Source: Xestospongia muta
Taxonomy: Eukaryota; Porifera; Demospongiae; Haplosclerida; Petrosiidae
Length of the DNA: 64,000 nucleotides
NCBI GenBank assembly: GCA_963693285.1
Contig: OY848924.1
Span: 681,501 to 745,500, forward strand
Direction: 5' to 3'
Below the pieces are notes generated by a model. It did not search any database. It was given only the letters and a program-made list of their open reading frames with translations, and was not told the origin of the DNA. Each line of letters opens with the position of its first letter. The first letter of the stretch is position 1. A program made the position numbers and the translations under genes. Below, one piece after another: positions 1 to 64,000 of the stretch.

Positions 1-123
1 ATATAAAGTGATATATATAATACATTATAGTATAACTGATATATGTACATTGATATCTAATGTTCTATTATAGAACTAGATCAACTTAACAGTACCAGCC
101 AAGGGCTGCCAGGTCTCCTGACA

Positions 124-3100
124 ATGGCAGCTCAACTATCAGAAGAACAACAACAACGGAGAATTGTAAGTATTTTAGTAACTAATCCAGTATACTACAT
201 GTGTTAGTGTACAATCAATACATTACCTACTATTATTAAGTATGGTATGGTTTATATGTAGAGAAAGACATGACAAAATGGCTGTCACACTCAATCTATT
301 ACAGTATATTGTTAATGTTCCCTCATAAATTTATTTCAGCATCACTTGCCATTATTGAATATTTTACAGGTAATAAGTTCTTTGATAATGTTATAAAGTA
401 TTACTAATAAAGTGGAGAACTGGGAACTAGCTAAACAGTCAAATTGTTTCTCTTAATTCTTGTACTTCTTTTTACATAAATAGAAAGATTACTTGGAAAT
501 AGACTACGCAGCTTCTTCATAACTCAAATTGTTCATTAAGTGATAGTTTATTACAAGCTATAGACTTTAGTTGAGTGACATTATATCTGATTATCTGTGA
601 TAATTATTCACACTATTAATATTTATTAATTTACAACTGATCATGTTCATTATCACATGATAAATACTATTAGTTATGTAAACAATGGTTGTATCTACTA
701 TCATTCTATGGACCTGTCTCTATGTGTTCATAGTAGTCACTTTAATACTTGAATAATGTCCAGTTATTACTATTACTTGATCATATCACATATCAAATAA
801 ATATTAGCAACAAAAGAATGTAAAGAAGATGATTGAACTGTTTATTATTAGTTAGTGTAGTCTTGTATTTGTAGTATAGTCTAATTGTCTCTGTTAGTTA
901 TATACATAATACTAATTACATCATGTTCTTTTTATATAAATAGTGTCACTTTGTGTATTGTGTAGTTGACCTGTCCTATAGTTTTATTAGTCTCATATAA
1001 TACATGTATTTGTGTATGATTTACTAGTTTTAAATGTAATGACTTGTTTTATTATTATATAGGACGATAAACTTTGGGATTCTGCTAGAGATGGACATTT
1101 AGAGGGAGTCCAACAAGCCCTTCAGAAAGGAGCAAACTTGAAATGTCACTTTGAAGTAAGATCCTATTAATTTCCCTTTAACCTACTGTTATTATTTGTG
1201 TCTACTAACTTAAGTAATTAAATCAAATTATGTAGATTTAATGAGTATTAATTCATTTTAGCCACACCTAAATATTAATTAAAAACTTCAACATTTACAC
1301 AATTTATTAATTATTATTCTATTTGTTAAAGTTACTGAATTAGTATCCACAATTTATAACATACATGATCTTTACATGTAGTATTTTTAATATTGTCTTA
1401 TAATTTAATTGAATGAAATCCATTATATTGTGTGATAGTAATGTCTTAATTAATGATACATGTCAATGTAAAGTAATAGCTTGTATTGTGTATACACAGA
1501 TATGGAATTAGGTTTTATTTCATATATTAAAATGTCTTTTTTCATTTTATAGGGTACAACACCTCATACTGTAGCTTACATCTATGGTCATAATACAATA
1601 GTCCAGTTCTTAGAAAATGCAGGTGCTACTCCTGATTATGTAAGTGTATACATGTATGTAGTTGAGGTCAATATTTAGTATAATTCAAGTGTTTGATTGT
1701 TACATTGATATTATGTACATGTACATACTTACATTAAAATGTCTCCTATTTAATGCCCAAGTCCTTATACACATAACAATACATTTAATGGATAATTATT
1801 ATGACCTTTACTGATATAATTGTTATGTACCTATGTTCTGTTTATCTCCACACTACCTTTCTTTTAATATTAGTTTCTATAGCTAGTAACTATCATTAAA
1901 TCATTAGTTTAAAACATATCATATAACACTAAGATACAACAGTGTTACCAATTGACTTAATATAACATTTACAATTACATTAATTAAAGTCAAGATATAT
2001 TACTGAGTGTCTTAGCACTAGGTAAATGTTTGTATATCTGTCATGTTTAGGTATGTAATTAATTGGTTTCAGAACATGTAACCACAGGAATGTTTATTCA
2101 TAACTAATAAAGTTCAATAGACCTTATGTAAAGGTTAACGCCCACTTAAAGAGGTTGTAAAATGGTTTAGTGAGTTGATTTTAATATTTCATATTTACCA
2201 GGCTTCTATTTAGTCTTTAGTTTGTGTATCAATTTGTTAAGACTTTTTTGAGAAGAAGATGAACTGGACTGAATGTATTTCTAATTTTCTATACTCTGTC
2301 CGAGTTGAGTTGAGCCACCCAGACATGTAAATAACTTTGCTGTTTTACGTGCTATCTACATGGAACTTGCACCAATCAATTCAGCTCGCAAATGCGCATT
2401 TTATATATAAAATTTGGCTGTCTAGTGCTACGAGAAAGTAGCAAACTAAAAAATTCCATACATTTTCAATGGCATACCTTCGGCATACTTCAAATTACAC
2501 ACCTTCGAGGATATAACAAAAATCGCTTTTCACCTTCAGAAATCAGTCATTTGTCACGTGGCAATTCAAAATTACAGTTCTAATTATATGAACAAATGTT
2601 CTATTATAACAATTATTATTATTAAAATAATAATCAAGTATTGTCTTTTGCGATTTTAGGCAGCTATAAAGCCACTGTGGTTCTGAAAAAAACCTTTTAA
2701 CAAAAAAGAAAGACTAAGAATATCTAGAACTATTTGTCATTAGAACTATCAGTAGCCTCTTGATGCTGGTACATGAAACTCCTGTGGCATCAGAGATTTG
2801 TTTAAGAGGTCCTTGAGTCTGTTGACGCCTGCTGACTTCCTCAAAATAGCCATAGACATTCGCAACAACCTCCTTTGTTTGTGATTCAGTCTTTTTTACT
2901 CTGCATTTTCACGACCACGAGAGAAAACGTGGTTTGTGTGCATGACATTCACGTGAACAAACAATGAATAATAATAAAATGTACTCAGCGCTAATTGTAC
3001 TTGATTAGGTGAGAAAATATCTCATTCTATGCATATAACACCTTTTTTTTAATGAAGGGCCCAACTCAACTCGGACAGAGTATAGCTATCCATATTAACC

Positions 3101-6100
3101 CTATGGTAGCATTGCAAATCTTCCGTCATAAAGTAGATCTTTATCTATCTATTTGTGAATGTTAGTATTAATGTCTTGAAATCATTTCAGATAAATAAAG
3201 TGTACTTTAATATGTTGGATATAGTTATATAACACTGTACATGGTCATGTACTTTATACATAGTTAATAATGGAGCTTCTGGTTGATGAAATCTGGGTCA
3301 TGTGACATTTATGTACATGTGTATTCCTAGTATATACTGTTGTATTTATTATAATGTACATTATCTGTATTTACTTATTGTGATTTTTTAGGATGAAATA
3401 TTGTTAACAGCTGCTATGAGAGGACTAGTAGATATAGTGAAAGAAGCTTTAAAGAAGAATGCTAATGTGAATGCTAAAGAGGAATATTTAGTAAGTTATA
3501 TCTTATTATAATAAATGACTCTTTTCTAGTAAATGATAACTTTTTAATTTCACAATTATTAGTTCATTTAAAAGAATATAATATTTTCATGAGACGTCAG
3601 ATATACAAGATTTAATGCTTTGAGCCTTTGAATAATATTTTTTATCATAAAATATTCAAAACCTAATGAGCTATACTGTATATGTTATGACATTGTAATA
3701 TAGGAATCAATATAATGATGAAAACACTAGGACATTGTAATAGTTTGTGTGTAGATACCAACAATTGAAAACCAAAGTATGATACTCAAAGCCACAGTAC
3801 ATAATAAGAATCCACAGTTCAATGTATAATTTGACTTCTATGTTATGAACTTACTATATCTAGATACCACAATAAACAATGTTGTTGTATTGCTGTAATA
3901 GACAAGGACTTAGACTAATTCTGTCATCAACAAAGTCACTACTTCATCTGTGTACACATATGTTTTTAAACTGTTACTAACTCTATAGTATGATGTTCAA
4001 CATTGCTGTGATATCTTCACTATACTATAACTGATTACCAGACTTAGTTATATTCTCTTATAGTTGTATTTTAAATATTGTAGTAGTCATTTTTTCATTC
4101 ACATTATTTGCTGTTTTATTATTAGAATGACGATACAGCTTTGCATTTAGCTTCACGTAATGGTCACACTAAGGTAGTCCAGTTGCTGCTACAGTCAAAT
4201 GCAAATCCTAACATTTATAACAAGGTCAGTGTGTATTGTATATAGTTTATATTTAACCTCACTGTGTGTGGGCGCATAGCGAGGGTACTGTAGTCTGTTT
4301 GTGTGTGTGTGTGTGTGTGTTTGTACCGGGGTTGTTTTTTTTGAACTACTATAACTTGGCAACCAAAGTGTTAGCAGCTACCAATGTTTAGCAACAACTA
4401 GAAAAACATGTGAACTTTACAACAGTAGTATCAAGAAAATCGAGAAAAACAGAAGCTTAAAACTCGCAAAAGAATTTTCAGTCTGCAGAGGTCAAGTGCC
4501 GTTTCTCAAAAAGTAAAAAACTTAAAGTGGAGATTTTTTAGTATGTTGTAAACTATCTCAGAGGAATACGGATCAGCAAGACAGAAGGCTGTTGGTCAAA
4601 GCAGTCGTTAGAAAAGTTCTGAAAAATGTTTTGTGGGCTTGGAGCGAAGTAACGCATTCAGGAAACATCTCCAAGCACTGAAAAGACTGCTACTATTAGA
4701 TAATATATTGATTTATATTTGTACTACGGGACGTTACCAAAGAACATTTCATCTTCAAGTTACAATAAATTTTGTATATGAAATATTGATACATTTTAAA
4801 GGGTCATGTAAAGACTCATGGAGAGAAACTTTTCATCACCTAATTAGCACTTAATCTTGCTTGGCAATTGAATGATACTATCACTTACTCAGTTACTGCT
4901 TCACAAACATGGCACAGCTAGAAATCAAGCAACAATAATGAGCATATACAGAATGACAAAGCTTACCATTTTATAACCACACCTTCTGGAATGTTAATTA
5001 ATTTTTTTGCAATAACAACATCATAGCTGGGCCTAAGCTGGCATAGGATTTATAAATAACTTAGAAACTGCAGCGAGGTTCGGCACTTTAGTGCCTTTCA
5101 TTTTTCATTGTTGTATTGCTGTAATAGACAAGGAATTAGACTAATTCTGTCATCAACAAAGTCAATACTTCATTTGTGTACACATATATTTTTAAACTGT
5201 TACTAACTCTATAGTATGATGTTCAACATTGCTGTGATATCTTCACTATACTATAACTGATTACCAGACTTAGTTATATTCTCTTACTGTAGTATTTTAA
5301 ATATTGTAGTAGTCATATTTTCATTCATATTCTTTGTTGTTTTATTATTAGAACGATGACACAGCTTTGCATTTAGCCTCACGTAATGGTCACACTGAGG
5401 TAGTCCAGTTGCTGCTACAGTCAAATGCAAATCCTAACATTAATAACAAGGTCAGTGTGTATTGTATATAGTTTATATTTAACCTCACTGTGTGTGGGCA
5501 CATAGCGAGGGTACTGTAGTCTGTTTGTGTGTGTGTGTCTGTGTCTGTGTGTCTGTACCGGGGTTGTTTTTTTTGAACTGCTATAACTTGGCAACCAAAG
5601 CGTTAGCAGCTACCAATGTTTAGCAGCGACTAGAAAAACATGTGGACTTTACAACAGTAGTATCAAGAACATCAAGAAAAACAGAAGCTTAAAACTCGCA
5701 AAAGAATTTTCAGGCTGCAGAGGTCAAGTGCCGTTTCTCAAAAAGTAAAAAACTTAAAGTGGAGATTTTTTAATATGTTGTAAACAATCTCAGAGGAATA
5801 CGGATCAGAAAGACAGAAGGCTGTTGGTCGAAGCAATTGTTGGAAAAGTTCTGAAAAATGCTTTGTGGGCTTGGAGCGAAGTAACGCATTCAGGAAACGT
5901 CTTCAAGCACTGAAAAGACTGCTACTAATAGATAATATATCGATTTATATTTGTACTACGGGACGTTACCAAAGAACATTTCATCTTCAAGTTACAATAA
6001 ATTTTGTATATGAAATATTGATATTTTTTAAAGGGTCATGTAAAGACTCGAAGAAACTTTTCTTCACAAAATTAGCACTTAATCTTGCTTGGCAATTGAA

Positions 6101-9100
6101 TGATACTATCACTTACTCAGTTACTGCTTCACAAACATGGCACAGCTAGAAATCATGCAACAATAATGAGCATATACAGAATGACAAAGCTTACCATTTT
6201 ATAACCACACCTTCTGGAATGTTAATTAATTTTTTTGCAATAACAACATCATAGCTGGGCCTAAGCTGACATAGGATTTATAAATAACTTAGAAACTGCA
6301 GCGAGGTTCGGCACTTTAGTGCCTTTCATTTTTCATTGTTGTATTGCTGTAATAGACAAGGAATTAGACTAATTCTGTCATCAACAAAGTCAATACTTCA
6401 TCTGTGTACACATATATTTTTAAACTGTTACTAACTCTATAGTATGATGTTCAACATTGCTGTGATATCTTCACTATACTATAACTGATTACCAGACTTA
6501 GTTATATTCTCTTACTGTAGTATTTTAAATATTGTAGTAGTCATATTTTCATTCACATTCTTTGTTGTTTTATTATTAGAATATTAGAATAATAAGATTC
6601 AATAGAATAATAAGATTCAATAGAATCTTATTGAAGAATAATCTCTCTTCTCATAGAAGGACTAGCACTATATTGCATATCAGTGGGTGTGGTTTATAAA
6701 ATAATAAATATATGTGAGTATTGAAAGTATTTAACTACATGTAACAACTGCCAATGTATTTAACAACAAATGAATTTAATTTACTCTTTTTATCAGTAAT
6801 TCAACCTGACCATGTCAACAATAAAATTAATACTTGTGTATATCCACTAGGGTCGGCGAACAGCTCTACATTATGCGTCACAAGGAGGTTACTATGATAT
6901 CATCGTACAACTATTGTTAAAGTCAAGTGCAGATCCCAACATTTGTGACAGGGTCAGTGTATATTGTTTATAGAGATTACTACATGTTACTAGATTTAAA
7001 TCAGTATTTAATAGATATAAAAATGTTATGGGTGTGGCTGTTAGTAATTTCTACATTGACCTGTCTGATACCACACCCATTAATTAATACTTCCCACCCA
7101 CTAAACATGAAATTAAAACAATAAAGCAATATTTAAAAAACACGAAAATTTAAACCTGGAGGTAGCACAAAACTTAATAGATTCCAAAGATTCAAACAAT
7201 AACATAACATGGACACTTTATAAAGTACGTTGCCTAGATCACTTATGGGACAGGAAGTCTACACAAGATAATAATATTCATAAGTATATACAACACAATA
7301 ATCAAATAATAATACAGTACATTTCCTCCCACCTTATGATTAAAATATCGATCAGGAGGTTTATGAATTCTAGTAGATCTTCTCGGTCCTAGAATTGGTG
7401 GTGGTTATGCTGGACTAGCATCTACAGTAGCTTTCTTGGATGTAACTCAAGGAAGATTGTCAAATGAGATATCTGATTCATCTGTTTCAGACCCTGAAGA
7501 TGTTCTCTTACGTAACTGATCTATGTATCGTCTTAAGTTCAACTCCATTCTTTAATTTCACTATATAGGATACCGGACCTAATATATTTATTTGTTATAT
7601 CGTGTACATGTACATTTACCAATTACTTTCCTTTGACATAAAACACACAACATATAATACATTATCTTCCTTTATTGTTAATATAGTTTAGATGTAACAC
7701 ATACATTATTATATTCACTTGTTAATTTGATGTTCCTCACATAATGTTTCACTTGTCATATACTCTGCCAATTCAACCAAAACATGCATAAGCCTGTTGC
7801 AACCAAAAAGACTTGGACAAGTACCTTTGACAATCAACAGTGGTAAAACTTTCTCTACTCTGTCGTAACTCACTTCTTTATCCACCGTACTCAGTACTTT
7901 AATTTGTGACCTGAGTATGATGTAAGTCAAACTGTTGATGGTTTCAGTTTTCTAATATGACCAATTTGTGCAAATGTTTGCTGACTAATAATTGATGATG
8001 ACACTCCAGTGTCTAACTCCATTGCAATTAATTTCTTATTTATACTTACAGTAATTTGAATTGGTTTAGCTCAACTATCAGTTAGTCTCAAAAGTCTATG
8101 AATATCTTCTTTGTCTGACCTGGTAGAACTGTTAACTTCAACATGGGCATCTGCCTATGAGGTTTCCATTCCTCGGTCTTGAGTGCTTTTGCTGATATCC
8201 ACTTTGCAATATGACCTTGTTTATAACATATGTGACACTCCTTGTCTCTAAAAAAACAAGTTTGAGCTATTTACTGACCTCCACATCTGTAGCAATTCTG
8301 ACCTGGTTTCATCTTTTGCTGCTGGATTCTCTGGACTGTCACTAGTGGCTTCTGTTCAACTTTTGCATGACTTTCGAACTTTTCTCCGCTGCTTCTAATC
8401 CTTGAGTGACCCTCAAGTGTTTTAGCAAGAGTCAAATCTGTTTCTGATAAGAGACACCTTTACATTGCAGGGTGACTAATACCACAAACTATTCTGTCTC
8501 TTAACATTTTGTCCAGTTTGTCTCTGAAATTACAAAATTCTGATAATTTCCTTAGTTCTGCTACAAAATCGGCAATAATTTCATTCAACTGACGAAGTCT
8601 AGAAATAAAATGAAAACATTGAACTATCTCCAACCGTCTTGAGTGAAAATGTTCTTTTACTAACTTGACTAAATCCTCATAAGATAGGTCTGAAAGCTTC
8701 GTAACTTTACAAATGCTAAGGAGAATGTCACGTTTCTTCGCTTCAGCTCCAATATCATTAGCTACAAAGTAGTTCTGAAGTTGGTCTACGTACGTGTCCC
8801 ATTGTTCTCTTTCTGGAAAGAATTCTCCCACACTGCCATGTTTAGCCATTTTGACTTCTCTCTTTTTTCCTCGTGGTTGTAAATCTGACTTCTGACCTTT
8901 TGTATATTACCCTCGTCACCAATTATGTGATGTATTGACTCAGTTATGTTTAATAACTTTATTTGAGTATAAACACAATAACATATCAACATTTAACATA
9001 GTATAAAACTTAATAGATTCAAAAGGTTCAAGCAATACATAAGATAGACATTTTATAAAGTACGTTGCCTAGATGACTTATGGGACAGGAAGTCTACACA

Positions 9101-12100
9101 AGATAATAATATTCACAAGTATATACAACACGATAATCAAATGTAATGCAATAAAGTGCTTAACCTCACTGCCTGCTGTGTGCAGTGTAGATCTATACTA
9201 CAGAGTGTAAGTGCATGTACATTTAACATTCTACAAGCTTAAAGGTATAGTAAATTATTAATGGTTCACCTTTACTCTGACAATAGTCAATTTACTGGCC
9301 AATTTGGAAAGTAATTGACCATAAGGCACTACCAAGCAAATTTCTTTGTTCTTTTTAGCCTGACGTATACCACAGAATACAGACAAGAGATATCTCACCT
9401 GATACACAAGATGATTATTGATGACTCAGCATTTCTCTTTAATCAAAGGAAAAAGCTTTGCTGTTTAGTCCATCTACTGGGTACTTTGCACTCTATTTGA
9501 CAAAAGGTCCAATACTTTCCAACTTCTTTGTAAAAGTTAGTGATTTGCCAATGACAGCTATGGTGCTAGTATTTTTATTTCGCACTCAATGTATGGACAA
9601 AGATAACTGCCAAAAGTTAGTATAACTGTCATGACTTTCCAAAGAAGTATTTTTGTAAAAATTCTTACTTTAAAAAGTTGGAAAATGTCATAAGCTGTAT
9701 GCACAAGGTTTTATTGAGTTCTCGAGTCTTCACTGAAAGATGAGCTTTTTTTTCAAATGTTTTTCAGACTTTTAAAGCTTTTGTTCATTTGATGCTCCTT
9801 TTAGCAGTATTTTTAAGAAGTACGAAAGTTTTTCTACCGTCCACTATAGTTTGGTGGCTACCATTGTCTTGTTTGCCAAGTTAAAACAGTTCAAAGCCAT
9901 TTGCCCAGGTAACAGATACACACTGACAGACTACAGTACATGCGCCCACGCACAGCGAGGTTTATAATAATACACTTTCCAAAATAGCCATATATATAGA
10001 TTCTAGTATTTTTGTTAATGTTTATGGACTTGTAAGGTGTTTTGACTGGTACAGGCCATTTTTGTCTAGCTCATTCCTAATCAGAGTTATTACACTGAGT
10101 AGTGGTCATTCTCAACACAAACAGAGTATGTTACATCACTTAAATGTGACAGAAATATTACTTGTACTATACACATATTTGTTACATGTGAGTTTACATT
10201 TGTGGTAACTTAAAATGTTGAGTTCACAAACTAAAAATAACTTGAAATATATATCTACAACATAACTGTAATATCAAGGTTTAATTACAAAACAGAACAA
10301 GGAAAGTGTAAACTAATAAATGACACATTAAAGTCTAGTGCTAAGAAATGAGTGTTAACACTAGTTAATAATATGACCTATAACAAAGAGATATAACAAG
10401 CACCTGTTAGCAAATGCACATGGAAATTGAACCTAACAGAGGATACATCATAAACAATTATAAAAAGAGAGAGGGAAGACCTCTCTCTATGCTGTATAAA
10501 AGAATGACTATGTTGAAATTGTGGAAAAATTACTAAAGGCTAATGCTAATACTGATCGAGCAAACATAGTAAATTTTTATGTCCAATTGTACTAGTCCCT
10601 TAATTAAAATAATTATCACATTTCTACCATTAAACTCCTTTGTGATTGTTAAGCTTTTTAACCTGACATTAAAAAGCAGGTGATTATTCACCATAGTTGT
10701 TAACCTTTATTTGACAAAATTACCAAAATTAACTGTTTCTTTTGGCCCCTTTTTAGCTTTTAAGTGTCATTTTATGATAAAGTATACCTTATTACTGTAA
10801 ATCTTTTCTTTTAAATACTGAAAGTGTTTACTGATCACAGACACACTAGTTAATTTGATGTTCCTTACATAACATTTATATCTATCTCTCTCTATATAGG
10901 AAGGCAATACCCCTCTCTATATTGCATCAGAGGAAGGCAACATTGAAATTGTCCAAATATTACTAAAAGCTAATGCTAGTACTGATCTAGCAAACAAAGT
11001 AAGTTGATTAATATAAATTATCATAATTTTTCTTGATTAATGTCAGAGTATTTTGACCTGACATTAAAAGAAGGCAGGTGTTTATTTGTTGTAGTTATTA
11101 ACCCTAATACCACGAACTATTCTGTCCCTTAACATTTTGTCCAGTTTGTCTCCGAAATAACAAAATTCTGATAATTTCCTTAGTTCTGCTACAAAAGTGG
11201 CAATAGTTTCGTTTGACTGACGAACTCTATAATTTAAATGAAAACATTGAACTATCTCCAATTCTACTGGTCACTTAATTAAAATAATTATCACATTTCT
11301 ACCATTAAACTCCTTTGTGATTGTTAAGCTTTTTAACCTGACATTAAAAAGCAGGTGATTATTCACCATAGTTGTTAACCTTTATTTGACAAAATTACCA
11401 AAATTAACTGTTTCTTTTGGCCCCTTTTTAGCTTTTAAGTGTCATTTTATGATAAAGTATACCTTATTATTGTAAATCTTTTCTTTTAAATACTGAAAGT
11501 GTTTACTGATCACAGACACACTAGTTAATTTGATGTTCCTTACATAACATTTATATCTATCTCTCTCTATATAGGAAGGCAATACCCCTCTCTATATTGC
11601 ATCAGAGGAAGGCAACATTGAAATTGTCCAAATATTACTAAAAGCTAATGCTAGTACTGATCTAGCAAACAAAGTAAGTTGATTAATATAAATTATCATA
11701 ATTTTTCTTGATTAATGTCAGAGTATTTTGACCTGACATTAAAAGAAGGCAGGTGTTTATTTGTTGTAGTTATTAACCCTAATACCACGAACTATTCTGT
11801 CCCTTAACATTTTGTCCAGTTTGTCTCCGAAATAACAAAATTCTGATAATTTCCTTAGTTCTGCTACAAAAGTGGCAATAGTTTCGTTTGACTGACGAAC
11901 TCTATAATTTAAATGAAAACATTGAACTATCTCCAATTCTACTGGTCACTTAATTAAAATAATTATCACATTTCTACCATTAAACTCCTTTGTGATTGTT
12001 AAGCTTTTTAACCTGACATTAAAAAGCAGGTGATTATTCACCATAGTTGTTAACCTTTATTTGACAAAATTACCAAAATTAACTGTTTCTTTTGGCCCCT

Positions 12101-15100
12101 TTTTAGCTTTTAAGTGTCATTTTATGATAAAGTATACCTTATTATTGTAAATCTTTTCTTTTAAATACTGAAAGTGTTTACTGATCACAGACACACTAGT
12201 TAATTTGATGTTCCTTACATAACATTTATATCTATCTCTCTCTATATAGGAAGGCAATACCCCTCTCTATATTGCATCAGAGGAAGGCAACATTGAAATT
12301 GTCCAAATATTACTAAAAGCTAATGCTAGTACTGATCTAGCAAACAAAGTAAGTTGATTAATATAAATTATCATAATTTTTCTTGATTAATGTCAGAGTA
12401 TTTTGACCTGACATTAAAAGAAGGCAGGTGTTTATTTGTTGTAGTTATTAACCCTAATACCACGAACTATTCTGTCCCTTAACATTTTGTCCAGTTTGTC
12501 TCCGAAATAACAAAATTCTGATAATTTCCTTAGTTCTGCTACAAAAGTGGCAATAGTTTCGTTTGACTGACGAACTCTATAATTTAAATGAAAACATTGA
12601 ACTATCTCCAATTCTACTGGTCACTTAATTAAAATAATTATCATATTTCTACCATTAAACTTCTTTATGTTTGTTAAGCTTTTGAGCTGACATTAAAAGA
12701 AGGCAAGTGTTTATTCACCATAGTTATAAACTGTTATCTGACAAAAATTACAAAAAATTAGCTGTTGCTTTTTGGTCCCTTTTTAGCTATTAAGTGTCAT
12801 TTTATAGCAAAGTGTACCTTGTCATTTTGAATCTTTTTAATACTGAAAGTGTTTACTGATCACAAATGTACTAGTTAATTTGATGTTCCTCACATAACAT
12901 TTATTATATCTATATATATATAGGAAGGCAAGACCCCTCTCTATGTTGCATCAGAGAATTGCTACATTGAAATCGTGCAAGTATTACTAAAGGCTAATGC
13001 TAGTATTGATCTAGCAAACAAAGTAAGTATATTTGTATAAATTATCATAATATTCCTTGATTAATGTCAGAGTATTTTGACCTGACATTAAAAGAAGGCA
13101 GGTGTTCATTTGTTCTAGTTATTAACCCTTACTTGACAATAAATACAAAACATTAGCTTTTGCTTGTTTTTTTTAGCCTTTAAAAGTGACATTATATCAA
13201 GTTATAACTTGTAATTTTAAATCTTTTTTTTTTTATAATAGTGAATGTGTTTATTAATAACAAATACATTTTAATCATAGGAGCCAGTTGCTTTTAGTCA
13301 AGTTTTTCTCTGATAAGAAACACCTTTGCATTGCAGGGTGACTAATACCACAAACTATTCTGTCTCTTAACATTTTGTCCAGTTTGTCTCCCAAATTACA
13401 AAATTCTGATAATTTTCTTAGTTCTGCTACAAAAGTGGCAATAGTTTTGTTCAACTGTCAAACTCTAGAATTTAAATGAAAACGTTGAACTATCTCCAAC
13501 TGTCTTGAGTAAAAATGTTCTCTTATTAACTTGACTAAATCCTCATAAGATTGGTCTGAGGGCTTCGTAATTCCATAAATGCTAAGAAGAATGGCATGTT
13601 TCTTCGCTTCACCTCCAATATCATTAGCTACAAAATACTGAAAGTGTTTACTGATCATAGACGCTCTAGCTAATTTGATGTTCCTCACGTAACATTTATA
13701 TCTATATATATATATATATAAAGGCCTATCACACTTAAATCATGAGAGCATCAAGCCACACCCAGCAAAGACATTTCTTTGAATAAGGAGTTTACTAACT
13801 GAATAAAATTGCTTGCTCCTTCTGTTTAATCAAGGTAGACAATGAGTAGTTGTTTCATTTAATAAGTTCAAATAGAGAATTTAATATTCATGTAGCTATA
13901 GATATTGGTTTACACAATATATTATGTAATATATTTGTAGTCACTACAACAAGGGGAGTGGCTCATTGTTATTGTAGTACTAAATACATGTTTAGTTTTA
14001 TGTCAATATGAGAACTGTTATAGTGTACTATAGTACACAAGTATATATTGAGCAATGAAACAAACCGACCCCATGATATAGCCACTAGTCCTGTTTGACA
14101 TGCGGGACAAAGTATTAGGCAATTACACGCGTGGGCAGCTGATTATGCTAGAAAATCATACAAACCATAACAACGCTTTAAAGCTTACTATGGCAACTAA
14201 ATAACATTTACAGGTAAGTAATTATTTTGACATTCTAGGTAAGTTGTTGCTGTTACCGTACCAACAAGAAAAGCCATAAATGCAAGCTAAACTCTGTAGT
14301 ATACTATGACAAAAACGCCTACAATTTATAGCCATTTTCAAAGCAGTAGAACTTGGCTGATCATATCTATGCACATACAGTTGATCTCTTCATTGTTTGG
14401 GGAGTCTATTCATACTTTGTTCTAAGCCAAATGATGTAAACTAAGTGCACGATGGTTTCCTTGGACACACCCTGTCATTTATTTGGGTGAACTTGCAATT
14501 TAAATTGATAAAGGAAGTGGAACGTTTTTCTTTTTATCATAATATTACAGCCATAGCCAGTTAGCTGTAATACAGTAAAGACACTCTGACAACTTTAGCT
14601 TGCCTTTTGCAAAAGATATGCTACTTAGCAGGCATTCATAATGATGAATGCAAATTTGCATTCGCACCATATTTCGAACCACCAGGGTGGATGCAATTTT
14701 GCATCCACATGCGTCAAAGGGTTAATGCTGGTCACATTATAGTTACTACCTGCTAGGATATAACATAGTTAGCACCACACCACAATATTCCACTAGTTCA
14801 ACTTTATTAAATAGTTATCGATGTCTTTAAATAAGTCTATATATGTCATTTATCTCAGACATGTTTGCCTATCACATAAAGAAAAAAAAACTTTTAATGT
14901 GTTTCAAAGGACTTTTAGCTTTATGTACATACAAGCATGTGGACTTTCTCTAATTTTTTGTATTGTTCTGACACTATGTCTGTACATGACTAGAAAGCTG
15001 AGATAATTAAGGGTTAACGTTACTGCTATGATCATGAGACCATCCACACTTATAGTTCATACCACATCATAATACTATGTCCACTGTTCATATAAATATT

Positions 15101-18100
15101 GCTATCTACTTTGATTTGCATTAATTGTTATGCTGCAAGGATAGAAACAAAACAGCTAGTGATAAATATGTACACACAAATCCAATGCTAAATTATCTTT
15201 ATAAGTAGCTAGGTTCTTCAATCTATATTGTTCATAACTGATGATAATTTATACTAATTTTATTTCTTTTCATTCTGCTTACACACAGCAATAAAAGGAT
15301 GTATAGTGGTCAGCTACTTATGTGGGGACTTTTATATGATTTGTGTGTAAACATAATTATTCTTCATCATCTTGTCTCTTTCCTTCAACATTGCCATATC
15401 TACATCATTGACATTTCAAAGTGTTTTTAATTACTGTTAATGATAATTAGTGAATTTTTATTTATTATAAATGTTGGATACTGTTCACTGAATTCTAACT
15501 GCTATCTCTTAGCCATACAATGCAAAGAGATTAATCTAAGTACGATATACTGGTAGAGTCTGAAGTAACTGTAGTAGTGTGTTATTGTATATTAGTACAC
15601 TCCTTACATTTATCATGTTGATAACATCAAGTAAAACCTTCCCTAATAGCTAGAGGATGAATGTTATCTACTATCACTTAATAATGCTTTTGCTATATAG
15701 TTAGTAATAGTATGTGACAATAATATTTTATATTGTTTAGTTTGGCAAGACTCCATTGTACATAGCATGTTACTATGGTCATTCATACGCATTCAGGAAA
15801 CGTCTCCAAGCACTGAAAAGACTGCTACAATTAGATAATATATCGATTTATATTTGTACTACGGGACGTTACCAAAGAACATTTCATCTTCAAGTTACAA
15901 TAAATTTTGTATATGAAATATTGATACATTTTAAAGGGTCATGTAAAGACTCATGGAGAGAAACTTTTCATCACCTAATTAGCACTTAATCTTGCTTGGC
16001 AATTGAATGATACTATCACTTACTCAGTTACTGCTTCACAAACATGGCACAGCTAGAAATCAAGCAACAATAATGAGCATATACAGAATGACAAAGCTTA
16101 CCATTTTATAACCACACCTTCTGGAATGTTAATTAATTTTTTTGCAATAACAACATCATAGCTGGGCCTAAGCTGGCATAGGATTTATAAATAACTTAGA
16201 AACTGCAGCGAGGTTCGGCACTTTAGTGCCTTTCATTTTTCATTGTTGTATTGCTGTAATAGACAAGGAATTAGACTAATTCTGTCATCAACAAAGTCAA
16301 TACTTCATTTGTGTACACATATATTTTTAAACTGTTACTAACTCTATAGTATGATGTTCAACATTGCTGTGATATCTTCACTATACTATAACTGATTACC
16401 AGACTTAGTTATATTCTCTTACTGTAGTATTTTAAATATTGTAGTAGTCATATTTTCATTCATATTCTTTGTTGTTTTATTATTAGAACGATGACACAGC
16501 TTTGCATTTAGCCTCACGTAATGGTCACACTGAGGTAGTCCAGTTGCTGCTACAGTCAAATGCAAATCCTAACATTAATAACAAGGTCAGTGTGTATTGT
16601 ATATAGTTTATATTTAACCTCACTGTGTGTGGGCACATAGCGAGGGTACTGTAGTCTGTTTGTGTGTGTGTGTCTGTGTCTGTGTGTCTGTACCGGGGTT
16701 GTTTTTTTTGAACTGCTATAACTTGGCAACCAAAGCGTTAGCAGCTACCAATGTTTAGCAGCGACTAGAAAAACATGTGGACTTTACAACAGTAGTATCA
16801 AGAACATCAAGAAAAACAGAAGCTTAAAACTCGCAAAAGAATTTTCAGGCTGCAGAGGTCAAGTGCCGTTTCTCAAAAAGTAAAAAACTTAAAGTGGAGA
16901 TTTTTTAATATGTTGTAAACAATCTCAGAGGAATACGGATCAGAAAGACAGAAGGCTGTTGGTCGAAGCAATTGTTGGAAAAGTTCTGAAAAATGCTTTG
17001 TGGGCTTGGAGCGAAGTAACGCATTCAGGAAACGTCTTCAAGCACTGAAAAGACTGCTACTAATAGATAATATATCGATTTATATTTGTACTACGGGACG
17101 TTACCAAAGAACATTTCATCTTCAAGTTACAATAAATTTTGTATATGAAATATTGATATTTTTTAAAGGGTCATGTAAAGACTCGAAGAAACTTTTCTTC
17201 ACAAAATTAGCACTTAATCTTGCTTGGCAATTGAATGATACTATCACTTACTCAGTTACTGCTTCACAAACATGGCACAGCTAGAAATCATGCAACAATA
17301 ATGAGCATATACAGAATGACAAAGCTTACCATTTTATAACCACACCTTCTGGAATGTTAATTAATTTTTTTGCAATAACAACATCATAGCTGGGCCTAAG
17401 CTGACATAGGATTTATAAATAACTTAGAAACTGCAGCGAGGTTCGGCACTTTAGTGCCTTTCATTTTTCATTGTTGTATTGCTGTAATAGACAAGGAATT
17501 AGACTAATTCTGTCATCAACAAAGTCAATACTTCATCTGTGTACACATATATTTTTAAACTGTTACTAACTCTATAGTATGATGTTCAACATTGCTGTGA
17601 TATCTTCACTATACTATAACTGATTACCAGACTTAGTTATATTCTCTTACTGTAGTATTTTAAATATTGTAGTAGTCATATTTTCATTCACATTCTTTGT
17701 TGTTTTATTATTAGAATGATGATACAGCTTTGCATTTAGCCTCAGGTAATGGTTACATTGAGGTAGTCCAAGTTCTGCTACAGTCAAATGCAAATCCTAA
17801 CATTTATAACAAGGTCAGTGTGTATTGTATATAGTTTATATTTAATTTATTATCTCTACTACATGTACATATATGTAGTACTACCTGTCTAGTAGGACAG
17901 GATATAGATCAAAGCCAATGTAATAAATACAATTAAGTTAACCTTTTCATGCCATGTAATTAATTTTCAATATAATTTGTGTGGGTGGGACAAAGTAGCT
18001 CTCATTTGTTGTTTGATATATAACAATTACTAATATAACTGGAAAATATAATAAACCTAATATGTAAAACAATATATAAAACATTAATGTGTTCTTAGTT

Positions 18101-21100
18101 GAAATAAGCCTGATCAGTCCTAAGATTGTTTTGGACCATGTGTGTATGTATATTTCTATATATGTCCACTTTAACAAGTTTAATCTATTATTATTATTAA
18201 ACAATTTATTTCATTTTATAGTGGAGACATAGTCCACTTCATATAGCATACTGGTATGGTTATGATAACATTGTTAAGCTCTTATGTTCTTTTGGAGGAG
18301 ATATGGACCAAGTTAGAAATGTAAGTGATAAATGTAATAATATATTTACTGTATATGATGACATGGACATAGTGATCTTATATGTTATGATATATTATAA
18401 ACATGACCTAATTATATGTGGGTACATGTCACAGTTATAATATATTATTTATTTTGACAGGATGACTTACTTTTGACTTCAGCTGAAAATGGTGATATAG
18501 AAAATGTAACTCTAGCACTTATATCAGGTGCTAATATCAATGTTCATCATGGTTATGATAAGGTTAGTACACTGATTAAATAGTAATAAATTACTGTTGT
18601 TTGTTAATATTTACTGTTTAAAGTAATACCATATACCGGGATTTATTAGCGACGATAAAATTTGGCGGAATTGTAAAATTTATAATTGGCAAAATTAAAT
18701 TTGACAAATTTAGCACATGTCTTGTTACCACACCCACTTTAGCCATTCAGCCACGATATTTCACGTGTACAAATAAAAAATGTGGGTGTGGGAACTGCGT
18801 AAAAAAATTGACAGTTATTTATTTGGCAATTTTTTGAAAATCTCCAATTCGCCAAATTTTATCGGTCGCCAATAAATCCCAGTATACGGTATATTCTATA
18901 ACAAAGGGGATCAATTACAAGCATTTAAGAGATTTGGCCCCACCCACTCTTATAGACATTGTTCATCTAGAAAGCGGTTTAATCTCTCTTTTCCTATTTC
19001 CATAAGACTTCTCTATCATTTACTTTATTGACATTGTCATACAATGTTAATGAAGAAGGAATTATTTAACACACAACTTTAATTAATATGACTATTTTGA
19101 CATTTTGCCACACTTCCTACTAACCTTGTACTATTAGTATAACTTTTTTTAAAATTTAACTACATGTAACAACTGCCAATGTAGTTAGCAACAAATGAAT
19201 TTAATTTACTCTTTTTATCAGTAATTCAACCTGACCATGTCAACAATAAAATTAATACTTGTGTACTTCCTCTAGTATCAGCAAACAGCTCTACATTATG
19301 CATCAAAAGGAGGTTACTATGATATTGTACAACTATTGTTAAAGTCAAGTGCAGATCTCAACATTTGTGACATGGTCAGTGTATATTGTTTGTAGAGATT
19401 ACTACATGTTACTAGATTTAAATCAGTATTTAATAGATATAGAATTTTATGGGTGTGGCTGTTAATAATTTCTACATTGACCTGTTGTTCAAAGTTTTGT
19501 TAGTAAAGGATTAACAAAGATAGTCAGTGTCAGGTATCAGTAGGTGTGGTTTGTTATAATAGTAGTACATATAGTTGGAGACATCTTGGTATTCACAGAG
19601 GTCCCACTAGTATGATGTGCCATTTGTGTCAAACTGTTCTGATGATTGTAGACATTGTATCATTAACATTATACTGTACTTTTATACTGTTACTAGACCT
19701 ACAGCCAAAGCTTGAACACCAACCCCTTGAGGATAGGAAAAACATCCAGTAGTGAGCCATTTTAATTTTAATTTTGAGATAGGAGATGTACCATTCACTA
19801 TACGTATAAATCAGGTCCAAACTTGAAGTTATCTGTTTCCTAGAGGTGTGGTTAAATGATGGTATAGCCATTAGTATCTTATCTGGAGCTGTCCTTAAGA
19901 CATCTAAATTACCTATGGTTACTAATATAACTAGACCCCTCCCCTTAAAAAGTTAAACCTTAACATTGATGGCATACTTGAGATATATCGCAATTGGTTG
20001 CCAACAGCTTAAGATTATTGAAGAATAATCTCTCTTCTCATAGAAGGACTAGCACTATATTGCATATCAGTGGGTGTGGTTTATAAAATAATAAAGTAAT
20101 ATTACAATAATCAATCAGGACAGGAAACTATTTGTTAATTATTATACAAAATGACTTTATGATTACATTTAAAAAGGTCACTTTATTTTATATTAACAAT
20201 AACAAACATATAACTTTCATAATATATTACAATGAAATCTCCATAGAACATCTTCTCATTGGTTATAATACTTAGAAACCCTATACCTTTTAAATGTAGT
20301 TATAAAGTCAAGTTTAAATATTAATATCATGTTAATAAAATTGATAATTATTATAAGTGTGGTAGTTATGATAAGTTTGTGACCTAAATGACCTAGTTTA
20401 TTATTAATGACAATGTTTATAGTAAACTGACACTTATTTAATATCTTAGATAGTTTCTATGTCTTTTTATGTCCCTGTCATTGGTCAGGTTTGACATGAT
20501 AATACAATAGCTATGATTATCTGTATTGATGACTGTTATATTGACTATATAGTTTATTGTATGATAGTTCCTGTACTTTTTGTAATTGAATAACTTTTCC
20601 TCTTTTGTTTTCTAGTTTGGTAGAACAGCAGCACATTATGCAGCAGAGAAGGGTCATGTTGATGTTCTAAAGTTATTAATTGAAGAGGGACAAGCTGACA
20701 TAAATGCTACAGATAATGTAAGTCATATTATAGTTACTTATGAGCTATTCCTTTGAAGTATGACATTTAATATTGTCTTCAATATTGATATCAACCTCAC
20801 TCATATCCAGACTGTCCAATATTTTGATAACATGTTTTTGACAAAAGACATTCCAAGAACAATAATCAAAAATAAAATTTTGATATTTGCCTACAATGTG
20901 TCAAACATAACCTGTTGTTATTATATCAATCAATGACAATATTTATTAATAATCAATTAATTAATAGTTATGAATAATTAATACACAAACTTTAGCATGC
21001 TCTGTGTGACCTTTATTGTGTGCTTCTTGGTGTAACTTGTACCATAATGATGACATCACTATATGTCATGTGTTGATAATGGTAGTATGAATGTATGGTT

Positions 21101-24100
21101 TAGTTTTTTTGAGTTTAGAAGGTTAAGGCTTTAGGGTGCTTCTTGGTAACTTGTAACTTGTACTATAATGATGACATCAATATGTGTCATGTCATGATGA
21201 TGTCATCATATTCAAGTTACACCAAGAACCACTCCCTTTATTAGCCCTCCCACATATATACACATACTCTTGTGATTTACCTGTCTGTTTGTGGCTTCAA
21301 TAGTTTTTGATCTTCTGTTATAATACACTTTATGTTGATTTTCCTATAATTGGGTAATAGCATTCTTAGGAACTTTATATATTCTAAATAGATCACCAAT
21401 TTGAGGTGGAAGTACATTGACACGTGGACAAGCCACTTTGTTCATTTGTATTTATAACAAATATTCACATGTTCTAATGGACACATAGTGAGTGATACAA
21501 GGTAGCATAAGTTAGTAAAAGACAGTCTGTGCTTCTATATGAAAGATCATCACTACGTCCAATACATACCATAACAGCCATTTTGCATTTTCACTCTCTT
21601 AACACATGCTCACATCTATGTATACTTTACCTACATCCTCATTCCTGTTGTATGAGTCCTATATGTACTTGTCCCCAGACCCTTCATCTCTTAGGGAAGG
21701 GTTGGCAATGTCAGACTAATATTGGTAATCTTTATTAACTAGTTAAAGAGGTAGTCTTTGATATGATCTCTAACATATGTACATACTTTTGTCTTTGGAC
21801 TTGTCATGTCAGTCTTCCATGTCATTGTATAATGTACAAGACTTTCTTTTGAAATATTTAGTCTTTTTTTCTTATGACTATATACTGTTTAAAATAATAT
21901 ACCATAATTAGCTTTTTTTCGTTGTGAAATATTTTTGTTTCACCCTCGATAAACGAATTTTTTGCAAATTGAAAATTTCTATTTAATGTCTGTTTCTAAT
22001 AACTGCTACAGCATACCTATCAACAGGATTTGTTGGTTGTTTCACACAAGTTAGCTGCTCACCGACAGCCGCTATCCATATGGCCTTATAGACATGGTAT
22101 CCCCTTGTGCAACAGGGCACATCTTTCTCCATTACTCGAGCCATTACAACATGTGGTCTCACCTTTGTGTAAAAATTTCATTTTAGCAAAATTTTTGTTT
22201 AATTAGAGTCAGACGAAAATTTAGCAAAACAAAATTTTTTGAAATGAATATTTTGAGAACAAAATAAAAACTAATTACTGTATTCTATAACAAACGAGAT
22301 CAATTACAAGCATTTAAGAGATTTAGCCCCACCCACTCTTGTAGTCGTCATATTGTAGTAGTCATATTTTCATTCAAATTCTTTGTTGTTTTATTACTAG
22401 GATAATGATACTGCTTTGCATTTAGCCCCACCCAGTCTTGTAGACATTGTTCATCTAGAAGGCGGTTTAATCTCTCTTTTCTTATTTCCATAACACTTCT
22501 TTATCATTTACTTTATTGACATTGTCATACAATGTTAATGAAGAAGGAATGTTTTTAACCCACACCTTTAATTAATATGACTATTTTGACATTTTGCCAC
22601 ACTTCCTACTAACCTTGTACTATTAGTACAACTTTTTACCAAATTCAAGTTTATCAAAAGACTATTATTTTATTTGTAAACTAGTAGATTTGTATTTATT
22701 GATATAATCTTGTCTTTGGTCAATGATATACATGGTCAGTGAATGTCAGCTCACAAATGACATGAACACTTGTATTATTAAACTCAATGTACCTAACATT
22801 TGAAGTCTACCTATCATTAAAAGAATCCTGGTATTCATAGAATACCACTAGATTTGTAAAACTAGTACAAACTTGTTATCTTGTTATTAGTAAGAATTGT
22901 GGTAAGAAAGTGTTGTGGTTATTATTATTAAAGAAAAAGTAGACATTTTTAAAACTACTAAAAGATGTGTATAAGATGTCTAGAGCAATGTGAAGGTAAA
23001 TAAGATCAAAGACAAAGTTAGAACCTAAATATATAGAAATTATGTTACAAATAATAAAGTTTACTCTATCAGGAACAGAGTAAAGATAGATATCAAAGTC
23101 ACATTTATTATTAAATCTAGTATATGACTGTGTGAGGAAAACCCTGCATATCCACATATTAATTTAACATTAATTATCTATTGTGTTTCATGTCCTACAT
23201 GTTACTAGATTGAAATCAGTATTTAATAGACATAGAATGTGGTTCATTTTATTATTGGTATATATTATAATATTCTATAAAATTTAATGCTATTATAATC
23301 AACAATAAATACTTGTGTACTTCATCTAGGATCAGAAAACAGCTCTACATTGTGCATCACAAAGAGGTTACTATGATATCGTACAACTATTGTTAAACTC
23401 CAATGCAGATTCCAACATTTGTAATAAGGTCAGTATATATCATTTGTAGAGATTACCGTAGTTCCCTGAGTAAGCACCCATGGGCACTTACAGTTCATTT
23501 GCAAGTTAAAAGGGGTGTGCGCTTACATGCGATTTTTCAAAAACAGCTTCTAGTAAGCACCCACTTATAAATAATTAATTATTCACCATGAAGTTGAAGC
23601 TGTCTACATCATACATTCCGTATGTATGATATAGAAGTAGAAGCTGTCGAGACTCTGAGAATTCACCGGGAGCATAATGTATCTGTTATAGCAAAGTAGT
23701 ATAGTATAGACAGAAAGCATATTAGAGAATGGGGATAAGCAGTTTGACAAACTTCTCAACTCACAATAATGATACGCTGTATACTCAAGGACAAAAGAAG
23801 GTCCTCCATTGAGCAAGGCGGTTTAGAAGTGCCTAGTGATCTGACCTTTTCAATTCCAAACGGAAGAAAAGACAATGAAACTATAATGTCTAAACTTAGA
23901 AAATTGCTAGCCTAACTTATTTCTCTTTGCTCAACATTTAATAATAACCACAAATCTAAAAGGGTATGGATGGGAGTGGGTACTTGCACGGGGAATTAAA
24001 ATTTTCCTTTAAGGACAAAATTAAGGGGGTGGGCACTTGTTCAGGGAACTACGGTACTACATGTTACTAGATTTAAATCAGTATTTAATAGATATAGAAT

Positions 24101-27100
24101 GTTATGGGTGTGGCTGTTAGTAATTTCTACATTGACCTGTTGTTCAAAGTTTTGTTAGTAAAGGATTAACAAAGATAGTCAGTGTCAGGTAATAGTAGGT
24201 GTGGTCTGTTATAATAGTAGTACATATAGTTGGCAATGATCTTGGTATTCACAAAGGTCCCTCTAATATGATGTGTACATGTCATTTGTACCCAAAGCCA
24301 AAACCCTAAACAAGTGAACATAAGAAGAATAGCCAATAGTGAACCATTCTATTTTAATTTTGAGATAGGCCATACTCTAGACATGTAAATCAGGTACAAG
24401 GACGTTATCTGGACGTTACCAAGAGGTGTGGTTAAAAATGGTCCAGCTATTAATAATACTGGTAGTCATTAATTAATCATGGAGGTTACATATCGTGGTT
24501 AAATCACTAAACCAGTTAATCACCCATCACTACTATAGTCCCAGTTGTTTCTTATGATTAAACATTTATAAATTAATTAATATATCTGTGGTAGTTGTAG
24601 TTTGTTATTTTCATTACATGTACTTCATAGTGACAATAAGAAGAATGGAGCATACATTATGGATGTTGAATAAGCTTATGTTATCCATGGATATATGTTA
24701 CTCACTAGATGTTAAACTCCCTATATCATGAATATATTAACATGTAATAGACATTGCTATTATAATAAACTTGTGGTTACATTGAGAATACACAGTTACC
24801 CCTTAATTCTGATAGACAAAGAGTAATGTCATGGAACAATGTGTCTTATTTAGAGCTGTCCCTAACACTACTATATTACCTATGGTTACTAATATAACTA
24901 GACCCCTCCCCTTAAAAAATTAGACCATAACATTGGTGGCATACTGGACATATATCTTGATTGGTTGCCAACAGCTTAAGATTATTGAAGAATAATCTCT
25001 CTTCTCATAGAAGGACTAGCACTATATTGCATATCAGTGGGTGTGGTTTATAAAATAATAAAGTAATAGTTTCTATGCCTTTTTATGTCCCTGTCATTGG
25101 TCAGGTTTGACATGATAATACAATAGCTATGATTATCTGTATTGATGACTGTTATATTGACTATATAGTTTATTGTATGATAGTTCCTGTACTTTTTGTA
25201 ATTGAATAACTTTTTCTCTTTTATTTTCTAGTTTAGACAAACAGCAGCACATCTTGCAGCAGAGAATTGTCATGTTGATGTTCTAAAGTTATTAATTGAA
25301 GAGGGACAAGCTGACATAAATGCTACAGATAAAGTAAGTCATATTATAGTTACTTATGAGCTATTCCTTTGAAGTATGACATTTAATATTGTCTTCAATA
25401 TTGATATCAACCTCACTCATATCCAGACTGTCCAATATTTTGATAACATGTTTTTGGCAAAAGATGTTGCAAGAACAATAATCAAAAATAAAATTTTGAT
25501 ATTTGCCTACAATGTGTCAAACATAACCTGTTGTCATTATATTAATGACAATATTTATTAATAATCAATTAATTAATAGTCATGAATAATTAATACACAA
25601 AATTTAGCATGCTCTGTGTGACCTTTATTGTGTACTTCTTGGTGTAACTTGTACCATAATGATGACATCATTATATGTCATGTGTTGATAATGGTAGTAT
25701 GAATGTATGGTTTAGTTTTTTGAGTTTAGAAGGTTAAGGCTTTAGGGTGCTTCTTGGTAACTTGTAACTTGTACTATAATGATGACATCAATATGTGTCA
25801 TGTCATGATGATGTCATCATATTCAAGATACACCAAGAACCACTCCCTTTATTAGCCCTCCCACATATATACACATACTCTTGTGATTTACCTGTCTGTT
25901 TGTGGCTTCAATAGTTTTTGATCCTCTGTTATAATACACTTTATGTTGATTTTCCTATAATTGGGTAATAGCATTCTTAGGAACTTTATATATTCTAAAT
26001 AGATCACCAATTTCAAAAACAGCTTCTAGTAAGCGCCCACTTATAAATAAATAATTATTCACCATGAAGTTGAAGCTGTCCACATCATACATTCCGTATG
26101 TATGATGTAGAAGTTGAAGCTGTCAAGACTCTGAGAATTCTCCCAGAGCGTAATGTATCTGTTATAGCAAAGAAGTATAGACAGAAAGCATATTAGAGAA
26201 TGGGATAAGCAGTTTGACAAGCTTCTCAACTCACAATAAGGATACGCTGTATAGTCAAGGACAAAAGAAGGTCCTCCATTGAGCAAGGCGGTTTAGAAGT
26301 GCCTTGTGATCTGACCTTTTCAATTCCAAATGGAAGAAAAGACAATGAAACTATAATGTCTAAACTTAGAAAATTGCTAGCCTAACTTATTTCTCTTTGC
26401 TCAACATGTGATAATAACCACAAATCTAAAGGGTAGGGATGGGGGTGGGTGCTTGCTCGGGGAACTACCTTACTACATGTTACTAGATTTAAATCAGTAT
26501 TTAATAGATATAGAATGTTATGGGTGTGGCTGTTAGTAATTTCTATATTGACCTGTTGTTCAAAGTTTTGTTAGTAAAGGATTAACAAAGATAGTAGTGT
26601 CATGTATCAGTAGGTGTGGTCTGTTATAATAGTAGTACATATAGTTGGCAATGATCTTGGTATTCACAGAGGTCTCACTAATATGGTGTGTACATGTCAT
26701 TTGTACCCAAAGCCTAAACCCTAAACAAGTGAACATAAGAAGAATAGCTAATAGTGAACCATTCTATTTTAATTTTGAGATAGGCCATACTCTAGACATG
26801 TAAATCAGGTACAAGGACGTTATCTGGATGTTACCAAGAGGTGTGGTTAAAAATGGTCTAGCTATTAATAATACTGGTAGTCATTAATTAATCATGGAGG
26901 TTACATATTGTAGTTAAATCACTAAACCAGTTAATCACCCATCACTACTATAGTCCCAGTTGTTTCTTATGATTAAACATTTATAAATTAATTAATATAT
27001 CTGTGGTAGTTGTAGTTTGTTATTTTCATTACATGTACTTCATAGTGACAATAAGAAGAATGGAGCATACATTATGGATGTTGAATAAGCTTATGTCATC

Positions 27101-30100
27101 CATGGATATATGTTACTCACTAGATGTTAAACTTCCTATATCCTGAATATATTAACATGTAATAGACATTGCTATTATAATAAACTTGTGGTTACATTGA
27201 GAATACACAGTTACCCCTTAATTCTGATAGACAAAGAGTAATGTCATGGAACAATGTGTCTTATCTGGAGCTGTCCTTAACACATATAAATTACATATGG
27301 TTACAAATATAACTAGACCCCTCCCCTTAAAAAATTAAACCTTAACATTGATGGCATACTTGAGATATATCGCAATTGGTTGCCAACAGCTTAAGATTAT
27401 TGAAGAATAATCTCTCTTCTCATAGAAGGACTAGCACTATATTGCATATCAGTGGGTGTGGTTTATAAAATAATAAATATATGTGAGTATTGAAAGTATT
27501 TAACTACATGTAACAACTGCCAATGTATTTAACAACAAATGAATTTAATTTACTCTTTTTATCAGTAATTCAACCTGACCATGTCAACAATAAAATTAAT
27601 ACTTGTGTATATCCACTAGGGTCGGCGAACAGCTCTACATTATGCGTCACAAGGAGGTTACTATGATATCGTACAACTATTGTTAAAGTCAGGTGCAGAT
27701 CCCAACATTTGTGACAGGGTCAGTGTATATTGTTTATAGAGATTACTACATGTTACTAGATTTAAATCAGTATTTAATAGATATAAAAATGTTATGGGTG
27801 TGGCTGTTAGTAATTTCTACATTGACCTGTCTGATACCACACCCATTAATTAATACTTCCCACCCACTAAACATGAAATTAAAACAATAAAGCAATATTT
27901 AAAAAACACGAAAATTTAAACCTGGAGGTAGCACAAAACTTAATAGATTCCAAAGATTCAAACAATAACATAACATGGACACTTTATAAAGTACGTTGCC
28001 TAGATCACTTATGGGACAGGAAGTCTACACAAGATAATAATATTCATAAGTATATACAACACAATAATCAAATAATAATACAGTACATTTCCTCCCACCT
28101 TATGATTAAAATATCGATCAGGAGGTTTATGAATTCTAGTAGATCTTCTCGGTCCTAGAATTGGTGGTGGTTATGCTGGACTAGCATCTACAGTAGCTTT
28201 CTTGGATGTAACTCAAGGAAGATTGTCAAATGAGATATCTGATTCATCTGTTTCAGACCCTGAAGATGTTCTCTTACGTAACTGATCTATGTATCGTCTT
28301 AAGTTCAACTCCATTCTTTAATTTCACTATATAGGATACCGGACCTAATATATTTATTTGTTATATCGTGTACATGTACATTTACCAATTACTTTCCTTT
28401 GACATAAAACACACAACATATAATACATTATCTTCCTTTATTGTTAATATAGTTTAGATGTAACACATACATTATTATATTCACTTGTTAATTTGATGTT
28501 CCTCACATAATGTTTCACTTGTCATATACTCTGCCAATTCAACCAAAACATGCATAAGCCTGTTGCAACCAAAAAGACTTGGACAAGTACCTTTGACAAT
28601 CAACAGTGGTAAAACTTTCTCTACTCTGTCGTAACTCACTTCTTTATCCACCGTACTCAGTACTTTAATTTGTGACCTGAGTATGATGTAAGTCAAACTG
28701 TTGATGGTTTCAGTTTTCTAATATGACCAATTTGTGCAAATGTTTGCTGACTAATAATTGATGATGACACTCCAGTGTCTAACTCCATTGCAATTAATTT
28801 CTTATTTATACTTACAGTAATTTGAATTGGTTTAGCTCAACTATCAGTTAGTCTCAAAAGTCTATGAATATCTTCTTTGTCTGACCTGGTAGAACTGTTA
28901 ACTTCAACATGGGCATCTGCCTATGAGGTTTCCATTCCTCGGTCTTGAGTGCTTTTGCTGATATCCACTTTGCAATATGACCTTGTTTATAACATATGTG
29001 ACACTCCTTGTCTCTAAAAAAACAAGTTTGAGCTATTTACTGACCTCCACATCTGTAGCAATTCTGACCTGGTTTCATCTTTTGCTGCTGGATTCTCTGG
29101 ACTGTCACTAGTGGCTTCTGTTCAACTTTTGCATGACTTTCGAACTTTTCTCCGCTGCTTCTAATCCTTGAGTGACCCTCAAGTGTTTTAGCAAGAGTCA
29201 AATCTGTTTCTGATAAGAGACACCTTTACATTGCAGGGTGACTAATACCACAAACTATTCTGTCTCTTAACATTTTGTCCAGTTTGTCTCTGAAATTACA
29301 AAATTCTGATAATTTCCTTAGTTCTGCTACAAAATCGGCAATAATTTCATTCAACTGACGAAGTCTAGAAATAAAATGAAAACATTGAACTATCTCCAAC
29401 CGTCTTGAGTGAAAATGTTCTTTTACTAACTTGACTAAATCCTCATAAGATAGGTCTGAAAGCTTCGTAACTTTACAAATGCTAAGGAGAATGTCACGTT
29501 TCTTCGCTTCAGCTCCAATATCATTAGCTACAAAGTAGTTCTGAAGTTGGTCTACGTACGTGTCCCATTGTTCTCTTTCTGGAAAGAATTCTCCCACACT
29601 GCCATGTTTAGCCATTTTGACTTCTCTCTTTTTTCCTCGTGGTTGTAAATCTGACTTCTGACCTTTTGTATATTACCCTCGTCACCAATTATGTGATGTA
29701 TTGACTCAGTTATGTTTAATAACTTTATTTGAGTATAAACACAATAACATATCAACATTTAACATAGTATAAAACTTAATAGATTCAAAAGGTTCAAGCA
29801 ATACATAAGATAGACATTTTATAAAGTACGTTGCCTAGATGACTTATGGGACAGGAAGTCTACACAAGATAATAATATTCACAAGTATATACAACACGAT
29901 AATCAAATGTAATGCAATAAAGTGCTTAACCTCACTGCCTGCTGTGTGCAGTGTAGATCTATACTACAGAGTGTAAGTGCATGTACATTTAACATTCTAC
30001 AAGCTTAAAGGTATAGTAAATTATTAATGGTTCACCTTTACTCTGACAATAGTCAATTTACTGGCCAATTTGGAAAGTAATTGACCATAAGGCACTACCA

Positions 30101-33100
30101 AGCAAATTTCTTTGTTCTTTTTAGCCTGACGTATACCACAGAATACAGACAAGAGATATCTCACCTGATACACAAGATGATTATTGATGACTCAGCATTT
30201 CTCTTTAATCAAAGGAAAAAGCTTTGCTGTTTAGTCCATCTACTGGGTACTTTGCACTCTATTTGACAAAAGGTCCAATACTTTCCAACTTCTTTGTAAA
30301 AGTTAGTGATTTGCCAATGACAGCTATGGTGCTAGTATTTTTATTTCGCACTCAATGTATGGACAAAGATAACTGCCAAAAGTTAGTATAACTGTCATGA
30401 CTTTCCAAAGAAGTATTTTTGTAAAAATTCTTACTTTAAAAAGTTGGAAAATGTCATAAGCTGTATGCACAAGGTTTTATTGAGTTCTCGAGTCTTCACT
30501 GAAAGATGAGCTTTTTTTTCAAATGTTTTTCAGACTTTTAAAGCTTTTGTTCATTTGATGCTCCTTTTAGCAGTATTTTTAAGAAGTACGAAAGTTTTTC
30601 TACCGTCCACTATAGTTTGGTGGCTACCATTGTCTTGTTTGCCAAGTTAAAACAGTTCAAAGCCATTTGCCCAGGTAACAGATACACACTGACAGACTAC
30701 AGTACATGCGCCCACGCACAGCGAGGTTTATAATAATACACTTTCCAAAATAGCCATATATATAGATTCTAGTATTTTTGTTAATGTTTATGGACTTGTA
30801 AGGTGTTTTGACTGGTACAGGCCATTTTTGTCTAGCTCATTCCTAATCAGAGTTATTACACTGAGTAGTGGTCATTCTCAACACAAACAGAGTATGTTAC
30901 ATCACTTAAATGTGACAGAAATATTACTTGTACTATACACATATTTGTTACATGTGAGTTTACATTTGTGGTAACTTAAAATGTTGAGTTCACAAACTAA
31001 AAATAACTTGAAATATATATCTACAACATAACTGTAATATCAAGGTTTAATTACAAAACAGAACAAGGAAAGTGTAAACTAATAAATGACACATTAAAGT
31101 CTAGTGCTAAGAAATGAGTGTTAACACTAGTTAATAATATGACCTATAACAAAGAGATATAACAAGCACCTGTTAGCAAATGCACATGGAAATTGAACCT
31201 AACAGAGGATACATCATAAACAATTATAAAAAGAGAGAGGGAAGACCTCTCTCTATGCTGTATAAAAGAATGACTATGTTGAAATTGTGGAAAAATTACT
31301 AAAGGCTAATGCTAATACTGATCGAGCAAACATAGTAAATTTTTATGTCCAATTGTACTAGTCCCTTAATTAAAATAATTATCACATTTCTACCATTAAA
31401 CTCCTTTGTGATTGTTAAGCTTTTTAACCTGACATTAAAAAGCAGGTGATTATTCACCATAGTTGTTAACCTTTATTTGACAAAATTACCAAAATTAACT
31501 GTTTCTTTTGGCCCCTTTTTAGCTTTTAAGTGTCATTTTATGATAAAGTATACCTTATTACTGTAAATCTTTTCTTTTAAATACTGAAAGTGTTTACTGA
31601 TCACAGACACACTAGTTAATTTGATGTTCCTTACATAACATTTATATCTATCTCTCTCTATATAGGAAGGCAATACCCCTCTCTATATTGCATCAGAGGA
31701 AGGCAACATTGAAATTGTCCAAATATTACTAAAAGCTAATGCTAGTACTGATCTAGCAAACAAAGTAAGTTGATTAATATAAATTATCATAATTTTTCTT
31801 GATTAATGTCAGAGTATTTTGACCTGACATTAAAAGAAGGCAGGTGTTTATTTGTTGTAGTTATTAACCCTAATACCACGAACTATTCTGTCCCTTAACA
31901 TTTTGTCCAGTTTGTCTCCGAAATAACAAAATTCTGATAATTTCCTTAGTTCTGCTACAAAAGTGGCAATAGTTTCGTTTGACTGACGAACTCTATAATT
32001 TAAATGAAAACATTGAACTATCTCCAATTCTACTGGTCACTTAATTAAAATAATTATCACATTTCTACCATTAAACTCCTTTGTGATTGTTAAGCTTTTT
32101 AACCTGACATTAAAAAGCAGGTGATTATTCACCATAGTTGTTAACCTTTATTTGACAAAATTACCAAAATTAACTGTTTCTTTTGGCCCCTTTTTAGCTT
32201 TTAAGTGTCATTTTATGATAAAGTATACCTTATTATTGTAAATCTTTTCTTTTAAATACTGAAAGTGTTTACTGATCACAGACACACTAGTTAATTTGAT
32301 GTTCCTTACATAACATTTATATCTATCTCTCTCTATATAGGAAGGCAATACCCCTCTCTATATTGCATCAGAGGAAGGCAACATTGAAATTGTCCAAATA
32401 TTACTAAAAGCTAATGCTAGTACTGATCTAGCAAACAAAGTAAGTTGATTAATATAAATTATCATAATTTTTCTTGATTAATGTCAGAGTATTTTGACCT
32501 GACATTAAAAGAAGGCAGGTGTTTATTTGTTGTAGTTATTAACCCTAATACCACGAACTATTCTGTCCCTTAACATTTTGTCCAGTTTGTCTCCGAAATA
32601 ACAAAATTCTGATAATTTCCTTAGTTCTGCTACAAAAGTGGCAATAGTTTCGTTTGACTGACGAACTCTATAATTTAAATGAAAACATTGAACTATCTCC
32701 AATTCTACTGGTCACTTAATTAAAATAATTATCACATTTCTACCATTAAACTCCTTTGTGATTGTTAAGCTTTTTAACCTGACATTAAAAAGCAGGTGAT
32801 TATTCACCATAGTTGTTAACCTTTATTTGACAAAATTACCAAAATTAACTGTTTCTTTTGGCCCCTTTTTAGCTTTTAAGTGTCATTTTATGATAAAGTA
32901 TACCTTATTATTGTAAATCTTTTCTTTTAAATACTGAAAGTGTTTACTGATCACAGACACACTAGTTAATTTGATGTTCCTTACATAACATTTATATCTA
33001 TCTCTCTCTATATAGGAAGGCAATACCCCTCTCTATATTGCATCAGAGGAAGGCAACATTGAAATTGTCAAAATATTACTAAAAGCTAATGCTAGTACTG

Positions 33101-36100
33101 ATCTAGCAAACAAAGTAAGTTGATTAATATAAATTATCATAATTTTTCTTGATTAATGTCAGAGTATTTTGACCTGACATTAAAAGAAGGCAGGTGTTTA
33201 TTTGTTGTAGTTATTAACCCTAATACCACGAACTATTCTGTCCCTTAACATTTTGTCCAGTTTGTCTCCGAAATAACAAAATTCTGATAATTTCCTTAGT
33301 TCTGCTACAAAAGTGGCAATAGTTTCGTTTGACTGACGAACTCTATAATTTAAATGAAAACATTGAACTATCTCCAATTCTACTGGTCACTTAATTAAAA
33401 TAATTATCACATTTCTACCATTAAACTCCTTTGTGATTGTTAAGCTTTTTAACCTGACATTAAAAAGCAGGTGATTATTCACCATAGTTGTTAACCTTTA
33501 TTTGACAAAATTACCAAAATTAACTGTTTCTTTTGGCCCCTTTTTAGCTTTTAAGTGTCATTTTATGATAAAGTATACCTTATTATTGTAAATCTTTTCT
33601 TTTAAATACTGAAAGTGTTTACTGATCACAGACACACTAGTTAATTTGATGTTCCTTACATAACATTTATATCTATCTCTCTCTATATAGGAAGGCAATA
33701 CCCCTCTCTATATTGCATCAGAGGAAGGCAACATTGAAATTGTCCAAATATTACTAAAAGCTAATGCTAGTACTGATCTAGCAAACAAAGTAAGTTGATT
33801 AATATAAATTATCATAATTTTTCTTGATTAATGTCAGAGTATTTTGACCTGACATTAAAAGAAGGCAGGTGTTTATTTGTTGTAGTTATTAACCCTAATA
33901 CCACGAACTATTCTGTCCCTTAACATTTTGTCCAGTTTGTCTCCGAAATAACAAAATTCTGATAATTTCCTTAGTTCTGCTACAAAAGTGGCAATAGTTT
34001 CGTTTGACTGACGAACTCTATAATTTAAATGAAAACATTGAACTATCTCCAATTCTACTGGTCACTTAATTAAAATAATTATCATATTTCTACCATTAAA
34101 CTTCTTTATGTTTGTTAAGCTTTTGAGCTGACATTAAAAGAAGGCAAGTGTTTATTCACCATAGTTATAAACTGTTATCTGACAAAAATTACAAAAAATT
34201 AGCTGTTGCTTTTTGGTCCCTTTTTAGCTATTAAGTGTCATTTTATAGCAAAGTGTACCTTGTCATTTTGAATCTTTTTAATACTGAAAGTGTTTACTGA
34301 TCACAAATGTACTAGTTAATTTGATGTTCCTCACATAACATTTATTATATCTATATATATATAGGAAGGCAAGACCCCTCTCTATGTTGCATCAGAGAAT
34401 TGCTACATTGAAATCGTGCAAGTATTACTAAAGGCTAATGCTAGTATTGATCTAGCAAACAAAGTAAGTATATTTGTATAAATTATCATAATATTCCTTG
34501 ATTAATGTCAGAGTATTTTGACCTGACATTAAAAGAAGGCAGGTGTTCATTTGTTCTAGTTATTAACCCTTACTTGACAATAAATACAAAACATTAGCTT
34601 TTGCTTGTTTTTTTTAGCCTTTAAAAGTGACATTATATCAAGTTATAACTTGTAATTTTAAATCTTTTTTTTTTTATAATAGTGAATGTGTTTATTAATA
34701 ACAAATACATTTTAATCATAGGAGCCAGTTGCTTTTAGTCAAGTCTTTCTCTGATAAGAAACACCTTTGCATTGCAGGGTGACTAATACCACAAACTATT
34801 CTGTCTCTTAACATTTTGTCCAGTTTGTCTCCCAAATTACAAAATTCTGATAATTTTCTTAGTTCTGCTACAAAAGTGGCAATAGTTTTGTTCAACTGTC
34901 AAACTCTAGAATTTAAATGAAAACGTTGAACTATCTCCAACTGTCTTGAGTAAAAATGTTCTCTTATTAACTTGACTAAATCCTCATAAGATTGGTCTGA
35001 GGGCTTCGTAATTCCATAAATGCTAAGAAGAATGGCATGTTTCTTCGCTTCACCTCCAATATCATTAGCTACAAAATACTGAAAGTGTTTACTGATCATA
35101 GACGCTCTAGCTAATTTGATGTTCCTCACGTAACATTTATATCTATATATATATATATATAAAGGCCTATCACACTTAAATCATGAGAGCATCAAGCCAC
35201 ACCCAGCAAAGACATTTCTTTGAATAAGGAGTTTACTAACTGAATAAAATTGCTTGCTCCTTCTGTTTAATCAAGGTAGACAATGAGTAGTTGTTTCATT
35301 TAATAAGTTCAAATAGAGAATTTAATATTCATGTAGCTATAGATATTGGTTTACACAATATATTATGTAATATATTTGTAGTCACTACAACAAGGGGAGT
35401 GGCTCATTGTTATTGTAGTACTAAATACATGTTTAGTTTTATGTCAATATGAGAACTGTTATAGTGTACTATAGTACACAAGTATATATTGAGCAATGAA
35501 ACAAACCGACCCCATGATATAGCCACTAGTCCTGTTTGACATGCGGGACAAAGTATTAGGCAATTACACGCGTGGGCAGCTGATTATGCTAGAAAATCAT
35601 ACAAACCATAACAACGCTTTAAAGCTTACTATGGCAACTAAATAACATTTACAGGTAAGTAATTATTTTGACATTCTAGGTAAGTTGTTGCTGTTACCGT
35701 ACCAACAAGAAAAGCCATAAATGCAAGCTAAACTCTGTAGTATACTATGACAAAAACGCCTACAATTTATAGCCATTTTCAAAGCAGTAGAACTTGGCTG
35801 ATCATATCTATGCACATACAGTTGATCTCTTCATTGTTTGGGGAGTCTATTCATACTTTGTTCTAAGCCAAATGATGTAAACTAAGTGCACGATGGTTTC
35901 CTTGGACACACCCTGTCATTTATTTGGGTGAACTTGCAATTTAAATTGATAAAGGAAGTGGAACGTTTTTCTTTTTATCATAATATTACAGCCATAGCCA
36001 GTTAGCTGTAATACAGTAAAGACACTCTGACAACTTTAGCTTGCCTTTTGCAAAAGATATGCTACTTAGCAGGCATTCATAATGATGAATGCAAATTTGC

Positions 36101-39100
36101 ATTCGCACCATATTTCGAACCACCAGGGTGGATGCAATTTTGCATCCACATGCGTCAAAGGGTTAATGCTGGTCACATTATAGTTACTACCTGCTAGGAT
36201 ATAACATAGTTAGCACCACACCACAATATTCCACTAGTTCAACTTTATTAAATAGTTATCGATGTCTTTAAATAAGTCTATATATGTCATTTATCTCAGA
36301 CATGTTTGCCTATCACATAAAGAAAAAAAAACTTTTAATGTGTTTCAAAGGACTTTTAGCTTTATGTACATACAAGCATGTGGACTTTCTCTAATTTTTT
36401 GTATTGTTCTGACACTATGTCTGTACATGACTAGAAAGCTGAGATAATTAAGGGTTAACGTTACTGCTATGATCATGAGACCATCCACACTTATAGTTCA
36501 TACCACATCATAATACTATGTCCACTGTTCATATAAATATTGCTATCTACTTTGATTTGCATTAATTGTTATGCTGCAAGGATAGAAACAAAACAGCTAG
36601 TGATAAATATGTACACACAAATCCAATGCTAAATTATCTTTATAAGTAGCTAGGTTCTTCAATCTATATTGTTCATAACTGATGATAATTTATACTAATT
36701 TTATTTCTTTTCATTCTGCTTACACACAGCAATAAAAGGATGTATAGTGGTCAGCTACTTATGTGGGGACTTTTATATGATTTGTGTGTAAACATAATTA
36801 TTCTTCATCATCTTGTCTCTTTCCTTCAACATTGCCATATCTACATCATTGACATTTCAAAGTGTTTTTAATTACTGTTAATGATAATTAGTGAATTTTT
36901 ATTTATTATAAATGTTGGATACTGTTCACTGAATTCTAACTGCTATCTCTTAGCCATACAATGCAAAGAGATTAATCTAAGTACGATATACTGGTAGAGT
37001 CTGAAGTAACTGTAGTAGTGTGTTATTGTATATTAGTACACTCCTTACATTTATCATGTTGATAACATCAAGTAAAACCTTCCCTAATAGCTAGAGGATG
37101 AATGTTATCTACTATCACTTAATAATGCTTTTGCTATATAGTTAGTAATAGTATGTGACAATAATATTTTATATTGTTTAGTTTGGCAAGACTCCATTGT
37201 ACATAGCATGTTACTATGGTCATTCATACGCATTCAGGAAACGTCTCCAAGCACTGAAAAGACTGCTACAATTAGATAATATATCGATTTATATTTGTAC
37301 TACGGGACGTTACCAAAGAACATTTCATCTTCAAGTTACAATAAATTTTGTATATGAAATATTGATACATTTTAAAGGGTCATGTAAAGACTCATGGAGA
37401 GAAACTTTTCATCACCTAATTAGCACTTAATCTTGCTTGGCAATTGAATGATACTATCACTTACTCAGTTACTGCTTCACAAACATGGCACAGCTAGAAA
37501 TCAAGCAACAATAATGAGCATATACAGAATGACAAAGCTTACCATTTTATAACCACACCTTCTGGAATGTTAATTAATTTTTTTGCAATAACAACATCAT
37601 AGCTGGGCCTAAGCTGGCATAGGATTTATAAATAACTTAGAAACTGCAGCGAGGTTCGGCACTTTAGTGCCTTTCATTTTTCATTGTTGTATTGCTGTAA
37701 TAGACAAGGAATTAGACTAATTCTGTCATCAACAAAGTCAATACTTCATTTGTGTACACATATATTTTTAAACTGTTACTAACTCTATAGTATGATGTTC
37801 AACATTGCTGTGATATCTTCACTATACTATAACTGATTACCAGACTTAGTTATATTCTCTTACTGTAGTATTTTAAATATTGTAGTAGTCATATTTTCAT
37901 TCATATTCTTTGTTGTTTTATTATTAGAACGATGACACAGCTTTGCATTTAGCCTCACGTAATGGTCACACTGAGGTAGTCCAGTTGCTGCTACAGTCAA
38001 ATGCAAATCCTAACATTAATAACAAGGTCAGTGTGTATTGTATATAGTTTATATTTAACCTCACTGTGTGTGGGCACATAGCGAGGGTACTGTAGTCTGT
38101 TTGTGTGTGTGTGTCTGTGTCTGTGTGTCTGTACCGGGGTTGTTTTTTTTGAACTGCTATAACTTGGCAACCAAAGCGTTAGCAGCTACCAATGTTTAGC
38201 AGCGACTAGAAAAACATGTGGACTTTACAACAGTAGTATCAAGAACATCAAGAAAAACAGAAGCTTAAAACTCGCAAAAGAATTTTCAGGCTGCAGAGGT
38301 CAAGTGCCGTTTCTCAAAAAGTAAAAAACTTAAAGTGGAGATTTTTTAATATGTTGTAAACAATCTCAGAGGAATACGGATCAGAAAGACAGAAGGCTGT
38401 TGGTCGAAGCAATTGTTGGAAAAGTTCTGAAAAATGCTTTGTGGGCTTGGAGCGAAGTAACGCATTCAGGAAACGTCTTCAAGCACTGAAAAGACTGCTA
38501 CTAATAGATAATATATCGATTTATATTTGTACTACGGGACGTTACCAAAGAACATTTCATCTTCAAGTTACAATAAATTTTGTATATGAAATATTGATAT
38601 TTTTTAAAGGGTCATGTAAAGACTCGAAGAAACTTTTCTTCACAAAATTAGCACTTAATCTTGCTTGGCAATTGAATGATACTATCACTTACTCAGTTAC
38701 TGCTTCACAAACATGGCACAGCTAGAAATCATGCAACAATAATGAGCATATACAGAATGACAAAGCTTACCATTTTATAACCACACCTTCTGGAATGTTA
38801 ATTAATTTTTTTGCAATAACAACATCATAGCTGGGCCTAAGCTGACATAGGATTTATAAATAACTTAGAAACTGCAGCGAGGTTCGGCACTTTAGTGCCT
38901 TTCATTTTTCATTGTTGTATTGCTGTAATAGACAAGGAATTAGACTAATTCTGTCATCAACAAAGTCAATACTTCATCTGTGTACACATATATTTTTAAA
39001 CTGTTACTAACTCTATAGTATGATGTTCAACATTGCTGTGATATCTTCACTATACTATAACTGATTACCAGACTTAGTTATATTCTCTTACTGTAGTATT

Positions 39101-42100
39101 TTAAATATTGTAGTAGTCATATTTTCATTCACATTCTTTGTTGTTTTATTATTAGAATATTAGAATAATAAGATTCAATAGAATAATAAGATTCAATAGA
39201 ATCTTATTGAAGAATAATCTCTCTTCTCATAGAAGGACTAGCACTATATTGCATATCAGTGGGTGTGGTTTATAAAATAATAAATATATGTGAGTATTGA
39301 AAGTATTTAACTACATGTAACAACTGCCAATGTATTTAACAACAAATGAATTTAATTTACTCTTTTTATCAGTAATTCAACCTGACCATGTCAACAATAA
39401 AATTAATACTTGTGTATATCCACTAGGGTCGGCGAACAGCTCTACATTATGCGTCACAAGGAGGTTACTATGATATCATCGTACAACTATTGTTAAAGTC
39501 AAGTGCAGATCCCAACATTTGTGACAGGGTCAGTGTATATTGTTTATAGAGATTACTACATGTTACTAGATTTAAATTAGTATTTAATAGATATAAAAAT
39601 GTTATGGGTGTGGCTGTTAGTAATTTCTACATTGACCTGTCTGATACCACACCCATTAATTAATACTTCCCACCCACTAAACATGAAATTAAAACAATAA
39701 AGCAATATTTAAAAAACACGAAAATTTAAACCTGGAGGTAGCACAAAACTTAATAGATTCCAAAGATTCAAACAATAACATAACATGGACACTTTATAAA
39801 GTACGTTGCCTAGATCACTTATGGGACAGGAAGTCTACACAAGATAATAATATTCATAAGTATATACAACACAATAATCAAATAATAATACAGTACATTT
39901 CCTCCCACCTTATGATTAAAATATCGATCAGGAGGTTTATGAATTCTAGTAGATCTTCTCGGTCCTAGAATTGGTGGTGGTTATGCTGGACTAGCATCTA
40001 CAGTAGCTTTCTTGGATGTAACTCAAGGAAGATTGTCAAATGAGATATCTGATTCATCTGTTTCAGACCCTGAAGATGTTCTCTTACGTAACTGATCTAT
40101 GTATCGTCTTAAGTTCAACTCCATTCTTTAATTTCACTATATAGGATACCGGACCTAATATATTTATTTGTTATATCGTGTACATGTACATTTACCAATT
40201 ACTTTCCTTTGACATAAAACACACAACATATAATACATTATCTTCCTTTATTGTTAATATAGTTTAGATGTAACACATACATTATTATATTCACTTGTTA
40301 ATTTGATGTTCCTCACATAATGTTTCACTTGTCATATACTCTGCCAATTCAACCAAAACATGCATAAGCCTGTTGCAACCAAAAAGACTTGGACAAGTAC
40401 CTTTGACAATCAACAGTGGTAAAACTTTCTCTACTCTGTCGTAACTCACTTCTTTATCCACCGTACTCAGTACTTTAATTTGTGACCTGAGTATGATGTA
40501 AGTCAAACTGTTGATGGTTTCAGTTTTCTAATATGACCAATTTGTGCAAATGTTTGCTGACTAATAATTGATGATGACACTCCAGTGTCTAACTCCATTG
40601 CAATTAATTTCTTATTTATACTTACAGTAATTTGAATTGGTTTAGCTCAACTATCAGTTAGTCTCAAAAGTCTATGAATATCTTCTTTGTCTGACCTGGT
40701 AGAACTGTTAACTTCAACATGGGCATCTGCCTATGAGGTTTCCATTCCTCGGTCTTGAGTGCTTTTGCTGATATCCACTTTGCAATATGACCTTGTTTAT
40801 AACATATGTGACACTCCTTGTCTCTAAAAAAACAAGTTTGAGCTATTTACTGACCTCCACATCTGTAGCAATTCTGACCTGGTTTCATCTTTTGCTGCTG
40901 GATTCTCTGGACTGTCACTAGTGGCTTCTGTTCAACTTTTGCATGACTTTCGAACTTTTCTCCGCTGCTTCTAATCCTTGAGTGACCCTCAAGTGTTTTA
41001 GCAAGAGTCAAATCTGTTTCTGATAAGAGACACCTTTACATTGCAGGGTGACTAATACCACAAACTATTCTGTCTCTTAACATTTTGTCCAGTTTGTCTC
41101 TGAAATTACAAAATTCTGATAATTTCCTTAGTTCTGCTACAAAATCGGCAATAATTTCATTCAACTGACGAAGTCTAGAAATAAAATGAAAACATTGAAC
41201 TATCTCCAACCGTCTTGAGTGAAAATGTTCTTTTACTAACTTGACTAAATCCTCATAAGATAGGTCTGAAAGCTTCGTAACTTTACAAATGCTAAGGAGA
41301 ATGTCACGTTTCTTCGCTTCAGCTCCAATATCATTAGCTACAAAGTAGTTCTGAAGTTGGTCTACGTACGTGTCCCATTGTTCTCTTTCTGGAAAGAATT
41401 CTCCCACACTGCCATGTTTAGCCATTTTGACTTCTCTCTTTTTTCCTCGTGGTTGTAAATCTGACTTCTGACCTTTTGTATATTACCCTCGTCACCAATT
41501 ATGTGATGTATTGACTCAGTTATGTTTAATAACTTTATTTGAGTATAAACACAATAACATATCAACATTTAACATAGTATAAAACTTAATAGATTCAAAA
41601 GGTTCAAGCAATACATAAGATAGACATTTTATAAAGTACGTTGCCTAGATGACTTATGGGACAGGAAGTCTACACAAGATAATAATATTCACAAGTATAT
41701 ACAACACGATAATCAAATGTAATGCAATAAAGTGCTTAACCTCACTGCCTGCTGTGTGCAGTGTAGATCTATACTACAGAGTGTAAGTGCATGTACATTT
41801 AACATTCTACAAGCTTAAAGGTATAGTAAATTATTAATGGTTCACCTTTACTCTGACAATAGTCAATTTACTGGCCAATTTGGAAAGTAATTGACCATAA
41901 GGCACTACCAAGCAAATTTCTTTGTTCTTTTTAGCCTGACGTATACCACAGAATACAGACAAGAGATATCTCACCTGATACACAAGATGATTATTGATGA
42001 CTCAGCATTTCTCTTTAATCAAAGGAAAAAGCTTTGCTGTTTAGTCCATCTACTGGGTACTTTGCACTCTATTTGACAAAAGGTCCAATACTTTCCAACT

Positions 42101-45100
42101 TCTTTGTAAAAGTTAGTGATTTGCCAATGACAGCTATGGTGCTAGTATTTTTATTTCGCACTCAATGTATGGACAAAGATAACTGCCAAAAGTTAGTATA
42201 ACTGTCATGACTTTCCAAAGAAGTATTTTTGTAAAAATTCTTACTTTAAAAAGTTGGAAAATGTCATAAGCTGTATGCACAAGGTTTTATTGAGTTCTCG
42301 AGTCTTCACTGAAAGATGAGCTTTTTTTTCAAATGTTTTTCAGACTTTTAAAGCTTTTGTTCATTTGATGCTCCTTTTAGCAGTATTTTTAAGAAGTACG
42401 AAAGTTTTTCTACCGTCCACTATAGTTTGGTGGCTACCATTGTCTTGTTTGCCAAGTTAAAACAGTTCAAAGCCATTTGCCCAGGTAACAGATACACACT
42501 GACAGACTACAGTACATGCGCCCACGCACAGCGAGGTTTATAATAATACACTTTCCAAAATAGCTATATATATAGATTCTAGTATTTTTGTTAATGTTTA
42601 TGGACTTGTAAGGTGTTTTGACTGGTACAGGCCATTTTTGTCTAGCTCATTCCTAATCAGAGTTATTACACTGAGTAGTGGTCATTCTCAACACAAACAG
42701 AGTATGTTACATCACTTAAATGTGACAGAAATATTACTTGTACTATACACATATTTGTTACATGTGAGTTTACATTTGTGGTAACTTAAAATGTTGAGTT
42801 CACAAACTAAAAATAACTTGAAATATATATCTACAACATAACTGTAATATCAAGGTTTAATTACAAAACAGAACAAGGAAAGTGTAAACTAATAAATGAC
42901 ACATTAAAGTCTAGTGCTAAGAAATGAGTGTTAACACTAGTTAATAATATGACCTATAACAAAGAGATATAACAAGCACCTGTTAGCAAATGCACATGGA
43001 AATTGAACCTAACAGAGGATACATCATAAACAATTATAAAAAGAGAGAGGGAAGACCTCTCTCTATGCTGTATAAAAGAATGACTATGTTGAAATTGTGG
43101 AAAAATTACTAAAGGCTAATGCTAATACTGATCGAGCAAACATAGTAAATTTTTATGTCCAATTGTACTAGTCCCTTAATTAAAATAATTATCACATTTC
43201 TACCATTAAACTCCTTTGTGATTGTTAAGCTTTTTAACCTGACATTAAAAAGCAGGTGATTATTCACCATAGTTGTTAACCTTTATTTGACAAAATTACC
43301 AAAATTAACTGTTTCTTTTGGCCCCTTTTTAGCTTTTAAGTGTCATTTTATGATAAAGTATACCTTATTACTGTAAATCTTTTCTTTTAAATACTGAAAG
43401 TGTTTACTGATCACAGACACACTAGTTAATTTGATGTTCCTTACATAACATTTATATCTATCTCTCTCTATATAGGAAGGCAATACCCCTCTCTATATTG
43501 CATCAGAGGAAGGCAACATTGAAATTGTCCAAATATTACTAAAAGCTAATGCTAGTACTGATCTAGCAAACAAAGTAAGTTGATTAATATAAATTATCAT
43601 AATTTTTCTTGATTAATGTCAGAGTATTTTGACCTGACATTAAAAGAAGGCAGGTGTTTATTTGTTGTAGTTATTAACCCTAATACCACGAACTATTCTG
43701 TCCCTTAACATTTTGTCCAGTTTGTCTCCGAAATAACAAAATTCTGATAATTTCCTTAGTTCTGCTACAAAAGTGGCAATAGTTTCGTTTGACTGACGAA
43801 CTCTATAATTTAAATGAAAACATTGAACTATCTCCAATTCTACTGGTCACTTAATTAAAATAATTATCACATTTCTACCATTAAACTCCTTTGTGATTGT
43901 TAAGCTTTTTAACCTGACATTAAAAAGCAGGTGATTATTCACCATAGTTGTTAACCTTTATTTGACAAAATTACCAAAATTAACTGTTTCTTTTGGCCCC
44001 TTTTTAGCTTTTAAGTGTCATTTTATGATAAAGTATACCTTATTATTGTAAATCTTTTCTTTTAAATACTGAAAGTGTTTACTGATCACAGACACACTAG
44101 TTAATTTGATGTTCCTTACATAACATTTATATCTATCTCTCTCTATATAGGAAGGCAATACCCCTCTCTATATTGCATCAGAGGAAGGCAACATTGAAAT
44201 TGTCAAAATATTACTAAAAGCTAATGCTAGTACTGATCTAGCAAACAAAGTAAGTTGATTAATATAAATTATCATAATTTTTCTTGATTAATGTCAGAGT
44301 ATTTTGACCTGACATTAAAAGAAGGCAGGTGTTTATTTGTTGTAGTTATTAACCCTAATACCACGAACTATTCTGTCCCTTAACATTTTGTCCAGTTTGT
44401 CTCCGAAATAACAAAATTCTGATAATTTCCTTAGTTCTGCTACAAAAGTGGCAATAGTTTCGTTTGACTGACGAACTCTATAATTTAAATGAAAACATTG
44501 AACTATCTCCAATTCTACTGGTCACTTAATTAAAATAATTATCACATTTCTACCATTAAACTCCTTTGTGATTGTTAAGCTTTTTAACCTGACATTAAAA
44601 AGCAGGTGATTATTCACCATAGTTGTTAACCTTTATTTGACAAAATTACCAAAATTAACTGTTTCTTTTGGCCCCTTTTTAGCTTTTAAGTGTCATTTTA
44701 TGATAAAGTATACCTTATTATTGTAAATCTTTTCTTTTAAATACTGAAAGTGTTTACTGATCACAGACACACTAGTTAATTTGATGTTCCTTACATAACA
44801 TTTATATCTATCTCTCTCTATATAGGAAGGCAATACCCCTCTCTATATTGCATCAGAGGAAGGCAACATTGAAATTGTCCAAATATTACTAAAAGCTAAT
44901 GCTAGTACTGATCTAGCAAACAAAGTAAGTTGATTAATATAAATTATCATAATTTTTCTTGATTAATGTCAGAGTATTTTGACCTGACATTAAAAGAAGG
45001 CAGGTGTTTATTTGTTGTAGTTATTAACCCTAATACCACGAACTATTCTGTCCCTTAACATTTTGTCCAGTTTGTCTCCGAAATAACAAAATTCTGATAA

Positions 45101-48100
45101 TTTCCTTAGTTCTGCTACAAAAGTGGCAATAGTTTCGTTTGACTGACGAACTCTATAATTTAAATGAAAACATTGAACTATCTCCAATTCTACTGGTCAC
45201 TTAATTAAAATAATTATCATATTTCTACCATTAAACTTCTTTATGTTTGTTAAGCTTTTGAGCTGACATTAAAAGAAGGCAAGTGTTTATTCACCATAGT
45301 TATAAACTGTTATCTGACAAAAATTACAAAAAATTAGCTGTTGCTTTTTGGTCCCTTTTTAGCTATTAAGTGTCATTTTATAGCAAAGTGTACCTTGTCA
45401 TTTTGAATCTTTTTAATACTGAAAGTGTTTACTGATCACAAATGTACTAGTTAATTTGATGTTCCTCACATAACATTTATTATATCTATATATATATAGG
45501 AAGGCAAGACCCCTCTCTATGTTGCATCAGAGAATTGCTACATTGAAATCGTGCAAGTATTACTAAAGGCTAATGCTAGTATTGATCTAGCAAACAAAGT
45601 AAGTATATTTGTATAAATTATCATAATATTCCTTGATTAATGTCAGAGTATTTTGACCTGACATTAAAAGAAGGCAGGTGTTCATTTGTTCTAGTTATTA
45701 ACCCTTACTTGACAATAAATACAAAACATTAGCTTTTGCTTGTTTTTTTTAGCCTTTAAAAGTGACATTATATCAAGTTATAACTTGTAATTTTAAATCT
45801 TTTTTTTTTTATAATAGTGAATGTGTTTATTAATAACAAATACATTTTAATCATAGGAGCCAGTTGCTTTTAGTCAAGTTTTTCTCTGATAAGAAACACC
45901 TTTGCATTGCAGGGTGACTAATACCACAAACTATTCTGTCTCTTAACATTTTGTCCAGTTTGTCTCCCAAATTACAAAATTCTGATAATTTTCTTAGTTC
46001 TGCTACAAAAGTGGCAATAGTTTTGTTCAACTGTCAAACTCTAGAATTTAAATGAAAACGTTGAACTATCTCCAACTGTCTTGAGTAAAAATGTTCTCTT
46101 ATTAACTTGACTAAATCCTCATAAGATTGGTCTGAGGGCTTCGTAATTCCATAAATGCTAAGAAGAATGGCATGTTTCTTCGCTTCACCTCCAATATCAT
46201 TAGCTACAAAATACTGAAAGTGTTTACTGATCATAGACGCTCTAGCTAATTTGATGTTCCTCACGTAACATTTATATCTATATATATATATATATAAAGG
46301 CCTATCACACTTAAATCATGAGAGCATCAAGCCACACCCAGCAAAGACATTTCTTTGAATAAGGAGTTTACTAACTGAATAAAATTGCTTGCTCCTTCTG
46401 TTTAATCAAGGTAGACAATGAGTAGTTGTTTCATTTAATAAGTTCAAATAGAGAATTTAATATTCATGTAGCTATAGATATTGGTTTACACAATATATTA
46501 TGTAATATATTTGTAGTCACTACAACAAGGGGAGTGGCTCATTGTTATTGTAGTACTAAATACATGTTTAGTTTTATGTCAATATGAGAACTGTTATAGT
46601 GTACTATAGTACACAAGTATATATTGAGCAATGAAACAAACCGACCCCATGATATAGCCACTAGTCCTGTTTGACATGCGGGACAAAGTATTAGGCAATT
46701 ACACGCGTGGGCAGCTGATTATGCTAGAAAATCATACAAACCATAACAACGCTTTAAAGCTTACTATGGCAACTAAATAACATTTACAGGTAAGTAATTA
46801 TTTTGACATTCTAGGTAAGTTGTTGCTGTTACCGTACCAACAAGAAAAGCCATAAATGCAAGCTAAACTCTGTAGTATACTATGACAAAAACGCCTACAA
46901 TTTATAGCCATTTTCAAAGCAGTAGAACTTGGCTGATCATATCTATGCACATACAGTTGATCTCTTCATTGTTTGGGGAGTCTATTCATACTTTGTTCTA
47001 AGCCAAATGATGTAAACTAAGTGCACGATGGTTTCCTTGGACACACCCTGTCATTTATTTGGGTGAACTTGCAATTTAAATTGATAAAGGAAGTGGAACG
47101 TTTTTCTTTTTATCATAATATTACAGCCATAGCCAGTTAGCTGTAATACAGTAAAGACACTCTGACAACTTTAGCTTGCCTTTTGCAAAAGATATGCTAC
47201 TTAGCAGGCATTCATAATGATGAATGCAAATTTGCATTCGCACCATATTTCGAACCACCAGGGTGGATGCAATTTTGCATCCACATGCGTCAAAGGGTTA
47301 ATGCTGGTCACATTATAGTTACTACCTGCTAGGATATAACATAGTTAGCACCACACCACAATATTCCACTAGTTCAACTTTATTAAATAGTTATCGATGT
47401 CTTTAAATAAGTCTATATATGTCATTTATCTCAGACATGTTTGCCTATCACATAAAGAAAAAAAAACTTTTAATGTGTTTCAAAGGACTTTTAGCTTTAT
47501 GTACATACAAGCATGTGGACTTTCTCTAATTTTTTGTATTGTTCTGACACTATGTCTGTACATGACTAGAAAGCTGAGATAATTAAGGGTTAACGTTACT
47601 GCTATGATCATGAGACCATCCACACTTATAGTTCATACCACATCATAATACTATGTCCACTGTTCATATAAATATTGCTATCTACTTTGATTTGCATTAA
47701 TTGTTATGCTGCAAGGATAGAAACAAAACAGCTAGTGATAAATATGTACACACAAATCCAATGCTAAATTATCTTTATAAGTAGCTAGGTTCTTCAATCT
47801 ATATTGTTCATAACTGATGATAATTTATACTAATTTTATTTCTTTTCATTCTGCTTACACACAGCAATAAAAGGATGTATAGTGGTCAGCTACTTATGTG
47901 GGGACTTTTATATGATTTGTGTGTAAACATAATTATTCTTCATCATCTTGTCTCTTTCCTTCAACATTGCCATATCTACATCATTGACATTTCAAAGTGT
48001 TTTTAATTACTGTTAATGATAATTAGTGAATTTTTATTTATTATAAATGTTGGATACTGTTCACTGAATTCTAACTGCTATCTCTTAGCCATACAATGCA

Positions 48101-50699
48101 AAGAGATTAATCTAAGTACGATATACTGGTAGAGTCTGAAGTAACTGTAGTAGTGTGTTATTGTATATTAGTACACTCCTTACATTTATCATGTTGATAA
48201 CATCAAGTAAAACCTTCCCTAATAGCTAGAGGATGAATGTTATCTACTATCACTTAATAATGCTTTTGCTATATAGTTAGTAATAGTATGTGACAATAAT
48301 ATTTTATATTGTTTAGTTTGGCAAGACTCCATTGTACATAGCATGTTACTATGGTCATGATAAAGTAGTACAAGTATTACTAGACCATGGTGTTCAAGTG
48401 GATGTTCCAGACAAGGTCAGTGACAATAGTCAGTGTCAGGTAATAGTAGGTGTGGTCTGTTATAATAGTAGTACATATAGTTGACAATGATCTTGGTATT
48501 CACGGAGGTCCCACTAATATGGTGTGTACATGTCATTTGTACCCAAATCCTAAACCCTAAACAAGTGAACATAAGAAGAATAGCTAATAGTGAACCATTC
48601 TATTTTAATTTTGAGATAGACCATACTCTAGACATGTAAATCAGGTACAAGGACGTTATCTGGATGTTACCAAGAGGTGTGGTTAAAAATGGTCCAGCTA
48701 TTAATAATACTAGTAGTCATTAATTAATCATGGAGGTTACATATCGTGGTTAAATCACTAAATCAGTTAATCGAACATCACTACTATAGTCCCAGTTGTT
48801 TCTTATGATTAAACTTTTATAAATTAATTAATATATCTGTGGTAGTTGTAGTTTGTTATTTTCATTACATGTACTTCATAGTGACAATAAGAAGAATGGA
48901 GCATACATTATGGATGTTGAATAAGCTTATGTCATCCATGGATATATGTTACTCACTAGATATTAAACTCCCTATATCATGAATATATTAACATGTAATA
49001 GACATTGCTATTATAATAAACTTGTGGTTACATTGAGAATACACAGTTACCCCTTAATTCTGATAGACAAAGAGTAATGTCATGGAACAATGTGTCTTAT
49101 CTGGAGCTGTCCTTAACACATCTAAATTACCTATGGTTACTAATATAACTAGACCCCTCCCCTTAAAAAATTAGACCATAACATTGGTGGCATACTGGAC
49201 ATATATCTTGATTGGTTGCCAACAGCTTAAGATTATTGAAGAATAATCTCTCTTCTCATAGGAGGACTAGCACTATATTGCATATCAGTGGGTGTGGTTT
49301 ATAAAATAATAAAGTAATAGTTCTATGCCTTTTTATGTCCCTGTCATTGGTCAGGTTTGACATGATAATACAATAGCTATGATTATCTGTATTGATGACT
49401 GTTATATTGACTATATAGTTTATTGTATGATAGTTCCTGTACTTTTTGTAATTGAATAACTTTTCCTCTTTTGTTTTCTAGGATGGTAGAACAGCAGCAC
49501 ATTATGCAGCAGGGGAGGGTCATGTTGATGTTCTAAAGTTATTAATTGAAGAGGGACAAGCTGACATAAATGCTACAGATAATGTAAGTCATATTATAGT
49601 TACTTATGAGCTATTCCTTTGAAGTATGACATTTAATATTGTCTTCAATATTGGTATCAACCTCACTCATATCCAGACTGACCAATATTTTGATAACATG
49701 TTTTTGACAAAAGATGTTCCAAGAACAATAATCAAAAATAAAACTTGGATATTTGTTGTCAATGTAATATATAATAATTAATTTCTATAGAATCAGGAGA
49801 CAGTTCTATATTGGGTCTCAAGTAATGGTCATACTGAGATAGTCCAGTTACTCTTAGAACATCAAGCTGATCCCAATATTTGTAACAAGGTCGGTGTGTA
49901 TTGTGTATAGATATTGTTATATGTACTACATAGTATTAAGTCTATATGATACTAGTACAGGATATATAGTGTATAGTGTGAGTTAATGATATAATTGATG
50001 TTAATATTGTACTAGTCAATGTAACATATAATAATTAATTTCTGTAGTATCAGGAAACAGCTCTACATTGGGCCTCAAGAAATGGTCACACTGAGATAGT
50101 CCACTTACTCTTACAACATCAAGCTGATCCCAATATTCGTGATATGGTCAGTATTAGACTCACTTTGTTGATAATTTACTTTTTGTTAGTATGGTAATAT
50201 TGCATTGCATATTGCCTGCCGTGAGGGTCATCTTAATGTTATTAGCTGCTTGCTATCTGAAGGAGCAGATGTAAATGTTAAGAACAATGATGGTAAGAGT
50301 CCACTGGATGTATGTCAAGATACAAGCAGGGATAAAATTGTTAGTCTCTTTAACAAGTATAATCCAAAACGAGGTAAGGTATTATTAAAGATCAACAACA
50401 CTACATACTCACATATATATTTTATTTGTTATTATCTAGTTTTTGAAGATGTGTCTAAGTGGAATATTGAAAATATTGAAGAAGATCAGGTCTTTGAGAA
50501 AAGAGACTATGGAGTCATGTTAGTTATTCCACCATCAGCAGTAGAGAAGAAAGAAGAGATTGAAGCTGAAGTTAAGGTTGTTGCACCAGTGGAAGCAGAT
50601 ATCATTCTACCTCCAGATGTTGAGATTGTAAGCTGTTTCTATAAAAGTGAAACACCTGTAAAATTTTCAAAACCTATTGATCATGTGTGTGTGTTATAA
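124..50699 (+). CDS. Gene 1a: multi-ankyrin gene ending in a truncated ZU5-like exon
   Basis: This is a spliced gene model. The first coding exon is 124-165 (begins MAAQLSEEQQ), followed by donor GTAAGT. It is followed by 35 intact ankyrin-type exons listed in the block entries below, then exon 50190-50373 (phase 1 end) and a ZU5-like exon at 50440-50699. Ankyrin exons are 99 or 102 bp, phase 0 at both ends, one repeat each, with the T-A-L-H-x-A-S and I-V-Q-L-L-L signatures. The ZU5-like exon stops abruptly after KPIDHVCVL, where paralogues continue for about 100 residues. The start is uncertain: the frame stays open upstream to an acceptor-like TAG at 71-73, so more exons may lie outside the window. 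The product would be a long cytoplasmic ankyrin scaffold or receptor. Partner and function are unknown. Splicing across the duplicated units is unproven. Confidence 0.6.
166..1062. other. First intron of gene 1a
   Basis: The donor is GTAAGT at 166 and the acceptor TATATAG at 1062. It is A+T rich; I see no exon, repeat or element in it. The same holds for introns 1156-1552 and 3491-4125. Confidence 0.6.
1063..4224 (+). CDS. Gene 1a 5' ankyrin exons (four), outside the segmental duplication
   Basis: The exons are 1063-1155 (begins DDKLWDSARDGHLEG), 1553-1639 (29 codons, begins GTTPHTVAYIYGHN), 3392-3490 (begins DEILLTAAMRGLVDIV) and 4126-4224 (begins NDDTALHLASRNGHTKVV). All have AG acceptors and GTAAG or GTCAG donors, and all keep phase 0. 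The first resembles the second exon of gene 2 (D-x-A-x-D-G-x-L-E-G-V), so it is probably the capping repeat of the array. The second and third are divergent repeats. The fourth begins the NDDTALHLAS subfamily that is amplified downstream. Confidence 0.75.
2289..3085. mobile_element. TIR element with 24-bp perfect inverted ends
   Basis: ctatactctgtccgagttga at 2289 continues to 2312, and its exact inverse complement ends at 3085. The element is 797 bp and lies in the intron 1640-3391 of gene 1a. The 63-codon open stretch at 2392-2583 has no recognisable domain. I see no transposase, so it is a probable non-autonomous element. Confidence 0.7.
4254..5080 (+). mobile_element. TIR element, AACCTCRCTG family, inside the intron
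   Basis: Left end aacctcactg at 4255 and right end cagcgaggtt near 5071-5080 are inverted copies of each other. The element is about 830 bp and contains a GT microsatellite (about 4300-4322) and an open stretch starting GLERSNAFRK that I do not recognise. Further full copies are 5481-6308, 16616-17443 and 38057-38884; left-truncated copies begin at 15787 and 37228. It is probably a non-autonomous DNA transposon. Confidence 0.5.
5352..13022 (+). CDS. Gene 1a ankyrin exons of segmental unit 1 (six intact)
   Basis: The exons are 5352-5450 (NDDTALHLASRNGHTEVV), 6851-6952 (GRRTALHYASQGGYYDII, one extra Ile codon), 10900-10998, 11575-11673, 12250-12348 (three identical exons beginning EGNTPLYIASEEGNIEIV) and 12924-13022 (EGKTPLYVASENCYIEIV). 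Every exon is phase 0 to phase 0. The three EGNTPLY exons sit at an exact 675-bp spacing. A further copy at 10471-10568 is a relic and is listed separately. If all are spliced in, this block adds six ankyrin repeats. Confidence 0.7.
5481..6308 (+). mobile_element. TIR element, AACCTCRCTG family, second copy
   Basis: Same ends and content as 4254-5080, with a shorter interrupted GT run (gtgtctgtgtctgtgtg). The open stretch is extended to 94 codons. It belongs to the second exon-intron cassette and is repeated at 16616-17443 and 38057-38884. Confidence 0.5.
6578..6634. other. Deletion junction with tandem filler, unit 1
   Basis: An intron tail that should lead to an ankyrin exon (attattagaatgatgat in unit 2) changes to a twice-repeated 18-mer (agaataataagattcaat) and then enters the 80-bp repeat. 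The corresponding unit 2 positions are 17715 and about 27396. Exactly the same junction is at 39154-39210. Confidence 0.8.
7168..9150 (-). mobile_element. Internally deleted Ty3/gypsy-type LTR retrotransposon, unit 1
   Basis: The minus strand reads: right LTR about 8926-9150; a primer-binding-like tggtgacgaggg (complement of 8910-8921); gag from 8849 to 8460 (starts MAKHGSVGEFFPE); zinc-knuckle region about 8310-8215; protease motif LDTG at 8016-8005; a pre-RT segment 7930-7715; then directly an integrase C-terminal-like piece 7570-7380; a polypurine tract (aaggtgggaggaaa, 7322-7335); and a partial left LTR about 7168-7321. Reverse transcriptase, RNase H and the integrase core are missing. 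There are several stops, including TAA at 8273-8271 in place of a zinc-knuckle His. The two LTRs share about 150 bp. Confidence 0.75.
8460..8849 (-). pseudogene. gag fragment of the LTR element, unit 1
   Basis: 129 codons read on the minus strand, starting MAKHGSVGEFFPEREQW. Together with the downstream zinc-knuckle remnant this is typical of K02A2.6-like gypsy elements of marine invertebrates. The reading frame ends after GISHPAM, and the zinc-knuckle part continues in the same direction with stops. Identical copies are at 29226-29615 and 41036-41425. It is non-functional. Confidence 0.7.
9162..9963. mobile_element. TIR element related to the AACCTCRCTG family, unit 1
   Basis: The left end taacctcactgcctgctgtg and the right end (inverse complement begins aacctcgctgtgcgtg) match imperfectly. 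The right end also matches the left end of the 4254 element (gtgggcgcat and actgtagtctgt). It lies immediately next to the LTR element. Copies are at 29928-30729 and 41738-42539. The 61-codon open stretch inside it is not recognised. Confidence 0.45.
10471..10568 (+). pseudogene. Degenerate ankyrin exon, unit 1
   Basis: The sequence aligns with the EGKTPLY exons (KNDYVEIVEKLLKANANTD is readable), but it has a 1-bp deletion near the start, an in-frame TAA and no good acceptor. The donor has decayed to gtaaat. Copies are at 31237-31334 and 43047-43144. Confidence 0.75.
10590..12614 (+). repeat. 675-bp ankyrin exon-intron array, three copies (unit 1)
   Basis: The three copies start at about 10590, 11265 and 11940. 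Each holds one EGNTPLY exon, its acceptor tract (tctctctatatag) and, on the minus strand, a 160-bp gag fragment (11110-11270 and +675, +1350). A diverged fourth copy (to about 13310) carries the EGKTPLYV exon. Copies look identical or nearly so. Confidence 0.9.
13313..13725 (-). pseudogene. gag fragment fused to a headless ankyrin intron, unit 1
   Basis: 13313-13637 on the minus strand encodes a diverged gag piece (YFVANDIGGEAKKHAILL and onward), related to the gag at 8460-8849. It is followed at 13637-13725 by the end of a 675-type intron, up to its TATATA acceptor tract, where the exon itself is missing (aaaggcctatc replaces ggaaggc). Copies start at about 34754 and 45889. Confidence 0.65.
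13726..15740. other. Long non-coding intron part, unit 1
   Basis: I see no exon here. It holds a 16-bp palindrome (gtgtactatagtacac, 14023-14038) and two adjacent hairpins near 14645-14715 (gaatgcaaatttgcattc, then ggatgcaattttgcatcc). A caaagggttaa motif follows and could be a piggyBac-like end, but I found no partner end. The 61-codon open stretch at 14821-15006 has no supporting feature. Copies are at 35167-37181 and 46302-48316. Confidence 0.5.
15741..15989 (+). pseudogene. Truncated ankyrin exon running into a TIR element, end of unit 1
   Basis: A good acceptor (tattgtttag) is followed by FGKTPLYIACYYGH, then a breakpoint at 15783 into the interior of the AACCTCRCTG element. The frame stays open through AFRKRLQALKRLL to a stop at 15989. 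The donor is gone. If used, it would be a terminal exon that cuts the protein; if skipped, the frame is kept. The complete exon is at 48317-48415. Confidence 0.75.
16487..34463 (+). CDS. Gene 1a ankyrin exons of segmental unit 2 (fourteen intact)
   Basis: The exons are 16487-16585, 17715-17813 (both NDDTALHLAS type), 18222-18320 (WRHSPLHIAYWYGYDNIV), 18461-18562 (DDLLLTSAENGDIENV), 19276-19374 (YQQTALHYASKGGYYDIV), 20616-20717 (FGRTAAHYAAEKGHVDV), 23330-23428 (DQKTALHCASQRGYYDIV), 25232-25333 (FRQTAAHLAAENCHVDV), 27620-27718 (GRRTALHYASQGGYYDIV), 31666-31764, 32341-32439, 33016-33114, 33691-33789 (four EGNTPLY exons) and 34365-34463 (EGKTPLYV). All are phase 0. The stretch from 17715 to about 27396 exists only in this unit; units 1 and 3 have lost it. 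The FGRTAAH-type exons are 34 codons long because of the longer EEGQADIN turn. Confidence 0.7.
16616..17443 (+). mobile_element. TIR element, AACCTCRCTG family, unit 2 copy
   Basis: Same sequence as 5481-6308 at offset 11135. It lies in the intron after exon 16487-16585. Confidence 0.5.
18627..18892. mobile_element. Small TIR element (MITE) in unit 2
   Basis: Left end ataccgggatttattagcga and the right-end inverse complement ataccgtatactgggattta share a long imperfect inverted repeat that extends through gataaaatttggcg. It is about 265 bp with no coding content. Confidence 0.7.
18900..19145. repeat. Intron repeat, interrupted in its second copy
   Basis: It runs from gatcaattacaagcattta to ttgtactattagta. 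A second copy is split at 22283-22340 and 22425-22630, with an ankyrin exon fragment between the parts. Confidence 0.6.
21024..21228. mobile_element. Palindromic MITE, first copy
   Basis: ttcttggtgtaacttg (21024-21039) is exactly inverted at 21213-21228, with internal repeats of gatgacatca and its inverse. It is about 205 bp and lies in the intron after exon 20616-20717. Confidence 0.6.
22344..22430 (+). pseudogene. Fragment of an NDDTALHLAS exon with its acceptor, inserted in a repeat
   Basis: Intron tail and acceptor (ttgttttattactag) are followed by DNDTALHLA, and the sequence then switches at tttagcccca into a different repeat (cccacccagtcttgtagaca). The host repeat is seen uninterrupted at 18900-19145. 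The exon has no donor. Confidence 0.65.
23454..24056. mobile_element. TIR element with a helix-turn-helix relic
   Basis: taccgtagttccctga at 23454 is inverted at 24041-24056 (tcagggaactacggta). TA flanks suit a Tc1/mariner or pogo-type target site. On the plus strand from about 23640 a broken frame reads EAVETLRIHREHNVSVIAK, stop, YSIDRKHIREWG, which resembles a CENP-B/pogo-type DNA-binding helix-turn-helix. It is non-functional. Confidence 0.6.
24060..25070. repeat. Intron cassette of about 1 kb, repeated four times
   Basis: The sequence from about 24060 to 25070 is found again at about 26470-27480 and 48420-49320, and in shortened form at 19430-20095. It contains tagtaggtgtggt and gaggtgtggttaaaaatggt motifs. 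All copies lie between a TALHYAS-type exon and a TAAHYAA-type exon or its equivalent, so exon pair and intron were duplicated together. Confidence 0.65.
25636..25839. mobile_element. Palindromic MITE, second copy
   Basis: Copy of 21024-21228 in the intron after exon 25232-25333. One arm has a substitution (caagatacaccaagaa). Confidence 0.6.
26013..26472. mobile_element. Left-truncated copy of the 23454 TIR element
   Basis: It matches from the interior caaaaacagcttctagtaag to a right end ggggaactacctta. At the left it joins a sequence whose uninterrupted form is at 21391-21402. The helix-turn-helix relic is present here too. Confidence 0.6.
27398..27475. repeat. Short dispersed repeat of about 80 bp, six copies
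   Basis: It runs from ttgaagaataatctctcttc to gtgtggtttataaaataataaa. Copies begin at about 6634, 20015, 24983, 27398, 39210 and 49237. In units 1 and 3 it sits directly at the deletion junction. Confidence 0.75.
27934..29916 (-). mobile_element. Internally deleted Ty3/gypsy-type LTR retrotransposon, unit 2
   Basis: Copy of 7168-9150 at offset 20766, with the same deletion and the same stops. The gag fragment is 29615-29226 and the pre-RT segment 28696-28481. Shared defects show that it spread by segmental duplication, not by transposition. Confidence 0.75.
29928..30729. mobile_element. TIR element related to the AACCTCRCTG family, unit 2
   Basis: Copy of 9162-9963 at offset 20766. Confidence 0.45.
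31237..31334 (+). pseudogene. Degenerate ankyrin exon, unit 2
   Basis: Copy of the relic at 10471-10568, with the same stop and lost acceptor. Confidence 0.75.
31356..34055 (+). repeat. 675-bp ankyrin exon-intron array, four copies (unit 2)
   Basis: This is the same unit as in 10590-12614 but with four copies, with exons at 31666, 32341, 33016 and 33691. The third has a substitution that makes IVK from IVQ. Confidence 0.9.
34754..35166 (-). pseudogene. gag fragment fused to a headless ankyrin intron, unit 2
   Basis: Copy of 13313-13725 at offset 21441. Confidence 0.65.
37182..37430 (+). pseudogene. Truncated ankyrin exon running into a TIR element, end of unit 2
   Basis: Copy of 15741-15989 at offset 21441, with the same junction and stop. 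Confidence 0.75.
37928..48415 (+). CDS. Gene 1a ankyrin exons of segmental unit 3 (seven intact)
   Basis: The exons are 37928-38026 (NDDTALHLAS), 39427-39528 (34 codons with the extra Ile), 43476-43574, 44151-44249, 44826-44924 (EGNTPLY type), 45500-45598 (EGKTPLYV) and 48317-48415 (begins FGKTPLYIACYYGHDKVV). The last is the complete version of an exon that is cut off at the ends of units 1 and 2. Spacing and sequence match unit 1 at a constant offset of 32576 bp, with only scattered substitutions. The middle EGNTPLY exon carries Lys in place of Gln (IVK versus IVQ), as does the third EGNTPLY exon of unit 2. Confidence 0.7.
38057..38884 (+). mobile_element. TIR element, AACCTCRCTG family, unit 3 copy
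   Basis: Same sequence as 5481-6308 at offset 32576. It lies in the intron after exon 37928-38026. Confidence 0.5.
39744..41726 (-). mobile_element. Internally deleted Ty3/gypsy-type LTR retrotransposon, unit 3
   Basis: Copy of 7168-9150 at offset 32576, with the gag fragment at 41425-41036 and the pre-RT segment at 40506-40291. The structure and stops are unchanged. Confidence 0.75.
41738..42539. mobile_element. TIR element related to the AACCTCRCTG family, unit 3
   Basis: Copy of 9162-9963 at offset 32576. Confidence 0.45.
43047..43144 (+). pseudogene. Degenerate ankyrin exon, unit 3
   Basis: Copy of the relic at 10471-10568, with the same stop and lost acceptor. Confidence 0.75.
43166..45190 (+). 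repeat. 675-bp ankyrin exon-intron array, three copies (unit 3)
   Basis: The exons are at 43476, 44151 and 44826. The IVK variant sits in the second copy. Confidence 0.9.
45889..46301 (-). pseudogene. gag fragment fused to a headless ankyrin intron, unit 3
   Basis: Copy of 13313-13725 at offset 32576. Confidence 0.65.
49482..50373 (+). CDS. Gene 1a last ankyrin exons before the ZU5-like exon
   Basis: The exons are 49482-49583 (DGRTAAHYAAGEGHVDV), 49791-49889 (NQETVLYWVSSNGHTEIV), 50048-50146 (YQETALHWASRNGHTEIV) and 50190-50373 (YGNIALHIACREGHLNVI). The last is 184 bp, holds one repeat plus the start of a C-terminal capping repeat (KNNDGKSPLDVCQ), and ends in phase 1. The same 184-bp exon precedes the ZU5 exon in gene 1b (51547) and gene 2 (61049), so it marks the end of the ankyrin array in the family. 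The following intron (50374-50439) is only 66 bp. Confidence 0.8.
50440..50699 (+). pseudogene. Truncated ZU5-like exon of gene 1a
   Basis: It starts after a TATCTAG acceptor in phase 1 and encodes the conserved start DVSKWNIENIEEDQVFEKRD, then the VMLVIPPSAVEKK strand, then KFSKPID. At that point it leaves the family sequence (paralogues read KPIELYLQHN) and ends HVCVL-stop. About 100 residues of the ZU5-like exon, plus UPA, death domain and C-terminus, are missing. The sequence right after the break matches the 3' part of the first intron of a paralogue. The break is therefore a fusion point, not a natural terminus. The exon could be skipped from mature RNA. Confidence 0.75.
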
Positions 50700-50723
50700 T
50701 ATAATGTATATTACTATTTTCAG

Positions 50724-53700
50724 AGCTATGAGTTACTTCTTTTCAATGCTGCTAAAGATGGAGACCTAGAGGGAGTGATGTCAGCTCTTATGAATGGAGC
50801 AGATGTAAATTATAGAGATGAGGTTAGTTTTAAGTAATAATCCTGTTCTCACAGATAAAATTAGTAAGAATACTTAGTACATATACTTGTTACTGAAAAT
50901 AGTTTAATAATTAATGACATCTCAAACTAGCGATGTTTATTGTATTATTAATTGTGAACTTAATTCCACTGTTTAGTGAATGAAATGCTTTAACTTACAA
51001 TAAAATGATGAGTCATCAATAAAACAATTGATTGAATATTATATGTGACACATCTCTCTATCAGAATAAATATTAGAATATCTTATAATGAGTACTGATA
51101 TCAATATTGTACTTGTCATTGTAACTTATAATAATTAATTTCTCTAGGATCAGCAGACAGCTCTATATTGGGCCTCAAAGAATGGTCACACTGAGATAGT
51201 CCAGTTACTCTTAGAACATCAAGCTGATTCCAATATTTGTAACAAGGTCAGTGTGTATTGTGTACAGATATTGTTATATGTATTACATAGTATTAAGTCT
51301 ATATGATACTAGTACAGGATATATAGTGTATAATATGAGTTAGGGATATAATTGATGTTAATGTTGTACTAGTCAATGTAACCTGTAATAATTAATTTCT
51401 GTAGGATCAGTGGACAGCTCTACATAAGGCCTCATGTAATGGTCACACTGAGATAGTCCAGTTACTCTTAAAATATAATGCTGATCTTAATATTTGTGAA
51501 GTGGTCAGTATAAGAGTTGTATTATCAATAATTTACTTTTTGTTAGTATGGTAATACTGCATTACATATTGCCTGCCGTGAGGGTCATCTTAATGTTATT
51601 AGCTGCTTGCTCTCTGAAGGAGTAGATGTAACTGTTAAGAACAATGATGGTAACACTCCCCTTGAAAAATGTCCAGATACAAGCAGAGATGAAATTGTTA
51701 GTCTCTTTAACAAGTATAATCCAAAACGAGGTGAGGTATTATTAAAGATCAACAACACTACACACTCACACATATCTTATTTGTTATTATCTAGTTTTGG
51801 AAGATGTGTCTAAGTGGAATATTGAAAATTTTGAAGAAGACCAGGTCTTTGAGAAAAGAGATCATGGAGTCATGTTAGTTATTCCATCATCAGCAGTAGA
51901 GAAGAAAGAAGAAGTTGAAACTGAAGTTAAGGTTGTTGCACCAGTGGAAACAGATATCATTCTTCCTCCTGATGTTGAGGTTGTGAGCTGTTTCTATAAA
52001 ATTGAAACAACTGGAAAATTTTCAAAACCTATTGAGCTTTATCTTCAACATAATGTTGAACTGGCATCACAAGAAGAATGTGATCATTTAGCCTTTATAA
52101 AAACTGAAGGTCCACCACCTTATAAATTCCAGTTATTGCCCACTGATGCACAAAAGTTTAGGCCTAATGAAAACTCTGGAGTTGTTAGGTTCTGTGATTC
52201 CTCTTCAATTGCGGTCGTTTATCGTAAGAAAGTCACAAAAATGTTTCGACAGCCATCTTGCAGTTATGTAGTGACAGTTTTTGTCAAGCAGATGATGAAA
52301 TCTTGTTGGGAAATACGAGCAGTAGTCACAAAGAATCTTGGACCTTTCTTAAAGGTATATTTGTCAAATAATGAAAAGATTAAATAGTTCTTGTCATTGG
52401 AAATTTAAAAGATATTAATGTTATTCATAATGTGCTCTTGTGTTTGTTAGAGAGTAATGACTGATGCTTGTTTTGAAAGTTGGAAGAGAATAGAACCAGT
52501 CTCTTTCTTCTTTGATCCTGACATTAATGAAGTGACAATTACTAATGAGTACTATGAGATCAAGCCAATGATCAATCCATTTCAAGTAAAGTATTTGTTG
52601 ATGTTGTGACTATTTTATTTTTACTTTATCAAAGGTTTCTAAGGAAAGCGTTGATAAATGTCAACCTGATACTGCACTGCCTTATTTAAAATTTAAAGCC
52701 TTTCTTAAAGATGATGAAGAGGTTACTGACCTTGAGCTCACTTTTAAAGGAATGAGAGAAGAGACAAGCTTAGTGATTGCTAGTTATGATTTGCAACAAA
52801 TCAAAGGTATGGAAATGAGACAATTAAAGCCTTTTTAATTAATATATACATAATTTAATATGTAATGAATGACTTTACAAGGCTAAATTAATAATATATT
52901 TTATGTAGATATACCTGCTCCTACTTCAACTGCTAGTACTCCTAGTTCTGTTGATAATAAATCTTCTACTAGTACTCCTCCTATTGCCAGTAATCCTTCT
53001 CATTCCAGTACAGAATCTTCATGTCAACCAAATATTCCAAATGACTTGTTATGTGAGTCATTTTAGTATAAACTGAAAGCTCTCATTGAAGATTGTACTT
53101 TAACATTATGTAATATTATGGAAAAGTGTTTTTCTTCATTAGATAAGGAACCAAAGAAATGTCACTTGATGACATTACTTCATCCAATTAAGTATATGTG
53201 GAATACTATTGGTGGACAACTTGAAGTGCGTAATGGTGATATAAAGTCTGCAGAGTACAATGAGTCATATGGAGATACCACAAAACTCTCTGAAGTCCTT
53301 CAGGTCTGGATGGATAAGAAAACTAGTCTGGTTTGTTGGAAAACAATTATTACTGTTGTAGAAGAGCCACCTGTAGAAAACAAAGTAGTAGGTAATAAGA
53401 TATATGAGTTCTTAACAAGACAAGAAATTCAGAATGAATATCAGTCTCCCCATAATCAGACTGGTAATATGAAAGTTTATTATGTATATAAATGTTGTAA
53501 TCACTCAGGTCAGCTGATCACTACATTTAATTCTCCTCCTCCAATTGCACCAAAACCTGGTAAGAATGAAGGTACTAGAGTAATTTATTTCTTTATGCTC
53601 CAAGAGAGTGAATGATCATTTTTTCTTCTTCTAGTGGAGATAGTTGAACAAGATGCTCCATTATCATCATCTAATTCTACTGAAGTAAGACTATTTTATA

Positions 53701-54891
53701 AAGTATCCTTTCTCTATATCTTCCTCTTTCCTAAATTATATAGATTAATACAGAGTCTGTTCAACTACAACCTGTATGTTATAAACACATATCATACCTG
53801 TAATATTACAGCTCTCTGCATGTTCTCAATTTAAATATAATAATAAATTACAACTTTGTTGCCATTGACAACCAGTCTAGTTATTGATTCCTTCTGTTTC
53901 TTTGGTAGACTAATCCTTTGACGCAGCAAGATGTTACTGACCTTGAGCTCACTTTTAAAGGAATGAGAGAAGAGACAAGTTTAGTGATTGCTAGTTATGA
54001 TTTGCAACAAATCAAAGGTATGGAAATGAGACAATTAAAGCCTTTTTAATTAATATATACATAATTTAATATGTAATTAATAACTTTACAAGACCAAATT
54101 AATAATTTATTTTCAAATAGATATACCTGCTCCTCCGCCACCTACTCCTCTTTCTACTAGTGAATTTTTGTCTCCTCATCATCAGACTGGTAAAATGATT
54201 TTCATGTAACAAATGTTCCTTTGTTATCACTCAAGATCAGCAGATCACTACATTTTATTCTCCTCCTCAAATGGGACCAAAACCTACTGCACAAAAAGGT
54301 ACGTGTGCTATCCATTATTGTATATTGAAGGATACATACCTTTTTTCGTTTGTTTGTTATTATAGATCACCTTATATCTGCTGTTATTCTTCCTCCAATT
54401 GCACCAGAATCTGTTACAACGAAAGGTACACAATAGACTCATAAGTACTTATTTATAATTTATTACTGTAGATGGTCCTTTATCTGATCCTTCACTTCTA
54501 GTTACACCAAACCCTGCTAAGAATGAAGGTACTAGAGTAATATATTTTTGTATCCTCCAGAGAGTGAATGATTATTTTTTCTTTTCCTAGTGGAGATAGA
54601 TGAAATGGAACAAGAAGCTCCATTACCAACATCTAATTCTATTGGAGTAAGAACTATTTTATAAAGTATCCTTTCTCTATATCTTCCTCTTTCCTGAATT
54701 ATATAGATTAATACAGAACCTGATCAACTACAATCTGTATGTTATAAACACATACCATACCTGTAATATTACACATACTACTATTACAGGGAATGAGAAA
54801 CAAAGCTGAGAATAATGAGTCTTCTCTACATATAATAACAATTTTAGTTGCCTTCATCATGGGTTATTTCATAGGAACATACAAATCTTAG
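50724..54891 (+). CDS. Gene 1b: ankyrin-ZU5-UPA-(death)-membrane anchor, lacking its own first exon
   Basis: The exons are 50724-50822 (begins SYELLLFNAAKDGDLEGV), 51148-51246, 51405-51503, 51547-51730, 51795-52354, 52451-52585, 52635-52806, 52909-53463, 53509-53559, 53635-53684, 53909-54017, 54121-54189, 54236-54298, 54366-54425, 54472-54528, 54591-54646 and 54790-54891. Phases agree at every join and the sum is 840 codons including the stop. The architecture is four ankyrin exons, ZU5-like, UPA-like, death-like, proline-rich linkers, a second half-UPA and a C-terminal hydrophobic anchor. The counterpart of gene 2 exon 1 is absent, so gene 1b either depends on the gene 1a promoter as one fused gene or is a pseudogene. 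There is an in-frame TAG at 53064-53066 inside the death exon. Confidence 0.6.
51795..52354 (+). CDS. ZU5-like exon of gene 1b
   Basis: This 560-bp exon (phase 1 in, phase 0 out) encodes about 187 residues beginning DVSKWNIENFEEDQVFEKRD. Beta-rich ZU5 features are the VMLVIPSSAVEKKEE segment, the DIILPPDVEVVSC segment and GPPPYKFQLLP. The last third (PSCSYVVTVFVKQ, EIRAVVTKNLGPF) is conserved with gene 2. ZU5 domains in ankyrins, UNC5 and PIDD pair with UPA and death domains, which is exactly the order here. Assignment rests on motif recognition and domain order. Confidence 0.65.
52451..52806 (+). CDS. UPA-like exon pair of gene 1b
   Basis: Exons 52451-52585 (begins RVMTDACFESWKRIEPV) and 52635-52806 (begins VSKESVDKCQPDTALPYL, ends LVIASYDLQQIK). 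The second contains the LKFKAFLKDDEEVTDLELTF segment, which suits a UPA domain lying between ZU5 and death. The 49-bp intron between them shows the compact introns typical of this locus. The second half of this exon is duplicated at 53909-54017. Confidence 0.6.
52909..53463 (+). CDS. Ser/Thr/Pro linker plus death-like domain exon of gene 1b, interrupted by TAG
   Basis: The exon opens with a Ser/Thr/Pro-rich linker (DIPAPTSTASTPSSV), then a helical region with death-fold spacing: LLHPIKYMWNTIGGQLEV, SEVLQVWMDKKTS, CWKTIITVVEEPPVENKV. The W-x-x-I-G and V-L-x-x-W signatures and the Cys-Trp-Lys-x-I-I motif are typical of death domains. At 53064-53066 the frame reads TAG where gene 2 has TAC. A perfect donor GTGAGT starts at 53053, 11 bp before the stop, and would leave phase 1, matching downstream acceptors. 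The death region may be untranslated in this copy, skipped by splicing, or the TAG may be a sequencing error. Confidence 0.65.
53909..54646 (+). CDS. Duplicated half-UPA and linker exons with the death domain excised
   Basis: Exon 53909-54017 repeats the last 30 or so codons of the UPA exon (VTDLELTFKGMREETSLV). Exon 54121-54189 repeats the start of the linker/death exon (DIPAPPPPTPLSTS) and jumps straight to its end (SPHHQTG), so the death domain is missing from the copy. Exons 54236-54298, 54366-54425, 54472-54528 and 54591-54646 encode short proline-rich pieces (TTFYSPPQMGPKP, LPPIAPESVTTK, VTPNPAKNE) and the acidic VEIDEMEQEAPLPTSNSIG. All five phase-1 acceptors agree. Confidence 0.65.
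54790..54891 (+). CDS. C-terminal membrane-anchor exon of gene 1b
   Basis: After a CTATTACAG acceptor the exon encodes GMRNKAENNESSLHIITILV, then AFIMGYFIGTYKS and a TAG stop. Roughly 17-18 hydrophobic residues lie within the last 25 residues and are followed by a short polar Lys-containing end. This matches a tail anchor: a protein inserted after translation, with the ankyrin and death part facing the cytosol. The target membrane cannot be told. Gene 2 has a different exon at the same phase-0 junction. Confidence 0.7.
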   Translation, partial: GMRNKAENNESSLHIITILVAFIMGYFIGTYKS

Positions 54892-55240
54892 TAACTGGTA
54901 TTACAATTGGGTTTTTATATTATTATTATTATTGTTGTTATTGTTATTGTTATTGTTAGTTTAAAATCCTGCCTTTGTCTACAGAGCTCACATACTAGCC
55001 ATTTTATCAAAAAAATGTTTCATTTTCCACCTTTGTTATTACTCTAAGTGATTGTCTTGGTAACATTTTTTCTCTTTTTTGATTAGAATATATAATATGT
55101 TATTACTAACATTTACAACTATTGTTATGATGATTGGTAATTGTTAATATCTGTACGTGTATTTATCAAATTAATACAATATATTACAAATGACTGAAAG
55201 ACACTTCTATGTATATGTGTAGTACTTAAGAGATCATCTT

Positions 55241-55400
55241 ACAGCTGTTCAGTTATGTTTATCAAAAGTTATTTACCTTAGAGCATTAGAGCAGTTATTA
55301 TAAATTGTTTAAGGTACTTCACCTGCAGAGAAGTATCTAGTAACAGTTAGTAATTAGCTGACCACAACATGCCTAGAGGAAAACGCACCAATGAGTGTTG
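55241..55400. repeat. Direct repeat, first copy (second at 56811-56970)
   Basis: Both copies share cagttatgtttatcaaaagt, cctgcagagaagt, ctagtaacagttagtaatta and accaatgagt in the same order, with a few indels. They lie 1.57 kb apart. Confidence 0.8.
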
Positions 55401-56084
55401 TTAATATCATTAGTCTAGACAGATGATGAAGTTAATATGAGGAAACATCATTCATGTCAACACATTTATTCATATCATTTATGTTTCCTAAAAAAATAAC
55501 ACCTATATCAATTAATTTGATTGATCGACTAATGATGTTAAATTATTAAAAGACTATTTACATTAATGGAGTTTACTCTGCTACTACCAAGATCGATAAC
55601 CAATGTACTATAGAATTTGCGTTTGTGTAGTTTCTTAATTGACAGTCATGTAGACACATGAATATATTGTCCTTGTTAATTTTATAACTTAGAAAATTTG
55701 AGATCTTAATATTCTCAGCATAATCATTGATGCATAGCAACAAGGCAAAACTATATGTATATCACTATAAAAATTAATTGGTTGGTTTAACCACTATATG
55801 GTTATATAGGTTATATATATATAATGTATTAGTTATTTGATACTAAGTAAACATATAAAAGTATGCTAGTATATAATTTACTAAATCCAAGATTGGACAT
55901 CTAATGTATTTGTTAGAGCCTCTTCAAGATCATTGGACAGAAATAGAGGATGTATTTAAGATACTAACTGATAAAGTACAAATACTGAAAAAAGCTTTTG
56001 TCATTTTAACTGAAGTCTTTGTTACCACAGTTTTATCAATATGATGATGTAAGCCAATTCTAAGTTGCTACAAGGCCACAACTA

Positions 56085-56258
56085 GTGTAACTTAATATGT
56101 ATAAAGCAACTAGTTGCAACTACAACCACATTGATTGTACTAGTGTAACTCAATATGTATCAAGCAACTAGTTACGTCTACAACCAAATTGGTTTTACTG
56201 GTGTAACTTAATATGTATAAAGCAACTAGTTACATCTACAACGACTTTGGTTTTACAC
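56085..56258. repeat. 58-bp minisatellite, three copies
   Basis: Copies begin at 56085, 56143 and 56201 with gtgtaact(t/c)aatatgtat and contain aagcaactagtt. Substitutions distinguish the three. Confidence 0.85.
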
Positions 56259-58322
56259 TCACATTGCTATAGTAATCGAGTTATGGCTTCAAATGATTGA
56301 AGCTACAAGGAAATACTATTTCAACTGAACTAATCCAGTTAGTTAAGTTAAAATAGTATTGACCTCTCACTCTTATAGTTTCTACAAAGAGTACTTTTTG
56401 GCTTCTAGTAATTGACATACATATTGAGTTAGACCAGTATTGGCTTTGTGGCTAACTCAATAAAGGTTATGATACAATTTACAATATTATAAATAACTAT
56501 TAGTTGAACTAATTTATCAGTATAATAGAAAACAAAGTATAAACATCTTACTGTATCTATAGACGTTAGTACCAGCAGTACTATATCTGCTTACTGACTC
56601 AATAAATAGTCACAGTGAAGAGCTTCAGCTTCATGTAGGGATGTCACAGTTATAGTGTACTACATTCACTTATTACCTGCTTAATAATCGTGTGTGTAAC
56701 TGTACAGTTAAGAGCTAGAGTTGTGTGTATTAGCTAGAATGTGGTCAGTTGTCACAAATAACTGAACTACACTTCTATATTATGTACAATACTTAACAGA
56801 ACATCTTACACCTGCTCAGTTATGTTTATCAAAAGTTATTTACATGAGAGCATATTAGAGCAGTGATTATAAATTTATTTAAGGTACTTGACCTGCAGAG
56901 AAGTGGCTAGTAACAGTTAGTAATTAGCTGACCACAACAAGACTAGAGGAAAACCCACCAATGAGTTCCAAATTACAACTTTACACCTATCAGCTATATA
57001 TCAAAACATCTAAAATTGTCTAAAGTACTATAAATGACATCATTTAAAATATAAGAGAAAGAAGTCAGTAAGATCAACCACGACCTGGACGTCCCAAATT
57101 GTCTTCAAAACAAGAAGATAGAATTTTCATATCATAGATAGTAGAGTTGTCTACTATCTATGTTTGTATTGAATCAAACCAAATACACTACAGGTGTAGT
57201 AACTGTGGTTAATAACAACTTCCGCGTGAGTGCCGCCGACCTTTTTTGATCATGAACGCTACTATATATATTATATATAATAAGGTGAGGTTTTAGTGCA
57301 TCGCAACTATAGCTGTAAAACTTCACTCTTAAAGAAGAAAACTGTACAGTGCACCCTGTTTCTAAGGAGAACAAAAGAAAATTTGGAACAAAGAGATTGA
57401 ACAAGGAATTTGACCATTTTGCAAGTGTCTCCTTGACAACTCTGCTAGTAAGTAACTCTTACACTTAGGAAGCTATCATCCTGAATTTTCTCACAAGTCA
57501 TATAATAGAGATCATATATCTGCTAGTGGACATTTCATTCTGTATTTTCAATAGAAGTGATTTGATTTTCATATACTTGGTACTATAGATAAAAGAGGTA
57601 CACCAACTTTGGACCATGTTGAATAAGCTCATAGTAATAAGTTAGATTCTAGTCACTACAGTGCTCAGTCAATGCTCAGTATTGTAAGATCGAACTCCAC
57701 CTCTTAGTTAGTAACAAGTACAGACTAGAGTATTTATGACCAGAGCTATTGAAGGTAGAATATTTGGATTAAAAACCTTGCCTTTGTATTGAAGACTGAT
57801 ATATATATACTAGTTGTAGACAGATATCATTGTCTGTAAAAGCATCCCAATGTAATCTAAATTGTAATATTATTTATTGTGTTGTTTATTGTTGATATTA
57901 AACAGTAATTGGAAGTTGTATCAAGGATATTATCTGTCATTATATAAAGGTTAAGTCAGTGTCCAAAATGATCCAGAAAAGTGTAGAGTTAATAGCTAGG
58001 AATATAATTGTATTAAATAATGGTGTACATATACTGTAAATGTAGATGACTAAAGACATGGAGTTAGTAATGATATGTAGATATAATCATAGGTTGTTAT
58101 ATGTCTTGGTTCAATACTGTGCCACTATACATTATCCACTAATTACATTATAGACTTCAATATAGAATATAAGCAGAAATTAGTCAGCCATAACTTCCTG
58201 TCTATTAGTAGTTGTAATATGGTAATTGTTAATTCAATACTCATATATTGTCCCCTCTGTAGAATAATTAGAGAGTACATTTCTAAAAACACCTATCAGA
58301 GCTTCTTAACAAATCTTGAAGT

Positions 58323-61300
58323 ATGGCTGATATAAAACTCACTTCTGATGAAAGGAATCAGGTGAGTTTGTATAGTATATGTACTATATAGTGTGTAGTA
58401 CAAACATTTTATATCATTGTTATAAATGGACATACCCTTCTAAAAATGTACATTAATGGGGTTACTTATAGTATATAATTGTATAGGGTCCAATAGTTAA
58501 TATTAGACAATTGTCCACTTCATATTATTAACATATTAAGGCTGAGCTGGCAAAACAAAGTAGGAGAATGTATTAAGTTATTACTATGATACCTTCTTTG
58601 GTTTAATTCTTGCAGAAACATCCTCCATTTAAAGTTATCTATGTATTATAATCTATATCTTTCTATTTTCAGAGCTATGACTTACCTTTTTTTGATGCTG
58701 CTAAAGATGGAGACCTAGAGGGTGTGAAATCAGCTCTTAAGAATGGAGCAGATGTAAATTACAGAAACAAGGTTAGTTTTAAATAACAATTCAGAATAGC
58801 AGAAATATCTTTCAATAAAATTAATAAGAATACTTAGTACATATACTTGTTACTGAAAACAGTTTAATAATTAATGACATCTCAAGTAATGTTTTGTTGT
58901 ATTATTAATTGTGAACTTAATTCCACTGTTTAGTGAAATGAAATGCTTTTAATTACAATAAAATGATGAGTCATCAGTAAAACAAGTGATTAAATATTAT
59001 ATGTGACACACCTCTCTATCAGAATAAATATTAGAATATCTTATAATGAGTACTGATATCAATATTGTACTAGTCAATGTAACTTATGATAAGTAATTTT
59101 TATAGAATCAGCAGACAGCTCTACATTGGGTCTCAAAAAATGGTTATATTGAGATAGTCCAGTTACTCTTACAACATCAAGCTGATCCTAATATTTGTAA
59201 CAGGGTCAGTGTGTATTGTGTATATTGTTGTATGTACTACACAGTATTAAGTCTATATCATACTAGTACAGGATATACAGTGTATAGTGTGAGTTAGTGA
59301 TATAATTGTTGTTAATGTTGTATAGTTAATGTAACATATAATATTTAATTTCTGTAGTATCAGAATACGGCTCTACTACAAGCCTTGAATGAAGGTCATT
59401 CTGAGATAGTCCTGTTACTCTTAAAATATAATGCTAATCCCAATATTCGTGACAGGGTCAGTATGTATTGTGTATATTGTTGTATGTACTACATAGTATT
59501 AACTCTATATCATACTAGTACAGGATATACAGTGTATAGTGTGAGTTAGTGATATAATTGATGTTAATATTGTACTAGTCAATGTAACATATAATAATTA
59601 ATTTCTATAGTATCAGGAGACTGCTCTATATAAGGCCTCAAGAGATGGTCACACTAAGATAGTCCAATTACTCTTAAAATATTATGCTGATCCCAATATT
59701 CGTGATAAGGTCAGTGTGTATTGTGTATAGATATTGTTTTATATACTACATAGTATTTCTTTATCATACTAGTACAGGATATATAGTGTATAGTGTGAGT
59801 TAGTGATATAATTGATGCTAATATTGTATTAGTCAATGTAACATATAATGATTGTTTTCTCTAGGATCAGCGGACAGCTCTATATTGGGCCTCAGGGAAT
59901 GGTCACACTAAAATAGTTCAGTTACTCTTAAAACATAAAGCTGATCCTGATATTTGTGACAGGGTTAGTATGTATTGTGTATAGATATTGTTGTATGTAC
60001 TACACAGTATTAAGTCTATATCTTAGTAGTACAGGATATACAGTGTGCAGTGTGAGTTAGTGATATAATTGTTGTTAATGTTGTACTAGTCAATGTAACA
60101 CATAATATTTAATTTCTATAGGATCAGGAGACTGCTCTACATAAGGCCTCAAGAGATGGTCACACTGAGATAGTCCAATTACTCTTAAAATATAATGCTG
60201 ATCCCAATATTTTTGATAAGGTAGGTGTGTATTGTGTGTAGATATTGTTTTATATACTACATAGTATTAAGTCTATATCATACTAGTACAGGATATATAG
60301 CGTATAGTGTGAGTTAGTGATATAATTGATGTTAATGTTGTACTAGTCAATGTAACATATAATAATTAATTTCTGTAGTATCAGAAGACAGCTCTATATT
60401 GGGCCTCATGGAGATGTAATACTGACATAGTCCAGTTACTCTTACAATATGAAGCTGATCCCAATATTTGTAACAAGGTCAGTGTGTATTATGTATAGAT
60501 ATTGTTGTATGTACTACATAGTATTAAGTCTATATCATACTAGTACAGGATATAATAGTGTATAGTATGAGTTAGTTATATATTTTATGTTAATGTTGTA
60601 CTAGTCAATGTAACTTATAATAATTAATTTCTGTAGGATCAGCAGACATATCTATTTTGGGCCTCAATAAATGGTTACACAGAGATTGTTCAGTTACTCT
60701 TGCAACATAAAGCTGATCCCAACATCTGTGACAAGGTCAGTAACAGTGTGTATTTTGTATAGATATTGTTGTATGTACTACATAGTATTAAATCTATATC
60801 ATACTAGTACAGGATATATAGTGTATAGTATGAGTTAGTGATATAATTTATGTTAATATTGTACTAGTTAATGTAACTTATAATAATTAATTTCTCTAGC
60901 ATCAGCAGACAGCTATATATTGGGCCTCATATTATGGTCACACTGAGTTAGTCCAGCTACTTTTGCAAAATAAAGCTAAGCCCAATATTCGTGATATTGT
61001 TAGTACTCATTTGGTTGATAATTTCGTTGATAATTTACTTTTTGTTAGTATGGTGATACTGCATTGCATATTGCTTGCTGTAAGGGTCATCTTAATGTTA
61101 TTAGCTGCTTGCTATCTGAAGGAGCAGATTTTACTATTAAGAACAATGATGGTAAGACTCCCCTTGAAAAATGTCCAGATACAACCAAGGATAAAATTGT
61201 TAGTCTTATTAACAAGTATAATCCAAAGCGAGGTGAGGTATTATTAAATATCAACAACACTACATACTCACATATATATTTTGTTTGTTATTATCTAGTT

Positions 61301-63993
61301 TTGGAAGATGTGTCTAAGTGGAATATTGAAAATGTTGAAGAGGACCAGGTCTTTGAGAAAAGAGACTATGGAGTCATGTTAGTTATTCCATCATCAGCAG
61401 TAGAGAAGAAAGAAGAAGTTAAAACTGAAGTTAACGTTGTTGCACCAGTGGAAACAGATATAATTCTACCTCCTGATGTTAAGCTTGTGAGCTGTATCTA
61501 TAAAATTGAAACAACTGGAAAATTTTCAAAACCTATTGAGCTTTATCTTCAACACAATGTTGAACTCACATCACAAGAAGAATGTGAACAGTTAGCTTTT
61601 ATAAAAGCTAAAGGTCCACCACCTTATAAATTTGAGTTGATGCCTACTGAAGGACAAGAGTTTAGACCTTATGACAATTCTGGAGTTGTTAGACTCTGTG
61701 ATTTCTCTTCAGTTGCTGTAGGTTATATTAAGAAAAAGTTGAAAAAAATAAAGAGTGTTCTATTTCGACAACCATCTTGCAGTTATGTAGTGACAGTTTT
61801 TGTCAGACACATGGAGAAATTTTGTTGGGAAATACATGCAATAGTCACAAAGAATCTTGGACCTTTCTTAAAGGTATATTTGTCAAATAATGAAAAGATT
61901 AAATGGTTCTTATCATTGGAAGTTTAAAAGATATTAATGTCATTCATAATATGTTTTTGTGTTTGTTAGAGAGTAATGACTGAGGCTTGTTTTGAAAGTT
62001 GGAAGAGAATAGAACCAGTCTCTTTCTTCTTTGATCCTGACATTAATGAAGTGACAATTACTAATGAGTACTATGAGATCAAACCAATGATCAATCCATT
62101 TCAAGTAAAGTATTTAGTTGATGTTGTGACTATTTTATTTTTACTTTATCAAAGGTTTCTAAGGAAAGCATTGATAAATGTCAACCTGATACTGCCCTCC
62201 TTTACCTAAAATTTAAAGCCTTTCTTAAAGATGATGAAGATGTTACTGACCTTGAGCTTAATTTTAAAGGAATGAGAGAAGAGACAAGTTTAGTGATTGC
62301 TAGTTATGATTTGAAACAAATCAAAGGTATGGAAATGAGACAATTAAAGCCTTTTTAATTAATATATGCATAATTTAATATGTAATGAATGACTTTACAA
62401 GCTAAAATAATAATATATTTTTATGTAGATATACATGCTCCTACTTCAACTGCTAATACTCCTAGTTCTGTTGATAATCAATCTTCTACTAGTACTCCTC
62501 CTATTGCCAGTAATCCTTCTCATTCCAGTACAAAATCTTCATGTCAACAAAATATTCCAAATGACTTGTTATGTGAGTCATTTTACTGTAAAATAAAAGT
62601 TGTTATTAGACATTGTACTTTAACATTATGTAATATTATGGAAAAGCATTTTTCTTCATTAGATAAGCAACCAAAGAAACGTTACCTGATGACATTACTT
62701 CACCCAATTAAGTATATGTGGAATACAATTGGTGAACAACTTGAAGTGCATTATGGTGATATAAAGTCTGCAGAGTACAATGTGGCATATGACCATACCA
62801 CAAAACTATCTGAAGTCCTTCAGGTCTGGATGGATAAGAAAACTCGGCTGGTTTGTTGGCAAACAATTATTACTGTTGTAGAAGAGAGACCTGTAGAAAA
62901 CAAAGCAGTAGCTGATGAGATATATCAGTTCTTAACAAGACCAGATATTCAGAATGAATATCTGTCTTCTCATCATCAGACTGGTAAAATGATTTTTATT
63001 ATTTATAAAAATGTTCTTTGTCATCACTCAAGGTCAAATGATAAGTACTTTTAATTCTCCTCCTCCAATTGTACCAAAACCTACTGAAAAGAAAGGTATA
63101 AAGTCTAATCAAATTTTAGATTAATCATCAATTTTTTTCCTTTTCTAGTGGAGATAGATGTTGATGATGAAATGGAACAAGAATCTCCTCCATTACCATC
63201 ATTTGATCCTTTTGGAGTAAGTGCTATTTTAAAAACTATCAAAATACCTTTATCTTTCTTAGTTTGCTGCTCATTGTCTTCTTAAAAAAGCTAAACAATG
63301 GGAAGAGAAAGATAATGATATGATAGTAGCTGCTAAACGAATGGCCAAACTAATGATGCAAATGTCAAAGTTTGAAAAGTAAGTGTCATAGAATGAAATG
63401 TGTACTTTAGTTAACTTATATATAAGTTTTCTTATGAACTGAATCATTTCTTTGGATTTCTATGTATAGAAAACAAGTATATCTGTAACTATAGAATTAT
63501 GTTCTGACTAATGGTCTATATCATGTTTGATGATCCTCCTTTATAGAGACGAAGCAGGTGATGTCACTTCTAAAGAAGATTTTATACAAACAGCTCACCT
63601 TATTGTCAAAGAAAGTGAAGAGGTTGTCAATATAGCAGCAAAAGTTGTTGAAGCCTGTACAGACACACAACTGAAAAATGTGAGTTAAATTGTTAAATAA
63701 TAAAATTGTACATATATAGAGTAATTTTTAAGTACTAGTAATAAATACAGAGATTGATTGATTGTATAATTTATAATTTGCTAGCATTTCTGATTATATT
63801 GATTAGTCATGACTATAAGGAAAGTCAGTTTTTTACTCCTGTATATGACTGTTTGTAAAACTTTGTTTCAACTAGTTTTGTATTTTCTTTATAGACTCTA
63901 TCACAAGTTATTGATGGTATTCCAAACTATGCTACTCAACTCAAAATTAATGTTGATGTGCATGGAAGAAGAGAAGGAGATAGTATGTTATAA
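58323..63993 (+). CDS. Gene 2: ankyrin-ZU5-UPA-death-vinculin-tail-like protein
   Basis: The exons are 58323-58361, 58673-58771, 59106-59204, 59358-59456, 59611-59709, 59865-59963, 60122-60220, 60379-60477, 60637-60735, 60900-60998, 61049-61232, 61299-61873, 61970-62104, 62155-62326, 62429-62983, 63033-63095, 63149-63216, 63263-63378, 63547-63679 and 63895-63993. They give 1009 residues with no internal stop. The ATG at 58323 has an in-frame TGA just upstream, which supports the start. Ankyrin repeats cover residues 14-371, ZU5-like 372-563, UPA-like 564-665, Ser/Thr/Pro linker from 666, death-like about 735-835, proline/acidic linker 851-894 and vinculin-tail-like 895-1009. The product is probably an intracellular scaffold joining death-fold signalling to the actin or adhesion machinery; that role is inference. 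The 3' end may continue past the window, because GTATGT at 63983 is a good donor. Confidence 0.8.
58673..61232 (+). CDS. Ankyrin exon array of gene 2 (ten exons)
   Basis: Nine exons of exactly 99 bp, each one repeat and phase 0, are separated by short introns of roughly 50 to 350 bp. The closing 184-bp exon is 61049-61232. The first encodes SYDLPFFDAAKDGDLEGV. The next eight share the (D/N/Y/H)-Q-x-T-A-L-x-x-A-S start and the I-V-Q-L-L-L-(Q/K) helix. The introns between 59205 and 60899 are also alike (donor GTCAGTGTGTATTGTGTAT, then a shared body of about 120-150 bp), so the array grew by tandem duplication of exon plus intron. Confidence 0.85.
61299..61873 (+). CDS. ZU5-like exon of gene 2
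   Basis: This 575-bp exon is homologous to 51795-52354, with five extra codons in the KKLKKIKSVLF stretch. It begins DVSKWNIENVEEDQVFEKRD and carries the same VMLVIPSSAVEKKEE, DIILPPDVKLVSC and GPPPYKFELMP segments. It is intact, so it serves as the reference for the truncated exon at 50440. The 66-bp intron before it (61233-61298) is stop-free and a multiple of three. Confidence 0.7.
61970..62326 (+). CDS. UPA-like exon pair of gene 2
   Basis: Exons 61970-62104 (RVMTEACFESWKRIEPV) and 62155-62326 (VSKESIDKCQPDTALLYL to LVIASYDLKQIK) are nearly identical to the gene 1b pair. They follow the ZU5-like exon and precede the death-like exon, the order known from ankyrins, UNC5 and PIDD. Phases are 0, 0, then 1 out. 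Confidence 0.6.
62429..62983 (+). CDS. Ser/Thr/Pro linker and intact death-like domain exon of gene 2
   Basis: This 555-bp exon, phase 1 in and out, is the same length as the gene 1b exon but has TAC where that copy has TAG. Death-fold signatures are PIKYMWNTIGEQLEV, LSEVLQVWMDKKTR and CWQTIITVVEERPVENKAVA, followed by a terminal helix (DEIYQFLTRPDIQNEYL). The same GTGAGT donor motif is present at 62573, so a death-less isoform is possible here too. Death domains mediate homotypic assembly; the partner is unknown. Confidence 0.7.
63263..63993 (+). CDS. Vinculin-tail-like C-terminal exons of gene 2
   Basis: The exons are 63263-63378, 63547-63679 and 63895-63993. The first encodes FAAHCLLKKAKQWEEKDNDM then VAAKRMAKLMMQMSKF. 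The second ends VVEACTDTQLKN and the third begins TLSQVIDGIPNYATQLKI. The K-x-W-x-x-x-x-N-D-x-I-x-A-A-K-R-M-A-x-L-M motif, the C-T-D motif and the I-P-x-x-x-T-Q-L-K-I motif, in this order and spacing, are hallmarks of the vinculin tail (less closely alpha-catenin C-terminus), a helical bundle that binds F-actin and phosphoinositides. About 115 residues are visible, roughly the first three helices. The remainder may lie beyond the window. The segment follows a proline/acidic linker, as in vinculin itself. Confidence 0.8.
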
Positions 63994-64000
63994 ATTGTGG

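What the first reader, a model, noticed from the sequence alone, without database searches (positions are those of the whole stretch)
63263..63993. Vinculin-tail-like module fused to an ankyrin-ZU5-UPA-death protein
The last three exons of gene 2 encode the vinculin-tail signature in the right order: K-x-W-x(4)-N-D-x-I-x-A-A-K-R-M-A-x-L-M, then A-C-T-D-T, then I-P-x-x-x-T-Q-L-K-I. They join in frame (phases 0, 2, 0) to a gene whose upstream exons are ankyrin, ZU5, UPA and death-like. I know of no described protein with this combination. It could couple death-fold signalling to actin or adhesion sites. The motif match is seen; the function is inferred.
Basis: partly seen in the sequence, partly recalled or inferred. 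Interest (0 to 1): 0.88.

Follow-up and report, generated by a model that had tools for sequence, protein, structure and literature searches.

The report
Sponge death-fold gene with vinculin tail
A sponge-type gene built like an ankyrin-repeat, death-fold signalling protein appears to have captured the linker and actin-binding tail end of a vinculin gene, while its neighbouring sister gene kept only the linker and ends in a likely membrane anchor instead.

Summary
Exons at 63263-63982 encode helices 1-4 of a vinculin tail (Pfam Vinculin E 2.6e-28; 62% identical to a sponge-type vinculin), in frame with a 21-exon ankyrin/ZU5-like/death-like gene whose 20 introns are all GT-AG. Two corrections: exon 63149-63216 already aligns with the vinculin linker, so the fusion point is the 53-bp intron 63096-63148; and UPA was not detected, while ZU5 and Death lie below Pfam cut-offs. 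New evidence: the tandem sister gene (50724-54891) has two copies of this linker exon with the same splice phases. The better one is 14/17 identical to Amphimedon vinculin (0 of 1000 shuffles as good). The sister ends in a hydrophobic anchor instead of the tail. So the capture is probably older than the duplication, and a separate gene or assembly chimera is unlikely. The tail keeps I997 but has lost basic residues (R945E, K975T, R976Q; net charge -2 against +5 to +10 in nine vinculins). Best reading: one sensor core given different C-terminal addresses, actin or membrane. No RNA evidence; decay is a real rival; helix 5 lies beyond the window.

The parts
58323..61232 (+). Gene 2 exons 1-11: start codon, then ankyrin repeats; exons 2-10 are one-repeat exons of 99 bp, exon 11 is 184 bp
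   Evidence: GT-AG introns, phase 0 between repeats; Pfam Ank E 6.1e-81
61299..61873 (+). Gene 2 exon 12: ZU5-like region
   Evidence: Pfam ZU5 20.0 bits, cut-off 21, E 8.5e-4; same match in the paralog at 20.1 bits
61970..62572 (+). Gene 2 exons 13-15 (61970-62104, 62155-62326, 62429-62572): region after ZU5 and a Ser/Thr/Pro-rich linker; UPA not detected
62663..62983 (+). Gene 2 exon 16: death-like domain
   Evidence: Pfam Death 16.6 bits, cut-off 22.6; low-confidence six-helix model, pLDDT 57.7; the first three of six Foldseek matches are death-domain entries, best E 0.36, none at 0.001 or better
63033..63095 (+). Gene 2 exon 17: proline-containing exon of the ankyrin family (GQMISTFNSPPPIVPKPTEKK), last exon before the vinculin part
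   Evidence: homologue in gene 1
63096..63148 (+). Fusion-point intron, 53 bp, phase 1
63149..63216 (+). Gene 2 exon 18: vinculin-derived linker (VEIDVDDEMEQESPPLPSFDPFG)
   Evidence: BLASTP alignment to P0001 begins in this exon; on its own only marginal, 10 of 1000 shuffles as good against P0003 and 7 of 1000 against P0001; aligns with the gene 1 linker exons at DNA level
63263..63378 (+). Gene 2 exon 19: vinculin-tail helices 1-2
63547..63679 (+). Gene 2 exon 20: vinculin-tail helix 3
63895..63982 (+). Gene 2 exon 21: vinculin-tail helix 4; donor GTATGT follows, so helix 5 and the C-terminal arm, if present, lie beyond the window
50724..53559 (+). Gene 1 (tandem paralog) core: ankyrin, ZU5-like, death-like, exon-17 homologue
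   Evidence: 89.5% DNA identity between 51103-53558 and 60592-63082
53635..53684 (+). Gene 1 first copy of the vinculin-linker exon, directly after the exon-17 homologue, diverged (VEIVEQDAPLSSSNSTE)
   Evidence: score 44 against P0003 (0/1000 shuffles), 38 against P0001 (2/1000)
54591..54646 (+). Gene 1 second copy of the vinculin-linker exon (VEIDEMEQEAPLPTSNSIG), in an internally duplicated stretch further on
   Evidence: 14/17 identical to A. queenslandica vinculin P0003 (0/1000 shuffles); 13/19 to P0001 (0/2000 shuffles)
54790..54891 (+). Gene 1 last exon: hydrophobic C-terminal tail (SLHIITILVAFIMGYFIGT) and stop, where gene 2 has the vinculin tail
   Evidence: Kyte-Doolittle mean 1.9 over 19 residues, against at most 1.25 for any 19-residue stretch of gene 2

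Best explanation
Gene 2 is a genuine chimeric gene, most likely of a haplosclerid-like demosponge. An ankyrin/ZU5-like/death-like gene acquired, through the 53-bp intron 63096-63148, the linker and tail exons of a vinculin gene of its own lineage (shown: homology, frame, splice signals, linker exon shared with the sister gene). The capture came before the gene 1/gene 2 duplication, and gene 1 later had its tail replaced by a hydrophobic anchor (inferred). Mechanism (inferred): the ankyrin repeats recognise a ligand, the death-like domain nucleates signalling, and the C-terminal module sets the location: actin filaments through the vinculin tail in gene 2, membrane through the tail anchor in gene 1. 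Without a vinculin head the tail cannot be held closed, so actin binding, if kept, would be constitutive; loss of head- and lipid-facing basic residues fits this.
For: Vinculin match E 2.6e-28. Identity to sponge-type vinculins runs without a break from exon 18 into exon 19, in the same register (...PFG|FAAH against ...PIGFAAH). Gene 1 has two copies of the linker exon with the same phases (1 in, 0 out); at DNA level they align with exon 18 and parts of its flanking introns. No vinculin head exon was found in the window: full-length P0001, P0003 and P0005 (tblastn, E up to 10) hit only linker, proline-rich and tail stretches. A tree of 18 rows puts the gene 2 tail with Amphimedon vinculin and P0001 (support 93/92), inside the sponge side of a 100/100 split. 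All 20 introns are GT-AG. An unconstrained pseudogene at this divergence stayed free of stops in 2.3% of 2000 simulations. I997 is kept, the position whose change to Ala reduces actin binding (PMC10721916, passages). Changed positions R945, K975 and R976 are head- or lipid-contact positions in human vinculin (PMC5807537, PMC7384861, passages).
Against: No RNA evidence was available. Helix 5 and the C-terminal arm are outside the window. The best-matching gene 1 linker copy is not directly after the exon-17 homologue but in a duplicated stretch further on. The tail evolves fast (branch 0.63 against 0.14-0.15 for its nearest vinculins; the program flags its place as unsure), and its replacements are hardly more conservative than simulated neutral ones (36% against a mean of 33%). 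Actin-contact position R976 is changed, and R987 and N980 are not kept either, as in its nearest vinculins. No other fusion protein was found, though these searches see only part of what exists. Death and ZU5 assignments are below Pfam cut-offs.
Confidence: 0.62

Rival explanations
1. The vinculin-tail exons belong to a separate downstream gene or gene fragment, and the gene model joins two neighbours.
For: Gene-fusion models without RNA support are often annotation artefacts in helminths (PMC12964723, abstract). An in-frame ATG exists inside exon 18 (DEM; sequence, translation). No RNA data here.
Against: Only 53 bp separate exon 17 from exon 18. An exon-18 homologue sits directly after the exon-17 homologue in gene 1, with the same phases, inside a gene that runs on in frame to a stop. 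No vinculin head exons found in the window.
Confidence: 0.1
2. The fusion is real but the tail is a decaying relic with no actin function, already lost in gene 1 and under relaxed constraint in gene 2.
For: Fast branch; replacements hardly more conservative than neutral ones; 11 of 43 columns invariant in seven sponge vinculins are changed, among them R976; positive charge lost.
Against: No stop or frameshift in 112 codons (2.3% of 2000 neutral simulations); splice sites intact; changes against P0001 are somewhat rarer at the invariant columns (11/43) than at the others (31/69), Fisher p 0.046, a comparison biased in favour because part of the difference lies on the P0001 branch.
Confidence: 0.22
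3. The linker similarity in gene 1 is convergence of acidic, proline-containing sequence, so only gene 2 carries vinculin exons and the fusion is recent.
For: Linkers are low in complexity; taken alone the gene 2 linker is marginal (10 of 1000 shuffles reach its score against P0003).
Against: The second gene 1 linker copy shares an 11-residue identical run with A. queenslandica vinculin and scores 68 against a shuffle maximum of 43; it ends exactly where the tail begins in vinculin, and it aligns with the gene 2 exon at DNA level.
Confidence: 0.06

Closest known systems
Vinculin, sponge type (P0001 and others unnamed, P0003 Amphimedon queenslandica, P0005 Ephydatia muelleri, P0007 Halisarca dujardinii)
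   Same: Linker and tail helices 1-4, 50-62.5% identical over the tail in seven proteins; I997 and D974 kept
   Different: No head domains D1-D4 found in the window; basic head/lipid-contact residues lost; net charge -2 instead of +5 to +10; joined to ankyrin/ZU5-like/death-like domains
Ankyrins (ANK-ZU5-UPA-Death; recalled architecture)
   Same: Order ankyrin repeats, ZU5-like, death-like
   Different: About ten repeats rather than 24 (recalled), UPA not detected, C-terminal vinculin tail; the cytoskeletal link would be direct to actin and not through spectrin
PIDD and UNC5 (ZU5-UPA-Death; recalled architecture)
   Same: ZU5-like before death-like domain
   Different: Ankyrin repeats at the N terminus; no HFS-like autoproteolysis motif found by pattern (motif recalled)
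DAPK1 (ankyrin repeats, cytoskeleton-binding region, death domain; recalled)
   Same: Ankyrin repeats and death domain in a protein linked to the cytoskeleton
   Different: No kinase domain in the Pfam scan; actin link would come from a vinculin tail

Membership tests
Vinculin family (tail domain) | Significant match to Pfam PF01044 in the tail part of the profile | tested here: met
   99.3 bits against 38.1, profile 646-785 of 852
Vinculin family (tail domain) | Five-helix bundle with C-terminal arm | tested here: inconclusive
   Helices 1-4 present by alignment; helix 5 and arm beyond the window end; no structure was predicted for the spliced tail
Vinculin (full protein) | Head domains D1-D4 | tested here: not met
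   tblastn of three full-length sponge-type vinculins against the window finds only linker, proline-rich and tail stretches
Vinculin (full protein) | Head-tail contact residues D974, K975, R976, R978 and K944, R945 | tested here: not met
   D974 and K944 kept, R978 is K as in 6 of 7 sponge vinculins; K975T, R976Q, R945E; roles from PMC5807537 (passages)
Vinculin (tail function) | F-actin binding | not testable with these tools
   I997 and Q983 kept, R976 not; R987 and N980 not kept, but nor are they in P0001 and P0003; contacts from PMC10721916 (passages)
Ankyrin/ZU5/UPA/Death supermodule proteins | Ankyrin repeats | tested here: met
   E 6.1e-81
Ankyrin/ZU5/UPA/Death supermodule proteins | ZU5 domain | tested here: inconclusive
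   20.0 and 20.1 bits against 21 in two paralogs; structure model too poor to use, pLDDT 33.4
Ankyrin/ZU5/UPA/Death supermodule proteins | UPA domain | tested here: not met
   no Pfam match listed at E up to 10 in either paralog; a diverged UPA could escape
Ankyrin/ZU5/UPA/Death supermodule proteins | Death domain | tested here: inconclusive
   14.6-18.0 bits against 22.6 in 4 of 5 family members scanned on their own, not listed for the whole protein; six-helix model of pLDDT 57.7 with death-domain entries as first three of six fold matches, best E 0.36

The most novel reading that the evidence does not exclude
The cluster is an immune-like tandem family in which a signalling core swaps C-terminal address modules, and the vinculin tail is an integrated decoy or cytoskeleton guard: a host adhesion part built into a death-fold receptor, so that interference with actin or with the vinculin tail triggers signalling. 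This would be an animal analogue of the integrated-decoy receptors of plants (recalled).
Probability: 0.1. Interest if true: 0.9.

Novelty: new variant of a known kind. Interest (0 to 1): 0.6.

Why it matters
As far as I recall, the vinculin tail is known only in vinculin and, as a relative, in the catenins. A tail detached from its head and placed behind a death-fold sensor would let one ask how actin attachment works without head-tail autoinhibition, and whether early animals wired cytoskeletal state into death-fold signalling. The sister genes with alternative C-termini (actin tail, membrane anchor) offer a natural domain-swap pair.

Tried and rejected
Assembly chimera: rejected, because exon 17, intron and exon 18 align with gene 1 and exon 18 continues into exon 19 in the register of vinculin. 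Alpha-catenin origin: rejected, catenins score 1.4e-8 at best against 1.2e-21 for vinculin. Structure of the ZU5-like exon: pLDDT 33.4, not used. PIDD-type autoproteolysis: no HFS-like pattern (motif recalled). Conservative-replacement test for selection: did not support constraint (36% of 42 changes against a neutral mean of 33%). dN/dS between gene 1 and gene 2 over 502 codons of six exons: 0.075/0.139, about 0.54; the death-like exon alone 0.101/0.117, and one exon has dN 0.048 with dS 0, so the core evolves fast and this gives only weak support for constraint. Own-genome search for the downstream exons and for the bona fide vinculin: not completed. Protein searches have limited reach: one search missed the Amphimedon vinculin P0003, which lies in its length range and turned up, so absence of other fusions there means little. 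Literature: seven searches on the subject gave listings (10 of 10, 20 of 176, 12 of 39, 12 of 76, 3 of 3, 10 of 31, 6 of 13 papers) in which I saw no report of such a fusion; the library lacks most subscription papers.

Full report
What is in the sequence. I rebuilt gene 2 by hand from open stretches and splice signals. It has 21 exons in the window, 58323-63982, all 20 introns GT-AG, 976 residues without a stop, running off the window at a donor. Pfam finds ankyrin repeats (E 6.1e-81) and, at residues 829-969, Vinculin (99.3 bits, cut-off 38.1, E 2.6e-28, profile positions 646-785 of 852). ZU5 is just below its cut-off in both paralogs (20.0 and 20.1 against 21 bits). Death is below cut-off for the isolated exon (16.6 against 22.6 bits) and not listed for the whole protein; of four database relatives scanned, three match at 17.1, 18.0 and 14.6 bits and one does not. 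UPA is not found. The closest solved structure is VIN1, 6bfi, E 1.2e-21, then other vinculins; alpha-catenins come far behind.

Whose tail it is. A database search with the ZU5-to-end part gave two proteins above threshold among 5571 candidates, both full vinculins. P0001 is 62% identical over 128 residues and P0002 56% over 120. That search missed the Amphimedon vinculin, so its silence on other fusions means little. A search with the P0001 tail listed 120 of 1787 matches; the nearest named ones are vinculins of Amphimedon queenslandica (P0003), Ephydatia muelleri (P0005) and Halisarca dujardinii (P0007). None of the 120 listed carries an ankyrin accession; the other 1667 were not shown. In a tree of 18 rows the gene 2 tail falls with Amphimedon and P0001 (support 93/92; with P0001 alone 83/40) on a branch of 0.63, which the program flags as long and of unsure place. 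The window is thus most likely from a haplosclerid-like demosponge, and the tail from that lineage's own vinculin. A. queenslandica belongs to Haplosclerida. The species itself was not identified.

Where the junction is. Taken alone the gene 2 linker is only marginal (10 of 1000 shuffles as good against P0003, 7 of 1000 against P0001). The decisive point is the tandem sister, gene 1. In it the exon-17 homologue (53509-53559) is directly followed by an exon with the same phases that reads VEIVEQDAPLSSSNSTE (53635-53684); further on, in an internally duplicated stretch and after two extra proline-rich exons, comes a second copy, VEIDEMEQEAPLPTSNSIG (54591-54646). The first copy scores 44 against P0003 (0 of 1000 shuffles) and 38 against P0001 (2 of 1000). 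The second is 14/17 identical to A. queenslandica vinculin residues 666-682 (score 68, shuffle maximum 43, 0 of 1000) and 13/19 to P0001 (score 69, 0 of 2000 and 0 of 1000), and ends exactly where the tail starts in vinculin. Against the other sponge vinculins the second copy scores less: P0006 39 (0 of 1000 shuffles as good), P0007 32, P0004 29, P0005 28, P0002 28. So the linker is of the Amphimedon/P0001 type. At DNA level the three linker exons align, with similarity in parts of the introns on either side that fades in the intron before the tail exon. Full-length vinculins P0001, P0003 and P0005 hit the window only at these linker exons, at adjoining proline-rich sequence and at the gene 2 tail.

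What this means. The linker exon was in place before the two genes separated, so it is part of the gene family and not the first exon of a neighbour. The fusion point is the 53-bp phase-1 intron 63096-63148. Gene 1 ends instead in a 30-bp exon and GMRNKAENNESSLHIITILVAFIMGYFIGTYKS, whose hydrophobic stretch averages 1.9 on the Kyte-Doolittle scale over 19 residues, a likely tail anchor. Either gene 1 lost the tail and gained the anchor, or it received only the linker, for instance by conversion; the first seems simpler to me. Both are inferences.

The state of the tail. Of 43 columns invariant in seven sponge vinculins gene 2 keeps 32. I997, whose change to alanine reduces actin binding, and Q983 are kept; R976, which also contacts actin and is invariant in the seven, is not. 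R987 and N980 are not kept either, but P0001 and P0003 lack them too (contacts from PMC10721916, passages). R945 has become E, K952 H, K966 A, K975 T and R976 Q; the net charge of helices 1-4 is -2 against +5 to +10 in the seven sponge vinculins, VIN1 +7 and human +10. K944 and R945 face head domain D1 and acidic lipid, and D974, K975, R976 and R978 face D4 (PMC5807537 and PMC7384861, passages). Loss of these is what one expects of a tail without its head. It could be simple relaxation. A neutral simulation leaves no stop in 2.3% of 2000 runs at this divergence, which speaks against a pseudogene, but the replacements are hardly more conservative than neutral. I treat decay as a serious rival.

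The death-like domain. An alignment of 15 family members gave a six-helix model of low confidence (pLDDT 57.7). Its first three Foldseek matches, of six, are death-domain entries (FADD E 0.36 with probability 0.84, Fas-FADD E 3.2, p84 E 5.7); none reaches 0.001. With the repeated sub-threshold Pfam matches this makes a death fold likely, not shown. The search with the death-like domain plus tail gave 13 matches among 267 candidates, one being gene 1 itself and the other 12 from the source ena without species names; all cover the death-like part, none the tail. So the family is larger than this window.

How it most likely works. The ankyrin repeats bind a ligand or partner, the ZU5-like and death-like part signals, and the C-terminal exons give the address: actin for gene 2, membrane for gene 1. 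Shown: the sequence parts and their homology. Inferred: expression, actin binding, membrane insertion, signalling. Known relatives in plan are ankyrins, PIDD, UNC5 and DAPK1 (recalled). Lineage-specific architectures with death-superfamily domains are known in Amphimedon, and fusions with a UPA-ZU5 module in animals (PMC8195603, passages), so the core is a known kind. The vinculin tail is the new part, and I saw no report of it in the listings of seven full-text searches.

Noticed in passing
4652-15782 and 37228-48358; 10578-17717 and 32019-39158: Very large near-identical duplications inside the window (99.95% over 11131 bp; 99.9% over 7140 bp): recent segmental duplication or an assembly duplication.
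   Followed up: no
8460-8906, 29226-29672, 41036-41482 (- strand); 5784-6149, 16919-17284, 38360-38725 (+ strand): Two sets of three identical open reading frames, 148 and 121 aa; the 148-aa one looks gag-like by eye only.
   Followed up: no
59106-60998: Ankyrin repeats as one-repeat exons of exactly 99 bp with phase-0 introns of 153-164 bp, tandemly duplicated at 83-85% DNA identity: a ready system for changing repeat number.
   Followed up: partly
53635-54736: Gene 1 has an internal duplication after the death-like exon: linker exon and INTE..QLQ mini-exon of 30 bp occur twice, and the end of the exon-14 homologue recurs at 53909-54017.
   Followed up: partly
50190-50699: A truncated ankyrin/ZU5 copy that runs into a stop just before gene 1's first ankyrin exon used here.
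   Followed up: no
P0121 (database protein): 92% identical to the gene 2 death-like part, same as the gene 2 reading frame at both ends but different in the middle, by eye: an allele or a further copy with a mosaic pattern. Its cluster lists a contig of the same length (478834 bp) as that of window protein P0124, which may simply be the window's own contig.
   Followed up: no
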